Position numbers and translations under genes: made by a program. A stretch of DNA of 64,000 bases from Hysterangium stoloniferum. Its lineage: Eukaryota > Basidiomycota > Agaricomycetes > Hysterangiales > Hysterangiaceae. Location of the stretch: NCBI GenBank assembly GCA_015178975.1, contig WHVD01000042.1, positions 578,331 through 642,330 of the forward strand. Reading direction: 5' to 3'. Numbering within the stretch: position 1 is the first letter of the stretch; each line of letters opens with the position of its first letter. This document shows, one piece after another, positions 1-64,000 of the stretch. The notes below the pieces were generated by a model. The model did no database searches. It saw only the letters and a program-made list of their open reading frames with translations, and was not told where the DNA came from.

Positions 1-352
1 CTTGGACCTCCATATTGAACATTTATCATCTCCGAAGCCTTCCTCAACTCCTCAGGCAATATAAAAGCTGTGGTGAGCTCCTATCTATTATTATTTAATT
101 TTCGCTTTTTTTAATGATTAAATAATTTATTTTCAGTCAAATTACCCTTTCCTGGGTATTATTCTCATTGGAATATACAGTCTGAAGGCTCCCCTATAAT
201 CCCAGATATATTTTGGGCTTTATCATGCTGTTTTAATTTATTTATGCATTATTTTTCGCGTTTTTGGGCTATTTTAGACCTATTTGTATGAACTCCCTTT
301 CTCTGGCTTTCTCTACTGTTTTTGTGACTGCTCCCTATAAGTATAAGTGGAG
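1..352. other. Unassigned AT-rich flank
   Basis: I recognise no gene here. The stretch adjoins the breakpoint of element F. If F was split by one simple inversion, the relic E1 sequence ending near 12130 should once have joined here, but I see no gypsy coding sequence in it, so the breakpoint history is probably more complex than one event. Confidence 0.4.
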
Positions 353-2387
353 TATTGAAAGTGAGCGTCGGGTTTTCCACCAAGGTGGCCGGGACAGAAA
401 CGGATTACCATATTGAAAGCGGAGAGGAATTCGGACCATCGGGCTTGCCGACAGGTGAGGAGTTTTGTGGTTGAAAAGTAAACTAAATTTTTGTGGTCGG
501 TAATAACATCTATCGGGTGCTGATCCTTCCAAATAATGTCACCATGTTTTGAAAGCTTCAAAGATCACAAGTAGTTCTCTATCGTGAACATCATAGTTGA
601 GTTTGGGTGCCAAAAATGTGCGAGACAAAAAGGCTACTGGGTGTACTTCACCATCGGTGTCCAAAATGGACAATATCACAGCAAGTGCATAATCCGAGGC
701 ATCAGTTTCCACAATGAGTTGAACATCAGGCTTCCAGTGTGACAAAATAGGGGCAGATGTAAATGCACTTTTCAATTCTCAGAATGCCGTTTGGCATTCC
801 TCAGAGAAATTCCATGGGGCATCTTTACGAGTAAGACGAGTGAGCAGAACGGTAATTTTTGAGTAGTTGTGAATGAAATGATAATAAAAATTGGTGAAGC
901 TTAAAAAGGACTGAATATCCTTAACCTTTTGGGGTTCCGGCCAATCTTGAATGACTTGAATTTTAGAGTCGTCCATGTGGAGACCGTCGGGTCCCATCAA
1001 GAAACCTAAATATTCAACTGTGTCAACATCAAAAGAACATTTTTTACCATTCGTGAAAAGACCATGTTTTCGGAGTCTTCGGAGAACTTCACAAATGTGT
1101 TCATCATGAAGTGTAGGGTCTTCAGAGAATATGAGAATGTCGTCTAAGTACACAATGACGAAGACGTCAAGGAGGTCGGAAAAGACGTTGTTGATAAAAT
1201 GTTGAAAGACCGACGGAGTGTTGGTGAGGCCGAAGGACATCACTAACCATTCGAAGGAGCCATAGCAAGTGCGAAAAGCTGTTTTCCATTCGTCGCCTTC
1301 GGCAATCCAAACCAAATGATAGTGTGCTTGAGGTCTATCTTTGTATAGATTTGGGCCTTCCGAGGGGCATTGAGTAAATCAGAGATTAGTGGTAACAGGT
1401 ACTTATCTTTTCGAGTGATCGCATTTAGTCCTTGAAAATCAACGCAAAGTTGAAGGGAACCGTCTTTTTTCCAAATGAATAGGACAGGGGCTCCATAAGG
1501 AGACTTTGAGGGTCGGATAAAACCTATAGCCAAATGTTCATCCAAGAAATCTCGGATAGCCGATAACTCGGACTGTGAGAGAGGATAAATTGGGCCTAGG
1601 GGCGGATGTGAACCATTATCAATTTTCAAATAATAAGGCCTGTGAGGGGCAAGTCGATCAGCTTTTTGTTTACTGAAGACATCTGAAAATTCATGGTATT
1701 TTTCTGGAACACCTTCCAAATCTGTGATGGGTTTGGTCACCGGGGATGCAAAGTGACCGATGACTTCGTCAACTTTAAGATTGACTGTAAATGCTTGGGA
1801 GCTGTCCAACTTGATGGCTCTCATAAAAGCTGCAGTGTTTATTAGAGAGATGGGCGGCAGAGAGCTCGGATTTGCCACAGGGGACTGGAGGTGCCGTAGA
1901 GGCCATATTTGCTGAAACAGGTGGAAATGGACCAGTCGTATCGGGTGCTGACAGGGTTCGGAAATGGATACTGCCCAATACCCAATCAATTAACAGATTG
2001 TAGTGGGTGAGCCAGTTATGTCCTAGAACCATGGAGCAGCTTGGGTCCAACTGTGTTACAAAAACCGTAACTGTCTGAAAGGTTCCACATGGGAACTGAA
2101 GTTGGAGTTTGCAGGCTTGCGAGATTACAGAGTTTGAGGTACCATCGAAGAGTCGGAGCAGAATCAGATCTATTGCATAGGTTTTTAACTGATTTTTTTG
2201 GGAAAAACTTGTATCTACATATAAAACAATGGGTTGAACCTGAATCTATGAGAGCTCGAAAGGTGAGACTCCCGAGAGGTTCTGAAGTAAGATTTATGAA
2301 CAAGGAAATAGGATCATACAGGGTGGATGCATTAAGATGACAATTTTCCAGTGTGCGGGGAGATTCAATGCAACTCTCCAACCACAC
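353..2387 (-). pseudogene. Element F pol, N-terminal part: protease, RT, RNase H
   Basis: The polyprotein is broken into several frames. In order from high to low coordinate: an aspartic protease with a DSGST active site (about 2240), the protease tail [15 protein letters not shown] (about 2000), RT fingers with KKDGSLQLCVDFQGLNAI (about 1430), the RT catalytic YLDD box (about 1150), the connection domain and RNase H, ending in [13 protein letters not shown] and GHLGGKPDA near 353. Frameshifts lie at about 1300, 775 and 2030. The product would process Gag-Pol and copy element RNA in cytoplasmic particles. It is a pseudogene because no frame spans two domains. The family assignment is firm because the motif order and spacing match chromodomain gypsy pol. 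Confidence 0.85.
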
Positions 2388-2404
2388 AGAATCCAGAGAG
2401 TTGC

Positions 2405-3660
2405 TTAATCTTTTTTTGACTCAGCAGCCAGCTTAGCCGGTTGTGAGGTCGTGGCCGTATTGACCGATCGGGTTTTTGTGGCCTTTGGGCATGCGGTGAC
2501 TCGGTGTCCGGGATCTGTGCACAACAAGCAAAGGTTGTTGTCCATTCGACATTGCTTTTCTTGTGGTAGGAGTTTACCGTCAGAGCCAAGTTTGCCAGTT
2601 AAGTCGGGTTTGTCTTTATCTTGAGACTTATTCAACTGTTTGCCCTTGCCTTTTTTGTCATTAGAACCCTTGTTTTTGGACTTCTTATCGGAGTTCGAGT
2701 TTCTACTATTGTTAGTGTTTTGATTGGGTTTTCGCAACTAATTTCCGAACGTCATTCCCAGTATCGGGCATCCACATTTTGGGCCTTTAGACGCATGAGG
2801 GGGAGAGTCTTCAGTTTGCTGGTCTCTCCTTTAGAAACTTTGTCTTTGAGGTGAGATGGGAGGCCGGAGTAAAACTGGTAATGAAGGGCTGAATCGCCGC
2901 AGTTGCATGCACAGTGAGGTTGTTGAACTGGATGATGTAATCAGTGATGTGCTGGGTGTCTTTCATTTTGAGATTAGAGAGCGCAGTTTCGGCATTGCCA
3001 GTTTGGTCGTAGGGACCGAAGTTTGTTTCAAGTTCCTCAACAAAGGCATCCCAATCGTGAAGCCAATCAGGATCTTCAGAGGTGAGGCTGGAGAATGTGG
3101 GTTCAAACCAGGCTGCTGTGGAGTCCTTAAGGAAAGAGAGTGCAAAATTTACCTTTTGGTCATCTGTTGCAAATGCAGCCGGGCAGTCCCGAAAGTTGAA
3201 TTGACATTGCATAAGAAATGTCGGCAATTTCTTTTGGTTTGAGCCGGTAAACAGTTCAGGTTTGTTGACTCGGGTTTGCCCAGGTTCTTTTTCCTTGGTA
3301 TTGTTTCTAAGGAATTCGTTAAGGGATCCTAGGGTACCTGAGAACAATTCCCATGTCTTGTCAGGATCGAGAGCCAGTTTTTGTTTTGTGGATTTCTTAG
3401 AACCACTGGCCTGAGGTACTGGTTGGTCACCATCCTCAGGTTCAGGTTCCGGAGCTGATTGATTGTTATCCCCTTCAGGTGCTTCAGGTTCGGTTGCTTC
3501 AGTAACTTCTTCAGCATCGCTGGTAATTTCCACAAAGTGGGATTCTTTGGAGGTTCCTGGTTGTGGTTCTCTGAGTAGCTCAGGCTGTATACAGGAAAGG
3601 AGACTTGAGAGTGGAAGATTCTGCTTCGCCACTTGGCTTGGCATCTTTTTTTCTCGGAGG
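2405..3660 (-). pseudogene. Element F gag with CCHC zinc knuckle
   Basis: Gag is the capsid/nucleocapsid precursor. From high to low coordinate it has an acidic Pro/Glu/Asp-rich N-terminus, a capsid region containing FLKDSTAAWFEP and ELETNFGPYDQ (about 3000-3150), a Lys/Asn/Ser-rich linker and a C-x2-C-x4-H-x4-C knuckle (CLLCTDPGHRVTAC, about 2490-2535). The capsid frame (2811-3644) and knuckle frame (2405-2737) are separated by a frameshift. A better start (MPPRKK) lies at about 3662 and is out of frame by one base in an A-run, which suggests a one-base insertion. The same capsid sequence recurs in element 2 at 29940-30569. Confidence 0.8.
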
Positions 3661-3700
3661 CATGATTAATGGAAAATGCAAGTGTGAAATCAGAATATAC

Positions 3701-4468
3701 TGTTAAGAACTGAAAACTGACTAATGTCGGTGGGCCGACGGGGACCAATCGGAAGGGCTTGGCTTTAGCTTATGTGCTGCACCCTTGCAGTTATCCATCG
3801 GGTGTCCTTAAATTCCAGGTGGGTGAAGACTAGTCCTAATGAATACCTCTCGGCGAAACTACTGATTGGAAACAAAGGATAAGTCGAGTGTCGGGCCAAG
3901 GGGTCGGAGGCTGAGAGTGGGCGAGTGCACACGAAGGTGGATAGTGGAGTACTTAGTATGAGACTTCTGTAGGCGTAGGAGGGTATTCTGAGTCGATATT
4001 CTGATTGCCTAGTAACTACGACTACAATGGGTTCATATACAAGTATTCGGTGCCTAGGAGATACTAACTAGGAGAAGAGCGGAAAATGGTATTGACAAAT
4101 ATGTAAGCTTGACTCAGAACGGGAAGGTTATGATTAGTTCAGAGGCCGTGAGATAACCAATAGTGGAATTATGAGAAAAGGAAATAGTCCGAGGGTTACA
4201 AGTATATAGACATATGTGAAACATAGAGTAGAATGGATCATCATAATAAAAGGGATGTATCAAAGTTTAACCAGATAGTACGAGTATATTTCGACAGGGG
4301 CGTAAATGGAGTTTGATCACTGCGAAGGCATACATCAGCATCGGGAAGCTGATGGTTTCCGACGCGAAGACTTGAATGATGACTTGAATGATGACTTGAA
4401 TGATGACTTGAATCGTCGATAGGAGGCAATAACCTCGGGGACTGTCGGGTTGCGACACGGTTGTAACA
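3701..4468 (-). repeat. 5' LTR of element F
   Basis: A 768-bp LTR with TG...CA ends, paired with the plus-strand LTR at 15026-15771. It carries four tandem copies of a 12-13 bp unit (GACTTGAATGAT) near 4370-4415 where the partner has about two, which explains most of the length difference. The internal edge reads CA then GTATAT, as in element 2. Confidence 0.85.
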
Positions 4469-4473
4469 CTGAC
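4469..4473. other. Target-site duplication of element F (CTGAC)
   Basis: This is the reverse complement of GTCAG at 15772-15776. The two copies are in opposite orientation, which is the key evidence that the sequence between the halves of F was inverted after insertion. Confidence 0.7.
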
Positions 4474-5055
4474 CCTCTATATGGTACCCAAGTACAGTCA
4501 TGACTGGAGTGCCCACCAGGACCCACACACATCAAATATGTCTATATCCAACTCTGTCTCACACAACAGTCGCTGGACTCTGCCCAGACAACCTGTCAGC
4601 TCTCTTAACTGAGCCCCATTCCCATTATGGTCAAATGACCTGTCATGTTTTGCACCCTGCTCCCATTCCATTCCATCCCTAACACCTAGTTTGGTGTTTA
4701 CTCACCTCATTTCATGATTACTTGTTTTGATCTTCATTATTACTAGATTTGGTATTGCATACATTCCACAGTCTATATAGTCTAGCTAATGTTGTACATA
4801 CAATCTGGTCAGAAAATCAACTAAGTTCTCCCCTGGTAACTTAGCATATATCCTGCTCCATCTCTCATCTTTGAAACACAATGTTATCAACCTCATTGGA
4901 GCTGGCAGGCTTTCTGACTGGTCTCCCAACCTATTGACTACTCCCAGGGACACCATGATCTTGCGAGGGCACAGCCTATAAGCTGAAGCCAAGTCTTACC
5001 AGATTATCCATGGGTTTCTCCAGAAACCCTCCATGAGCCTGCATGTCCCTTAACA
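4474..5055 (+). repeat. LTR of family G, 3' portion (5' LTR of relic E1)
   Basis: Plus-strand remainder of an LTR ending in TTAACA at 5055. It matches the minus-strand solo LTR G (26022-29918), including the GAGCCCCATTCCCAT and CACCTAGTTTGGTG stretches. Its missing start lies at 15772-15898 on the other strand. Element F had inserted into this LTR before the inversion separated them. Confidence 0.7.
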
Positions 5056-5786
5056 ACTCCCACTGGAATCTTGACATGCCAATTGCCAATAAAGGTTGAC
5101 TGTCTTTTTCGACTACATTTGTTGAAGGGATAGCAGGTCAAGTTTTCAGTTGAGGATCACTGGACCCAGACGAAGCTCACTGTCCCTTGCCTATAAGGTT
5201 GAACCCATTCCTCCCACCAGGAGGAGAGCCAAGTGACTCATCTGGAAGCTCAGGGGGTTTTGATGGTAATAGGGACCAGGGACATGGGGGGCAGAACCCC
5301 AGAACCCCCAGATTTCCAACTCAAGCTAGCACCAGAAGCAATGAATTACCTAAGGACAAAGTGCTTACTCTTAACACCAACAACATCAAGATCAAATGGT
5401 CTGACTTTCTTGAATACAATGGAAGCTACTCCAAAGTGCTGGAATACATCCTGGACATCATGAGCCTCTCAGAAGTATCTGATTCAATGAGCTCATTGTT
5501 AGGAGTCACACTTCCCAGACAACTCACAGGTAATGCTGAAATCTGGTGGATCACCTTGGACTGTGAGCATCACACTGAATTTAGTCAATCTCACAGATCC
5601 TTCCTTTGGGGCATCATCAAGGGTTTACTGGGAACTAGATGGTGTGAATCTGTAGCTCTGGAATGGGAGGAAATGAGATTTCACCAACCTCATCATGACT
5701 GCAAAACTCCTGTACAATACACCCAATGCAGAATCAAACTGTATCATTTTCTGTATGGATTCCATCAAAATCAGAAAGAAGAAATA
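5056..5786 (+). pseudogene. Relic E1 gag, N-terminal part
   Basis: Degenerate Ty3/gypsy gag. An open stretch from about 5187 holds a Gly/Ser/Pro-rich N-terminus and then a capsid region with WSDFLEYNG, LTGNAEIWW and YTQCRIKLYHFLYGF. No clear ATG is seen upstream of 5187. The frame is cut at 5786 by the PIF/Harbinger transposon and continues at 10547. Removing the transposon together with one copy of the TA duplication leaves the gag frame open, so the transposon hit a still-readable gag. E1 belongs to a different gypsy lineage from F and 2. Confidence 0.65.
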
Positions 5787-5806
5787 GAGAGTATTTGCAA
5801 CTAATA
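5787..5806 (+). repeat. Left terminal inverted repeat of the PIF/Harbinger element
   Basis: Matches the right end (10525-10544) perfectly in inverted orientation. A third copy, without a partner, is found at 17533-17552. Confidence 0.85.
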
Positions 5807-5934
5807 ATTATCAGCTCTGGAATGATCTGGACATCAACTCCGCCTATTATTTATTGTTGATCAAAATATTTCCCAATGTGTGACCTAAAATGTGACAGCT
5901 GAGTCTCCAAACCGGGCTCTTTACCCTAACAGAT

Positions 5935-6400
5935 GTGTTCTCAAGGCCATCACCTCGTGTTCCAGTGGTCCCCAGTGAGTTCAACCTGTCCCCTCTGTTT
6001 CTATGCTAACGACTCTTTTCTGAGGCTGTCATCACATTTTCCAGGTTTATCAGTGCATCCCCCTTCTTCCTAATCTAACACACATGTTCTCAAGGCCATC
6101 ACTTCGTGTTCCAGTGGTCCCCAGTGAGTTCAACCTGTCCCCTCTGTTTTCTATGCTAACTGACTCTTTTCTGAGGCTGTCATCACGTTTTCCAGGTTTC
6201 TCAGTGCATCCAAACCATATCCATTCTTCCTAATCTAACACATGTGTTCTCAAGGCCATCACTTTGTGTGGTCCCCAGTAAGTTCAACCCATCCCCTCTG
6301 TTTTCTATGCTAACATATGTATTCTTTTCTGAGGCTGTCATCACATTTTCCAGGTTTCTCAGTGCATCCAAACCATATCCCTTCTCTCTAATCTAACATG
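5935..6400. repeat. Subterminal tandem repeat, three units of about 150-170 bp
   Basis: Units contain TTCTCAAGGCCATCAC, GTGGTCCCCAGT, TTCTATGCTAAC and TTTTCCAGGTTTCTCAGTG, diverged by small indels. They sit between the left TIR and the Myb-like gene, where Harbinger elements often have subterminal binding sites. Whether these are binding sites is inference. Confidence 0.7.
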
Positions 6401-9050
6401 TGTCTGCAAGGTCCACATATTCTGAGTGCCATGTCCTACCAATTCAGGACTGTGTCACCTTCTGACTTCTATCATACTTCCCTTCTCTTGCCCTCACCTC
6501 CTCTCCCATCATCACATGTGATACCCCTCACCCCCACACTCCCATCTTCAAAACGTGCAAGATACTTATCTGAAGCATCCAACATGCAGGTCCCACACCC
6601 CCATAGTCCCATGAACGTGGATACCCCCATATGCCCTCTTCCCCCCAACTCCTCTTCCATGGTCAACATCCCCCAACTGGTCACTCCAGTCAGGTCATCT
6701 CCATGCCATTGCCTGGTCACTTCAGTCACATTATCTCCACAAGTGTTTGAAGGTGAGTCAGACACTGGCATTTTCACTGATGGCAGCAAGGATGCCTCTT
6801 CACCCACCAAGAAGAGGACACAACGACGCAAGCCCAGGGAGGAGTTCTCGACCAATGACCTCAAAGCACTTTTGAGTGCAGTTCTAAATGTCAACCCCTG
6901 GATGTGCATGCATGGGGAGTCAAAGGACAAGTGGCAGGAGGTGTCAGTTTGGGCCAAACAGGCTAATGCATGTGAGGGACATTCAGCTGATACACTGAAA
7001 AACAAGGTGTACAGTCTCTTGAAAGCTGTTGAGGTGCATTTTTTTTTTCCTTATGTTTTTTATTTAACAACTCTATTAGACTCGAGGTGATAGCACATGG
7101 AATTCTCTCACTTGTGATGCAAATCTTTTCACTGCCATCTCAGGTCATTTGGATTCTGTGGCAGCTCTCAAAAAACTGGTGGAGGAAACAAGGGAATCTG
7201 ATCATGAGAAAGTGAAACTGGTATGTTGTTCTTGATATTATATCTTTATTCTACTCACTTTTTTTAGGCAGCTGAAGCTCAGAAGACTGCTGGCTTGAAC
7301 TTGCATGATATGATGATGAAGGGCCATTCGTGCCGATCCCTGAAGAAGTGCACTCAGGATGATCTTTTTTCGGCCACAGGGCATTCTGACATAGCACAGG
7401 AAGACTCCTCTGGCTCTGGCATATCAATGTTGATGAGCCGACATACTTACTTCGAAGAGCAAGAAACACCATGAAGACACACTCAAGTCAATCTGTAATG
7501 TATTCAGGGGATTCTCTTAGATAGCTCAATATATGCTATAGTGTCACAGAGCTTCAACAATAAAACAAGCAAAGGTCCAGTAATTTAAATACTGATAGAT
7601 TAATGAGCTGTGCTATGAAGCTTAAACAACTCAAATCAATGCTTATTTTGATTATTGAAAGGTTCAATAGAACTGTGTATGACTCTTTTAGCAATAAAAG
7701 AACTATTCCTTGAGAATAGGGACTGGAAGCTGAATATATGTGCAGTAACTTGGCAGTAACTTGGCAGTAACTTGGCAGTAACTTGGCAGTAACTTGGCAG
7801 AGACTTGATATAAGAGCTTCGGATTCTTGTATGCTTATTTGTAACTATTAATAGTTATTTAACAAGGTGTTAAATAATTTATTAATAGAGAAAATAAATT
7901 GTATTGGATTATCTGAGTGCTTGTACTTGATTAATTCAATAAACTTAGGACTGGGCCTTGAGTAATCTAGTATTGGCAGGGATTTCAGTAAGGATACTTA
8001 GATACTTATTAGGTTTATTATCTAATTAATAAGCCTAAAGGGTAGCTGTGAGGCTGGGGGAACTTAGATGATTAGCTAAGTCCAAGAGTTGCTGACAAAG
8101 ATTCAAGATGCTGCAAGTGTAGGTGCTTGCAGTGAGTGTATCAGACTAAGGCTATTATTGTCCTTAGGATGATGAGGTAAGCTTCTGTGCTGTACTGTAA
8201 AATGTGTGTGTGATAAGATGATTTTATTGGAAACTTAGCCCTCCTTATATACATTTTGATAACTCAATGATTAGCTAACTATTTAGTTTATGAGGTCATT
8301 AGTGAGATCATAATAACCTCATATTCTACTCATTATTTACCCTTTGTCTATCATGTGATTCCCTTCTCTGAGACAAGGGTTCTAACCTCTTGCTTGAACA
8401 GGAAGGTTCAAGGCTGCGGTCCCGGGACGGAAGCAAACGATGAGTCGGCAGAATCTAATAATGACTCGGGTAGTCATGTTCGTGACCTGTGTGACTCGGG
8501 TAATTGTCACCTGCTGACAAATCATTCCCTCAATCCCAAATTTGAAGCGCCGGGCATGAATGATGACATAATGTGTTCCCCTGGAGGCTTATCTAATAAG
8601 TCACATGACTCCAAAAATGTGCAAACTAGGCTGCAGCAAGGTGCCGAAAGGTAATAACTAAGTAAATAAAATATAAATAATTAGTTAAAAATTATAATAA
8701 ATTAACTAAGATATAATAGCATAATATGAGTTCATATATGCTATTATTATGCGAAGTTAAAAGGAATAAGGCCTATTTTTCACAATAAAAATATAATAAA
8801 AATACAATAAATTTGAAAGAATATTAAATAATCCACAGAAAATTAAGAGAAAATTATGAGATAATGTTGATACATCACACAATCATTGGCCTTATTCGTA
8901 CTTCAGTGGATACAAGGGAGGTTATGATCAGTGAGCAATGCAAGCAGACAGAAGCATTCATTCTGGAGGCACGTGCAGCACAAGAGGAGGCACATGCATG
9001 AGATTGCGAAGTCGCTCATTGATGTGTTGAGACAGGGTTTGTTGGGATGA
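6398..9050 (+). pseudogene. Myb/SANT-like accessory protein of the PIF/Harbinger element
   Basis: Exons on the plus strand: a first exon from about 6398 to about 7035 with a Ser/Pro/His-rich N-terminus, a basic patch (KKRTQRRKPREE) and a trihelix/Myb-like segment with EEFSTNDLKALLSAVLN and a conserved Trp (KDKWQEVSVWAKQ). A second short exon is at about 7144-7219 and a third from about 7268. The coding sequence is split at 7493 by solo LTR D1 and resumes at 8885 with TREVMISEQCKQTEAFILEA. One base is lost near 8995, after which HEIAKSLIDVLRQGLLG ends at 9050. Expected role: DNA binding at the transposon ends and nuclear import of the transposase. Confidence 0.65.
7494..8879 (-). mobile_element. 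Solo LTR D1
   Basis: 1386 bp, starting TGTAATGTATTCAG and ending GATACATCACA, flanked by a perfect 5-bp duplication CAATC (7489-7493, 8880-8884). A TATA-like run facing minus (from CTCCTTATATAC, about 8240) suggests minus orientation. It has five tandem copies of GGCAGTAACTT at about 7745-7800 where D2 and D3 have one. Copies D2 (26034) and D3 (47172) share the structure. No internal coding part is present, so it is an LTR-LTR recombination remnant. Confidence 0.9.
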
Positions 9051-9177
9051 TGTTCGTTTTTCTCCATTTTCTTGTGATCTTATCATAGTCAGTTTTCTCA
9101 ATAATATTTTTTATACAAAAAAGATAAAAGAAACTTGTTTTATTGTGAGAAATACAATGGAATAGAACAAAGTAAAA

Positions 9178-10440
9178 TTAATCATGAAAATATATATCTA
9201 CAGTTGGTGGCATGCAACCATAACAAATAGATGTTTGATTTAGAGTGAGACATGCATGGGCATTGCACAATAGGACATCAATGCGATACATTGTTCCACA
9301 CTGTGTCCCCAATATCTTCTGCTTCACAACTGAATTGAGAAATGGCCACTCTTGAAGGATGAGGCCAAATCCATGCTTCACTGAAATGCACACCCTACCC
9401 ATTGCTGTGTTCCATGCACACTGTTCTTCAGAGAGTGGTGCAACTGCAGTGTATGAGCTCACCATTACTGGACTTGTGCCATACGCTGAATCTCCATAGA
9501 TCTGAAAATATCGGTGCTCAGGGGGGGTCATCTGGAGTCGATCCTGGTTGGATTGCCTTCTGCTCTAACATTGCTAGGAGCCCACTCTCAGCTAGGACTC
9601 CCACATCATTTTGAGAGGCACAAAATGGTCCACTGAGATGTACCATTAGCCCATTGGGGGCTACAATGCCTTGGAACTTCATGCCATGGCACTTCTTGTA
9701 GCCAGTGTACACAAGCTCCTGAAATTCACCTGGTCAACAGGTGGGACAGATTGTGCAATCAATGAAGCCGAATATTGTAGATGTGGGTGCTCCAAAGTTA
9801 TTAATAGCTTCAGCATATTCTTGAAGACGATCCAGGTTGACAACCCCTTCTGTATCCCAGTCTAGTAGATGATCCCACCAGTTGTTGAGAAATTTCGCTG
9901 TGGAGTTGATGAGATCAGAGATGACACCCTGTGACAAGTTATATTTGGCAGATAGCCCACTGGTCCTCTGGGCTACGCAATCATGCACAAATAAGTGTGA
10001 ATGCCTTGATGGCAGTGGCTTTGTTGTGGTTAGGAGTGATAAGGGGATCTGGGATCTCAAGGATTTGGCTCCATTGTATGAGCTCATCTGCTGTGAATCT
10101 ATATAAATGTTAGCAATGGTCATCAAATCAAAATATATCCATATGCATCTGAATGCCCAAAGACACCCCAACTGCCCAAGCCTGTTCAGATAATCCACAG
10201 TGATCCTCTCCCTGATCTGGCCAAGGTCGTTGCTTGGTAGTGCAGAAATGGTTGCAAGAGCTGCAACATTGGCTGTATCGTCAAGTTGGAGTTGGATGGT
10301 GGGGAACAAAATGGGTGATGCAGTGAGAGGCTGTGCTGTGCAACATTGGATAAAAACATTGGCAATAATACTGGCAATGAGGGCCTTCTGTCACATGGAG
10401 AGTGTTTTTCTCAATGGCCTTGACTGCGTGACAGACATAA
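9178..10440 (-). pseudogene. HARBI1-like DDE transposase
   Basis: Minus-strand nuclease of the PIF/Harbinger element. In order: an N-terminal helical region, the first catalytic Asp in FGFIDCT (about 9760), a conserved block YTGYKKCHGMKFQGIVAPNG (about 9690), the second Asp in YGDSAYG (about 9490) and the third acidic position in ISVKHGFG (about 9385). The third residue is Lys where the family has Glu (VEHGF), so catalysis should be lost. An in-frame TGA interrupts the chain between the first and second blocks at about 9735, and a frameshift lies near 9530. A TGA near 10395 also interrupts the N-terminus. Confidence 0.8.
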
Positions 10441-10524
10441 TTATCCTGAAACTAATGTTGAATACTAGGTACCACAGGCACCAATATTATCTAACATAAT
10501 ATCGAATCAAAAAATGCTAATATA

Positions 10525-10544
10525 TATTAGTTGCAAATACTCTC
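10525..10544 (-). repeat. Right terminal inverted repeat of the PIF/Harbinger element
   Basis: Inverted copy of 5787-5806, followed by TA. Confidence 0.85.
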
Positions 10545-12130
10545 TAATGCACCATTTAATCTTAACTCTACCCATGGAATGGCTGTACCTGTTTCAGGGC
10601 CAACCTATTGATGACATAATAGGATTACAGACCTATGCCAACAACTTGCAGGAAGCAATCATCAATGCTTGGAATCAGACATACCAAGAACATTACAGAT
10701 TCCAAAAACCCAGAGTTATGATTGCAGAACATGAAGAATCAAGTCCCGATGCTGAGGAGGAACTCTCGACCAGGAATGACTTGACCAGCCACAGTTGCAG
10801 TCTCATTAGTGAAGTAGGGGAAAAAAGTGTCACAAGGAAGTTGAGCTTGGGATAAGGTAAGAAACACAGGAAGTTCTTCTTCAAAAGAAGTGACAAAAAA
10901 ACATTGCCAGGCCCCCTAAAGAGTGCTGGATTTGTGGGAGCCTGAAGCATTTTAAGATTGACTGTCCTCATGTGGGGAAAATGTCTCATTATGTTTCAAT
11001 CAATAAATGCTTTGCACAAAATCCTGCTGAGGAGGCTGAGGACCAGAGGTTATATGAAATGGTTTATGGATTAAGCATACAGGGACTAGTAAATAACATT
11101 GATGATGAATCAATTTTCATTTCTGCTTATCCTCCTTGACTAGAGGGTGACACAATCTCAGAGGCAAGAACCTAACTCAAACCTGAATGAAGCCCTGAAT
11201 GAAGCATTAGAAGTTTACATATCAATATTGGATTGTGATTTCCTAGAAAAGGGGCACTGGTTGAGTGCCCATCATCAGAACTGTAAAGGTCTGACAGGAA
11301 AGAAAGTCTTGTCATCATCTCTGATGCCTACTATGGAGGAAATAATTGATGAAGATGTATCAATCGATTGGTCTACAAGTATCAGTAAGGATTATGTTAT
11401 TGAGGACCCCTCTAGACTAGAAGGGTTGGAAGAGGAAAATTTCCCTTTTGATCCAGGATCGCTACCCACCCTAATACCCTAAGATTCAGACTCAGAAACT
11501 GATGACCCCACTATGGGAATCACCTCCACTAAACCAGACAGTAGACAGATCAGGAGAGATACCAAGTTAGCAGTACAAAAGAAAAGCAAGAGACCCAAGA
11601 TTCAATAATCTTGATCCAGCCAGCTGATGAAGGAGGACACAACCATCATCTATTGAAAAGGGGATCCTCCCAGTGGTTACTTCAGTATAGGGATTTCAGC
11701 ATTATACATGTATGGGCATGTAGGAAGCTCAGACTCCCCTGATCTCATCAAGATCAGATTAGATGCAGGAGCCAACTTTCTTTGATATCAGAAGACTTCT
11801 ATAAGGAACTAGAAGGTCACCCTAAACTTAAACAAGGACTCAAATTACATCTTGTTCAGCTTACCAGTAATGCAAGGGTCCTGGGATACATCAATGTTCC
11901 CATTTACCTTGAGGATGAGAATGGTGTAGACTTCAATTTATGGCCAAAACATATGTCATCGAGGGTATGACCATGCCAATCCTCCTAGGAGAAGATTTCT
12001 ACATCAACTATGAGATCAGAATGTTAAGAGACCAACCACTAGGCTCTAGATTGATCCTCCTAGGAGAATGGAAGGTCAATTTTAACTGTATAAATTATAT
12101 CTAAGTAGAAAATAGTGAAACCAATTACAG
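10545..12130 (+). pseudogene. Relic E1 gag C-terminus and aspartic protease
   Basis: Continuation of the gag cut at 5786. It reads FQGQPIDDIIGLQTYAN, then a zinc knuckle CWICGSLKHFKIDC (C-x2-C-x4-H-x4-C, 10924-10965), an acidic linker (11147-11482) and a retropepsin-like domain with an LDAGA active site (DAG in place of DTG/DSG) at about 11760 and ILLGEDFYIN at about 11980. Stops and frameshifts break it repeatedly. RT and later domains of E1 are missing; sequence switches to element F integrase at about 12131. Confidence 0.7.
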
Positions 12131-13770
12131 GGAAAGGACATCTGACTAGACGATGGGACGTCTATCCTAAAGAGGGGAGTAGCGACTATGCCACAGTTAA
12201 TCCGCATAATTTCAAGCCTATGTTTTCATCGGAACAACTGTCCGCATCTATCCGAGCCACTTACCTCATTCATCCAGTCTTGCAAAGTGTTATTCTTATG
12301 GATACCAAGAAATTACATCAAGATATATTATCAGCAATTCAATCAGACCCAGTCACCAAAGCACACCTCAATAACCCGTCTGACCCCGATCAACCCCGAT
12401 GGTCACTAGACTCACAAGGTTTCATTAGACTTGACAACCACATTTATGTACCGGATTCCAATAGCCTTCAGCTACGAATCCTACAACATAAACATGACCA
12501 CCCGATCTCGGGACACTTCAGCCTCAATAAGACTCTTTCACTCATTAGAAGAGAATATACATGGCCTGGCATCTGAGATTTCGTTAAGCACTATTGCAAA
12601 TCTTGTACAACGTGTTTACATTCTAAATCACAGCGACACAAACCATATGGCCTATTCAAACAACTACCAACACCAGAAAAACCCTGGAACTCAATTTCTA
12701 TGGATTTCATCGAGCACCTACCGGCATCCGAATGTCATACAGCAATCCTAGTTGTTGTGGATCGGCACTCACAAAGCAAAGTATTTTCATTCCAACATAT
12801 GACACGATAACATCTGTACAGTTAGCCGAATTATTTGTCACCCACATATTTTCCAAGCACGGCATTCCATCACATGTCACATCCAATTGCAGATCCGGGT
12901 TTGTCTCTCACTTTTTTAGGTCACTCGGAAAAGCACTAGACATGAAGTTACATTTCACTTTGGGCTGATGGCCAAACCAAACACATGAATCAAACTTTGG
13001 AACAGTACATTCGTGTGTATTGTAACTATCAACAAGATGATTGGAAATCACTACTACTGCTAGCTGAATTTGCATATAACAATGCACCAAATGCCACTAC
13101 TGGTATTTCACCTTTCTTCGCAAACAAAAGCTACAACCCCAATATCGCAATCCACCCGGAACGCGATCTCGCATCCGCCCGTGCTCAAGACTTCATTACA
13201 AACCTTGACAAGCTACATCAAGAACTTCGTAAAACTATCGCAATGGCCCAAGAACGATACCAACGGTCCACGGATAAGAATTGACTTCCACCTCCTGATT
13301 TCAAGATTGGAGACCGAGTATTCATTAAAGCTGAGTTTTTCCAAACTACTAGACCCTCTAAAAAGCTCTCTGAAACATATTTAGGTCCTTTTGAAGTTAT
13401 AGCACAAGCTGGCATGCTTTCATGGGCACTTCAGCTTCCCGACAACATGCATGCAGTGCACCTGGTATTTCACGTATCTATGTTAGAACCATGTGTTGCT
13501 AACAAAATAACGGGTCACATACAACCACCACCGCCACTTGTGATCATTGATGGAGAACCTGAATTTGAGATATCAGAGATCCTAGACTCAAAAATCAACA
13601 ATTGCCGATGCTCATGCAAATTACTTTATTTGGTTAAATGGGCTGGCTATGAAGGGACAGATGAAGAAACTTCGTGGATCCTAGCTACAGAGCTCAGTAA
13701 TGCCTCGGAAATTGTTTTAGGGTTTCACCAAGCCTATCCAAATAAACCTGGTCCTCTAAATTCTTTATAA
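12131..13770 (+). pseudogene. Element F integrase with C-terminal chromodomain
   Basis: Blocks in order: LTRRWDVYPKEG (end of RNase H), an H-x-H...C-x2-C zinc-binding domain (HDHPISGHF ... CKSCTTC, about 12490-12615), the first catalytic Asp in SMDFIEHL (about 12705), the second catalytic position in HVTSN (about 12885) and the third near GQTKHMNQT (about 12975). The second position is Asn instead of Asp and the third Lys instead of Glu; about seven residues before the third are deleted. GPFEVIAQAG follows (about 13385), then a chromodomain, EFEISEILDSKI to KWAGYEGTDEETSW (13560-13680). The chromodomain would steer insertion to methylated-histone chromatin. Inactive. Confidence 0.85.
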
Positions 13771-13859
13771 GTCTCTCATGCGGTACCCGACCTTTTTCCA
13801 ACTATGCCTTATAAATTCATGCTTTGTTTGTTTTGTTTTAAAATCATTATATTTTCCAA

Positions 13860-14852
13860 TTATTTAAAAGTTTCCTCTATCACCTCCCCTTCTTCTCCAG
13901 CTTCCGAGACCTCCCCCTCACTGACAGCCACCAATACCTCTTCACTGACCTTTTCCGATGCCCCAACACCAGGCCCAATTCCGTCACAACTCGACACCTC
14001 TAAATACTGCTCAAGTTGTCCTCCTAGGGACTCTATAACGCTGGTTTGTTTCTCCAGCCCGACACCCAAAAGTCGCAACTGCTCAGTCCTAATACCTTGT
14101 TGTCGCAGTGTCTCGAATCAGAACCAAGTCGTCTCCAAGAAATAAGTGTGCATGAGGCGGTTTTGCTCCTCTAATGCATCGGCCTGCCATTCTTGGTAAG
14201 ATCTGTTTCCATCGGCATCCGGGAAGACACATCCAAGTTTTTGGTTGGCACACTCTTGACAGGTGTGGCCCCGACCACTTGCTTGAGGATGGCAAGTCCG
14301 ACCCCATTTGGTGCACCGGTTGCACTTGGGGTCGTTTTTGGCCCCCGCTTTAGGGGCTTGTTTTTGTTTCTATAATCAAAAAAAATTAGAAAACTTTAAA
14401 AGTAGGAAACTGAACCCACCTTGGGGCTTGATGGCCCCGGTGCATCCTCCTCATCCTCCTCGTCCTCTTCGTCATCAGACTCCGAAGGCGTCACAGCCTT
14501 GCACTAAAGAAAAAAATCAGCAAAGGTTCGCAAAAGAAATGGGAACCCACTTACTTTTCCCTCTCGCTTTTTCTTCGCCGCCTCCTCTCGTGCCTGATCA
14601 GCCTCCCACTGCTTCTTCTTTGCAAGCACCACATCCCAGTGCTTGCGTGCAGCCTCTTCCGCTGCCAGCTTCTTCTCCTCCACCTTGATGGCCACCAGCT
14701 CCTCTTTCTCTTTCCGCTCCTCCTCCTCATGCTTTCCTCTTCTCCTCGAGAAGGTGTCAACGTTCCTGTGCACTAGGTGGTCCACTCGGGACTGACATGG
14801 GAGCAACCATCAACTGAACCGGGAATGGCTTCGACCCCGAACCTATGGTCAT
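13860..14852 (-). CDS. Antisense spliced coiled-coil / Zn2Cys6-type gene carried by element F
   Basis: Lies opposite to pol, between the chromodomain and the 3' LTR. Model: ATG at 14852; exons 14852-14555, 14503-14420 and 14369-13860; introns of 51 and 50 nt with GTAAGT...TTTAG and GTGGGT...TATAG ends. The product has a charged coiled coil (Glu/Lys/Arg-rich, with ARKHWDVVLAKKKQWEAD), an acidic run, a basic patch (KKQKQAPKAGAK), then six cysteines spaced C-x2-C-x6-C-x10-C-x2-C-x6-C, a second helical region and an acidic tail. That spacing fits the fungal Zn2Cys6 DNA-binding cluster. Damage: a one-base shift and a stop (TGA) near 14740-14760 and one TGA after the cluster at about 14138. A TATA box (14902-14909) lies 50 nt upstream. 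The equivalent gene in element 2 shares both intron positions. Function is inferred only. Confidence 0.7.
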
Positions 14853-14901
14853 GGTGGTCAAGGGGAGAGAAGTGAAAATTCAAGCGCCAGAACCCCTCAA
14901 A

Positions 14902-14909
14902 TTTTTATA
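14902..14909 (-). promoter_or_regulatory. TATA box of the antisense gene in element F
   Basis: TATAAAAA on the minus strand, 50 nt before the ATG at 14852 and 117 nt inside the 3' LTR edge. The equivalent gene in element 2 also has TATAAAAA upstream. Confidence 0.5.
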
Positions 14910-15025
14910 TGTAAAATTTTACCGAGTCACATGATGTTTTGACACACCAACCGTACCCGACAAGTTTTTACATACGGAATCTAGATTTTCAGCCTCCTTG
15001 GGATTTTGGCCAAATGGGGGGATAC

Positions 15026-15771
15026 TGTTACGACCGTGTCACAACCTGACAGTCCCCGAGGTTATCACCTCCTATCGACGATTCAAGTCATCATTCAAGT
15101 CTTCATGTCAGAAACTGTCGGTTTCCCGATGCTGATGTATGCCTTCACGGTGATCAAACTCCATTTATGCCCCCGTTGAAATATACTCGTATTATCTGGT
15201 TAAACTTTGATATGTCCCTTTTATTATGATGATCCGTTCTACTCTATGTTTCACATATGTCTATATACATATACTTGTAACCCTCGGACTATTTCCTTTT
15301 CTCGTAATTCCGCTATCGGTTATCTCATGGCCTCCAAACTAATTGTAACCTTCCCGTTCCTAGTCAAGCTTATTTGTCAATACCGTTTTCAGCTTTTCTC
15401 CTAGTTAGTATCTCCTAGGTGCCGAATACTTGTATATGAACCCATTGTAGTTGTAGTTACTAGGCAATCAGAATATCGATTCAGAATACCCTCCTATGCC
15501 TACAGAAGTCTCATACTAAGTACTCCACTATCCACCTTCGTGTGCGCTCACCCACTCTCGGCCTCCAACCCCTTGGCCCGACACTCAACTTATCCTTCAT
15601 TTCCGATCGGTAGTTTCGCCGAGAGGTATTCATTAGAACTAGTCTTCACCCACCTGAAATTTAAGGACACCCAACAGATAACTGCGAGGGCGCAGCACAT
15701 AAGCTGAAGCCAAGTCCTTCCGATCGGTCCCTGTTGGCCCACCGACATTAGTCAGTTTTCAGTTCTTAACA
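15026..15771 (+). repeat. 3' LTR of element F
   Basis: 746 bp, TGTTACGACC to TTCTTAACA, preceded by a polypurine tract and followed by GTCAG. Same family as 3701-4468 in opposite orientation, diverged by scattered substitutions, so the insertion is not recent. Confidence 0.85.
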
Positions 15772-15898
15772 GTCAGGTGCATATACAGTGGGGTCTGGGT
15801 GCTGGCAAGTTTTCTGGCTAACTGTAACCTGGTGGGTATAGAGAGTCAGGTGCATGTAGGATGGGGTCTGGAGCCTGGTGGGTTTTCCAGTCCTAACA
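15772..15898 (-). repeat. LTR of family G, 5' fragment, with target duplication of F
   Basis: Minus-strand start of a G-family LTR (TGTTAGGACTGG at 15898 downward). Its remainder is at 4474-5055. The first five bases, GTCAG, are the duplicated target of element F. Confidence 0.65.
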
Positions 15899-17168
15899 GG
15901 AGTCATCAAAGGGGTTTGGGGTGTCAGGGGCAGTGTCAAAGGTTAATTGGGAATGAGAGTTCCTGCATTGGGAGTTGCTTGTCATTCCCTCAAAGCTTCC
16001 CTTTCCAGTTTGGCCATGCTAAGAAGGTGACGCAGTTGTGGTTGGTGAAGGGAAAGTTTGACTGGGATATTTTTCTCCTGTAGGTGTCTGTCACTTTGAT
16101 CCTCATGTCTGTTGGAAAGCCTTCCAGGATCAGTGGGCGATTGAGTGAGTGGAGGAAACAAGTATTGGGGGAACTCTTGAGCTCTTGTACAAACGAGTCC
16201 ATTGTAGAAGCTGGAGATGGAGGTATTTGCATAATTTCATCATATTCATGCAGTAATTCCATCATCATTTTGTCATGTTTTTGCTGGATGTGCAGGAGTC
16301 TAGACCAAAGGCTGAAATATGTGAAAGATATATTGGGTGACCTTTCATAGAGAGAATGTTCTAGGATCTGAATGTATAGGTATTGATAGTCAACCTTGGG
16401 GACAGCATGGAGACATCTAATCAGTACATGCAAAATTTGCAATGTATCATTGTGTACATTGAGCAGGTCTACCAGTTGGATAAACAATTCATTTTTTATC
16501 ACCATTCTTCCCCTTTCCATCATGATCATCAGCTCTTCAGACCATTCAGGGATTTATTGAGTGACCTCTTCCAGAGTTCTTTATTGTGTGAATAGGGTTT
16601 GGGCCAATTAAATCCCATGATACCTACCCAACCAAATTGCAATTGTCATGTGCATGGTGGGGTATCTCATCTTGTAGTCCTGTGCAATTGCTGTAATTTC
16701 CTCCTCTGAAATCCGAGAAGCATAGTACATGTCCGACTTGTCATCAATAGGTTCATTGTAAACCAATCATCCATGGTAGGTGTGCTGAAGCATTACTTGA
16801 CATGGTGGAAATTCCAAAATCACATTGTCATTATGGGTAGGTGAAGGGTTTCTTTCCAGTGTTTTTGGTTGTTCCTGGTGTGAGCATGATCCTGACTGGG
16901 TGAGACAACTGTCAGTGGTTCAACCTGGATTTGGGGGGAACCTCCAACAGAGGCTTGTTTTTAGGAAGTCAGTGAGGACTTTCTCATTGTAACATTTCCA
17001 GGCAGTTCAAGACTAGTGGGTCTTCATCATGGGAGGGAACTAGTCAATCCCACTGAAGGTTTCACAGCCTGTTCCTGTAATCATCATGTGTAGCTAAATG
17101 TAAAAGTTTTTTCTTTTTATTAAAACATTTTCTTCATAGGAAAAGAACAGTCTGGCCCAGATCACCAT
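15899..17168 (-). pseudogene. Unknown degenerate ORF, antisense to the adjacent LTR
   Basis: The minus strand reads through about 300 residues with a few stops. Segments include YNEPIDDKSDMYYASRISEE and KMRYPTMHMTIAIWLGRYHG (about 16640-16770), then an open stretch 15990-16529 rich in Leu/His with HKHDKMMMELLHEYDEIMQ-like helices and PLILEGFPTDMRI. I do not recognise the family. The ORF lies directly inside an LTR fragment (17169-17289) that faces plus, so it has the same antisense-near-3'-LTR placement as the zinc-cluster genes, but I see no cysteine cluster in it. Confidence 0.4.
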
Positions 17169-17289
17169 TGTAAAGAGTTGTGGAAGTTCTCACTGCTCTA
17201 TATACAGAGAATATTGACTGTCTAGGTATGATACAACAATATATTGACTATTGAAGTACAATATAGAAAGTAAACTAGTTTTAGTCAAC
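17169..17289 (+). repeat. LTR fragment of family I
   Basis: Matches the start of the LTR at 36128 (AAGAGTTGT, ATATTGACTAT, GTACAATATAGAA). Truncated at 17289 where the 3' LTR of element 2 begins. Confidence 0.6.
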
Positions 17290-17859
17290 TGTTAAGTACT
17301 GTGTCGGAACTTATTCCAGAACTATCAGAAAGTCACTGGGAATTTGGAAACTATCGGATAGGGTCAGGATGTCAGCTTCAGCTTATGTGCTGCACCTTTA
17401 TGCAAACACTCGGAAGTCCTTAATTTCAAAGGTGGAACTTATGCTGGAAGATACGGATATTCAGAGTTCTGAAGATTTCTGAATATCGAGTGTACAGAAA
17501 GATGGAAGATGGAATAAGAAACTAAGTCAATAGAGAGTATTTGCAACTAATATCAGATCTAAAGTAAAGTACAAATTCACAGAAACTAATATAAGTCTTC
17601 TCATTATTGTACTACAAACTAAGACCACAATAAGATGGAAATGGAAGTATTCCAAAATGGGAATGCAATAAGATGAATTGGAGAGACATTATTCTGAAAT
17701 GGGAATATAATAAACAAATGAGTGAATGCTTGTCAATGGACAAATTACCAAATGTGGAACAAGGGAAGATTACGGAAGATGTGGTAACTATGATGTTCCA
17801 TAGTCAGAAGTTGGAAGTTGAAAGTTGGATATTGAAACATCCGAGAACGGGTTGTAACA
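17290..17859 (-). repeat. 3' LTR of element 2
   Basis: 570 bp, TGTTAAGTAC to GTTGTAACA on the plus strand. The polypurine tract CAGGGGGGTAC (minus) adjoins it at 17860-17870. The partner at 30605-30805 is truncated. It contains an orphan Harbinger end at 17533-17552. Confidence 0.8.
17533..17552 (+). repeat. Orphan copy of the PIF/Harbinger terminal repeat
   Basis: Identical to the 20-bp TIR at 5787-5806 and also preceded by TA (17531-17532). No opposite end is seen within the LTR, so it is a one-ended remnant or a captured sequence. Confidence 0.6.
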
Positions 17860-17987
17860 GTACCCCCCTGTTAGGCTGAAGTCCCATAGAGGCAATTAGG
17901 TACTGAATAGTTGAAGTGATGGTTGATTGTTATGTGTTGTGAAATTTATGCAATTCTGGAAGTGAGAGTTTTGGCTGCTGGTCTGAG

Positions 17988-17995
17988 TATAAAAA
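17988..17995 (+). promoter_or_regulatory. TATA box of the antisense gene in element 2
   Basis: TATAAAAA, about 75-120 nt before the first coding-like sequence. Same motif and relative position as at 14902-14909. Confidence 0.45.
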
Positions 17996-18039
17996 CTTCC
18001 AAATATTTGAATTAACAATTTTGTTTCTTTAACCACAAC

Positions 18040-19169
18040 TTGCATATCGATTCGTTGACTGTTATTTGCCACTACCCCAGAAGATTCAGACGCTGAAATC
18101 ACCATACTCGAAAAAATGTCAAGGTCAAAGAACTTCAACAAAAATGACAGAGGATGGAAGAGTTGAAGTGACAACAAGAGGAGGAGGGGAAAGTGTTGAT
18201 GCAAGAATTGACGGAGGCAGAAGAGGTGGAAAAGTGCAAGTTGGAGTGGGTGAAGGTGGAAAAGGAGGCATGGTTGTGGAAAATGGCAGAGGATCAGAAG
18301 TTGAAGGATGAAGTGGAGAAAAAGGAGTGGGAGGCCGAGGTGGTGGAAATGCGAGTGAAGGAGATAAGGGATGGAAAAGTAAGTCAAAACAACAATGTTC
18401 TGTGTTTCTTCCGATAACAATTGAACACAGTGAAAAGCCGTGGAGGTGGAAGTAGAGGGAGAGGCTGGGCCTTCAAGTCCTAAAGTAAGTGATTCTGTAA
18501 AAGGTCGGAAGTTAACTAATTTCTAAACAGAAACAAAAGGTCAAAGCTCCGGAATGGATGGAAATTGTCCATGACAGTCCGTGTTATTGGTGTTCGATTT
18601 GGAATTTGACTTGTTGGAAACAGAAGGTAAAATGGGGCAGAACTTGCTACCCTTGCGTGGTACTCAAGCTTCCGTGCACTCTTGCCATGAAGAGGGCTCT
18701 GAAAGGTGAGAAGGCTCAGAAGACTGATGATGTGGAAAATCCAGGAGTAGCCAAGAATACAGAGACTGAGGTACCAAATACAGATAGTTCCAATGTCAGA
18801 CTTCTCAAAGACACCGTGGATGCATTGGTGTTTATCAGGACGGAACTGACGAAGATGCGGGATGTGTTGGAGCACCATAATGAAATCCAGGAAAAAGGTT
18901 TCCAGTCATTGATCTGGAATTTCCAGAGGCAGAACAAATTCCTGGAGAAGGTAATGGTCAGCATCAGTGTTATTGCAGTTTCCGAGAGGTTTGCTGATAA
19001 GGCAAGGGATCAGCCAAATGATCTATTGGTGGAATATATGGAGAAGAGAGAGTCGGGAAAGGGGCTGGAAAGTGAAGATGATGAAGTGCAGGATATGGTG
19101 GAAAGTACAGAGATTGCGGATGATACGGGAGTTGAAGTGGACGGAGGATTTGGGTGTCAGAAACTTTAA
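18040..19169 (+). pseudogene. Antisense spliced coiled-coil / Zn2Cys6-type gene carried by element 2
   Basis: Homologous in layout to 13860-14852 and antisense to the pol of its own element. Exons end at 18378 and cover 18431-18484 and 18531-19169; introns of 52 and 46 nt have GTAAGT...CACAG and GTAAGT...AACAG. Both introns interrupt the same places as in F (after a GK pair, and between GPSSPK and KQK). A Glu/Lys-rich coiled coil precedes them. The cluster CYWC...C...C..C...C (18586-18690) keeps the exact C-x2-C-x6-C-x10-C-x2-C-x6-C spacing. A further helical region and acidic tail run open to 19169. Breaks: TGA near 18176, and TGA at the first codon after intron 1. The start is unclear because no ATG follows the TATA box at the expected place. 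Confidence 0.65.
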
Positions 19170-19362
19170 AATAGTTGCAATAATATTTTTTTTTTGACTT
19201 GCATGATTTTGAAGAATGAGTGTCAGATCGGAAGTATCAGAAACTAAACAGAAAGAGAATGGAAAAGAGTCAGAGTGATGATAAAGGTCCAGGTTTGCTT
19301 GGATGAGCTGTGTGGAAGTCAATAACAATTTCCATAGTGTGTCCAAGTTCCATGGCCAATAT

Positions 19363-21860
19363 TCATGAAGTTTCTTCGTCGGTCCCTTCATAACGTGCCC
19401 ATTTGACTAAATAGAGCAATTTACAAGTACATCGGTGATTGTCGATTTTAGAATCCAAAATCTCAGAAACTTCAAATTTGGGTTCTCCATCAATGATGAC
19501 CGGAGGGGGTGGAGGTTGAGTATGTTCTGGGATATTGTTAGGAACACAAGGTTCTAACATGGAAATGTGGAAAACAGGGTGAACTGCTCACATACTATTG
19601 GAAAGTCAGAGAGTCCATGAAAGTGAGCCAGCTTGTGCTATAATTTCAAAAGGGCCTAAGAATTTCTCAGCAAATTTTTTAGAAGGTTGGGTAGTTCGGA
19701 AGAATCGAGCTTTTACAAAAACCTGATCACCAATTTTAAAGTTAGGAGGCAGGATCCTGTTTTTGTCCATGGAATGCTGATAATGTTCCTGAGCAGAAGA
19801 AATAGCTTTCCAAAGTTCTTGATGTAACTCATCGAGGGCAGTAATAAATTCTTGAGCACAGATGGACACCAAATCTCATTTGGAATGTACTATGAGATTC
19901 AGATTATAACCATTGCTGGCGAAAAAAAGGAGAAAGGAGAGATGCCAGTAGTTGCATTCAGAGAGTTATTGTAGGCAAATTCTGCGAGTGGAAGAAGGGA
20001 TTTCCAGTTGTCCTGTTGGTAGTTGCAATAGATGCAGAGATATTGTTCCAGTGTTTGATTAACACATTCCATTTGTCCATTACCTTCTGGATGATATCCT
20101 GAGGTAAAGTGTAATTTCATTTCGAGGGCTTTTCTGAGGGCCTGGAAGAAATGGGAAAGAGCCTCAATTGGAAGTTATGTGAGATGGAATACCATGTTTG
20201 GAAAATACCTGAATAATGAAAAGTTCTGCTAATTGTAAGGATGTGATTGTATCATGAGTGGGTATGAAAATTACTTGTTTCAAGAATCGATCCACAACAA
20301 CTAGGATGGATGTAAAGCCTTTGGAAGTCAGAAGTTGTTCGATAAAATCCATGGAAATTGAGTTCCAGGGTTTTTCTGGTATCAGAAGTTGCTTGAGAAG
20401 GCTGTATGGCTTATGTCTCTGGGATTTAGAGCATAAGCAGGTGGTACATGACTTACAGAACTGGGTTACAAAATCTCAGAGGTTGGGCCAAGTATATTCT
20501 CTTCAGATTAGACCAAGAGTATTGTTAATGCTGTAATGTCTGGATATTGGATGATCGTGTTTGTACTGAAGTATGTAGAGTCGGAGATTATTGGAATCTG
20601 GAACGTAGATATGTCCATCGAGATGGATGAACCCTTGAGAGTCTTGTGACCATCAGGGTTGGTTGGGATTATCAGGAACTTCTAGGTGTGGCTTGAGGGC
20701 TGGGTCAGAAGTGAGTGCAGAAAGAATATCTTGATGTAATTGCTCAATGTCCATAATCATAATTCTACACATAATTGGATAGTAGAGGGAAGTCACTCGA
20801 ATAGATGCAGAAAGTTTCTGTGTTGTAAAAGCTGGTTTCAAGTTATGCATATTAACAAATGCATATGTAGTTACTTTCCCCCTCTTTAGGATAGATGTCC
20901 CATCATCGGGTCATGGCATCTGGTTTTCCATCAAGATGTCCAGGTTGGAAACAGATAATCATGTTGAAAGCAGAGAGAAATTTGGACTAGTGGGCTTGCT
21001 GCTGGGTCAAAGGTTTAGTGGTAGAAAAATATTTGAGATTTTTGTGATCGGTAATGACGTCAATGGGAGTTGCAGAACCTTTGAGGTAGTGCTGCCAATG
21101 TTTGAAAGCTTCAAAGATTGCCAAAAGTTCCTTATCATGAACATTGTAGTTGAGTTCAGACACTGAAAGTGTCCAAGAAAGAAATGCAACTGGATGAATT
21201 TCACCATCAGAATCTTGAATGGAAAGAATTGCAGCAATTGCATAATTGGAAGCATCGGTTTCCACAATAATCGGAACATCAGGTTTCCAATGAGAAAGAA
21301 TCGGAGCAGAAGTGAAAGCATTTTTTTAAAGTCTGGAAAGCAGAGTGGCATTTGTCGTCGAAAAACCATGGTTGAGATTTATGGGTAAGGTGAGTGAGCG
21401 GTATTGTAATATCTGAGTAGTTCCAAATAAAATGATGGTAGAAGTTTGCGAAACCTAAAAATGACTGAATGTCTTTGACTTTCCATGGTTCGGGCCAATC
21501 ATGGACAACTTGAACCTTGGTTTTGTCCAGATGGAGACCATCGGGTCCAATAATGAAACCTAAATATTCAATAGAATCCATGTCAAAATAGCATTTTTTA
21601 CCATTGGTGAAAAGACCATTTTTTTGGAGTCTTTGGAAAACTTCATGGACTTGCTCATCATGAAGAGTGGGATCCTCGGAAAATACCAAAATGACATCCA
21701 AATAGACTATAACACATACATCAAGCATGTTGGAAAATATATCATTACCAAAATGTTGGAAAGCAGAAGGGGTGTTGGTAAGGCTGAATGGCATAACCAA
21801 CCATTCAAGGATCCATAGCGAGTTCGAAAAGCAGTTTGCCATTCATCACCCTCAGCAATT
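19363..21860 (-). pseudogene. Element 2 pol, C-terminal part: RT, RNase H, integrase, chromodomain
   Basis: From high coordinate: RT palm after IAEGDEW (21855) with MPFSLTNTPSAFQ and the active-site region VIVYLDVILVF (DV in place of DD, about 21710), the connection GFIIGPDGLHLDK, RNase H (METDASNYAIAAIL, about 21265; [13 protein letters not shown], about 21050), integrase (MDFIEQL, about 20350; HITSN then a stop, about 20175; NGQMECVNQTLEQY, about 20060), GPFEIIAQAGSLSW (about 19620) and a chromodomain to KWARYEGTDEETS (19363-19560). The second integrase Asp is Asn, exactly as in F. Multiple frameshifts. Inactive. Confidence 0.8.
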
Positions 21861-21865
21861 CAGAC

Positions 21866-23991
21866 TGTTATGTATTTCTAAGTTTTTTCCAATTTTTAAA
21901 CAATTTCCCCTAACAAATTGTGAAAACAAATATTCAAATGTAATTATATTGCGACGATAAAATTGTATAATATTGGTTTGATTTATCCTGAATTTATACA
22001 ATTTATTTTGTATTTTTATCTAATACATTGAGCAAGTTATTGAATTTCTACTTTTAATTCTTTTTTGATTAATATGTCGGCGACTCAGCGCTTATTCACA
22101 ATGCGCGAGTAATCATGTGATATTCACATGACATTTCAAACTCTGACGCCAACAAAACGCCATGCGAAATAATCGCGCATAATCAAGGTAATATATATAT
22201 TTATATTATTATAATAAAATATTATATTTATAACTAACTAAAAATAAATATAATAAATATAATAATATAAAGCCGGCCACCTGTGTTTATTATACGGCAC
22301 GTGGGAAACTCCTCACAACAAGTGACAGTTGTCACAACAAGTGACAGTTGTCACAACAAGTGACAGTTGTCACAACAAGTGACAGTTGTCACAACAAGTG
22401 ACAGTTGTCACAACAAGTGACAGTTGTCACAACAAGTGACAGTTGTCACAAGGGCGCGTGACGGTCAGAGAGGCACGTGACTGTCACAGAGGTGTGCGAT
22501 GGTCACAGAAGGACATGACTGTCACAAAGGCGCGCGATGGTCACAGAGGTGCACAACAGTCACAGAGGCGCACGATGGTCACAGAGGCACATGACTGTCA
22601 CAATGTGTGACAGTCACAAGACGTGAAAGGTGTCATGTGCACGCACAGGCGCGAGAGCATTATATATGCTACTACAGCAAAAACCGGAAATTCCCTGGAA
22701 TATTCCAGTGGCTTCCAAAGGAATAGTAGCTAATAGGTACTAATAATAGATAGAATATTGTAGAATATTCTATAAGATTCCAGAAAGTTCTATTGTGCCA
22801 AGAATATTCTAGTGTCTTAGGAGTAGTTAGAACTTCTCACAATACTCTAGAAAATTCTAGAAAATTCTAAATGACATCATTCCTTCCAGAATGACATCAT
22901 TCAATCTTCTAGAATCTTCTAAATGTCTCAGACTAAAATGTATATAAGGAGCTCAGCTCCAGCCTTGAATATAATCAATAAATCAATCATATCATCACAT
23001 CAACCCACCATATCTGTGTGTGTCACTGCAGCAAGCAGGCTACTCCACCCCTATCTGGGCAGTTGGACATCTAATTCCACCTCTATCTGAGCTGTTGGAA
23101 ACCCTTGCCACCTCTATCAGAGTTGTTGGCCCAATCAGATCCCTTGCCACCTCAATCTGAGCTGTTGACTGATCTGCTGTTCCCCTTGTCACCTCAATCT
23201 GAGTTGTTGACTTTTGTTCCCCCTTGCCACTTCTTAACTGAATAGTTGGCTATCTTTTATATATCATTTCCACCTCAGTTAAAGTTGTTGGTTATCAACT
23301 AATAATATATAAATAATCTCATACTATAGTCATCTCTTAATTGAGTACTGATTATTAGTTTTCCTTACATTGTTATTTGTAGTTTAAGACTTCAGTCACC
23401 TCTAGTTGAGTAATTTGACTGTTTATTGCATTACAAATAATCCTTGTTCTATTGTTCATTCATTGTGAATCAGTAAAGCATATTCACATAAACAAATACT
23501 GAGAATATCCTTGCAAGATCCTAAGACTACATTAAGATCCTGATAAGTTAATATCACAGTAGACCTTGTAGGTTAGTGTAAATAAAGCATATATTAGCCA
23601 AATAGTGTTTTATTCTATATCTAATCTTTTGACCCGTTTATAAATATTTTTACTGTTTGACAAATAGTATAAAGTATATATAAACTAGCTAGTATTGAAG
23701 TTAAATCTAGCTTCAGAATCAGTAAATTGTTATTCTTATTTTAATAGTTGTTGTCACAGAAAAAGAACAAGCTTGCACAAGCAGCTCTCAAAACCTTCTT
23801 TGCGAAGTTGGGTGCATATATTTAAGTAAACTCTTGACTTCAGGGGTTCTAAGTCTACTAAGGCTGCCACTGATTAATATCAAATACTTAAATTATTTTA
23901 CCTTGCAGTGAATTGAGTATTTGCACACTTTGATAGAGCATTGGACTCCTTTTTCCAGAAAATAATATTAAAATAAGCCTAATACATTACA
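21866..23991 (+). mobile_element. Solo LTR A (2126 bp)
   Basis: TGTTATGTATTTCTAAG to AATACATTACA. The left flank is CAGAC (21861-21865) and the right flank TACCC (23992-23996); they do not match each other but match, inverted, the flanks of LTR B. A TATATAAGG box near 22940 faces plus. It holds a 19-bp minisatellite and a CCACCTCTATCTGAG-type repeat series (about 23045-23290). Same family as C (28222-29701). Confidence 0.85.
22316..22450. repeat. 19-bp minisatellite, about seven units
   Basis: Perfect copies of CACAACAAGTGACAGTTGT. Each unit contains the palindromic-like GTGACAGTTGTCAC. It is followed by a looser GTGAC/GTCAC series to about 22620. Confidence 0.85.
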
Positions 23992-24086
23992 TACCCACTT
24001 CCACTCATTACCAACTTACTTGATGCTCCATGGAAAGCTCGGATTTATACCAAAATAGACCTTAAACACACCTATCATTTAGTCTG
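23992..24086 (+). pseudogene. Inverted 95-bp segment of element 2 RT
   Basis: Reads on the plus strand as [20 protein letters not shown] and then YHLV, the RT block that belongs between KDKYP (minus, 24455) and IAEGDEW (minus, 21855). The rest of the pol is on the minus strand, so this piece is flipped. It is flanked by A and B with exchanged target duplications. Confidence 0.85.
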
Positions 24087-24448
24087 TGTGATGTATTATA
24101 ATAATATATAAATATATATTTTACCTTGATAATGCGCGAGTATTTCAAATTGCGTTTTGTCCTTGTCGGAGTTTGAAATACCATGTGAATGTCACATGAT
24201 CTTTTCACACATTGTGACTAAGCGCTGAGTCACCGGCATATTAATCAAAAAAGAATAAAAGATAGAAATTTCGTAGCTCTCTCAATTTATTAGATAAAAA
24301 TACAAAGTAAATTGTATAATTTCAAGATAAATCAAGAGAATATTGTACAATTTTATCGTCGCAATATAATTACATTTATTTATTCATTTTCGCAATTTGT
24401 TAGGGGAGATTGGTTTAAAAAATGAAAAAGGCTTAGAAATACATAACA
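24087..24448 (-). mobile_element. Internally deleted solo LTR B (362 bp)
   Basis: Minus-orientation relative of A and C: it begins (plus) TGTGATGTATTA and ends ACATAACA. It keeps the first roughly 340 bp of the LTR and then jumps to the extreme 3' end. Flanks are GTCTG (24082-24086) and GGGTA (24449-24453). Confidence 0.8.
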
Positions 24449-26021
24449 GGGTACTTATCTTTCTGTGTGATGGAATTTAATCCTCTGAAATTGACACAGA
24501 GTCAAAGGGAACCATCCTTTTTCTTGACGAAAAGGACAGGTGCTCCATATGGAGACTTTGAGGGATGGATAAAACCTATTGACAGATGTTCATCCAAGAA
24601 CTCCCGAATAGACGAAAGTTCTGATTGGGATAACAGGTAAATAGGTCCTAACAGAGGGTTTGAACCAGGCACAATATCAATTTTTAAGTCGTAAGGCCTG
24701 TGTGGTGCAAGCCAGTCAGCTTTTTGCTGACTGAAAAAATCATGGTATTTTTCAGGAACTCCTTCCAGGTCAGCTTTTAACTCACATAATTCTAGAGTCG
24801 CAAAATGTCCAGATGCTTCATCAACTTTTAAGCTGATCGAAAAACACTGTGATCCATCCAGTTTACTCACTCTAACAAATGCTGAAGCATTGATGAGAGA
24901 GATTTTCGGAGGTTTGGAGGTTTTGGTAGAAGCCGGAAGTGCCATCAAGGCTGAAGAGGCTCTGGCCAGAATAGACGCTGCAGGAGGAATGGAAGTGTCG
25001 GGAATCTGGAAATTAATACTGCCCAATACCCAGTCAATCAACAGATTATATTGGGTGAGCCAGTTGTATCCAAGAACTACCAAACAGCTAGAGTCCAACT
25101 GTGTTACGAAAAAAGTAACCTTCTGGGATGTTCCACATAGGAAGTGGATAGACATGTGGCAGGCTTGAGTAATTGCTGTATTGCTAGTGCCATTGAACAG
25201 ATGCAAAGAAATTGTGGGAACAGAATGGAGTTTCAGATTATGTTTCATGGCAAAGGTGGTATCTACAAAACAGTGTGTGGAGCCAGAATCTATCAGAGCT
25301 CAGAACACTAAATTTCCAAGAAGGTCAGAAATGAGTTTTACAAATAGTGAGTTGGGATTAGAGAGAGTGGACACATTGAGATGGATAATCTTGGAAACAC
25401 AGAGAGAGTCAATGCAACCCTCTGTCCATGCAGATTCCAGAGGGTTGCTTACTCTTTTTTTGACTCCGTGGTGGGTTTTTCCTTGGATGTTGTAGTCATA
25501 GTGGAAGTTACCACATGGGCCTTGGAAGAGTTAGACTTAATGGTACAATCAGAAACCTTGTGTCTGCCTTTCCCACAGAAAAGGCAGAGATCGTTATCCG
25601 TGTGTTGTTGTTTCTTCTTTAGGGTGAGTTTACCATTGGTACCAAACAAATGGGAAATGTCGGGTTTGTCAGAAGTTGACTGTTTTTCCTTGTAGAATTT
25701 CTTGTCTTTTTTCTGATCGGAATTTGATTTGCCAGTATTAGTGCCAGAGTTGCAGGTGTTATTGCCTGAGTTATTGCTGGAAGACTTGCTAGTCGATGCC
25801 TTGTTGCTTTGAGAATGTTCCATTGGATTCTTTTGGGAAACCTCAGCTTTTCATTCCCAATAACGGGCATTGGATGTCTGAGCTTTAATCTGCATGAGTT
25901 GGAGAGTTTTTGGCTTCCCATCTTTGCAGATCTTGTCTTTAAGGTGTGACAGAAGTCCCGTGTAGAAATGGTGCCTGAGGGCAGAATTGTCCCAACCATA
26001 TCATGTGGTGAGGGTATTGAA
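24449..26021 (-). pseudogene. Element 2 gag C-terminus, protease and RT N-terminus
   Basis: From high coordinate: the end of capsid (FNTLTTWYGWDNSALRHHFY, interrupted by one TGA), an Asn/Ser/Thr/Lys-rich linker, a zinc knuckle CLFCGKGRHKVSDC (about 25560), a protease with a DSGST-like site (about 25290) and [19 protein letters not shown] (about 25070), then RT fingers with HRPYDLKIDIVPGSNP and PYGAPVLFVKKKDGSL (24510). The open frame 24502-25248 spans protease tail to RT. Breaks occur at both ends, from LTR B on the left and solo LTR G on the right. Confidence 0.8.
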
Positions 26022-26033
26022 CTGTTAGGGTAC

Positions 26034-27613
26034 TGTATTCAGGGGTTTCTCTTAGATAGCTCAATATATGTATGCTATAGTGTCATAGAGCTTCAACAAT
26101 AAAACAAGCAAAGGTCCAGTAATTTAAATACTGTCAGGGGACTCTCTGTCACAAACCCTAGGAAGCACCATTTTCTCATCTCATTGAAGTCCCTTAGTCC
26201 ACAGTCCAACCCCTGCCTTTGTCACACTCCCTCTCCTTGTGGATATCAACTACTCTGGCTAATATGTAGAGTAGAGGACTAACTTCAGAAGTTCATAGGA
26301 GTAATATTCCATTGTGGGAAGAACCTCTGTTCTGTAATAGGTAAAGTTATTTTTAGACTACTGGGTGCCTATGGGTCACACCTGGCAGAGGGAATTCCTT
26401 AGATTGTTTCTCTTCGGATTCCCTCCTGTTAGGTGAGTTAGGTAGTTGTCTGTATGTATGTATTAGTTCTAATACATATATCTTCGGATTCCCTCCTGTT
26501 AGCCTAGTGTGAGTACCGCAGGCTGCAGGGATTGCCCTTACAAATACTGATAGATTAATGAGCTACGCTATTAAGCTTAAACAACTCAAATCAATGCTTA
26601 TTTTGATCATTGAAAGGTTCAATAGAACAACATATGACTCTTTTAGCAATCAAAGAACTATTCCTTGAGAATAGGGGCTAGAAGCTGAATATATGTGCAG
26701 TAACTTAGCAGAGACTTGATATAAAGCTTCGGATTCTTGTATGCGTATTTGTAACTATTAATAGTTATTTAACAAGGTGTTAAATAATTTATTAATAGAG
26801 AAAATAATTTGTGTTGGATTATTTGAGTGCTTGTACTTGATTAATTCAATAAACTTAGGGCTGGGCCTTGAATAATCTAGTATTGGCAGGGAATTTCAGT
26901 AAGGATACTTAGATACTTATTAGGTTTATTATGTAATTAATAAGCCTAAAGGATAGCTGTGAGGCTGGAAGAACTTAGATGATTAGCTAAGTTCAAGAGT
27001 TGCTGACAAAGATTCAAGATTCTGCAAGTGTAGGTGCTTGCAGTTAGCGTATCAGACTAAGGCTATTATTGTCCTTAGGATGATTAGATAAGCTTCTGAG
27101 CTGTGCAGTAAAATATGTGATAGATTGATTTTATTGGAAAGTTGGCCCTCCTTATATACATTTTGATAACTAAATATTTAATCATTTATTTACTTTATGA
27201 GGTCATTATTTAGGTCATAATGACCTCATATTCTACTTATTTTTTACCCTTTATTTACCATGTGATTCCCCTCTCTGAGCGGAAGCATTTGATGAGTCGG
27301 CGGAATCAAATTATGACTCGAGTAGTCGTTACAGTCACATTTGTGACATGACTCCAAAAATGTGCAGACAAGCCTGCAGCACCGAAAAGCAATAACTAAG
27401 TAAATAAAATATAAATAATTAGTTGAAAATTATAATAAAATAAATAAGATATAATAGCATTATATGAGCTCATATATGCTATTATTATGTGAAGTTAAAA
27501 GGAATAAGGCCTTATATTTCACAATAAAAATATAATAAAAATACAATAAATTTGAGAAAATATTAAATAACTCACAGAAAATTAAGATTATGAGATGAGG
27601 CTGATACCTCACA
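26034..27613 (-). mobile_element. Solo LTR D2
   Basis: TGTATTCAGG to GATACCTCACA, flanked by GGTAC (26029-26033) and GGTAT (27614-27618), one mismatch. Same family as D1 and D3; enlarged by the nested 411-bp LTR H. Confidence 0.8.
26132..26542. mobile_element. Small solo LTR H (411 bp)
   Basis: TGTCAGGGGACTC to GCCCTTACA, with a perfect 5-bp duplication AATAC (26127-26131, 26543-26547). D1 and D3 have the empty site. It contains two copies of TCTTCGGATTCCCTCCTGTTAG (about 26408 and 26480). The size and ends suggest a short-LTR retrotransposon, perhaps copia-like (inference). Confidence 0.8.
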
Positions 27614-28221
27614 GGTATGTACATGGTGGGTTTCCGGAGAAACCCGTGGAATATCTGGTAGGACTTGGCTTCAACTTATAGGCTGCGCCCTTGCGAGATC
27701 GTGTTGTCCAATTTCAGACAGGTGGATGGGAATCCTGGGGAGTCCAGGTGGGTTCGTGGGTCGAGGGGTCATAGGTTGGAGGTTGTGGGTCAAGAGGTCG
27801 GGAGTTGAGATAAATAAGAGAGATAGATGTGCCAGAACCCGTGGGCTCCAACTAGGGTGAGCAGTGTGATTCAAGTAGGAGTTTAGAGCAGAAAATGTAT
27901 TAGATTACTGGGGGGAATCTAAGCTGATTTTCTGACTGGATTGTATGCACAACATCTGCCAGACTATATAGACCGTGGAATGAATGACATACCAAATCCA
28001 GTAATAATGAAATGAAACTAGCAAAACATAAAACGAGAATAGTAAACACCAAATTTGGTGTTAGGAATGGGACAGAACGGAGCAGAGTCCGAATCGTGAC
28101 AAATCATAAACCATAATGGGAAACGGAGTGGGAGCGGAGTCCGAATCGTGACAGGTCATTTGACTAAAATGGGAATGGGGCTCTGTTAGAGGGATGATGG
28201 GTTTTCTGAGTGGGGTCCAGT

Positions 28222-29701
28222 TGTTATGTATTTTTAGGTTTTTCCAATTTTTAACCAATCTCCCCCTAAACAAATTGATAAAAACATGTTTAAATGTACT
28301 TATATTGCAACGAAATTATTGTACAATAGTCTCTTGAAATTAACTTGATCTTTACAATTTATTTCATATTTCTATCATTTATTTTGGGAGAGTTATTGAA
28401 TTTCTACTGTTTATTCTTTTTTATCTAAATATCTTCTAAGTCGGCCATCTGGCACTTATTGCGCAAAGCGCGGGAAAATTCATCACAACAGGTGACATTC
28501 GTCACAGCAAGTGAGATTCGTCACAACAAGTGACCAGTGTCACAACAAGTGACCAGTGTCACAACAAGTGACCAGTGTCACAACAAGTGACTGTTGTCAC
28601 AAAATATGATGACTTGTCACAAACGCGACTCAGCTGTCACAAAACAGCTGAATAATAATAATGTCACACATATGGAAACATTGTGACATGCGTGGGAATA
28701 TTATGTAATCAGCGTGTGCGCATGAAATCAGCAACTTCGCAACGCGCGAGAACATTACATCAGCATATATGCTACAATGGAAAGTAGTAGAAACTCCTGG
28801 AATATTCCAGCAGATTCCAGGTAAAATAGCTAGAACCTTCTCCCATGTCTTAGATTTTACTGTATATAAGGAGCTCTGCTCCACCACTGAAATATAACTC
28901 ATTTTAACTCATTTTAACCATCTTAACCAGCCACATCAGTGTGCCACTGCAGCAGCAGTTATATTCCACCCCTAATTGGGCTGTTGGACAAATACATACA
29001 AACACTTAGTCACCTCTAGTTGAGCTATTGGTTATCAATCAATAAATAAATAAATAAACATATCAACTGTTCCCTTTTTGCCACCTCTTAGTTGAGTAGC
29101 TGGCTATCCTTTATTACTAATCCACCTCTAGTAATAAATATATTAGGTTATATTGAGATTAGGAATATATATATTCTAATTTCTACCCGGTTTTTGGCAT
29201 AAATAAATACTGAGAATATTCTTGCAGAATCCTTAAGACTACATTAAGATCCTGATAAGTTAGTATCACAGTAGACCCTGTAGGTTAGTGTAAATAAAGC
29301 ATATATTAGCCAAATAGTGTTTTATTCTATATCTAATCTTTTGACCTGTTTATTAATATTTTTACTGTTTGATAAATAGTATAAAATATATATAAACTAG
29401 CTAGAATTGAAGTCAAATCTAGTTTCAGAATCAGTGAATTGTTATTCATATTTTAGTAGTGTTTTAACAGAAAAAGAACAAGCTTGCACAAGCAGCTCTC
29501 AAAACCTTCTTTGCGAAGTAGGGTGCATATATTGAAGTAAACTCTTGACTTCAGGGGTTCTAAGTCTATTTAGGCTGCCACTGATTAATATCAAATACTT
29601 AAATTATTTTACCTTGCAGTGAATTGAGTATTTGCACATTTTGATAGAGCATTGGACTCCTTTTTCGGAAAATAGTATTAAAATAAGGCTAATACATCAC
29701 A
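28222..29701 (+). mobile_element. Solo LTR C (1480 bp)
   Basis: TGTTATGTATTTTTAGG to AATACATCACA, with a perfect 5-bp duplication CCAGT (28217-28221, 29702-29706). It shares the A-family body, including the TATATAAGGAGCTC promoter region (about 28863) and a minisatellite with CACAACAAGTGACCAGTGT units (about 28490-28610). It is inserted in LTR G. Confidence 0.9.
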
Positions 29702-29923
29702 CCAGTGACTGATGCGGGATGAGGTCAGACATACATAGACAGGGACGGAGTCCAGTGGGTATTCCAGTGACTGATACACAATGTAACGAGGTCGAATGTA
29801 GACAAGTCTGACATATGGAGTCTGGTGGGAATTCCGGTAAACTGACAATTGGTGCGTGTAGGGTGTGGGTGCATATAAGTTAGTGCCCAGAGTCCAGCAG
29901 GAATTCGAGTTGTAACAGTTGAA

Positions 29924-30569
29924 CTTGACAAGATAATCAGAAACTCATTGATTGTCCTTCATCTTAAGTGTCATTAATTCATTTTCTGCTTTTCCGGATT
30001 GATTGTAAGGTCTGAAATTAGTTTCCAGTTCTTCCACAAATGTGTCCCAGTTGTCAAGCCATATGGGTGTCTTGTCAGATATTCCAGATAGTCCAGGTTC
30101 GAACCAATCCTGAGTGATATCCTTGAGATAAGAGAGCACAAAATTGACTTTTCAACTGTCGGATTTAAATGCAGCAGGTCGATCATGGAAACTGAAATGG
30201 CATTGGAGAAAGAAATTCTTCAATTTTTTTCGGATCCTTGCCCGTAAATGGTTTGGGTTCTTTAACTCCGGTGCGGGATGATTCTTTGCTTTCCTCAGCA
30301 GTTTTCAAATAGTCAGCAAATTTCACAATAGAGTTAACAAACAACATTTCAGTTGGTTCATCGGAAGATTTCTTTTTCAATGTCTCTGGCTGTTCTTCTA
30401 CTTGATTGTCAGAAGTGTTGGGAGCATTGGGATCCTTCACTACCTCAGTAACTTCTTCGATGGAAGCTGATCCTGTCAGCTGAATTGGGGTTTCAGGTTG
30501 GGTGGTATAAAGTTGCAACAGGGATTGAAGTTGAGATGGTCCTTCAGCAGCTTTGCATTTGGGACCCAT
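29924..30569 (-). pseudogene. Element 2 gag, N-terminal part
   Basis: Starts at MGPKCKAAEGPSQL (30569). Acidic N-terminus, then a capsid region FVNSIVKFADYLKTAEESKE, PKPFTGKDPKKIEEF and TFVEELETNFRPYNQSGKAE. A frameshift at about 30190 separates the two ORF pieces. The frame ends with a TGA at about 29945 (after MKDNQ) and is cut by LTR G after DYLVKFN. Clearly homologous to gag of element F. Confidence 0.75.
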
Positions 30570-30604
30570 GATGAGTGAGTCACAGAATTGAGATCTGATA
30601 TACT

Positions 30605-30805
30605 GTTAAGTGCCGTGTTGGAACTTATTCCGGAACTATCAGAAAGTCACTGGGAATTCAGAAACTATCAGATAGGGTCAGGATGTCAGCTTCAGCTTAT
30701 GTGCTGCACCTCTACGCAAACACTTGGAAGTCCTTAATTTCAAAGGTGGGACTTATGCTGGAAGATATGGATATTCAGAGTTCTGAAGAGTTCTGAATAT
30801 TGAGC
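30605..30805 (-). repeat. Truncated 5' LTR of element 2
   Basis: The first about 200 plus-strand bases match 17290-17490; similarity stops at about 30805. The loss of the outer part removes the target duplication on this side. Confidence 0.75.
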
Positions 30806-31207
30806 ATTGTGTACCCTGTCTTTCTCTCTTCTTCCTCCTCTAATCAACCTCCTTTGCCTTTCCATCCACCATAACTCAATCTCATCTCTTCACAGTCATT
30901 TCATCATATTCCATTACATATTCTTGATGGGTTTGCTTCCTGCCTATAACCAGCACAAACAGCACTGCCAATATATGGTATTGTTTTTTCTCTGGATTGG
31001 AGGCCATTCACTGACGGCAATCCTGAACCTCACCATTTTGTCTAACATGCAGCTTAAATTGAGGGTTGTTTTTTTGCAGCATTTTCTCTTCCCCCTTATA
31101 AAATGGATAAAAATGTTAAATGTAGAAGAAAATATAACAATTTAGATAAGATAAGATAAAAATAAAATCCAAAAAATCCAAAAACAATATAATAAATCAA
31201 AATAAAA
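30806..31207. other. Unassigned
   Basis: No gene recognised. The right part is A-rich with repeated AAATAAAAT-type words, which continue on the other side of the mariner element (from 32785). Confidence 0.4.
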
Positions 31208-31209
31208 TA

Positions 31210-32780
31210 CAGTGGGGGACAAAACCGTTCCAATGATTTTTTATATGTCACAGAATGTTGAATAACTCAATGAGTACTTGCCCAATTGACCTGAAATTTT
31301 TAATTTAGGTAGTCATATATGTTGGCTATATACCCTAAAATTCTATGACATAAGCATTATTTGTCATCAAACTATAAATCAAATACTAATGCAATCTCAT
31401 TGGAACAGTTTTGTCCTTGTCACATGATTAGCACATAACCTTATTGATTATCCACAAATAAATGCAAATAAAATCATGTGACCTGTTCAAATTGTGTATA
31501 TACTGTATACAACTGTTCACTTCTCCAAGTGATAGCATCCCAACAACTCATCAGTTTACATCATGAGAGCTCTCACTCCTGCTCAACTTGATCATGTTCT
31601 TACTCTACTTGACAAGGGCAAGTCTGCACATGAAGTAGCTTCTACCATTGGTCATTCTGTCTCTACTATATCCAGAATTTGCTCTAAAGATTCTTCCTCC
31701 CTCTCCAAAGCAGCTGAAGGTCATCCACGCAAACCTTCCCTCTCTGATACCCATTACATCATCCAACAAATCACTTCCCAGAAGATTGACCATGCCACTC
31801 AGGCCTCTAAAGTCCTACAATATATTAATGGGGAGTCTATCTCTGCAAGAAAAATTTGTAGAAAACTCAAGAAAACTGGAATGAAGGCTGTGGTGAAGAA
31901 GAAAAGGCCTAAACTCACAAAAAGGCAGAGAAGGGAGAGGCTGGACTTTGCATTGGCACACAAGAACTGGTCTCTGGAGGACTGGAAGAGGGTTGTTTGG
32001 TCAGATGAGGCTAAAATCAATCATTTGGGGTCAGATGGGAGGAAGTGGGTGTGGAAAAAAGCAGGAGAGGGGCTCAGTGATAGGCTGGTTCAGGGTACAG
32101 TCAAGTTTGGAGGGGGGAATCTGATGTTGTGGGGTTGTATGTTCTGGGAAGGACCAGGATATGCCACCAAGATTGATGGGAGGATGGATGCTGAACTTCA
32201 AGAATCTCTCAAGCATTACAAAAAGAAGACTGGGGATATAGTCTTTCAGCAAGACAATGATCCCAAACACAAGAGCAAGAAGGCCACCAATTGGCTTAAT
32301 GGCAGTGATTTTGATGTCATGATATGGCCCCCTCAGTCTGCTTATCTTAATCCAATTGAACACCTTTGGCATTACCTCAAGAAGAGGCTACTGGAGTATG
32401 AAGTGGAGCCTAGGAGTATTCAGGAGTTATGGGAAAGGGTCCAGATAGAATGGGACAGGATTCCTGCTTCTATTTGTCAGAATTTGATAGAGAGTATGCC
32501 TAGAAGGATTGCAGCTGTTTTGGATGCCAAGGGGGGTTACACCAAGTACTAGATTATATGATTTGTATTGGATTATATACCAGGGACAAAACTGTTCCAA
32601 TGAGATTGCATTAGTATTTGATTTATAGTTTGATGACAAATAATGCTGATGTCATAGAATTCTTACGGTATATAGCCAACATATATGAATATCTAAATTA
32701 AAAATTTGGTCAAGTACTCACTGAGTTATTCAACATTCTTTGACATATAAAAAATCATTGGAATGGTTTGTCCCCCACTG
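31210..32780 (+). mobile_element. Tc1/mariner element, apparently complete
   Basis: 1571 bp, TA duplication at 31208-31209 and 32781-32782. Long terminal inverted repeats of about 200 bp (31210-31416 and 32584-32780). Outer ends begin CAGTGGGGGACAAA; the inner end of each TIR carries the same GGACAAAAC-GTTCCAATGA motif in opposite orientation. One uninterrupted transposase ORF. It sits in AT-rich sequence and looks the youngest DNA transposon in the window. Confidence 0.95.
31563..32552 (+). CDS. Tc1/mariner DD34E transposase (329 aa)
   Basis: Cut-and-paste transposase. N-terminal paired-like helix-turn-helix region (LTPAQLDHVLTLLDKG ... HSVSTISRIC, residues about 4-45) and a second HTH (ARKICRKLKKTGMKAVVKKK, about 95-115). 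Catalytic domain: Asp in VWSDEAKIN (about 148), Asp in FQQDNDPKH (about 230) and Glu in NPIEHLWHYLKKR, with 34 residues between the last two, which gives DD34E. GGGNLMLWGC is the expected glycine-rich strand. Length is normal for the superfamily and no break is seen, so activity is plausible. The ATG lies 146 nt inside the left TIR and the stop 32 nt before the right TIR. Confidence 0.95.
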   Translation: MRALTPAQLDHVLTLLDKGKSAHEVASTIGHSVSTISRICSKDSSSLSKAAEGHPRKPSLSDTHYIIQQITSQKIDHATQASKVLQYINGESISARKICRKLKKTGMKAVVKKKRPKLTKRQRRERLDFALAHKNWSLEDWKRVVWSDEAKINHLGSDGRKWVWKKAGEGLSDRLVQGTVKFGGGNLMLWGCMFWEGPGYATKIDGRMDAELQESLKHYKKKTGDIVFQQDNDPKHKSKKATNWLNGSDFDVMIWPPQSAYLNPIEHLWHYLKKRLLEYEVEPRSIQELWERVQIEWDRIPASICQNLIESMPRRIAAVLDAKGGYTKY

Positions 32781-32849
32781 TACACTAAATCAAAATGAAA
32801 TGCATTAAATCAAAATAAATTACAGTAAATCAGAATAAAATACAATGAA

Positions 32850-33240
32850 TGTTCAAACTCATCGAAGCTAAAGGAATTGGAAGGAAACTTATACAGAGGT
32901 GGATAGGGCCATTTGAGGTTTTGGAAAAGATCATCAACTTCACATTCCTCCAGAATACCAAATGCACCCAGTGATCAACTGAGAACACTTAAAAAAGTAC
33001 CCTTTCTCCCCTAAGGAATTCAGACCAAGGACACTGCTAGAAAACCCCAGGGAACTAAATCATAAGGATGAGGAGTACAAAATTAAAGCCATCATTGGGC
33101 ACAAGAAGCATTGAAATTGACTACTTTTCCAAGTGTGATGGAAGGATATGGACCAGAGGAGGATACTTGGTTAAATGGCAATGATCTTTGTAATGCTCCC
33201 ACTCTTCTCAGGGCTTACAAGGCTATCTATTGGATTTAAT
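32850..33240 (+). pseudogene. Gypsy relic: integrase C-terminus and chromodomain
   Basis: Reads GRKLIQRWIGPFEVLEKI (GPF module), FRPRTLLENPRELNHKDEEYKI, then a chromodomain remnant ending GYGPEEDTWLNGNDLCNAP. Stops and shifts are present at about 32973 and 33115. It is the 3' end of an element whose upstream part is missing, in a lineage different from F and 2, and is linked to the LTR at 36128. Confidence 0.7.
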
Positions 33241-33433
33241 GACTACTCCATTCCTTTACAATGGCAAGACCACTAATTATTTCATCTCTACTTAATCTCC
33301 AATCTACGTTTCCTTCACCTTCCACCTCCCTCAGTCTTTTCACCTCGACAACTGAGCAGAGTTTAAATTAATATAAAAGAAAGGTAGATTCACTAAATAA
33401 GTTTTCATCTCTTTTTGTCCTAACCTCCACAAT

Positions 33434-34264
33434 GAATACAGAGCCAGTATACTATGTCACAGAAACAACAAACCAAACCCAAGCTCCCGAATTTCAAAAG
33501 AATACTGCAACCTCAATGCATTACACTCTTTACCACCTCATCTCATACTGAGAAGGTCAAGCAAAGTGCTGGTAATTCAGAGGTCTCATCATTCACTCAT
33601 CCCACATCGAGGGGTAATCCTGCAGGAGAATCCACCAGCTCAGGGAATGATATCACTTTCACATTTTACACCCCCCTCCTTTGGCCTAAACTCCCTAGTT
33701 TTCAAAGGATACCTCACCCCCAGACAACAATACCTCCTTCCCCACCACCTGGCACAGAGAATGTTGAGCACTATGGGACCCAATCAGAGGCCTCTTTGTC
33801 AACACATCTAGCACAGATGGACTCCATCCAGGGAATCATTCTGTCACACCCCAGAGTTTGGGGAGAACCCACAGAAACCTACTAGTAGTACTTTACCTTT
33901 GACTGAGGAAGAGATCCAAGAAAAACAGTGGTCCAAAAAGTTCATTGAGTGATATCAGGAAGGATGAAAGATGCTCAAGAGGAAGAGGAGAGAGGAGTAC
34001 CTAGAGGAGCAACAAAGGAATGGTGCTAGGAGTAATGTCCCTTCTAAGTGGATGCACAGGGAATGGAGGAGAATGGAGGGAAACAGCAATCCTTTAGTCA
34101 TCACTCCTCCCCCAGGCCAGAAATGGGCAGACTTCACTGAAACAGATTGTAGTGATGGTGGCACACCATGCATTCAGAATGTAGGAAATAAAGGCAAGAA
34201 AGGAAAGGATAGTGTCACCTTCTATCAAGCTACAAAAGTGTTGCCTTGTGACAGGGAGACAGTG
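33434..34264 (+). pseudogene. Unknown sense ORF downstream of chromodomain, first part
   Basis: Two open pieces. 33454-33885 is Pro/Ser/Thr-rich with PPSPPPGTENVEH; 33971-34264 starts with a basic helix (LKRKRREEYLEEQQRNGARS) and continues KWMHREWRRMEGNSNP and GQKWADFTETD. I do not recognise the family. It lies between pol and the 3' LTR of the relic, on the sense strand. It is interrupted by an AT-rich insertion. Confidence 0.4.
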
Positions 34265-34900
34265 TTGAGTTGTGGAGGATAACCCAAAACTTTAAAAGTT
34301 ATTTATCCACTAAAGTATATATATTTATATTGTTTGTTGTAAAATTAATATTTAAGCAAATTCAGTCTATCAGATAACATTCTGGAGAATAAGGAAATAT
34401 TAATATTTATCTTGTATCTGACAAAAGTTAGTTAAACAAACATATATAGATTATCCTTTTGGGGATAAATTCCATAACAAGGATTGGTTGGCCAGATAGT
34501 TCTGGTTAACTTTCTAAACCAAATAAATTTAAATTATATGAACTACATTTGAAAGTTTGCATAATATACAAGAGAATACATCTCATCCCAAAGATTAAGT
34601 CATAACCCAAACAATTTTGGTTAACTATAATGTTTGTGGACATTTTAAAAGTCACAGAGATACTAGAGAATTCATCTCATCCCAAAGATTAAGTCACAAC
34701 CCAAATAATTTTGTGTAACTATGTCATTTGTGTGTATTTTAAAAGGGCATGCATATTTTAAAGATGAAATTCCAGGTAATTAAATATAAACTCATAGAAT
34801 AAGTTGTCATGGCCAGAAGGAATAGTCTCACTTAAAAAATATGAGGATTATTCAGTAAAAATTTGTATATTCAATAAAGTGTGACTATCCTCCTGTCTCC
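34265..34900. repeat. AT-rich insertion with two direct 110-bp repeats
   Basis: Separates two pieces of the same relic ORF region. The edges carry GGGAGACAG and GGAGGATA motifs in inverted orientation, suggesting a MITE-like element. Inside, CATCTCATCCCAAAGATTAA and following sequence is repeated (about 34573-34650 and 34675-34755). Confidence 0.4.
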
Positions 34901-36127
34901 CAGACCTCTTCAGTGACAAATACCTAGGCATGGACTGCTATGAAGGATTCCTACTCCCTGATGAGATTCACTTTGTCACAAGTGACCCTAACCAGTGAAG
35001 GCAGTTACCACCTTCTGTCAGGGTCTGGAGGGGGTTCCAACCAATCCCACAATATCATCCAACCCTACCCACAATTCCTTACCCCTTCTTGTCTCTTCTG
35101 TGCCCCCTTCACACCCTTTTCCAAGCCACTAGATAGCCTTGAAACACCACCTGATGACCTGCCTCCTCTCCCCATACCATTACCTCTCCCTTCATCAAAT
35201 CCTCTTTCTGCCCCAATACCCTCTTCCACACTAGAGTGTCCTCCTACACCAAGAACCCCCCCCCCACCCTGCACTACACCTCCCTCCCTACCCCCTATGA
35301 AGCTGGACACACTCCACAATCTTTCTATAGTTCAGAGTCCTGCACCAGAACTTCCCTGCTCACCTTGCATTTCTCTTGGGAACCCCATCCACCAACCTGG
35401 TGTTGAACTGATGGATGTCAACCCCCCAACCATGGAAGCCTTCAAGGAACCTCCCTCTGAGCATTTTACCATGGGATGTATTCTAACATGGCTGGGGTAA
35501 GCCTTACAGCAACCTCTCTTTAAGGGACAGATCCAGGGGTACAGTGGGTCGCTCACTTCTTTGGACCACATGGATGAGCTTTATCTATGCATGAATGATC
35601 CTAAGGAACAGCTGCATTTAGTGGAGGACATCAAGTGAGTTCAGCTTTCTAGGTTCCAATCCCTGCTGGTAGACCCCTCTTATGTCCTTCCCGACCATGT
35701 ACCAGTTCACTCAGTTGTGGACTTATTAGATCTGTTAGAAAGACTACTATTGGACTCAGATGCCCCAGGAGAGCTTCCTTCTAGTATGGAAGCAAACTGT
35801 GCACCACCTTCCACCAGCAACCCCCTGTCCACTGGCCCCTTCTCATAACCCACATTACAACCACTTCTTCTGATTGCATCTGACCTATTATTTGAATGTG
35901 CCAGAAGGCCTACAGGTGTTGGGTATCCTCTATTCAGAGACTGTAAGGATTAACATCTGCCAGCAATGTCATGAAGTGAGAGGATATTGTGATTTCTTTT
36001 CACACCAAATGTATCACTTGGGGAAATGCTATCCTGCACCTTGGGGGGTCTGCTCAAGATGCATGAGGAGGAGTTCCAAAAGTCCTTCGACACCTTCTTT
36101 GACATAGTTCTTCAAACTGGGGGGCAC
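34901..36127 (+). pseudogene. Unknown sense ORF with Cys cluster, before the 3' LTR
   Basis: The plus strand encodes FSDKYLGMDCYEGFLLPDE, then a long Pro-rich segment (34940-35500), a Leu-rich helical segment (HSVVDLLDLLERLLLDSDAP, about 35705-35760) and a cysteine cluster, CQQC and C..., then C...C..C (35955-36070), spaced C-x2-C-x6-C-x12-C-x7-C-x2-C. A G-run typical of a polypurine tract (ACTGGGGGGCACTG, 36116-36129) follows, then the LTR. Probably an accessory gene of the element; zinc binding is inference. Several frames are needed, so it is broken. Confidence 0.4.
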
Positions 36128-36500
36128 TGTGTGAAGAGTTGTATAAGTTCTGACCATTCTATATATGAAGAATATCGACCATTTAGGTACGACACAACTA
36201 TATATTGACTATGAAAGTACAATATAGAAGATTATTAACCTTAGTCGACTTTAGTGCCAAGAAGATGACTTAAGGCGACTAAAGAAAGGGAATCAACCTT
36301 GCAGTGCGATTCCCTACTAGCAATATACTGACTGTCAAAGTACAATATAGAAATTAAGACAGTTGTAATGGTAGAGCTGTCTAGAAGGTAAGGGAAAATG
36401 GGAATTGACCTCATGGTACAATTCCCTAGAGAGGATATCTGAAAACTATTAAGTATACCAAATTCTAATATACTCTAAAGGTCATTTAAACATCTGGGAT
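36128..36500 (+). repeat. 3' LTR of family I (right edge uncertain)
   Basis: Starts TGTGTGAAGAGTTG after a polypurine tract and matches 17169-17289. The end is unclear. Words such as TGACTGTCAAAGTACAATA (36328) recur inverted at about 38435-38460, so copies in both orientations may bracket the region. Confidence 0.5.
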
Positions 36501-37239
36501 GTGATTCAAACATAATTTGGTTTTTAAAACTTTCAAAAAGTTTTAAACTCTCTTGTACATTACAAACTAAAGAATCTTTCTGGACACAAGTAGCAATAAA
36601 AAAAATTAGTAGTTTGAAACACTAATACTTTTAAAAAATAGATACCTTTAGATAGTCCATTCCATGCATACTGTATGTATATCATTGGCACCTCTAAATA
36701 CATATGTATTACTTCAGAATGGATCTGTCAATCTGAACAGATTTCTACTTGATTCAACATACCCAGAATATATAGGGGGTTTTACTTAATAAAGACAGTT
36801 GTGGGATGAAAAATTTCCAATAAAATTTTACATATTTTACATGGAAATAACTACATTACAACTTTTAAAAAACAAAGTACTAATAAAAGTATTAGTAGGC
36901 ATCTGTAAAAGGAAGGAAATTATATACAATGGAATTTGTTAAATAGCTATGGGTTGTATAAGATGTAATACGGAGAACTATTTCTGATGGTTGTTTTTTG
37001 ATGATATAATTGTTTCAGAATAGATATCACTATTTAAAGATGGAGTTTTGTAAAAATAAGGCTTTTATTAGTAAATATTTGAGATTATAGTAATTATAAA
37101 CACCCTCCTAGAATGAGTAAATGAGTAAGAAATTGAAAAGGGGAAAAGATAATTCGGGTGAGGCAAGATATTAGCTGAAGTAGATAGTAGTTCTAGCTTC
37201 GACTATACAGTTCAAAGCTAGATACTGCTTGTAGACTTG
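36501..37239. other. Unassigned AT-rich sequence
   Basis: No ORF or element recognised. Confidence 0.4.
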
Positions 37240-37810
37240 AGCTGGGTGCCGTTCAAGATGGCTGAGATGATACCCCAGTCACAACTTACAGGACACTAGA
37301 AGAGAGTGTCTGGGTAAGTCATGGTTGTGGGGTAAAAGTGTCTGAGTTCTAACTATAGGTGCTAAAGTACATAAGTCTAGTGTGTATGTGCCCACAAGAG
37401 TCCATAGGTAGTCAAACTAATATATATGTGTGATAAAATAGAGAAAGGGTAGAAATAGTAATTGAAATATATGTAGTGCAGGCTCATCTGGACTATATTT
37501 CGAAATATGTTTCACGTCACCTCTCACACACTATGAGAGGTACCACATATAGTCCAGAGGACCTCACACTATATTTTAGACACTTATTCCTATTTTGTAT
37601 CTGTTTTATTACATGCATATATTAGTTCAGAGATCTATGTATTTCTGTGGTACACAGACTCTTGTAGACAGTTACACACCAGATCTACATGTATGTACTT
37701 TAGCACCTGTCATTAGAACTCAGACACTTTTTACCCTGTAACCACAACCTGCCCAGACACCCATTTTAGTGTCCTGCAAGGTGTGATTAGGGAATCATCT
37801 TGACTGTCAG
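37240..37810. repeat. Large imperfect inverted repeat (fold-back)
   Basis: Arms of about 260 bp around a centre near 37520. Matching landmarks: AGGACACTAGAAGAGAGTGT / ACACCCATTTTAGTGTCCT, GTGTCTGAGTTCTAA / TTAGAACTCAGACAC, GGTGCTAAAGTACAT / ATGTACTTTAGCACC and TCTGGACTATAT / ATATAGTCCAGA. By eye about 75-80% of positions pair. Could be a fold-back DNA transposon or a hairpin small-RNA source. Confidence 0.7.
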
Positions 37811-37861
37811 AGGTGGGCTTTAGCTACTGTATTAGAGCAATTTCCATTTCAAACTACACTA

Positions 37862-38230
37862 CACTGGAGGCACCTCAAGGTTTTTGGAAAACCTTCTGAA
37901 AATCCTACTACTTGGCCAGATTTTCTAAGGATTCTTTGAACTGATAAATTGATTGAAAATTTTAAGTTTCACTAGGATATTCCAAACAGGAAAATCATAT
38001 CTGAAAACTTGGAATATTTTTATTAGAAAATCTGAGGAAATATCATTAGTCAGAGTTTCTTGATACATATTTTTGAGATTTTCAGATATAATTTCCCACT
38101 TTGGAAAATCCTACTAAAAGTTAAACATTTTAAACATTTTATCAGTTCAAAGAATTCTTAGAAAAGTTGGCCAAATATTAGGATTTTTGGAAGGTTTTCA
38201 AACTCCAAAAACATTGGGATGCCTCCAGTG
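37862..38230. mobile_element. MITE with long inverted arms (369 bp)
   Basis: Ends CACTGGAGGCA...TGCCTCCAGTG, with the inverted similarity extending about 170 bp inward (TCTTTGAACTGATAAA / TTTATCAGTTCAAAGA). The left flank is TA; the right flank is CA, which may be a mutated TA. No coding capacity. Three tandem CTTACTCAACT units follow at 38254-38290. Confidence 0.65.
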
Positions 38231-38520
38231 CAATCCATATGGACTATATCCCTGCTACTCAACTCTTACTCAACTCTTACTCAACTCTTAATATTTCTTT
38301 ATCTCTTAGAGTATTCACTCTGAGTCAAACTGTAAGGTCAATTCCTTTAATAGTCATCTTAGATAACTATTCAATAGTCAGATGACTAATCCTTTCTTGT
38401 ACTGAACTTTGACAGTCAATACACCTCTCAACTTGTATTGTACTTTGACAGTCAATACAAGTTTTCTACCTAGAATAGCTATACTATCCATACATAGAAT
38501 TTCAGAACTTGAAAGACTCT

Positions 38521-41500
38521 TCACACCATGGCACTCAGTGTGTCTGGGTGTTCAGTTCCTAGGAGCTGCTCACTGGCCTTCAGCACCTGGACCTCTAGTT
38601 GTTCTGCATCAGTCCATCTACCCAGTTGAAAATATGTGGCAGCCAAGTTGGCCATGGCCCTTAGTGTGTCTGGGTGTTCAGTCCCTAGGAGCTGCTCACT
38701 GGCCTTCAGCACCTGGACCTCTAGTTGTTCTGCATCAGTCCATCTACCCAGCTGACGATATGTGATAGCCAAGTTGGCCATGGCCCTCAGTGTGTCTGGG
38801 TGTTCAGTCCCTAGGAGCTGCTCACTGGCCTTCAGCACCTGGACCCGTAGTTGTTCTGCATCAGTCCATCTACCCAGCTCATGATATGTGGTAGCCAAGT
38901 TGGCCATGGCCCTCAGTGTGTCTGGGTGTTCAGTCCCTAGGAGTTGCTCACTGGCCTTCAGCACCTGGACCTCTAGTTGTTCTGCATCAGTCCATCTACC
39001 CAGCTGGCAATATGTGGTAGCCAAGTTGGCCATGGCACTCAGTGTGTCTGGGTGTTCAGTCCCTAGGAGCTGCTCACTGGCCTTCAGCACCTGGACCCGT
39101 AGTTGTTCTGCATCAGTCCATCTACCCAGCTGACGGTATGTGGTAGCCAAGTTGGCCATGGCCCTCAGTGTGTCTGGGTGTTCAGTCCCTAGGAGTTGCT
39201 CACTGGCCTTCAGCACCTGGACCTCTAGTTGTTCTGCATCAGTCCATCTACCCAGCTGACGGTATGTGGTAGCCAAGTTGGCCATGGCCCTCAGTGTGTC
39301 TGGGTGTTCAGTCCCTAGGAGCTGCTCACTGGCCTTCAGCACCTGGACCTCTAGTTGTTCTGCATCAGTCCATCTACCCAGCTGGCAATATGTGGTAGCC
39401 AAGTTGGCCATGGCCCTCAGTGTGTCTGGGTGTTCAGTCCCTAGGAGCTGCTCACTGGCCTTCAGCACCTGGACCTCTAGTTGTTCTGCATCAGTCCATC
39501 TACCCAGCTGACGATATGTGATAGCCAAGTTAGCCATGGCCCTCAGTGTGTCTGGGTGTTCAGTCCCTAGGAGCTGCTCAATGGCCTTCAGCACCTGGAC
39601 CCCTAGTTGTTCTGCATCAGTCCATCTACCCAGCTGACGATATGTGATAGCCAAGTTGGCCATGGCCCTCAGTGTGTCTGGGTGTTCAGTCCCTAGGAGC
39701 TGCTCACTGGCCTTCAGCACCTGGACCCGTAGTTGTTCTGCATCAGTCCATCTACCCAGCTCATGATATGTGGTAGCCAAGGTGGCCATGGCCCTTAGTG
39801 TGTCTGGGTGTTCAGTCCCTAGGAGCTGCTCACTGGCCTTCAGCACCTGGACCTCTAGTTGTTCTGCATCAGTCCATCTACCCAGTTGAACATATGTGGC
39901 AGCCAAGTTGGCCATGGCCCTCAGTGTGTCTGGGTGTTCAGTCCCTAGGAGCTGCTCACTGGCCTTCAGCACCTGGACCCGTAGTTGTTCTGCATCAGTC
40001 CATCTACCCAGCTGACGGTATGTGGTAGCCAAGTTGGCCATGGCCCTCAGTGTGTCTGGGTGTTCAGTCCCTAGGAGTTGCTCACTGGCCTTCAGCACCT
40101 GGACCTCTAGTTGTTCTGCATCAGTCCATCTACCCAGCTGACGGTATGTGGTAGCCAAGTTGGCCATGGCCCTCAGTGTGTCTGGGTGTTCAGTCCCTAG
40201 GAGTTGCTCACTGGCCTTCAGCACCTGGACCTCTAGTTGTTCTGCATCAATCCATCTACCCAGCTGGCAATATGTGGTAGCCAAGTTGGCCATGGCCCTC
40301 AGTGTGTCTGGGTGTTCAGTCCCTAGGAGCTGCTCACTGGCCTTCAGCACCTGGACCTCTAGTTGTTCTGCATCAGTCCATCTACCCAGCTGACGATATG
40401 TGATAGCCAAGTTAGCCATGGCCCTCAGTGTGTCTGGGTGTTCAGTCCCTAGGAGCTGCTCACTGGCCTTCAGAACCTGGACCTCTAGTTGTTCTGCATC
40501 AGTCCATCTACCCAGCTGACGATATGTGATAGCCAAGTTAGCCATGGCCCTCAGTGTGTCTGGGTGTTCAGTCCCTAGGAGCTGCTCAATGGCCTTCAGC
40601 ACCTGGACCCCTAGTTGTTCTGCATCAGTCCATCTACCCAGCTGACGATATGTGATAGCCAAGTTGGCCATGGCCCTCAGTGTGTCTGGGTGTTCAGTCC
40701 CTAGGAGCTGCTCACTGGCCTTCAGCACCTGGACCCGTAGTTGTTCTGCATCAGTCCATCTACCCAGCTGATGGTATGTGGTAGCCAAGTTGGCCATGGC
40801 ACTCAGTGTGTCTGGGTGTTCAGTCCCTAGGAGCTGCTCCCTGGCCTTCAGCACCTGGACCCGTAGTTGTTCTGCATCGGTCCATCTACCCAGCTGACAA
40901 TATGTGGTAGCCAAGTTGGCCATGGTCCTCAGTGTGTCTGGGTGTTCAGTCCCTAGGAGCTGCTCAATGGCCTTCAGCACCTGGACTCCTAGTTGTTCTG
41001 CATCAGTCCATCTACCCAGCTGACAATATGTGATAGCCAAGTTGGCCATGGCCCTCAGTGTGTCTGGGTGTTCAGTCCCTAGGAGCTGCTCACTGGCCTT
41101 CAGCACCTGGACCCCTTGTTGTTCTGCATCAGTCCATCTACCCAGCTGATGATATGTGATAGCCAGGTTAGCCATGGCACTCAGTGTGTCTGGGTGTTCA
41201 GTCCCTAGGAGCTGCTCACTGGCCTTCAGCACCTGGACCTGTAGTTGTTCTGCATCAGTCCATCTACCCAGCTGACAATATGTGGTAGCCAAGTTGGCCA
41301 TGGCCTTCAGTGTGTCTGGGTGTTCAGTCCCTAGGAGCTGCTCCCTGGCCTTCAGCACCTGGACCCGTAGTTGTTCTGCATCAGTCCATCTACCCAGCTG
41401 ACAATATGTGGTAGCCAAGTTGGCCATGGCCCTCAGTGTGTCTGGGTGTTCAGTCCCTAGGAGCTGCTCAATGGCCTTCAGCACCTGGACCCCTAGTTGT

Positions 41501-44500
41501 TCTGCATCAGTCCATCTACCCAGCTGACAATATGTGATAGCCAAGTTGGCCATGGCCCTCAGTGTGTCTGGGTGTTCAGTCCCTAGGAGCTGCTCACTGG
41601 CCTTCAGCACCTGGACCTCTCGTTGTTCTGCATCAGTCCATCTACCCTGCTGATGATATGTGATAGCCAAGTTAGCCATGGCCCTCAGTGTGTCTGGGTG
41701 TTCAGTCCCTAGGAGCTGCTCACTGGCCTTCAGCACCTGGACCCGTAGTTGTTCTGCATCAGTCCATCTACCCAGCTGACAATATGTGGTAGCCAAGTTG
41801 GCCATGGCCCTCAGTGTGTCTGGGTGTTCAGTCCCTAGGAGCTGCTCAATGGCCTTCAGCACCTGGACCCCTAGTTGTTCTGCATCAGTCCATCTACCCA
41901 ACTGACAATATGTGATAGCCAAGTTGGCCATGGCCCTCAGTGTGTCTGGGTGTTCAGTCCCTAGGAGCTGCTCACTGGCCTTCAGCACCTGGACCCGTAG
42001 TTGTTCTGCATCAGTCCATCTACCCAGCTGATGGTATGTGGTAGCCAAGTTGGCCATGGCACTCAGTGTGTCTGGGTGTTCAGTCCCTAGGAGCTGCTCA
42101 CTGGCCTTCAGCACCTGGACACATAGTTGTTCTGCATCAGTCCATCTACCCAGTTGAAAATATGTGGTAGCCAAGTTGGCCATGGCCCTCAGTGTGTTTG
42201 GGTGTTCAGTCCCTAGGAGCTGCTCACTGGCCTTCAGCACTTGGACCTCTAGTTGTTCTGCATCAGTCCATCTACCCAGCTGACAATATATGGTAGCCAA
42301 GTTGGCCATGGCACCCCGTGTGTCTGGGTGTTCAGTCCCTAGGAGCTGCTCCCTGGCCTTCAGCACCTGGACCTCTAGTTGTTCTGCATCTGAATATTTA
42401 CCAGCTAGTATGTACATTAGGGCAAATCTCTCAGACATATCATCATAGTAGTCTGTTTTCCCCCCAGTAGTCACAGACTGATTTGCAATAATATGAGGCA
42501 GAATATCTCTTTGGAATAATATGTCATGCATTGTGTTTGATTCATTGATGCTGCCTACTATTAATGCTCTGGCTGCATAATAATAGGGTATATAATTTAT
42601 ACCCAGTGCATGATCTCTTATCCACATATGAATTACTGGATGCATTGTCCATGAAAATGAACATGGTGTACCAGGATCTCTGGACAGAAGTGAATAATCA
42701 CAGAGTACTTGCATAGCTAATCTAAATGGCAGACTTTCCCACTCCTTATCACCATCACATCTGAGCAGCTGATCTGGCAGATCTGATGAAGTGGTTTTCA
42801 ATCTCCCATCATAAGTATTTGCAGGTGGAAATTCTGCAGCTCGTTTGAAGATGCTTTCCATGATGTTCTGGTGATGAAAGAACCCCAATACTTTCAATAT
42901 AAATAATGCATTTTGTGCTCTTATTGAGGACATGGCCTGCTTTTCAATCAGATCATATGACACTTTTAAAGTACTATAAACAGTATGATTATATCCTAGT
43001 GCCCCTTTCATAGATGGATTGTCTGCATCCAAAAAATCTCTTTGATATTTTCCAAGCATAATTAGATACTCTGACATTCTACAGAGTCCAGTTGAGATGG
43101 CTGCACCAGCTATGTCTAGTGCCAGAGGCAAGAAGCCAAGTTTGGTAACAATCTTCTCTGACAATTTCTGCATTGTAACATCAGCTTTATTGTCAGATTT
43201 GGCTGCAATTTGAAAGAGGGCAACTGCTTCATCACTCTCCATTGGCACAACATTCATTGACTCTGTGACATGGCTGGCTAGCCCCCGATTACGGCTAGTA
43301 ATCAGCACATGAATCTGCCGCATCTTTTGCAAATACTCTTTAACCACTTCATCCATCCCATCAGCATTGTCAAAGATTATGAGACACCACTTTTGAATGC
43401 CTGTAAGCCACTTCAAAACCTCCTCTGGAGACTTTTCAATGCCCTTGGATTTAGCTTCCGGATCATCGGCAATACTTGAAAAACCATTTGTCAAAGTTTC
43501 CCTGTTAGTACTATCTATCCAGAAAATCCTCCAAAAATTACTTAATACCGTCCTGTGAGTGCTGGTAAGAATGAATAAATTATTGGCAGCTTACTAGTCA
43601 TTGCTAAGTAGCTCTTCAATGAATTGTAAACAAATCTGTGTTTTCCCAACTCCTCCCATACCATACAAAAGGAACCGTTTCCATGCCGGGAGGGAATTGA
43701 GGCAATTCTCCGGAGCAAAAAACTTTCGGAGTCTGATGAGATATTTCTCCTGTCCCACAAAAATTGGACTAGGACAGAGCTTGGGAATGTATATAGGCCC
43801 ATTGCGGGTATCCTCTGCTGAATAATGTTAACCCGTGTATGTCTATTTTGTTAACACATACCACTTCCATCATTAAATTTGATCCATCGGGTTTCAACTG
43901 CAGTTGGAGCCTTCTTGACCATATCCTGTATAGCACACAACACAGACTTGAAGTCGTCATCATTAACAGACTCAAATTTGGACATCCCAGTGTGATCCTT
44001 ATGCATGCCTATCGGTTCTATGTTGACAGCCCCAGGCACCACAGCAGATGATCTGGGAACAATCTGCATACATACTATAATTTAGCGTTTCCGTCAGGTA
44101 TATTAGAGTCCTAAAACTCACAGTTGAAATATGACCAGGGAGAGTAGTAGCTAAAGTTTCATAGAAAAATTTCATATGAAAATGGGCAGTGATGGCATTA
44201 AAATCAGAAATTTGTTGGTGTAATAGTTCACAGTGAGCGGTCAGATGCCTCAACAAGATATTATTTGGCCGCCTGCATAGTGAAACAAGTTTGGGCACTA
44301 TGTCTGTTCCTTGGTGAGGGGTACCAAGGAAGAGGATGCCATATGTTGACAAATGAATCCATTTATATGGCAGAAGATGTCCTTCATGTGCAACGTTAGC
44401 TTGTAGTAGGGCCTGTTCACAAGCATCAATGAAACATAGCAGACACTTTTTTATATGAGGTGACGTACACTCTTAAGAATAATTCCGCCTAGGCTATGCG

Positions 44501-45019
44501 CAATGAAGATTATGGGGCGTTTCTACAGAAAATAGAAAAAATTCATCAGGAAGCAAGACAAATACCAGTGATTTCAGTCAGTGAACCTTAGTGTCGTCTG
44601 TTTCCCTAGACATGCGAAGTCGTGCAAGGAAATTCTGTGCATGACCGTATAAAGTCTGTTCCGACAATGAACTCTCTGTGTAAGCATCGTAACCATATGA
44701 CAAAATGCGCGCTCCAGGTGTAGCCTGTGGGAGAAAGTCCCGGAGCCAGAGCTTCTTGTTATCGGCCGTCCAGGACCTTTCGCGATGCCCATCGAGCCCA
44801 TGAATAGCGACAATACTATACAAGGTTAGGACGCGGAAACTGATATGTTTGAAGCTCAATAACTCACTCTATGGTGGGGGTAGTCCCTGGTGAAAGTTCC
44901 TTAATTCCGAAACCGGGATCATTGTATATATCTCCCAGTTGCTCCACGACATCAGGAGAATGACCACTTCTTAGTTCGATTTTACCAAAACGATGACGCA
45001 GCTTCGCCAAAAACGGCAT
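38521..45019 (-). CDS. NLR protein: alpha/beta hydrolase, NB-ARC/NACHT-type NTPase, TPR array
   Basis: Seven exons: 45019-44868, 44815-44587, 44522-44469, 44412-44122, 44063-43862, 43817-43595 and 43561-38521. They sum to 6192 nt in one frame (2063 aa). Introns have GT-AG ends; the last is only 33 nt. Domains: a lipase-like hydrolase (nucleophile Ser in IAHSLGG, residue about 137; LSTYGILFLGTPHQG follows); an NTPase with P-loop GMGGVGKTQ (362-370), Walker B LIIFDNAD, HVLITSRNRG, LGFLPLALDIAG and an MHD-like WTMHPVIH; then TPRs from residue 801 to the C-terminus. Fungal proteins of this build act in non-self recognition and can trigger regulated cell death. Ligand binding by the TPRs and signalling by the hydrolase is the accepted model for the class, inferred here. 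No break is seen, so it is probably functional. It is the only clear host gene in the window. Confidence 0.9.
38533..42312 (-). repeat. Thirty tandem 126-bp TPR-coding repeats
   Basis: Thirty perfect-length units of 42 codons (consensus AMANLATTYCQLGRW and so on, ending LLGTEHPDTLR), almost identical at DNA level. A diverged unit precedes them. Differences concentrate at a few columns: residue 7 (T/I/A), 10 (C/R/H/F/V), 11 (Q/E), 12 (L/Q), 21-22 (LE, LR, LG, LQ, LC, QG, RE), 31 (S/I/R) and 42 (R/S/K). Units 14-20 and 22-26 share the same order of variants, as do pairs 4-5, 7-8 and 11-12, indicating block duplications. Such high internal conservation is known for repeat arrays of fungal NLRs. 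Confidence 0.95.
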
Positions 45020-46020
45020 GCTGAGATGGTATGGTAGTAGTAAGGGTGTCCTAACTACGCAGATCAACGTGGCGAAAGTGGTGATACGTTGGTGACTTGT
45101 GACTTGCTTCTCTGTACCCGCGGTGCACCGCCTCGTAGCTCTTCCCAAGTAACCCTCGCATGTGTGTGTCGGAAACAGGAAAGCAAATTCTTCTGATTTA
45201 ATCTGAACGTTGACCTTAGACAATAACAGCATCATTCGACAATTTCTGATCGGACAATACAGATGTGAAGCACATGGAATAATGTCCATGGTGTGTATGT
45301 GCGTGCATACTAAATGTAACAAGTAATTAGCTTTTATGTCCTAGGAAGATCTGAGGGTGAAGGAAATATGTGAGATCGATGGCAAATTGATTGAACGCAC
45401 GGAGAGAGTGCCAAAGATGTGCCGGCCAGGTCTGAATACTCCTGTATTGCATAAACGAAACAGCAGGGGGCATAAAGTGAAGGAAACGGTATTTCATCGC
45501 GTCTTAGTGGCAGCCAGTGGTGTTGAAAAACAAACCTATGTGTTATTTTAACTTATTCTTAGGTCCCGCCATTGTCCAAGTCGAAAAAATATGAATTTTA
45601 TTGTCTGCTTTTTGGCACAGGACTGATTGCGACATAGATGGATAAGCCCCAAGCCCCTGCGCGCGACAAAGAGCATTGACGATGTGATGATAGTCTCTTT
45701 CTCGAAATGAGGAAGATACGTACTCAAATATTGTTGACTTGCAGAGGGATATGCGCAGAGGATGTCTATCCCAAAGGCGCTTCCCACATATGAGTAGTGT
45801 GTCCACTTTTGTTAATTTCAACAGGTCGTGGCCACTCACACCAACAGTGTTGTCTCGATTTACCCTCTCCGCCCTTTTTCAAACAGAAGCTTCCTGGATA
45901 TCATCCCCAGTTTTGCGATGTGATCAAGGCAAGCCGACGAAGCAGTGACGTTAGTGTCGAGCGACAATGTTAAATTCCTCGTCAACGCAAACATCTTACT
46001 CCTTACTTCGCCAGATTTAC
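45020..46020. other. Region upstream of the NLR gene
   Basis: No convincing gene. Short ORFs on both strands (45357-45551 plus; 45543-45839 minus) lack recognisable domains. It presumably holds the NLR promoter; I see no clear TATA box close to the start. Confidence 0.4.
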
Positions 46021-46125
46021 CGCGGCGGGGGTGCGCCGGGTGGTCGGGTGGTCGGGTGGTCGGGTGGTGACGCGAGTCGGCTCGAGGCCGGCCGCCTTAC
46101 CCGACCACCCGGCGCACCCCGCCAC
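46021..46125. repeat. GC-rich hairpin and CGGGTGGT tandem repeat
   Basis: The left arm (about 46021-46046) and right arm (about 46098-46123) pair over 25 bases with one bulge; the loop is about 50 nt. Four CGGGTGGT-type units extend the left arm. The right arm is also part of the direct repeat flanking the LINE. Confidence 0.75.
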
Positions 46126-46155
46126 GGCCCACGCCGCACGCGTGACCTGGTTTTT
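46101..46155. repeat. Direct repeat at 3' side of the LINE
   Basis: 55 bases matching 50280-50333 with about four differences, three of them C/T at or near CpG. Interpreted as an unusually long target-site duplication. Confidence 0.65.
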
Positions 46156-46332
46156 ATTTTTATTTTTATTTTTTTTAATACATTTATATACCGCGTCGCA
46201 TAACTAAGATACATAGCGGTTGGGAGAAAAGTACCCTAATGGTAGGTGGGGGCGGCAAGATGTGTATGTAGCTGGTTGGTATGGGCGAGAGGGTCGAATG
46301 TAGGGCGGGGAAGAGCAGGGATGGTGGGCCGG

Positions 46333-47166
46333 TTATGCTTTCCGGAAAGCATCAGAGGCGGCAATGAACTCAGCTAGGGCTTCAAGGCCTTTGTAGGTGC
46401 CGAGGATAATGGGGAGTGATAAGTCTTGAGAGGCAGTGCAGAGGGTGTGGCGGTGCTCCTCATGAAGGGGGCACTCGGAAATGATGTGGAGGCGGGACTG
46501 GATGTCTTCTGTGCCACAGGGACAGGAGGTGGGGAGGTTGGGAAGGAAATGTTGGTAGTAGGTGCCGAAGAAGCCGTGGCCCAAGATGGCCTGGATGACG
46601 CGTGTGTGGACATGGCGGGGACCACCATATTCCTTGTGGAACTTTGAGAGTTTCACAGCAGGGGGTTTGTGGAGCGCGACGGCAGCTTGGTTGGTGTGGG
46701 GAAGGTGGAGCCAGTCTTGTTGCCAAAGTTTTAGGGAGCGGGACTTGGCACGTTCCAGGGCCCAGGAGATAGTGGAGTGGATGATGGGGGGGCGGGTAAC
46801 AGCTTCTTTTGCGAGGAAGTTGGCCTCTTCATTGCCTTGGAATCCCTTGTGGCCAGGGATCCAGGAGAGGGAGACATGGTGGGATGGGTCAACTAGGAAA
46901 GCATCAATGTGTTTGCGGAAAATTATGGAGGCACACTGGCTGGGGTGGTCTGAGAGGTCATCAATGGATCTGAGCGCAGCCTGATTGTCAGAGAAGACGA
47001 GAAGGTGCTTAGCTTCAGGAAAATCAGCCATGATTTTCGGTAGAACGGTGCTGGCACTAGCCAGGGCAAACATTTCGGCGTCAAAAATCCCTGCACATTT
47101 GCCTAGGCCGAAGTGCCCATGGCGGATGGAGGTGCCAAGGTGGTGGATAGAGTAGCCGGCACCTGT
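46333..47166 (-). pseudogene. LINE RNase H, C-terminal part
   Basis: Carries EMFALASAST (47073), FSDNQAALRSIDD (second catalytic Asp region), LSWIPGHKGFQGNEEANFLA (typical end of RNase H), then a basic region and a cysteine-histidine motif CPCG...H...C (about 46480-46520), as in Tad-clade LINEs. Its first part lies beyond D3 at about 48520-48540 (YTDGSRR). An open frame of 246 residues remains after the interruption. Confidence 0.8.
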
Positions 47167-47171
47167 GCGTT

Positions 47172-48497
47172 TGTAATGTATTCAGGGGATTCTCTTAGAT
47201 AGCTCAATATATGCTATAGTGTCACAGAGCTTCAACAATAAAACAAGCAAAGGTCCAGTAATTTAAATACTGATAGATTAATGAGCTGCGCTATGAAGCT
47301 TAAACAACTCAAATCAATGCTTATTTTGATTATTGAAAGGTTCAATAGAACTGTGTATGACTCTTTTAGCAAATACAAGAACTATTCCTTGAGAATAGGG
47401 GCTGGAAGCTGAATATATGCGCAGTAACTTGGCAGAGACTTGATATAAGAGCTTCGGATTCTTGTATGCTTATTTGTAACTATTAATAGTTATTTAACAA
47501 GGTGTTAAATAATTTATTAATAGAGAAAATAATATGTATTGGATTATCTGAGTGCTTGTACTTGATTAATTCAATAAACTTAGGGCTGGGCCTTGAGTAA
47601 TCTAGTATTGGCAGGGATTTCAGTAAGGATACTTAGATACTTATTAGGTTTATTATCTAATTAATAAGCCTAAAGGGTAGCTGTGAGGCTGGGGAACTTA
47701 GATGATTAGCTAAGTCCAAGAGTTGCTGACAAAGATTCAAGATGCTGCAAGTGTAGGTGCTTGCAGTGAGTGTATCAGACTAAGGCTATTATTGTCCTTA
47801 GGATGATGAGGTAAGATTCTGTGCTGTACTGTAAAATATGTGAGAGATAAGATGATTTTATTGGAAACTTAGCCCTCCTTATATACATTTTGATAACTCA
47901 ATGATTAGCTAACTATTTAGTTTATGAGGTCATTAGTGAGATCATAATGACCTCATATTCTACTCATTATTTACCCTTTGTTTAACATGTGATTCCCCTC
48001 TCTGAGACAAGGGTTCTAACCTCTTGCTTGAACATGAAGGTTCAAGGCCGCGGTCCCGGGACGGAAGCAAACGATGAGTCGGCGGAACCTAATAATGACT
48101 CGGGTAGTCACGTTCGTGACTTGTGTGACTCGGGTAGTCACAATCGTGACTTGTGTGACTCGAGTAGTCACATTCGTGACTTGTGTGACATCCCGACACC
48201 GGAGGCTTATCTAATACGTCACATGACTTCAAAAATGCGCAAACTAGGCTGCAGCAAGTGCCGAAAGGTAATAACTAAGTAAATAAAATATAAATAATTA
48301 GTTAAAAATTATAATAAATTAACTAAGATATAATAGCATAATATGAGTCCATATATGCTATTATTTATGCAAAGTTAAAAGGAATAAGGCCTATTTTTCA
48401 CAATAAAAATATAATAAAAATACAATAAATTCGAAAGAATATTAAATAATCCACAGAAAATTAAGAGAATATTATGAGATAATGTTGATACATCACA
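47172..48497 (-). mobile_element. Solo LTR D3 (1326 bp)
   Basis: TGTAATGTATTCAG to GATACATCACA, perfect duplication GCGTT (47167-47171, 48498-48502). It contains three tandem 30-bp units built on GACTCGGGTAGTCAC...GTGAC (48103-48190). Inserted within the RNase H coding part of the LINE. Confidence 0.9.
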
Positions 48498-48502
48498 GCG
48501 TT

Positions 48503-50279
48503 GTTGGTTCCCATGAGCTTTGCGGCGGGAGCCATCAGTGTATGTAGATGATGATGGCAGAAGGGTCCTGGTTGGCAGTGTGGATGGTGAGGCGGAGTTG
48601 CTCGATGAAGTGAGTGCACTCTTCAGGGCTAAAGGGAGGACTCAGGATGTTCTTTGAAAGGCGGTCACCCCACGCAGGGTGGTGTGCATGTGGGGGGGCG
48701 AAATAAGGAAAAATCTGTTCGGTCTTGGGGCTGGACATAGAGGTGAGGTGGTGGATGATGGTGGTTTGGTTGCATGAGCCGTTTGGGGGGGTAGGGGGGG
48801 GGAGGTAGCCACCCGGATGGTGGCCCTCCCAGCTGGGAGGGGCCCTCGCTAGGACTTGGGACGAGGCGGGGAGGCGACTGAACCAAATGGCGGCATTGGT
48901 GGAGAGTTTGCGTAGCATGTGGGGGATGGGGAGGATGGCACCAATGTGGTGCATTTCTGCAACAGGGGACGTGCCGAAAGTGCCGAGAATCCATCAGAGA
49001 GCTTCAGTCTGGGCCTTTTCAAGGGGCTTGATGAGTTTTTTCTGGCGGCGGCCAGTGTACCACACTGGGGAGGTGAAGGTGAGGATGGGGATGATGATAG
49101 CACGGTAAAGGAGTCTGGCATTGGCTACACTGAGGCTGCGGATGCTGTTGGCAAGGAGTTTTAGACCTGCAGTTGCAGAGCGGGCACGGTTGGCCATGTT
49201 GTGGACATGTGTGCAGAATGTGAGGGAGCGGTCAAAATAGACACCAAGCCAGTGGATGGAGTGCTGGGGGTTGACGGCATGGGCTGGGGCAGAAAGGGGG
49301 GAGATGTGAATGAGGGGGTCATTGGCGGGATCAGCTCTAGAGCGGGTGAAGTGGATGAGTTCAGTTTTGTCGGCATCAATGTCTAGGCCAAGGAGGCGGA
49401 GCAGATTGACCACAGTGTTGAAGGCATTTGATAGGCGGGCAGTGTTAGTATCCAGGGACTCGGACATCGCCAGGATGAGGGCGTCATCTACATATACTTT
49501 AAGGTTGACATCCGGGAGGTCATTTAGACATGTGAGTATAGGGGACGAGTAGATGGTGGATAATATGGGGGATAGGGGGGAGCCTTGAGGGATACCAACA
49601 CCAGCGATGGGGAGGGGGTCACTGAGGAAACCGTCGATGTGGATGCAGACAAGGCAGTTGGACAGAAATGACCTGGTCCATGCAATAACCAGCAGGGAGA
49701 AGCTGAGGAGTTCAAGGGTGTGAGTAGGCGAGCATGGTTGACATTGTTGAAATATCCCTTGAAATCAATAGCAAGGGCTGAGGCGACGAGTCCATTGTGC
49801 CACGCAGCCTGGACATCATGGGTGAGGGACAGGCATGCATCAATGACTGAGGATTTGTCGCAGCCACCAAACTGGTTGGAAGGGACTAAGTTGTGGCAAC
49901 CGACCTCATACATGATACGGGCTGCCATGAGTTTTTCAAGGAGCTTGCCAAGGCATTCCAGCAATGTGATGGGACGGTAGGAGTGGGGGTTGGACATGTC
50001 GGCCTTGCGTGGTTTGGGGACGATAGCAATGATGGCCGTTTTGAAGGCTGTAGGGTGGACACTTTGTTGAATGCAGGCATTGAGGAAGTTGGTGAGCTCG
50101 ACAGGTGAAACGGAGAAGGCCCATTTGATGATATGGTAGGTGGAGCCGGAGGCACCAGGAGCAGAGGTGTTCGAGGCAGATGAGAGGGTTTCTAGGATCT
50201 CAGATTGCGAGAAGGGGGTGAAGCCCCGTGGAGGGAGAGGGGCAGGGTCAGATGTCATGACTGGGTCTATCACGGGTAC
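48503..50279 (-). pseudogene. LINE reverse transcriptase and start of RNase H
   Basis: From high coordinate: TSAPGASGSTYHIIKWAF, KPRKADMSNPHSYRPITLL (fingers), LVPSNQFGGCDKSSVIDA, ASALAIDFKGYFNNVNHARL (first catalytic Asp), then the YVDDALI active site at about 49490, LGLDIDADKTELIHF, thumb and connection regions and YTDGSRRKAHGN (RNase H, 48530). Frameshifts at about 49700, 48980 and 48545. Confidence 0.8.
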
Positions 50280-50333
50280 CTGACCACCCGGCGCACCCCG
50301 CCACGGCCCATGCCGCATGGTGACCTGGTTTTA
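50280..50333. repeat. Direct repeat at 5' side of the LINE
   Basis: Partner of 46101-46155. Confidence 0.65.
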
Positions 50334-50568
50334 AAATGAACGGGCATCGCCCCCCCTCGTTCCCCTAAACACACCGCCCTCCATCCTGTCCGTCCTGTCT
50401 TGCTCTCGGGGCCGGCCTGCTGGACCAAATGTGAGCGTCCTCACTCATCCCCTCGTTCCCCACCACACACACCACCCTCCGTCTCTCGCAGCTCTCTCTC
50501 TCTCTCTCCCCTTTCTCTCTTGGCGGCCTGGCGGCTCTCCCTCCCTCTCCCTCTCCCTCCCTTGGCCC

Positions 50569-50599
<31 letters not shown>

Positions 50600-51440
50600 A
50601 TCTCATTTGAACCTCTTGTTATCTGCAATCTTCACCATATTGTCGATGCTCCTCATGCAAAGATCACATCACTCCTCTTCTCGCACAAAACAACTCTCTC
50701 ATTTAAGCAACTTGAACACATAATTGTGCCATGTCTGCTACACAAATGTCCATGAGCAGCCAAGGTTCTCCCCAGTTCTGTTACATTCACTCCCCGCCTC
50801 AGCCCCAAATGCAGCAGAGCTAATCATGGATGGCTGAAGACTTTCCACACATTCTCTCGTTCACATCGTTAGTGCGTACTTTCTCATTTAAGCAACCATG
50901 CACACTCCACACAGTCTCCTTTTCTACAGGCTGTACTCGATCTTCAACTCGCCCGGTTTCTTTGGTCCTATTTGTCAATGAGAAATGTGTTTGCTTTTGC
51001 TAGCCAGTGATGAGTGATTATCTGCTGATTATTATGCTGATTACTGATCTCTCTCCCTTTTTTCTTCCTCCTGGTGTTTTTGGGTTTCCACTTCTGCTCC
51101 CCTCCCACTTGCTCCCCTTGCTGCTACTGTGCCCTCCTCTCCAATCCAACCCCACCTTCAACCTGCCTTAGTGAGTGCAACCCCCCCTTTCCCCTCCACC
51201 AAACTTTTATTGTCATGGTACATAATCAATTGTTTTGTCTGTATATTAAAATAGTATAAATAAATTCGGATTGAAACAGCTTGTGTTTGTGACTGGGTGT
51301 ATAAAATTGATACTGAGACTGAAATGACTTAGTGTAATAAATAAATATTGAGTCTTACAGTGTGTATCGAATGGAGATCGAATGGAGATTGAAACAATGG
51401 GTGGCATTGTTGCATATATCATGTCATGAATTTTTATTTT
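50334..51440. other. Unassigned, with CT-rich microsatellite
   Basis: A CT/CTCC-rich tract (about 50489-50595) and no recognised gene. A short open reading frame MSATQMSMSSQGSPQF lies at 50731-50823 and could be a first exon, without further support. Confidence 0.4.
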
Positions 51441-53925
51441 TATTTTTATTTTTATTTTTGATTTGACCTTTATGGCTTTTTCGCGACTGGATGACCTCCC
51501 TGTCCTTCAGATTGTCCGTGATTGCTTCGAGCAATTTCTTGGGACCTTCATGGGCGGCCGGCCATTTGGTGAGAAATACAGCATCATCTTGCTGGCATCT
51601 GCGCAACGGTGAATGTGGTGAATTGAGAAAATCAAGCAAGGAACGGACTGAGTGAGATACTGTAGATAGATAGAGATAAACTGTGAGACCTGACTCACCT
51701 TTCGATATATTCCATCGCGACGAGCTTTCTTTGGCAGTACTTTACGCTGAACATTGTTCAATTTTCTCCTCTCAACCACTCAGGATCCCAATCCTTGAGT
51801 GGGACATAATGGCCACAGGATGGATTGGCACTTTCCCAATTGTGAATTATCTGTTTCCAGCACAAATGGAGTGGGCCTTTCCGTGTGATTGAGGGGATAC
51901 ACAGCCTGCGGTTTTCTGGCAAGGTGAGCATGGCAGGGTTTTTTGTGTTAGCGTTCGCATTGATCTCATTTGGTGTCATTTGGGATATTCGAGAGTGTGG
52001 GCCAGGATTGTCCCCTGCTGCTGCATGGCTGGTATTTGTGTTGCCTGAAGCAGCAAAGGTGATGGGGGGCAGCAGTTAAAGAAGTGAGGATCTTTTCTTT
52101 GAGTGCTTTTGCCTGTGCCACCATCATCTCACGTAGCTCAGATTTGGAAGGTGGCCGTGATTTGACATGTTCGCTGAGAAAGGACTTATCGGCTTCGTGA
52201 GAGATCAGCTGGAGTGCATCACCGTGTGATTCTTCATAATGGTATAGTTCATCCAAAAGGTACCGAATCAGGGTGTCCCGCTGTGATTATTGTGGGGTTA
52301 GGGGGTTTAGAGGTTGGTTAGATATCCATTCCAAAACATTAAAAAAATAAAGCCTACATACATGTTCTCCTTCAGCCCACCCTCCCCACCATCGAATGAT
52401 TGCCAGACTCCATCGCTTCCCAAAGTGTGCATACATAAAATGATACTGCACTCCACCTTGGCGAAAACAGTGCGTGGTCAGCCGGCCTCGACCTAAATTG
52501 ATCTCGCATGCCTCAACAAACTCGTCAAGCCATTTTTGAATGGTATCGTGGGGAATGGGAGTCTCAATCTGGGCAATTCAATTTGAGCCTATGGCAGAGA
52601 AAATATAGTCATCCGCTTCCAGCGGATGGTGGTAGATGAATTGGTTGGAAAATTGGAGCCATCAAAGAAAGTGGAAATGTATGTCGATATTTGGATTCTC
52701 CGGCTGCTCGTATATATGATATTCGTGCCTTTTTTTTGTAATTCATTTCCAAATTAAAATATATACATCAGAGTGGGTCATTCAAAGAGAGAGTGAACTA
52801 ACCGTGTATAATTTCATCCCTGGTTTGATGGTGAGCTCAGTTCTTCCTATTGAGTAAAGAGACCTTGAAGTAGGTGTATTTGTAATCGTCATTTGTCTTG
52901 AGGTCTAGGGTGATATGTTTATACTGTAGCTTGGCGAGTTCGAAATTTCTGAAATAAATTAAATAGTTCAAATTCGTGGGCACTTCACTTCTATTAATAT
53001 GTAGCTACAAAAATGCACTGGGTCCATAGGGTGATGAATCCACTTGTAGCAAATGCACGCATCATAAAGTGCTTCACTACAAAGGGAAGTTGCTTCCAGT
53101 ATTCTCCCTGGGATAGCTTCCCCAGTTCTTCTAGCATCGAATCTGGACAGAGTTGATTTGACCATTGAATTATTTTGTCCATATCCTGTTTCGTCATTGC
53201 CGTGGAGTGTGAACGGCTTCCCTCATTTCCATCACACCATTTGATGGCGTCAATAATGCATTCAATGTCTCGAGAATTGGCTGGATTGCCACAGCCAGTC
53301 CCTTTCTCATGATCCCATCACCAGGGGCCAGACCATCTTCCGTTAGGGTCCCTAATTATATATATATGTACCATACAACATCAGTAGAAGAAGACACGAG
53401 TAGTTTTATTTTTACATACACAGTTTCCCACACCTGTTTGAATGCTGCATGTATCTGCCATGCTGTTGTCACTTTAGTCTTCTGGGTGAAGCACTTGTAT
53501 GCAATGAATAATCCAAGAATCCAAGGTGAAGCCCGAGTTGGTATATTGTTGAAAGTGCCTTCTAGCTCTCCTGGCGTCCAGTCAAAACTGCCTAGGTGGC
53601 AACCTAGTTCATTAGCCCCTGGAGGAATAGTCGGGGATTGTTCGGTTTCCACCAGCTCCTTCAACCACATTCTTGCCTCACGAAGCCATTGGTTATATTT
53701 AATGTTTGTAGTTTTGGCAAATCTGTGCTCTTTCATTGAGACGTCTTTGACCGTTTTTAACTCAGCAACGGACAGTCTTGCCTGCTTTGGCTTATTTTTT
53801 GTCATAGAACGGCCACATTTCTTCATTGAAGTAGTTGTATGCATGTGCTTCAACTTTGGCGACATCCCTTTGAGAAGGTGAAGGCAAACTTTGCCCTTGT
53901 TACTCAATAAATCAATCTGAGACAA
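51440..53925 (-). pseudogene. Crypton transposon: tyrosine recombinase with GCR1-like C-terminus
   Basis: Spliced minus-strand gene, start probably at about 53866. In order: N-terminal helical core-binding region (IKYNQWLREARMWLKEL, FIAYKCFTQKTKVTTAWQIH), GCGNPANSRDIECI and SRSHSTAMTKQDMDKIIQWS (about 53180-53300), LQYKHITLDLKTNDDYKYTY (about 52900), the catalytic H-x-x-R box in LTTHCFRQGGVQYHFM (about 52460), KRWSLAIIRWWGGWAEGE, the presumed nucleophile Tyr in LIRYLLDELYHYE (about 52250), and a GCR1-like DNA-binding domain (WKQIIHNWESANP, PLKDWDPEW, KYCQRKLVAMEYIE, about 51700-51860). Cryptons integrate by site-specific recombination. In-frame TGA codons (about 53340 and 51773) make this copy dead. 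Confidence 0.75.
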
Positions 53926-55264
53926 TACACGAATACAGTGACTTTTTCAAAGTGAGCATTCACATAGATTGGTTTAAAATACATCCAATGTGGCGATATT
54001 TAACTACATACACAAGAAAAATACTGCAATTTGGTTCTACCCCTTCTTTTCCCCATCGATCCCACCCTGCCCCAGAATCAAGTCCAACTCTTATCTATTG
54101 CCACCTCATTGATGATGCAGAAGGAAAAGGGGTGGGAGCTCCTCTTCAACTTCACCACCCATACCATATCACATTTGTTATAGTGATGGTAGTGGTGGTA
54201 GTGGTGGGTTGGTAAGGCGTTACATTGTCAGACATTGTTTCTCATGCTGCGAATGCTTTGCCACTAAAATGATTATATTATAGGGGTCAGTAATCATCAA
54301 AAGAAACTGTATTTGGAGGAAACGTATCATGTATGTCCTGCATGCATGCTGTTTAACTCAGGCCCTTAAGACCGTTGTTTTGCCACCATGTAAGATGAAA
54401 AACAGGACATCACCAATAAGCAAACATAACCTGTCGACGATCAGCATTTTGACTAGTGAGATAGTAGTTCAAGTAGTTACACGCACCATGTGTTGCACCC
54501 ACATTCCTTGTCGATACCCAAGCGCTTGCAGATGTGCTTCCTAGGCCTGATCCTTTTGCTGCTGATGGTGATGGTTTGGTGGTGGGCGGCGTTGGTTTTG
54601 GCATCGGAAGATGACATCGTCCTGAAGAGGGCAAAAGAGGATGATGATGATGCTGGGATGGAGGAATCCTCAGGAGCAGGGGGCAGGCTGATGGAATGGA
54701 AGAGGCAGTAGTAGGGTTGGTAGATGTGTCCATAATGCTTGGAACCTAATAAAATACCATTAGAATCCAGTCACATTTCCAAAACAGGGTCAAGAAACTC
54801 ACAACTACATTGTGGCAGTCTCGCCCACAGCAAGAGAGAGAGCAAGGCGATTCATGGTAACAACCTGACCTGGTGTCGCCCCCAGTGGGTCATATCTTCC
54901 ATTTCGGATGGACTCCAGTTTTCCGTGATGAAGGCATATCGTGTCCAGTTGTCAGTTAGACCATGAATGCAGAGGTAGCCCACATAGGAATGAGGAGCTA
55001 AAAGTCCACATCCTATGTAAGTAAAACTGAGCATTAGTACTGTAAATAGAATGTTGACATATATACATAGCATGATAAGAAATGACGAGCATTCAGAGGC
55101 AGTCGTTGTGGTTCAACTTCAACTGCTTTTTGTAGAAGCGGAGAATACGCACCACAATGGTGACAGACACCTCATAGCTGCTCCTCCCGCTCTCTTGTGT
55201 GCTGCCAAACGTGGTGCTGGGATATAGGCAGTCCTGGCTGTACAACAGCGTGGCTTGGTGGGGT
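53926..55264. other. Unassigned region with minus-strand ORF fragments
   Basis: ORFs at 54410-54733 and 54852-55073 (minus) have no recognised domain; the second contains HSYVGYLCIHGLTDNWTRYA and ENWSPSEMEDMTHWGRHQ, which look protein-like rather than random. They may be exons of an unknown mobile-element gene. Confidence 0.35.
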
Positions 55265-55640
55265 TGATGGCAGTGTAAACTGGGACTCTTTGTCTTGGTG
55301 GTGTGGCGGGATGGAGATGGATGATACGAGTACCGAGACAGGCGAGAATGCCGGAAGAGGGGGAGAGAGAGAGAGAGAGACATGGGATGTGGTAGGGCAT
55401 TGGTGCATCCACCGCTGCATCCTCGATCACAACGTGATGTCTTTCTTGGAGTGGAGATGGGCGATATGGGGGTACCGTGACTGGTGAGAATGCTGGAAGA
55501 GGGGGAGATGAGAGAGATATGGGGTGGGGCTGGTGGGCTGGCTGGGGGCTGTGGGAGGGCACTGGTGTGTCTGCCGCCGCATCCTCGATCACAACGTGGT
55601 GTCTGTCTTGGAGTGGAGATGGGCGATACGGGGGTACCGT
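55265..55640. repeat. Tandem repeat of about 160 bp, cut by element J
   Basis: CATCCTCGATCACAACGTG recurs at 55418 and 55580 (period 162), preceded by a third, more diverged unit. The minus strand is open across it (55119-55592), giving repeated ERHHVVIEDAA and PLPAFSPVTVPPYRPSP. The last unit is interrupted at 55640 by the LTR of J. Confidence 0.65.
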
Positions 55641-56415
55641 TGTAAGTTCGTTACTAGGAAAAGACCTAATAACCTGCGCGCAACGGTCAAGTCTTTATGA
55701 CGGTCACTGACACAGTCGTTCTTGAAACCAGTCTATAACCAAACACACTCGGAGCGAGAGGCTAGAGATCGGACCTTGGATGACGTAAACGAAGATGATA
55801 TCAAAAGGCTGACGTAAGCCTAATGTCGAGGAGTGTAGAACTTCAACAATAAGAGACACTACAGTATCCCTTACTGGCCGTAGGAGTGAGACTGAGAGTA
55901 AGACTTAAGAGATTGTCCTTAAGAATGAGCTTCGAAATGAGATACAACGAAATTGCTTGTGCAATAGTGGGCAAAAGAGAGGCCCTTATATACATGAGAG
56001 AGCACAGGTCAAATCAAACATCTACAAACAACGACACAATAACGATGCGATATGGTGTGAGTCATCTCTGAGTCATCACAATAGGAGTGTTAGTAAAGCT
56101 GTGAACAATAATAGGGGGAGGCTGCGCTGAACAATAAGAGAATGACAAACAAAAGATGAGATCAGACATGTGATACGGATAAATGGGGAAACACAATAGA
56201 ACAATAGGGGAAGTGAGTCAGACAATAGGGATGATGGAGTAATAGAAGTGATGGCTGATGAAACATCGATGACATGAGTCAGAAACACAAGAATCCCATG
56301 ATAATGCGTCACCCTCAAATGCTATGCTTGATTTCGAAATCTTGACAATATTACCAATCGATGAACCGAGATTGGACGTATTGTGTTCCTAGTTTTGCAG
56401 TATAAGGAGGGGACA
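55641..56415 (-). repeat. 3' LTR of element J
   Basis: 775 bp, TG...CA (plus strand TGTAAG to GGGGACA). A TATA-like TATATACATG region is near 55988. The adjoining host sequence ends TACCGT. Confidence 0.9.
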
Positions 56416-56429
56416 CAATCAATCACCAT

Positions 56430-56969
56430 TTAGAACCAGGTGGTGAGTAGGCTCCACAACCACGCAAGGAACACGAATCGACGACGACCTCGACGAGGCT
56501 CTACTTGACTTCCCTCTGGAACCGGGGTCCTAAATAACTTGGGTCCTCTGTGATCTCCTACTGGAGTGAACGTTGCCATGTAATAGATTCCCGATGACGG
56601 TGGGGAACAGTCCTGGTGGAACACTCGATCGAATCGATAGTGGAGGATTTCGGAGGAGCCATCATAGTGCTCTATACGAATGAAGACAGGATCGTCTGGA
56701 GCATATGGGAGTCGAATACCTTGTCGACAGAGGAAACGATGGTATTTCTTGGAGGAGCATTGGTGGGCTGGTAGGGGCTTGGAAATGATGTCTGAGGATG
56801 AGGAGAAGCGAGACGTTATTGGCTGGAGTTCTATTTGGGAGTGAAGAGTCGGTTTCGAGTAGGAACTGAGGGTTACTTTGGAGGATGATGCAGTGTTGAA
56901 CATGATGGAGTTTTGGTCGTCTGTTTGATGAAACTGATTTGGCTGTGTAGAAGTCGTCTTGAGTGCCAA
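56430..56969 (-). CDS. Third ORF of element J, unknown function (179 aa)
   Basis: Lies between pol and the 3' LTR on the sense strand, starting 118 nt after the pol stop. N-terminus Ser/Thr/Gln-rich; middle CRQGIRLPYAPDDPVFIRIE and YYMATFTPVGDHRGPKL; then a basic patch EPRRGRRR followed by a hydrophobic C-terminus FVFLAWLWSLLTTWF. The tail looks like a membrane anchor or an amphipathic helix. No zinc cluster and no known domain that I can name. The stop is 14 nt before the LTR. The uninterrupted frame in a young element suggests a real product. Confidence 0.55.
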   Translation of the reverse strand: MALKTTSTQPNQFHQTDDQNSIMFNTASSSKVTLSSYSKPTLHSQIELQPITSRFSSSSDIISKPLPAHQCSSKKYHRFLCRQGIRLPYAPDDPVFIRIEHYDGSSEILHYRFDRVFHQDCSPPSSGIYYMATFTPVGDHRGPKLFRTPVPEGSQVEPRRGRRRFVFLAWLWSLLTTWF

Positions 56970-57086
56970 AGTATATATAAGAATTTGTGCTTGTGACGTG
57001 ACTTGAAACTATTGCCATATTAGTCTCTTTCCGATTGAACTCTCTACATCCACCCTTCTTTTGAAATCTGACTGTCCCCAGTCAAC

Positions 57087-60000
57087 CTAAATCTCTTCTG
57101 AATCGCTATCTTCTTCATTCCCATCTTCATCGGAAATTGCATCCACCGGAAGCTTCTCTGGAGGGATAGGCGCATTGTCACGTGAGTAATATGGAAGGAG
57201 CCGAAATGCGGCCACTCCTCTTTTGGAAATAGTGCCGTCAAGTTCCGAAAGAATGTATGATCCGCCCTTGGTCTTGAATTCAACTTTAAATGGTCCTAGA
57301 TATCGGGGCTTTGTCTTCCGGTCTAATTCCTTCTCAATCCGAGTGTTCCGGACTAAGACTAAGTCTCCAGGATTGTAAGATCCGCGCCATAATCGCTTGG
57401 CATATCGTCTTTCAAATTCCTCTTTACTCCGAAGTCGGGATGTGATAAGTCTTTGTCGAGCCTTGTCAACGTCTTCTGGCATCTTTGCTAGTTGTCGAAT
57501 TCGTAAGGCAAGAAGTTCTGCTGTTGTCATGTTCTTCTCGAAGCCAGAAACAAGATATGTCGCTTCAAAGAGGTCAAGAGGGAGGATTGGATCTGTCCCA
57601 TAAAGGAGATAATAAGGGGAGAATCCCGTTGCGCGTCTGACTGTAACTCTGTCGGCAAAGAATGTATGATGAACTAGATCCGGCCATTTTGATATATTAC
57701 CATCACATGCTTTGACTAGTGCTTCTCGAATTGTAAAATGTCCTCTTTCGACTACTCCATTTGCTTGAGAGTTGTAAGGGGAAATACGAATCTGGGAGAT
57801 GCCGTATCTTCGTATGAGTTCTTCTGTTGCGCCTTTAACTTCTGCTCCATTATCTGTAACGATTTCCATTATTCCACCATATCTGCAAATTAATTCTTCA
57901 AATATAAATTGTGAAACTGCCTTAGCCGATGCTTTACGAAGTTTTCGTTCTTCAGCTGCTCCTGAAAGATCGTCACGAGCTGCTACAATGTATCGGTATC
58001 CTTGGGCTCTTGGCATAACCATAATGTCGAGATAAACTTTGGTAAATAGAGTTGTCGGAATAGAAATAGTGATAGGAAGATGAATCTTGAATGTTGATCG
58101 AATTTGACATGGGTGACAGGAACGAACCCATTGCTTGACGTCTTCTACATAATTGGGCCACCAAAACCGTATGGCAATATTACGAGCTGTTGAATATGCA
58201 CCACGATGCCCTAGATGATCATGTGCAAGCTTGAGAATCTTATTTCGATGAGAGTTGTTGAGAATGACTTGTAAAGGTCGAGGAGTATGTCGTTTCCACA
58301 TTTTGCCATCTTGGAGATAATAAAATCGGACTTTATTGAGGAATGATTGTCGCTTTGTAGGAGTCGAAAATGGAGGGAGTTTCAGAGTGTTGAGAAAGTC
58401 ATATATTTGACGTAAGAGCTCATCTGAATGTCTTGAGTTTCCTATGGTGTTGACTAACCACCCTTCTTTTGAAATGTTAGTCGATACTTCACATATTTCT
58501 TGTTCAGTCAAGGAATTAACTCTTGTAACTTCTCGAAGCCAATCGTCATCTTCTTCATCTTCTTGTTCTTCATCTGTATCATCTTCTGCCCTTTCTCGTC
58601 TTGATAGTCCATCAGGGGCTCGATGTCGAGTAGCTGGAACATGAACTAGAGTGAAGTCAAATAGGAGTATGCCTGCGATCCATCGATTGAGAGTTGCATT
58701 GGGCTGTAGGTCTGGATTGTTGAGCATGTCTTTGATGTATGAGGCGTCTACTTCGATGATAAGGTTTTTGACTCCTGTGATATATAGGCGGCAATGTCGT
58801 AAGGCTCGGTACATGCCATAAAGTTCTAACTTTGCTTGTCCATATCTTGATTCTCGGTCATTAATAGGAAGAGATCCGAAGCGAACAGGTCTTCTTTGTC
58901 CTTGACTATCAATTTGATAGATAACAAAGCCAATTGCAATGACAGAAGTGTCAACAGCAAATATAACTTCTCGTCCTGAGTCGTAGTCAATAGGAATGAG
59001 GGCAGGGGAATTAGCAATCGCATGTTTCAACTTATCCATTGCATCTTGTCGTCGAGCATCCCAAATAAATTCTGTATCTTTCCGAGTGAGTTCAGTGAGT
59101 GGTCGAGCAATTTCAGAATATGATTTAATCCATATACGAAGTGTACCACAAAGTCCTAAAAATTCTCGTACTTGTCGAACTGTCTTGAGGGGAGGCCATT
59201 TGAGGATCTTTGAAACTCTTGAATCGTCTGGAAGTCGTCCTGCATATGTGAGCTTTTGTCCTGCAAGGATTATCTCTGGTTTTGAAACTTGTGACTTTCG
59301 AGGGGATATAGTTGCGCCTGCATGCTGAAGTCGATGAAGAACACGATTGACTACCTCTGCATGTTCCCATATGAATCGTCGAATGCCAGGGTTAGTTGGA
59401 TGAGTTTCATAGCTTCCATCTGGTTTCTGATATCGTGTAGGAGGTCCCTTGATGCCTAAATCGTCGATCATAACTCCTACATGTTGAGGCATTTCGTCTT
59501 GGAGGATAAAGGTGATGCAGTTCTGGAATTCAGGTACAGAGTTTGTGTATCCTTGGGGAAGAACTCGATAACGAAGTAAGCCAAGAGGGGTTTGGAATGA
59601 AGTTAAATCTCGGCTCTTTGGATGAATCATTCTAGCATCGTATCCTGAGAGTAAGTCGAAGCTTGAATAGACTGAACATGCTGCAAATGGTTCTAAGAAG
59701 GAATCGATAATGGGAGGAAGTCCTGCATCTCGAATTGTGACTGAATTGAGTGTTCGAAGGTCTATAATATGTCGAAGTTTGCCATCCTTTTTCTTAACGA
59801 AGAACATAGGAGAACGATAAGATCCTTGACTTGGTTCGAATACACCTGATGCAAGCTTTGCTTTGATATTGGTGAGTACTGCAGGAAGAAGTGCTGGAGG
59901 AATAGGGATTGGTTTGTTAACCCATGGAGTATGTTCCACAACTGGAATGATGTAGTCGGAAAAGTAATCAGATCGAAGAGTGCCTCTTTCTGATTCATCG

Positions 60001-60500
60001 AAGGCTAAGGCTTTTTCATTGTTTTTGAATATATCTTTAAAGAGTTTTTCTTCTTCGGGCCATAAGAATCCATCTTGATTAATCTTGAATACTGTAAGTC
60101 GGTCTTCTGTGAGTTTTGAAGTTGGAGAGAAGTCGGGAGGATGAGGATTTAAAGGAGGAAGAGATAAGAGAGGATCTTCAGGAAATCGTCTAATTACACG
60201 AGCATCTTCAGGAAACGTAGCAGGAACTGATTTGACTTTGAGATGTACTGGTTTATAAAGGTAATTTTGATCTGTTTTTGGTCTCGGAGTTGAATCCGAA
60301 TTTTCTTTGTTGTGTTTAAAAGAGAAATCTTCATTAGCTTCGGTTGACGAAGGAGCTGGTTTGGCTGGATAAATAGAAGTCGAGTTGGAATGAGAATGAT
60401 TATAAGGCATAGAGATTTGGGTATCTTCTAGTTTATCGTCATTGCGGACAGTGCTTGAGTCTAAAATTGGTCGTCCTGGGTTTCTTCCTCGGTCAGACAT
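57087..60500 (-). CDS. Element J pol: RT, RNase H, integrase (1137 aa)
   Basis: Intact polyprotein. N-terminal 200 residues are a low-complexity linker. RT: VKKKDGKLRHIIDLRTLNS, LPQGYTNSVPEFQ, active site VGVMIDDLGI (IDD). RNase H: EVIFAVDTSVIAIGFVIYQ, then EVDASYIKDML and HRAPDGLSR. Integrase: zinc domain HDHLGHRGAYS...CHPCQ, catalytic Asp in VYLDIMVMP, Asp in EIVTDNGAEVK and Glu in NGVVERGHFTIREAL; GPF module YLGPFKVEFKTKGG. It ends in an acidic tail (DEDGNEEDSDSEE) and shows no chromodomain. It begins 40 nt before the end of the gag-protease frame, in the -1 frame. The ATG at 60500 is the first in that frame near the overlap. Confidence 0.9.
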   Translation of the reverse strand: MSDRGRNPGRPILDSSTVRNDDKLEDTQISMPYNHSHSNSTSIYPAKPAPSSTEANEDFSFKHNKENSDSTPRPKTDQNYLYKPVHLKVKSVPATFPEDARVIRRFPEDPLLSLPPLNPHPPDFSPTSKLTEDRLTVFKINQDGFLWPEEEKLFKDIFKNNEKALAFDESERGTLRSDYFSDYIIPVVEHTPWVNKPIPIPPALLPAVLTNIKAKLASGVFEPSQGSYRSPMFFVKKKDGKLRHIIDLRTLNSVTIRDAGLPPIIDSFLEPFAACSVYSSFDLLSGYDARMIHPKSRDLTSFQTPLGLLRYRVLPQGYTNSVPEFQNCITFILQDEMPQHVGVMIDDLGIKGPPTRYQKPDGSYETHPTNPGIRRFIWEHAEVVNRVLHRLQHAGATISPRKSQVSKPEIILAGQKLTYAGRLPDDSRVSKILKWPPLKTVRQVREFLGLCGTLRIWIKSYSEIARPLTELTRKDTEFIWDARRQDAMDKLKHAIANSPALIPIDYDSGREVIFAVDTSVIAIGFVIYQIDSQGQRRPVRFGSLPINDRESRYGQAKLELYGMYRALRHCRLYITGVKNLIIEVDASYIKDMLNNPDLQPNATLNRWIAGILLFDFTLVHVPATRHRAPDGLSRRERAEDDTDEEQEDEEDDDWLREVTRVNSLTEQEICEVSTNISKEGWLVNTIGNSRHSDELLRQIYDFLNTLKLPPFSTPTKRQSFLNKVRFYYLQDGKMWKRHTPRPLQVILNNSHRNKILKLAHDHLGHRGAYSTARNIAIRFWWPNYVEDVKQWVRSCHPCQIRSTFKIHLPITISIPTTLFTKVYLDIMVMPRAQGYRYIVAARDDLSGAAEERKLRKASAKAVSQFIFEELICRYGGIMEIVTDNGAEVKGATEELIRRYGISQIRISPYNSQANGVVERGHFTIREALVKACDGNISKWPDLVHHTFFADRVTVRRATGFSPYYLLYGTDPILPLDLFEATYLVSGFEKNMTTAELLALRIRQLAKMPEDVDKARQRLITSRLRSKEEFERRYAKRLWRGSYNPGDLVLVRNTRIEKELDRKTKPRYLGPFKVEFKTKGGSYILSELDGTISKRGVAAFRLLPYYSRDNAPIPPEKLPVDAISDEDGNEEDSDSEEI

Positions 60501-62494
60501 TCTTCGTCCTCTGTTTCTGCATAAGGAAGAACTTTGTTGACGAGAGGAGCCATTAATAAGTCCACTGAGTCCTTGAGTTTCCTGCCCTTCCCAAAAAAAT
60601 GGTTTGGGTACGTCTCTAATAAATCCGAAGCAAGCCTGGAAGTGTTAACACATACTTCCCATACTTTCCTGTCTCTGTGGTCTCGTTTGCAAAGCCATGT
60701 ACCACTGCTACGTTCATCAACTGAAATAAGATTTCGTCGCTGCCATGGCCGTCCTAACAAAACTTCGAAAGGGAATTCTTTACCACTTAACCAAAGATCT
60801 GCTTTTGTATTGAGGCTTCCTGTAATCAGAGAGACGTCTCGACATAATCCATCCAACATATTGTCGTGTCCACCTGCATCACGCATTATTTTCCTAGCTG
60901 TCCTGTCGACTGGAATTTGGCATTTTTCACTTATCTCTCTTGATATTAGATCAATTTGGGAGCCTGTATCGATTAAAGCCATGACGGGAGCACTATTTTC
61001 GAATCGGAGTTGTAGCTGAATAAGGTTGGCATCGCTTGGATGGAACACCGCTGCTGTTGATACTGTATTGACTTTGGTAGTTGCTGTTGGTTCCTGTGTT
61101 GGAGATCGAGTGAGCCGAATGTAATCTTGGACTTTCTTGACGATTCCAGGAGATGATCCAAGAATTTCTGACAGCTTGACTGTGACTGGTGTTGAAAGGA
61201 TTGCCTCTGTAAATGCATCGGGATCAAAGCTTTTGGTGAGTCGTGACTGAAGCTTGGTTTCTCCTTTGAGATTTGGTTTTGGATAGGAGGTCTTCTCAGT
61301 CTTCTTCTTCGAGGATTTTTCAGTAGGGTTCAGTATTGGAGGTGGGAGGTCAACATCATCTTCCATTAGTTCATCTTCGTCACCTTCTTGAGGTACAAAA
61401 ACATCTATACCATGACTTGGCTTCCAATTTGGTCCTACTGGAGGGATCGGTCCACTTCCTGGAAAGATAGGAGGTACTGCAACAGGTTTGTCAGATGATG
61501 GGGTAGTCTTTGATTTGGGTGATCGTCTTTGTGGAATGTTTATACCGTCGATTACTTCCCTCTTCTCTTTCTTCTTTCCCTCTCTTTGTCTGATTACCAG
61601 AAACACCTTTGCCTCATGGTCTTCTTCTTCATCAGTATCAGCATAATGAAAGTTCGATTCGAATAGGAGATTTGTAGTGGCTGGGCGATTCTGATTGACT
61701 TTAGCCTTGAACGAAACTTCACGATTGACTGCTGCAAGGATAGTTTCTCCACCACTGCGAATGATGTTGCTACCATCTGGCCATGTAATTCTTCCATCTA
61801 TGTGAATTATAGTTCCTGCTTTTATCATGTCATCAGCCTGTGTGCATCGCTTTGTACCATGTCCTTGTTCTCTGCAAAAGTAACATTCAAATGGGCCATT
61901 ACTAGGCGACGAGGATGCATGTGTGGCAGTTTGATTGCTTCGAACTCTAGATTCGGGCTGACGGAATTGGGGCTTTGTAAGAAAGCTACTAGTGTTGGGT
62001 GCCTTCTGTGTAATTCGAAAATATAAGGCAGCATAGGCTGGATCATTGAGGTTGAGGCGTCCGAGTTGATCAATGAGGTCAGCAACTTCATCTGTTTCAT
62101 TTGGAGATCTTGAATTCGATGGAGGTGCAGCTGTCAGTTGGCTAGTCTTGACCTTGGTCTTGGTCACTTCGAGTTTCTTCTTAGACTTGGATTTTGATTT
62201 GCTTCGGCTCTTCTTCTTCTTCTTTCGATCATCGTCTGAATCACTCTGGTCCTCATCATCAGAGTCTTCTGAATCGGAATTAGAACCAGAATCGGAATCG
62301 GAATCTTCACTTGTAGAGTCGTCATCGGAGTCATCACTTGAGTCTTCATTATAAAATCTCGAGACATTGAAAATATGCGATGCTGCCAAAATGATGTCAT
62401 CAATAGTGAATGGAACAGAGAGATCCCAATCAGGCTTGGTCTGGATATGCGACGCTCTAATTGTTTGCGAACCGAGCGGGGAAGTCCTTTCCAA
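60461..62494 (-). CDS. Element J gag (C-terminal part) and aspartic protease
   Basis: Open frame of 677 residues. N-terminal part: DWDLSVPFTIDDIILAA, then a long Ser/Asp/Glu acidic run and a Lys/Ser-rich basic run, a zinc knuckle CYFCREQGHGTKRC (about 61880), a Pro/Lys-rich linker and a retropepsin domain with ALIDTGSQIDLIS (about 60965) and FEVLLGRPWQRRNLIS. The true gag start is upstream at 62946; two or three frameshifts separate it from this frame. It overlaps pol by 40 nt. Confidence 0.85.
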   Translation of the reverse strand: MERTSPLGSQTIRASHIQTKPDWDLSVPFTIDDIILAASHIFNVSRFYNEDSSDDSDDDSTSEDSDSDSGSNSDSEDSDDEDQSDSDDDRKKKKKSRSKSKSKSKKKLEVTKTKVKTSQLTAAPPSNSRSPNETDEVADLIDQLGRLNLNDPAYAALYFRITQKAPNTSSFLTKPQFRQPESRVRSNQTATHASSSPSNGPFECYFCREQGHGTKRCTQADDMIKAGTIIHIDGRITWPDGSNIIRSGGETILAAVNREVSFKAKVNQNRPATTNLLFESNFHYADTDEEEDHEAKVFLVIRQREGKKKEKREVIDGINIPQRRSPKSKTTPSSDKPVAVPPIFPGSGPIPPVGPNWKPSHGIDVFVPQEGDEDELMEDDVDLPPPILNPTEKSSKKKTEKTSYPKPNLKGETKLQSRLTKSFDPDAFTEAILSTPVTVKLSEILGSSPGIVKKVQDYIRLTRSPTQEPTATTKVNTVSTAAVFHPSDANLIQLQLRFENSAPVMALIDTGSQIDLISREISEKCQIPVDRTARKIMRDAGGHDNMLDGLCRDVSLITGSLNTKADLWLSGKEFPFEVLLGRPWQRRNLISVDERSSGTWLCKRDHRDRKVWEVCVNTSRLASDLLETYPNHFFGKGRKLKDSVDLLMAPLVNKVLPYAETEDEECLTEEETQDDQF

Positions 62495-62946
62495 AAATAG
62501 ACTTGATACTCCTTTTCCGAAATCTTATTTTTCTGTAATAACCATCCACCAATACGAGTGATTTCGTCGTTGATACTTGGTAAAACCATAAAGATTCTTG
62601 ATCGATTTCTCCTTGGATTTCTTGACAAACTTAGCCAAATCCTTTTCTTTGTATCGCTTCTCCATCTTGATATGATTGTAGAGGAGCTTTAGTTGATCGC
62701 AAAAGGCAGTCCAGTTCTTCTGAGCGAATGAGGTAAGACCTTCAATTGTCTCTCAACCTTCCTTGACACATAATTGATAACAAGTTTGAATTTATCATCG
62801 TTTGAGAGATTGTAGGCATCCGAAAGTTTGTCAAATTCTTTTAGAAATGATTCTACTTCATCGAAACGACCTTTGAAAATCTTCGGAGCATTACGTGAAC
62901 GAGGTGTTGGGAAATCCAATTTAGTACGTGTGCTCTGAGTATTCAT
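62495..62946 (-). pseudogene. Element J gag, N-terminal part, frameshifted
   Basis: Starts MNTQSTRTKLDFPTPRSRN (62946), with a capsid-like region FKGRFDEVESFLKEFDKLSD and NDDKFKLVINYVSRKVERQL. The frame shifts at about 62745, again near 62590 and again near 62480; each shift restores clear gag sequence (NWTAFCDQLKLLYNHIKMEK; VYFWKGLPRSVRKQLERR). Given indel-only LTR differences, some of these shifts could be assembly errors. Confidence 0.7.
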
Positions 62947-63225
62947 ATTGATTTAATCCCGGAATGTCCTAAATCGTCCTATAAGCGCTGGGTGTTCCTA
63001 GATGATACCTAAATAAGGAAAGAGATGTCGGAGGGAATATATGTGGAAATAGAAGTTGGATGGAAGGAAGAGATATTGATCTGATGTGGCTGAAAGCTGT
63101 GCTTGATCGATGTTGATGTAAGAGAAGCTGGCAATCAGTTACAAATAAGGAGGATCGATGTGATGTGAGTGATGGATGAATATTTGTGTGTATGAGGTGT
63201 TACTGGCCTCTCTGGGCAGCCAATA

Positions 63226-64000
63226 TGTAAGTTTCGTTACTAGGAAAGACCTAATAACCTGCGCGCAACGGTCAAGTCTTTATGACGGTCACTGACACAG
63301 TCGTTCTTGAAACCAGTCTATAACCAAACACACTCGAGAGCGAGAGGCTAGAGATCGGACCTTGGATGACGTAAACGAAGATGATATCAAAAGGCTGACG
63401 TAAGCCTAATGTCGAGGAGTGTAGAACTTCAACAATAAGAGACACCTACAGTATCCCTTACTGGCCGTAGGAGTGAGACTGAGAGTAAGACTTAAGAGAT
63501 TGTCCTTAAGAATGAGCTTCGAAATGAGATACAACGAAATTGCTTGTGCAATAGTGGGCAAAAAGAGAGGCCCTTATATACATGAGAGAGCACAGGTCAA
63601 ATCAAACATCTACAAACAACGACACAATAACGATGCGATATGGTGGTGAGTCATCTCTGAGTCATCACAATAGGAGTGTTAGTAAAGCTGTGAACAATAA
63701 TAGGGGGAGGCTGCGCTGAACAATAAGAGAATGACAAACAAAAGATGAGATCAGACATGTGATACGATAAATGGGGAAACACAATAGAACAATAGGGGAA
63801 GTGAGTCAGACAATAGGGATGATGGAGTAATAGAAGTGATGGCTGATGAAACATCGATGACATGAGTCAGAAACACAAGAATCCCATGATAATGCATCAC
63901 CCTCAAATGCTATGCTTGATTTCGAAATCTTGACAATATTACCAATCGATGAACCGAGATTGGACGTATTGTGTTCCTAGTTTTGCAGTATAAGGAGGGG
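63226..64000 (-). repeat. 5' LTR of element J (runs off the window)
   Basis: Matches 55641-56412 almost fully; about the last three bases lie beyond the window. Confidence 0.9.

Follow-up and report, generated by a model that had tools for sequence, protein, structure and literature searches.

Several related families of gypsy retrotransposons carry an extra gene on the opposite strand, which bears introns, encodes a cysteine-cluster protein and has apparently been retained by selection. Here, we describe this gene from a 64,000-nucleotide stretch of Hysterangium stoloniferum DNA (the window), in which both gypsy copies under study, F and element 2, have a three-exon gene on the strand opposite to pol, in the space that separates pol from the 3' LTR. 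A base-by-base check covered the coordinates, the splice dinucleotides, the TATAAAAA boxes, the terminal stop codons and the spacing of the cysteines. It confirmed, for both copies, the first-pass annotation of an antisense-strand gene just inside the 3' LTR with its own TATAAAAA box, as well as its two short GT-AG introns of 46-52 nt at matching places (52 and 46 nt in F, 51 and 50 nt in element 2) and its six cysteines with identical 2-6-10-2-6 spacing. The description of the gene as antisense to pol holds for the strand, but the two genes do not overlap: they are convergent, and their facing 3' ends are about 90-100 bp apart.

Gene structure in the two window copies

The features of the two copies are given below in window positions.

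18116 to 19169, + strand: antisense gene of F, from ATG to TAA (checked base by base)
17988..17995, + strand: TATAAAAA box of F, between the 3' LTR and the ATG (checked base by base)
18116..18378, + strand: exon 1 of F, Glu/Lys-rich, with a frameshift and stops in this copy
18379..18430, + strand: intron 1 of F, 52 nt, GT-AG
18431..18484, + strand: exon 2 of F, acidic, with SSPK at its end, starting here with TGA at the standard acceptor
18485..18530, + strand: intron 2 of F, 46 nt, GT-AG
18531..19169, + strand: exon 3 of F, an open frame of 212 aa with the six-cysteine cluster and then helix-like and acidic parts
18582..18677, + strand: six-cysteine cluster of F (checked base by base)
17288..17859, - strand: 3' LTR of F (element on the - strand), ends approximate
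19270..19755, - strand: C-terminal end of F pol, convergent with the antisense gene and related to the SH3/chromodomain-like end in element 2
14852 to 13860, - strand: antisense gene of element 2, from ATG to TAA (checked base by base)
14902..14909, - strand: TATAAAAA box of the element 2 antisense gene
14555..14852, - strand: exon 1 of element 2, with a frameshift and a stop in this copy
14504..14554, - strand: intron 1 of element 2, 51 nt, GT-AG
14420..14503, - strand: exon 2 of element 2
14370..14419, - strand: intron 2 of element 2, 50 nt, GT-AG
13860..14369, - strand: exon 3 of element 2, its frame interrupted by a TGA at codon 84
14229..14324, - strand: six-cysteine cluster of element 2 (checked base by base)
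13300..13770, + strand: pol end of element 2, SH3_Tf2-1 (PF24626) and chromodomain-like (PF00385)
15026..15771, + strand: 3' LTR of element 2, with CCGATCGG at 15603 and 15720

Both window copies are decayed. The F copy (locus L009) is affected from the first ATG, with a one-base length difference in exon 1 relative to most relatives, additional stops, and a stop directly after the standard acceptor of exon 2; under a looser rule, using a downstream ATG and an alternative acceptor, it is readable as an open frame of 285 aa. The element 2 gene has a frameshift and a stop in exon 1 and the TGA in exon 3. The coiled coil, the later helices and the acidic tail of the window genes were judged by eye only. 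The pol end of element 2 matches SH3_Tf2-1 at 63.8 bits, and the chromodomain match, scored in element 2 only, reaches 24.1 bits against a cut-off of 25.1 (E 3.4e-5).

Judged by their sequences, the F type and the E type, to which element 2 belongs, are homologous, with profile E values of 9.2e-5 and 2.7e-5 within the window and shared intron places. At least three types that have diverged from one another (F, E and the E-like D) share the gene, and their introns occupy the same places. The rows for alignments and profiles, including those for the homology and shuffle tests, were hand-picked from less decayed copies. A weak tblastn match (E 0.001) at 9349-9444 on the - strand was considered as a third window copy and rejected, as its frames read by eye as transposase-like and the family profiles yield only the two genes above threshold in the window.

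Abundance, linkage and selection

The first-pass annotation had noted conservation in two elements. The gene is indeed present in both, but it is far commoner, with at least 150 scored matches in the genome for each of the F and E types (717 and 537 candidates, respectively) and at least 300 together. Among the matches listed, 60 loci (30 F and 30 E copies, including both window copies) were analysed; since protein similarity was the means of recruiting them, this sample leans towards conserved copies. Of the near-duplicate pair L036/L037, the latter was dropped from the selection-ratio and F-versus-E divergence analyses and counted in those of frame stops, splice sites and TATA motifs, linkage and open frames; L054 and L060 were excluded from the E upstream alignment. 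A pol end lies downstream on the opposite strand, convergent with the gene, in 56/60 copies, and an LTR lies upstream in 55/60. Conversely, 48 of 51 pol ends taken from the top of the matches listed adjoin at least part of the antisense gene (15/15 by eye, 18/18 and 15/18 by tblastn), or 43/46 without five loci chosen or cut via a known antisense match. These pol-side stretches comprise a set of 15, for which L069-L071 were picked with an open antisense exon already known there, whereas the other twelve were taken since they were without an antisense match among the matches listed; a first set of 18, being the top rows of a longer list, with L090 and L091 cut at a known match and the antisense match of L101 spanning 27 residues only; and a second set of 18, being the top rows of apparent F type, all cut at one fixed offset. 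In position, orientation, presence in most copies and coding kept by selection, the gene has the properties of an antisense accessory ORF between pol and the 3' LTR (aORF-3R).

The GT and AG dinucleotides are retained at 115/120 sites in the 30 F copies and at 104/112 sites in 28 of the 30 E copies. In the F type, the introns have diverged faster than exons 1 and 2, with 0.103 and 0.061 transversions per site compared to 0.039 in exon 1 and 0.015 in exon 2. Stops in the gene frame average 0.40 in the 30 F copies and 1.6 in the 30 E copies, compared to means of 2.4-16.2 (F) and 4.1-7.0 (E) in the other five frames, a comparison favouring the gene frame since loci were recruited by similarity in that frame. 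Upstream, TATAAA occurs at -620 to -460 of the exon 3 match in 48/60 copies, with 5.7 expected from base shuffles, and lies 56-57 bp from the ATG in the 22 E copies where both could be located.

Selection on the protein, also claimed in the first-pass annotation, is supported by the conserved introns and by a depletion of transversions at second codon positions relative to fourfold sites, with ratios of 0.14-0.47 across four samples. In the pol-side samples, each with 14 of 18 copies, this counterpart of a dN/dS check gave 0.24 for E (bootstrap 0.10-0.49) and 0.47 for F (0.27-0.83), the latter becoming 0.28 (0.14-0.54) minus one frameshifted copy; for comparison, the pol ends gave 0.11 (15 F loci) and 0.09 (16 E loci). 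Intact homologues exist as well: among the 12 pol-side copies in which exon 3 is visible, splicing gives an open frame in 7, or in 5 of 9 once three that were picked on account of a listed antisense match are set aside. For seven mostly young E copies from the 15-stretch set the ratio was 0.93, which, with few events (58 and 29 over 21 pairs), is uninformative, but does not favour selection. The cysteine columns are nearly invariant, yet 37-48% of the other columns are equally or more conserved. Taken together, the kept splice sites, the faster divergence of the F-type introns and the depletion of second-position transversions therefore most likely reflect a selected protein gene that depends on antisense splicing. 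The antisense RNA could instead matter by itself, through double-stranded RNA or transcriptional interference, with coding being incidental, and for other retroelements and retroviruses the accessible text of two papers does describe antisense transcripts, part of which lack coding capacity (PMC7264820; PMC10186651). However, the codon-position bias in the gene frame, with ratios of 0.55-8.6 in wrong frames and on the other strand, together with the kept splice sites and cysteines, makes this very improbable.

Likeness to Zn2Cys6 zinc clusters

Zn2Cys6 domains have the spacing C-x2-C-x6-C-x5-12-C-x2-C-x6-8-C, and the 2-6-10-2-6 spacing of both window copies fits this binuclear cluster (PF00172), as had been proposed; the proposal holds for the spacing and is partly supported for the E type, and not for the F type or at the Pfam cut-off. 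The cut-off of 21 bits was reached by no protein scanned, the best score being 15.7 bits for an element 2 fragment; the D type scored 11.9, and the window F protein gave no match to PF00172. When E/D-type rows were aligned with four host Zn2Cys6 domains using hhalign, the six cysteines fell in register and none of 200 cysteine-preserving shuffles did as well, from a small input of five hand-picked E/D-type rows and host rows representing those 4 of 8 fetched loci (42 matches in all) that show all six cysteines. A smaller shuffle test (8 host rows, 8 shuffles) gave 74% versus at most 62%. For the F type, 87/200 shuffles were as good, and no likeness beyond the cysteines was found to host Zn2Cys6 domains. 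These results partly support a resemblance of the E type, but not of the F type, to host domains beyond cysteine spacing.

As in Gal4-type Zn2Cys6 factors (PF00172), a helix-like stretch follows the cluster, and E- and D-type copies share with host Zn2Cys6 domains an aromatic residue two places past the last cysteine (by eye). In contrast to those factors, the cluster sits in the middle of the protein, behind a long charged stretch, and the F type is recognisable by its cysteines only. A cluster profile, in whose alignment two rows had one mistyped residue each relative to their loci, listed no Zn2Cys6 chain among its matches in the PDB. Sequence searches of the PDB returned nothing significant, and a longer profile placed LEU3 and LAC9 no better than E 0.96-8.8. 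The AlphaFold2 models, built from alignments of 1 and 2 rows, are low in confidence, with mean pLDDT values of 48 and 53, and too poor for a two-zinc fold to be read from them.

The E-type resemblance, and the introns expected in captured genomic DNA, would also suit a host Zn2Cys6 gene carried as a passenger of no function for the element. This passenger reading is scarcely credible, however, as three or more diverged types (F, E and D) share the gene with the same intron places and the gene is under constraint. In the LTR of element 2, the two CCGATCGG motifs were attained in 1/5000 first-order simulations, while the motif is absent from the window F LTR; noticed post hoc, it is a lead only, as a candidate LTR motif.

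Possible function and known antisense genes

The reading that we favour, at a probability of about 0.5, is that the gene encodes a nuclear regulator belonging to the element, expressed from its own TATA promoter, spliced and DNA-binding, that tunes sense transcription in the manner of HBZ in HTLV-1. As an accessory gene of a Ty3/gypsy group whose pol end is Tf2-like and chromodomain-like, it would be transcribed towards pol from a promoter just inside the 3' LTR, and two introns of about 50 nt would be spliced out of the antisense mRNA; these would survive retrotransposition because they are antisense to the genomic RNA and hence are not removed from it. In the predicted product of about 295 aa, a charged stretch at the N terminus is followed by a basic run that resembles a nuclear signal and spans the junction of exons 1 and 2, and then by an acidic linker with SSPK at its end. 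Next come the zinc-cluster-like domain with its six cysteines, a helix-like part and the acidic tail. Acting in the nucleus, perhaps as a dimer through its coiled coil, the putative metal-binding protein would probably bind DNA of the element's LTRs or of the antisense promoter. The narrower proposal that fungal chromodomain-type retrotransposons encode a spliced antisense Zn2Cys6-type transcription factor recognising CGG-type sites in their own LTRs, with introns kept precisely because they are antisense, is tentative and at present doubtful.

Instead of transcription, the protein might serve replication by aiding nuclear entry of the cDNA, packaging or the choice of integration site, as proposed for plant antisense accessory proteins in the accessible text of PMC7264820. 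Constraint on the gene, its presence in nearly all sampled copies and the nuclear-signal-like run (seen by eye) agree with such a role, yet the TATA motif suggests expression separate from gag-pol and the E-type zinc-cluster likeness points to DNA recognition, leaving it unlikely. Less probable still is an antagonist of host silencing, the second option of the first-pass annotation, that blocks a chromatin or methylation factor of the host. Over the first 80 exon 3 codons the F and E proteins differ at 75% of residues, compared to 25% for the pol end (51 loci), as a conflict between the protein and the host would lead one to expect, although such divergence also fits change in step with the LTR of the element itself, in which the two types differ as well. 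The elements are also visibly hit by CpG decay: E exon 3 stops are TGA at columns with CGN in other copies in 22/22 cases (19 protein-sampled copies) and in 14/16 cases (14 pol-side copies), 6/13 F stops are at CGN columns, and the window CpG o/e is 0.43. The Pfam matches, however, include no known antagonist family.

The gene can be compared with several known systems, described here from the accessible parts of the sources. Plant Ty3/gypsy elements have antisense accessory ORFs (aORF-3R), namely Grande gene23, RIRE2 and Retand TRP28, which likewise lie between pol and the 3' LTR in most copies; Grande has its own upstream promoter and a nuclear protein, and DNA binding is predicted for Retand (PMC7264820; PMC11963269). 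They differ in host kingdom, element lineage and domain (TRP28 being PF04195), and the word 'intron' is absent from the accessible text of PMC11963269. The brtn gene of Boty elements in Botrytis cinerea is an additional antisense gene in a fungal gypsy element, likened by description only and from an ascomycete host (Zhao et al. 2011, cited in PMC8365987; PMC7264820). HBZ and APH-2/3/4 are nuclear bZIP-type regulators from antisense genes with a spliced form, of which HBZ lowers HTLV-1 expression and APH-3/4 inhibit LTR activity (PMC10186651); HBZ is, however, retroviral, a bZIP protein and transcribed from within the 3' LTR, and we do not claim a sequence relation. Relatives of the gene were found neither in viral contigs (493 pattern matches) nor in prokaryote genomes (596 pattern matches), and in a full-text literature search, which most subscription papers lay beyond, no paper was recognised as describing it. 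Antisense accessory genes are thus known already from plant Grande and Retand and Botrytis brtn, and the spliced zinc-cluster-like version in chromodomain-type elements looks new.

Antisense accessory genes of plant LTR elements have long been known without an assigned function, according to the accessible text of PMC7264820. The function of the present gene is testable, given its recognisable cysteine motif, conserved introns usable only by antisense splicing, and its occurrence in three or more types with at least 300 scored copies. Some genes called 'zinc cluster' or hypothetical in fungal annotations could be transposon genes. If the protein does regulate its own LTR, fungal elements would have evolved HBZ-like self-control independently, and if the Zn2Cys6 and CGG reading is true, this would be a retroelement bringing its own sequence-specific regulator.

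The antisense gene and its elements

Two adjacent Ty3/gypsy copies in the window, elements F and 2, each carry a three-exon gene opposite pol and between pol and the 3' LTR, as the first-pass annotation had described. A base-by-base check verified in both copies the gene's own TATAAAAA box, the ATG and final stop, two short introns with GT-AG ends and, in exon 3, six cysteines with 2-6-10-2-6 spacing; the helices and acidic tail of the products were assigned by eye.

Positions of pol ends and 3' LTRs in the two elements
13770, +: element 2 pol end
starts 15026, +: element 2 3' LTR
~19270, -: element F pol end
~17288-17859, -: element F 3' LTR

The gene and pol are convergent, ~90-100 bp apart and without overlap. 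The element 2 pol end matches SH3_Tf2-1 (63.8 bits), and a chromodomain model falls just below its cut-off there (24.1 vs 25.1 bits). Across the window, cluster profiles found no antisense-gene match except these two genes.

The window additionally holds a different gypsy-like element (57087-62494, -) whose long open frames span 1137 aa (pol-like) and 677 aa (gag-like), both by eye, an open 329-aa frame resembling a Tc1/mariner-type transposase by eye (31563-32552), and two 19-nt tandem repeat arrays rich in GTCAC/GTGAC (22246-22595 and 28435-28647), both within the interval bounded by element F's two LTR-like repeats. A 126-nt repeat (42 aa, TPR-like by eye) occurs in about 31 tandem copies over 38400-42353, most of them with 94-97% identity to the reference copy, inside a 1657-aa open frame (38521-43494, -) that is NB-ARC/TPR protein-like by eye.

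Exon 3 protein searches of the 111 Mb genome gave at least 150 scored matches for each of the F type (as in element F) and the E type (as in element 2), with 717 and 537 candidates. From the matches listed we took 30 loci per type, including both window copies. Of these 60 protein-sampled loci, 56 had a downstream pol end on the other strand and 55 had an upstream LTR oriented as expected; measured from the exon 3 match, the median distance was 709 bp to the pol end (56 loci) and 691 bp to the LTR (51 loci). Since these loci had been picked by protein similarity, stretches were also fetched from the pol end, and among the best-ranked of the matches listed 48/51 contained at least part of the antisense gene (15/15 by eye; 18/18 and 15/18 by tblastn). 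Of the 15 by-eye stretches, three had been picked for a listed antisense exon and 12 for having none listed, and two of the first 18 tblastn stretches had been cut out at a known antisense match; minus these five match-guided stretches, the count is 43/46. The match in locus L101, one of the 18, spans only 27 residues, and the three misses carry other sequence, in one case another gypsy pol end (by eye). These elements carry the antisense gene as a standard component.

The by-eye stretches also included a third, E-like type, D, whose exon 3 is 64% identical to the E type. At two loci (G000 and L011) an F-type antisense gene and pol end lie next to an E-type LTR, which suggests exchange between element types. 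One rearranged element (L071, 1-470) has the start of the gene replaced by gag-like sequence read antisense (by eye).

Splicing, constraint and decay

LTR elements replicate via RNA, so sense-facing introns would tend to be lost, while opposite-facing introns are not removed when the genomic RNA is spliced. GT/AG ends were retained in 115/120 cells for the F type (30 copies) and 104/112 for the E type (28 of 30 copies), and the introns of the two types coincide, as had been claimed. The F introns carry 0.103 and 0.061 transversions per site, vs 0.039 and 0.015 in exons 1 and 2. The retention of introns with working ends argues for a spliced antisense transcript.

CpG decay obscures transitions, so selection was assessed with transversions only, as second codon positions (all protein-changing) against fourfold sites; bootstrap ranges are by codon and ignore the relatedness of copies. 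The ratio was 0.231 (0.138-0.425) in 29 protein-sampled F copies, 0.139 (0.068-0.241) in the 19 of 30 E copies with exon 3 in frame, 0.241 (0.104-0.487) in pol-side E (14 of 18 copies, long hits) and 0.470 (0.268-0.831) in pol-side F (14 of 18), the last falling to 0.278 (0.136-0.536) without one frameshifted copy. These four samples (0.139-0.470) agree with the proposed selection on the protein; a contrary sample of seven pol-side E copies gave 0.93 with few events. The D-E comparison, which amounts to a single contrast, gave 0.257 after correction, and wrong frames and the other strand gave 0.548-8.57. At the same loci, pol end and exon 3 ratios were 0.114 and 0.192 (15 F loci) and 0.093 and 0.121 (16 E loci). 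Overall, the gene is constrained, less than pol, and pol constraint cannot account for this because the two do not overlap.

Nearly all copies retain the six cysteines (E type, for instance: 19, 18, 19, 19, 19 and 19 of 19). Within a type they do not stand out, 37-48% of other columns being as conserved; between types they do, as six among the 22 invariant columns of the cross-type alignment A1.

Both window copies are decayed. The element F copy has a frameshift and stops in exon 1, and with the standard acceptor its exon 2 begins with a stop; when the rule is relaxed to allow a downstream ATG and another acceptor, it is still open for 285 aa. In the element 2 copy exon 1 is broken and exon 3 contains a TGA. 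CpG-type changes account for a large share of the decay: the E-type exon 3 stops are TGA at columns with CGN in other copies in 22/22 cases (19 protein-sampled copies) and 14/16 cases (14 pol-side copies), and 6/13 F-type stops lie at such columns. The window is CpG-depleted (o/e 0.43).

Intact homologues, which the first-pass annotation had called for in other elements, were found: spliced at the standard sites, 7/12 pol-side copies with exon 3 in view are open from ATG to stop (5/9 without three pre-chosen ones), with predicted products of 251-298 aa, one from a downstream ATG and one with a shifted tail. Under the same rule 9/60 protein-sampled copies are open, several with downstream ATGs or a longer intron 1.

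A putative regulator of its own element

By eye, the predicted product begins with a short N-terminus and a charged stretch, which in one copy consists to 60% of Glu, Asp, Lys and Arg from residue 29 onwards. A basic run created by the joining of exons 1 and 2 and an acidic linker ending SSPK come next; the six-cysteine cluster, preceded by a second basic run, then leads into a helix-like stretch and an acidic tail. Structure models were too poor for use.

The proposed Zn2Cys6 identity held in part. The spacing fits, and an E/D cluster profile (five hand-picked sequences) aligned with four complete host Zn2Cys6 domains with the six cysteines in register (probability 77%; 0/200 cysteine-keeping shuffles as high), whereas the F type showed no likeness to the host domains above shuffles (87/200 as good). 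The two types are nevertheless related: the profile of either type detects the window copy of the other (E 9.2e-5 and 2.7e-5), and their introns coincide. Pfam Zn_clus scored under its cut-off in every antisense-gene protein scanned, and we therefore do not file the protein under PF00172; for the E and D types a divergent zinc cluster is the likeliest assignment.

A TATA box was found in 48/60 copies, vs 5.7 expected from base shuffles. Its distance from the ATG is 56-57 bp in the 22 E copies where both were located, and a median of 118 bp in 14 F copies. Together with the nuclear-signal-like basic run, the cluster, the helix-like stretches and the acidic tail, this box points to a nuclear regulator.

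Between F and E types (51 loci) the cluster region diverges by 75% and the pol end by 25%. Such fast divergence may follow either the element's own LTR, which also differs between types, or a host opponent. The element 2 LTR has two CCGATCGG sites, a number reached in 1 of 5000 simulations; they are exact in 4/15 and 7/14 aligned E LTRs, with most non-exact copies carrying only C-to-T or G-to-A changes (by eye); noticed post hoc, they are a natural candidate target.

Antisense accessory genes are a known kind, of which the present fungal gene appears to be a new form; Boty of Botrytis cinerea reportedly has one, brtn, named in a title as its antisense additional gene. Those described earlier for plant LTR elements are without assigned function in the available parts of PMC7264820 and PMC11963269. 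A term search of the available text of a fungal LTR element survey (PMC3248453) found no 'antisense', and a figure legend in the portion available of a fungal chromovirus survey (PMC2864245) names an 'add. ORF', function not known, so such a gene may have been sighted earlier in fungal elements.

A role of the product in replication, or as a silencing antagonist, is less favoured than regulation of the LTR. By analogy with HBZ, the antisense regulator of HTLV-1 (available part of PMC10186651), we favour a model in which the antisense-gene product would regulate the LTR of its own element.
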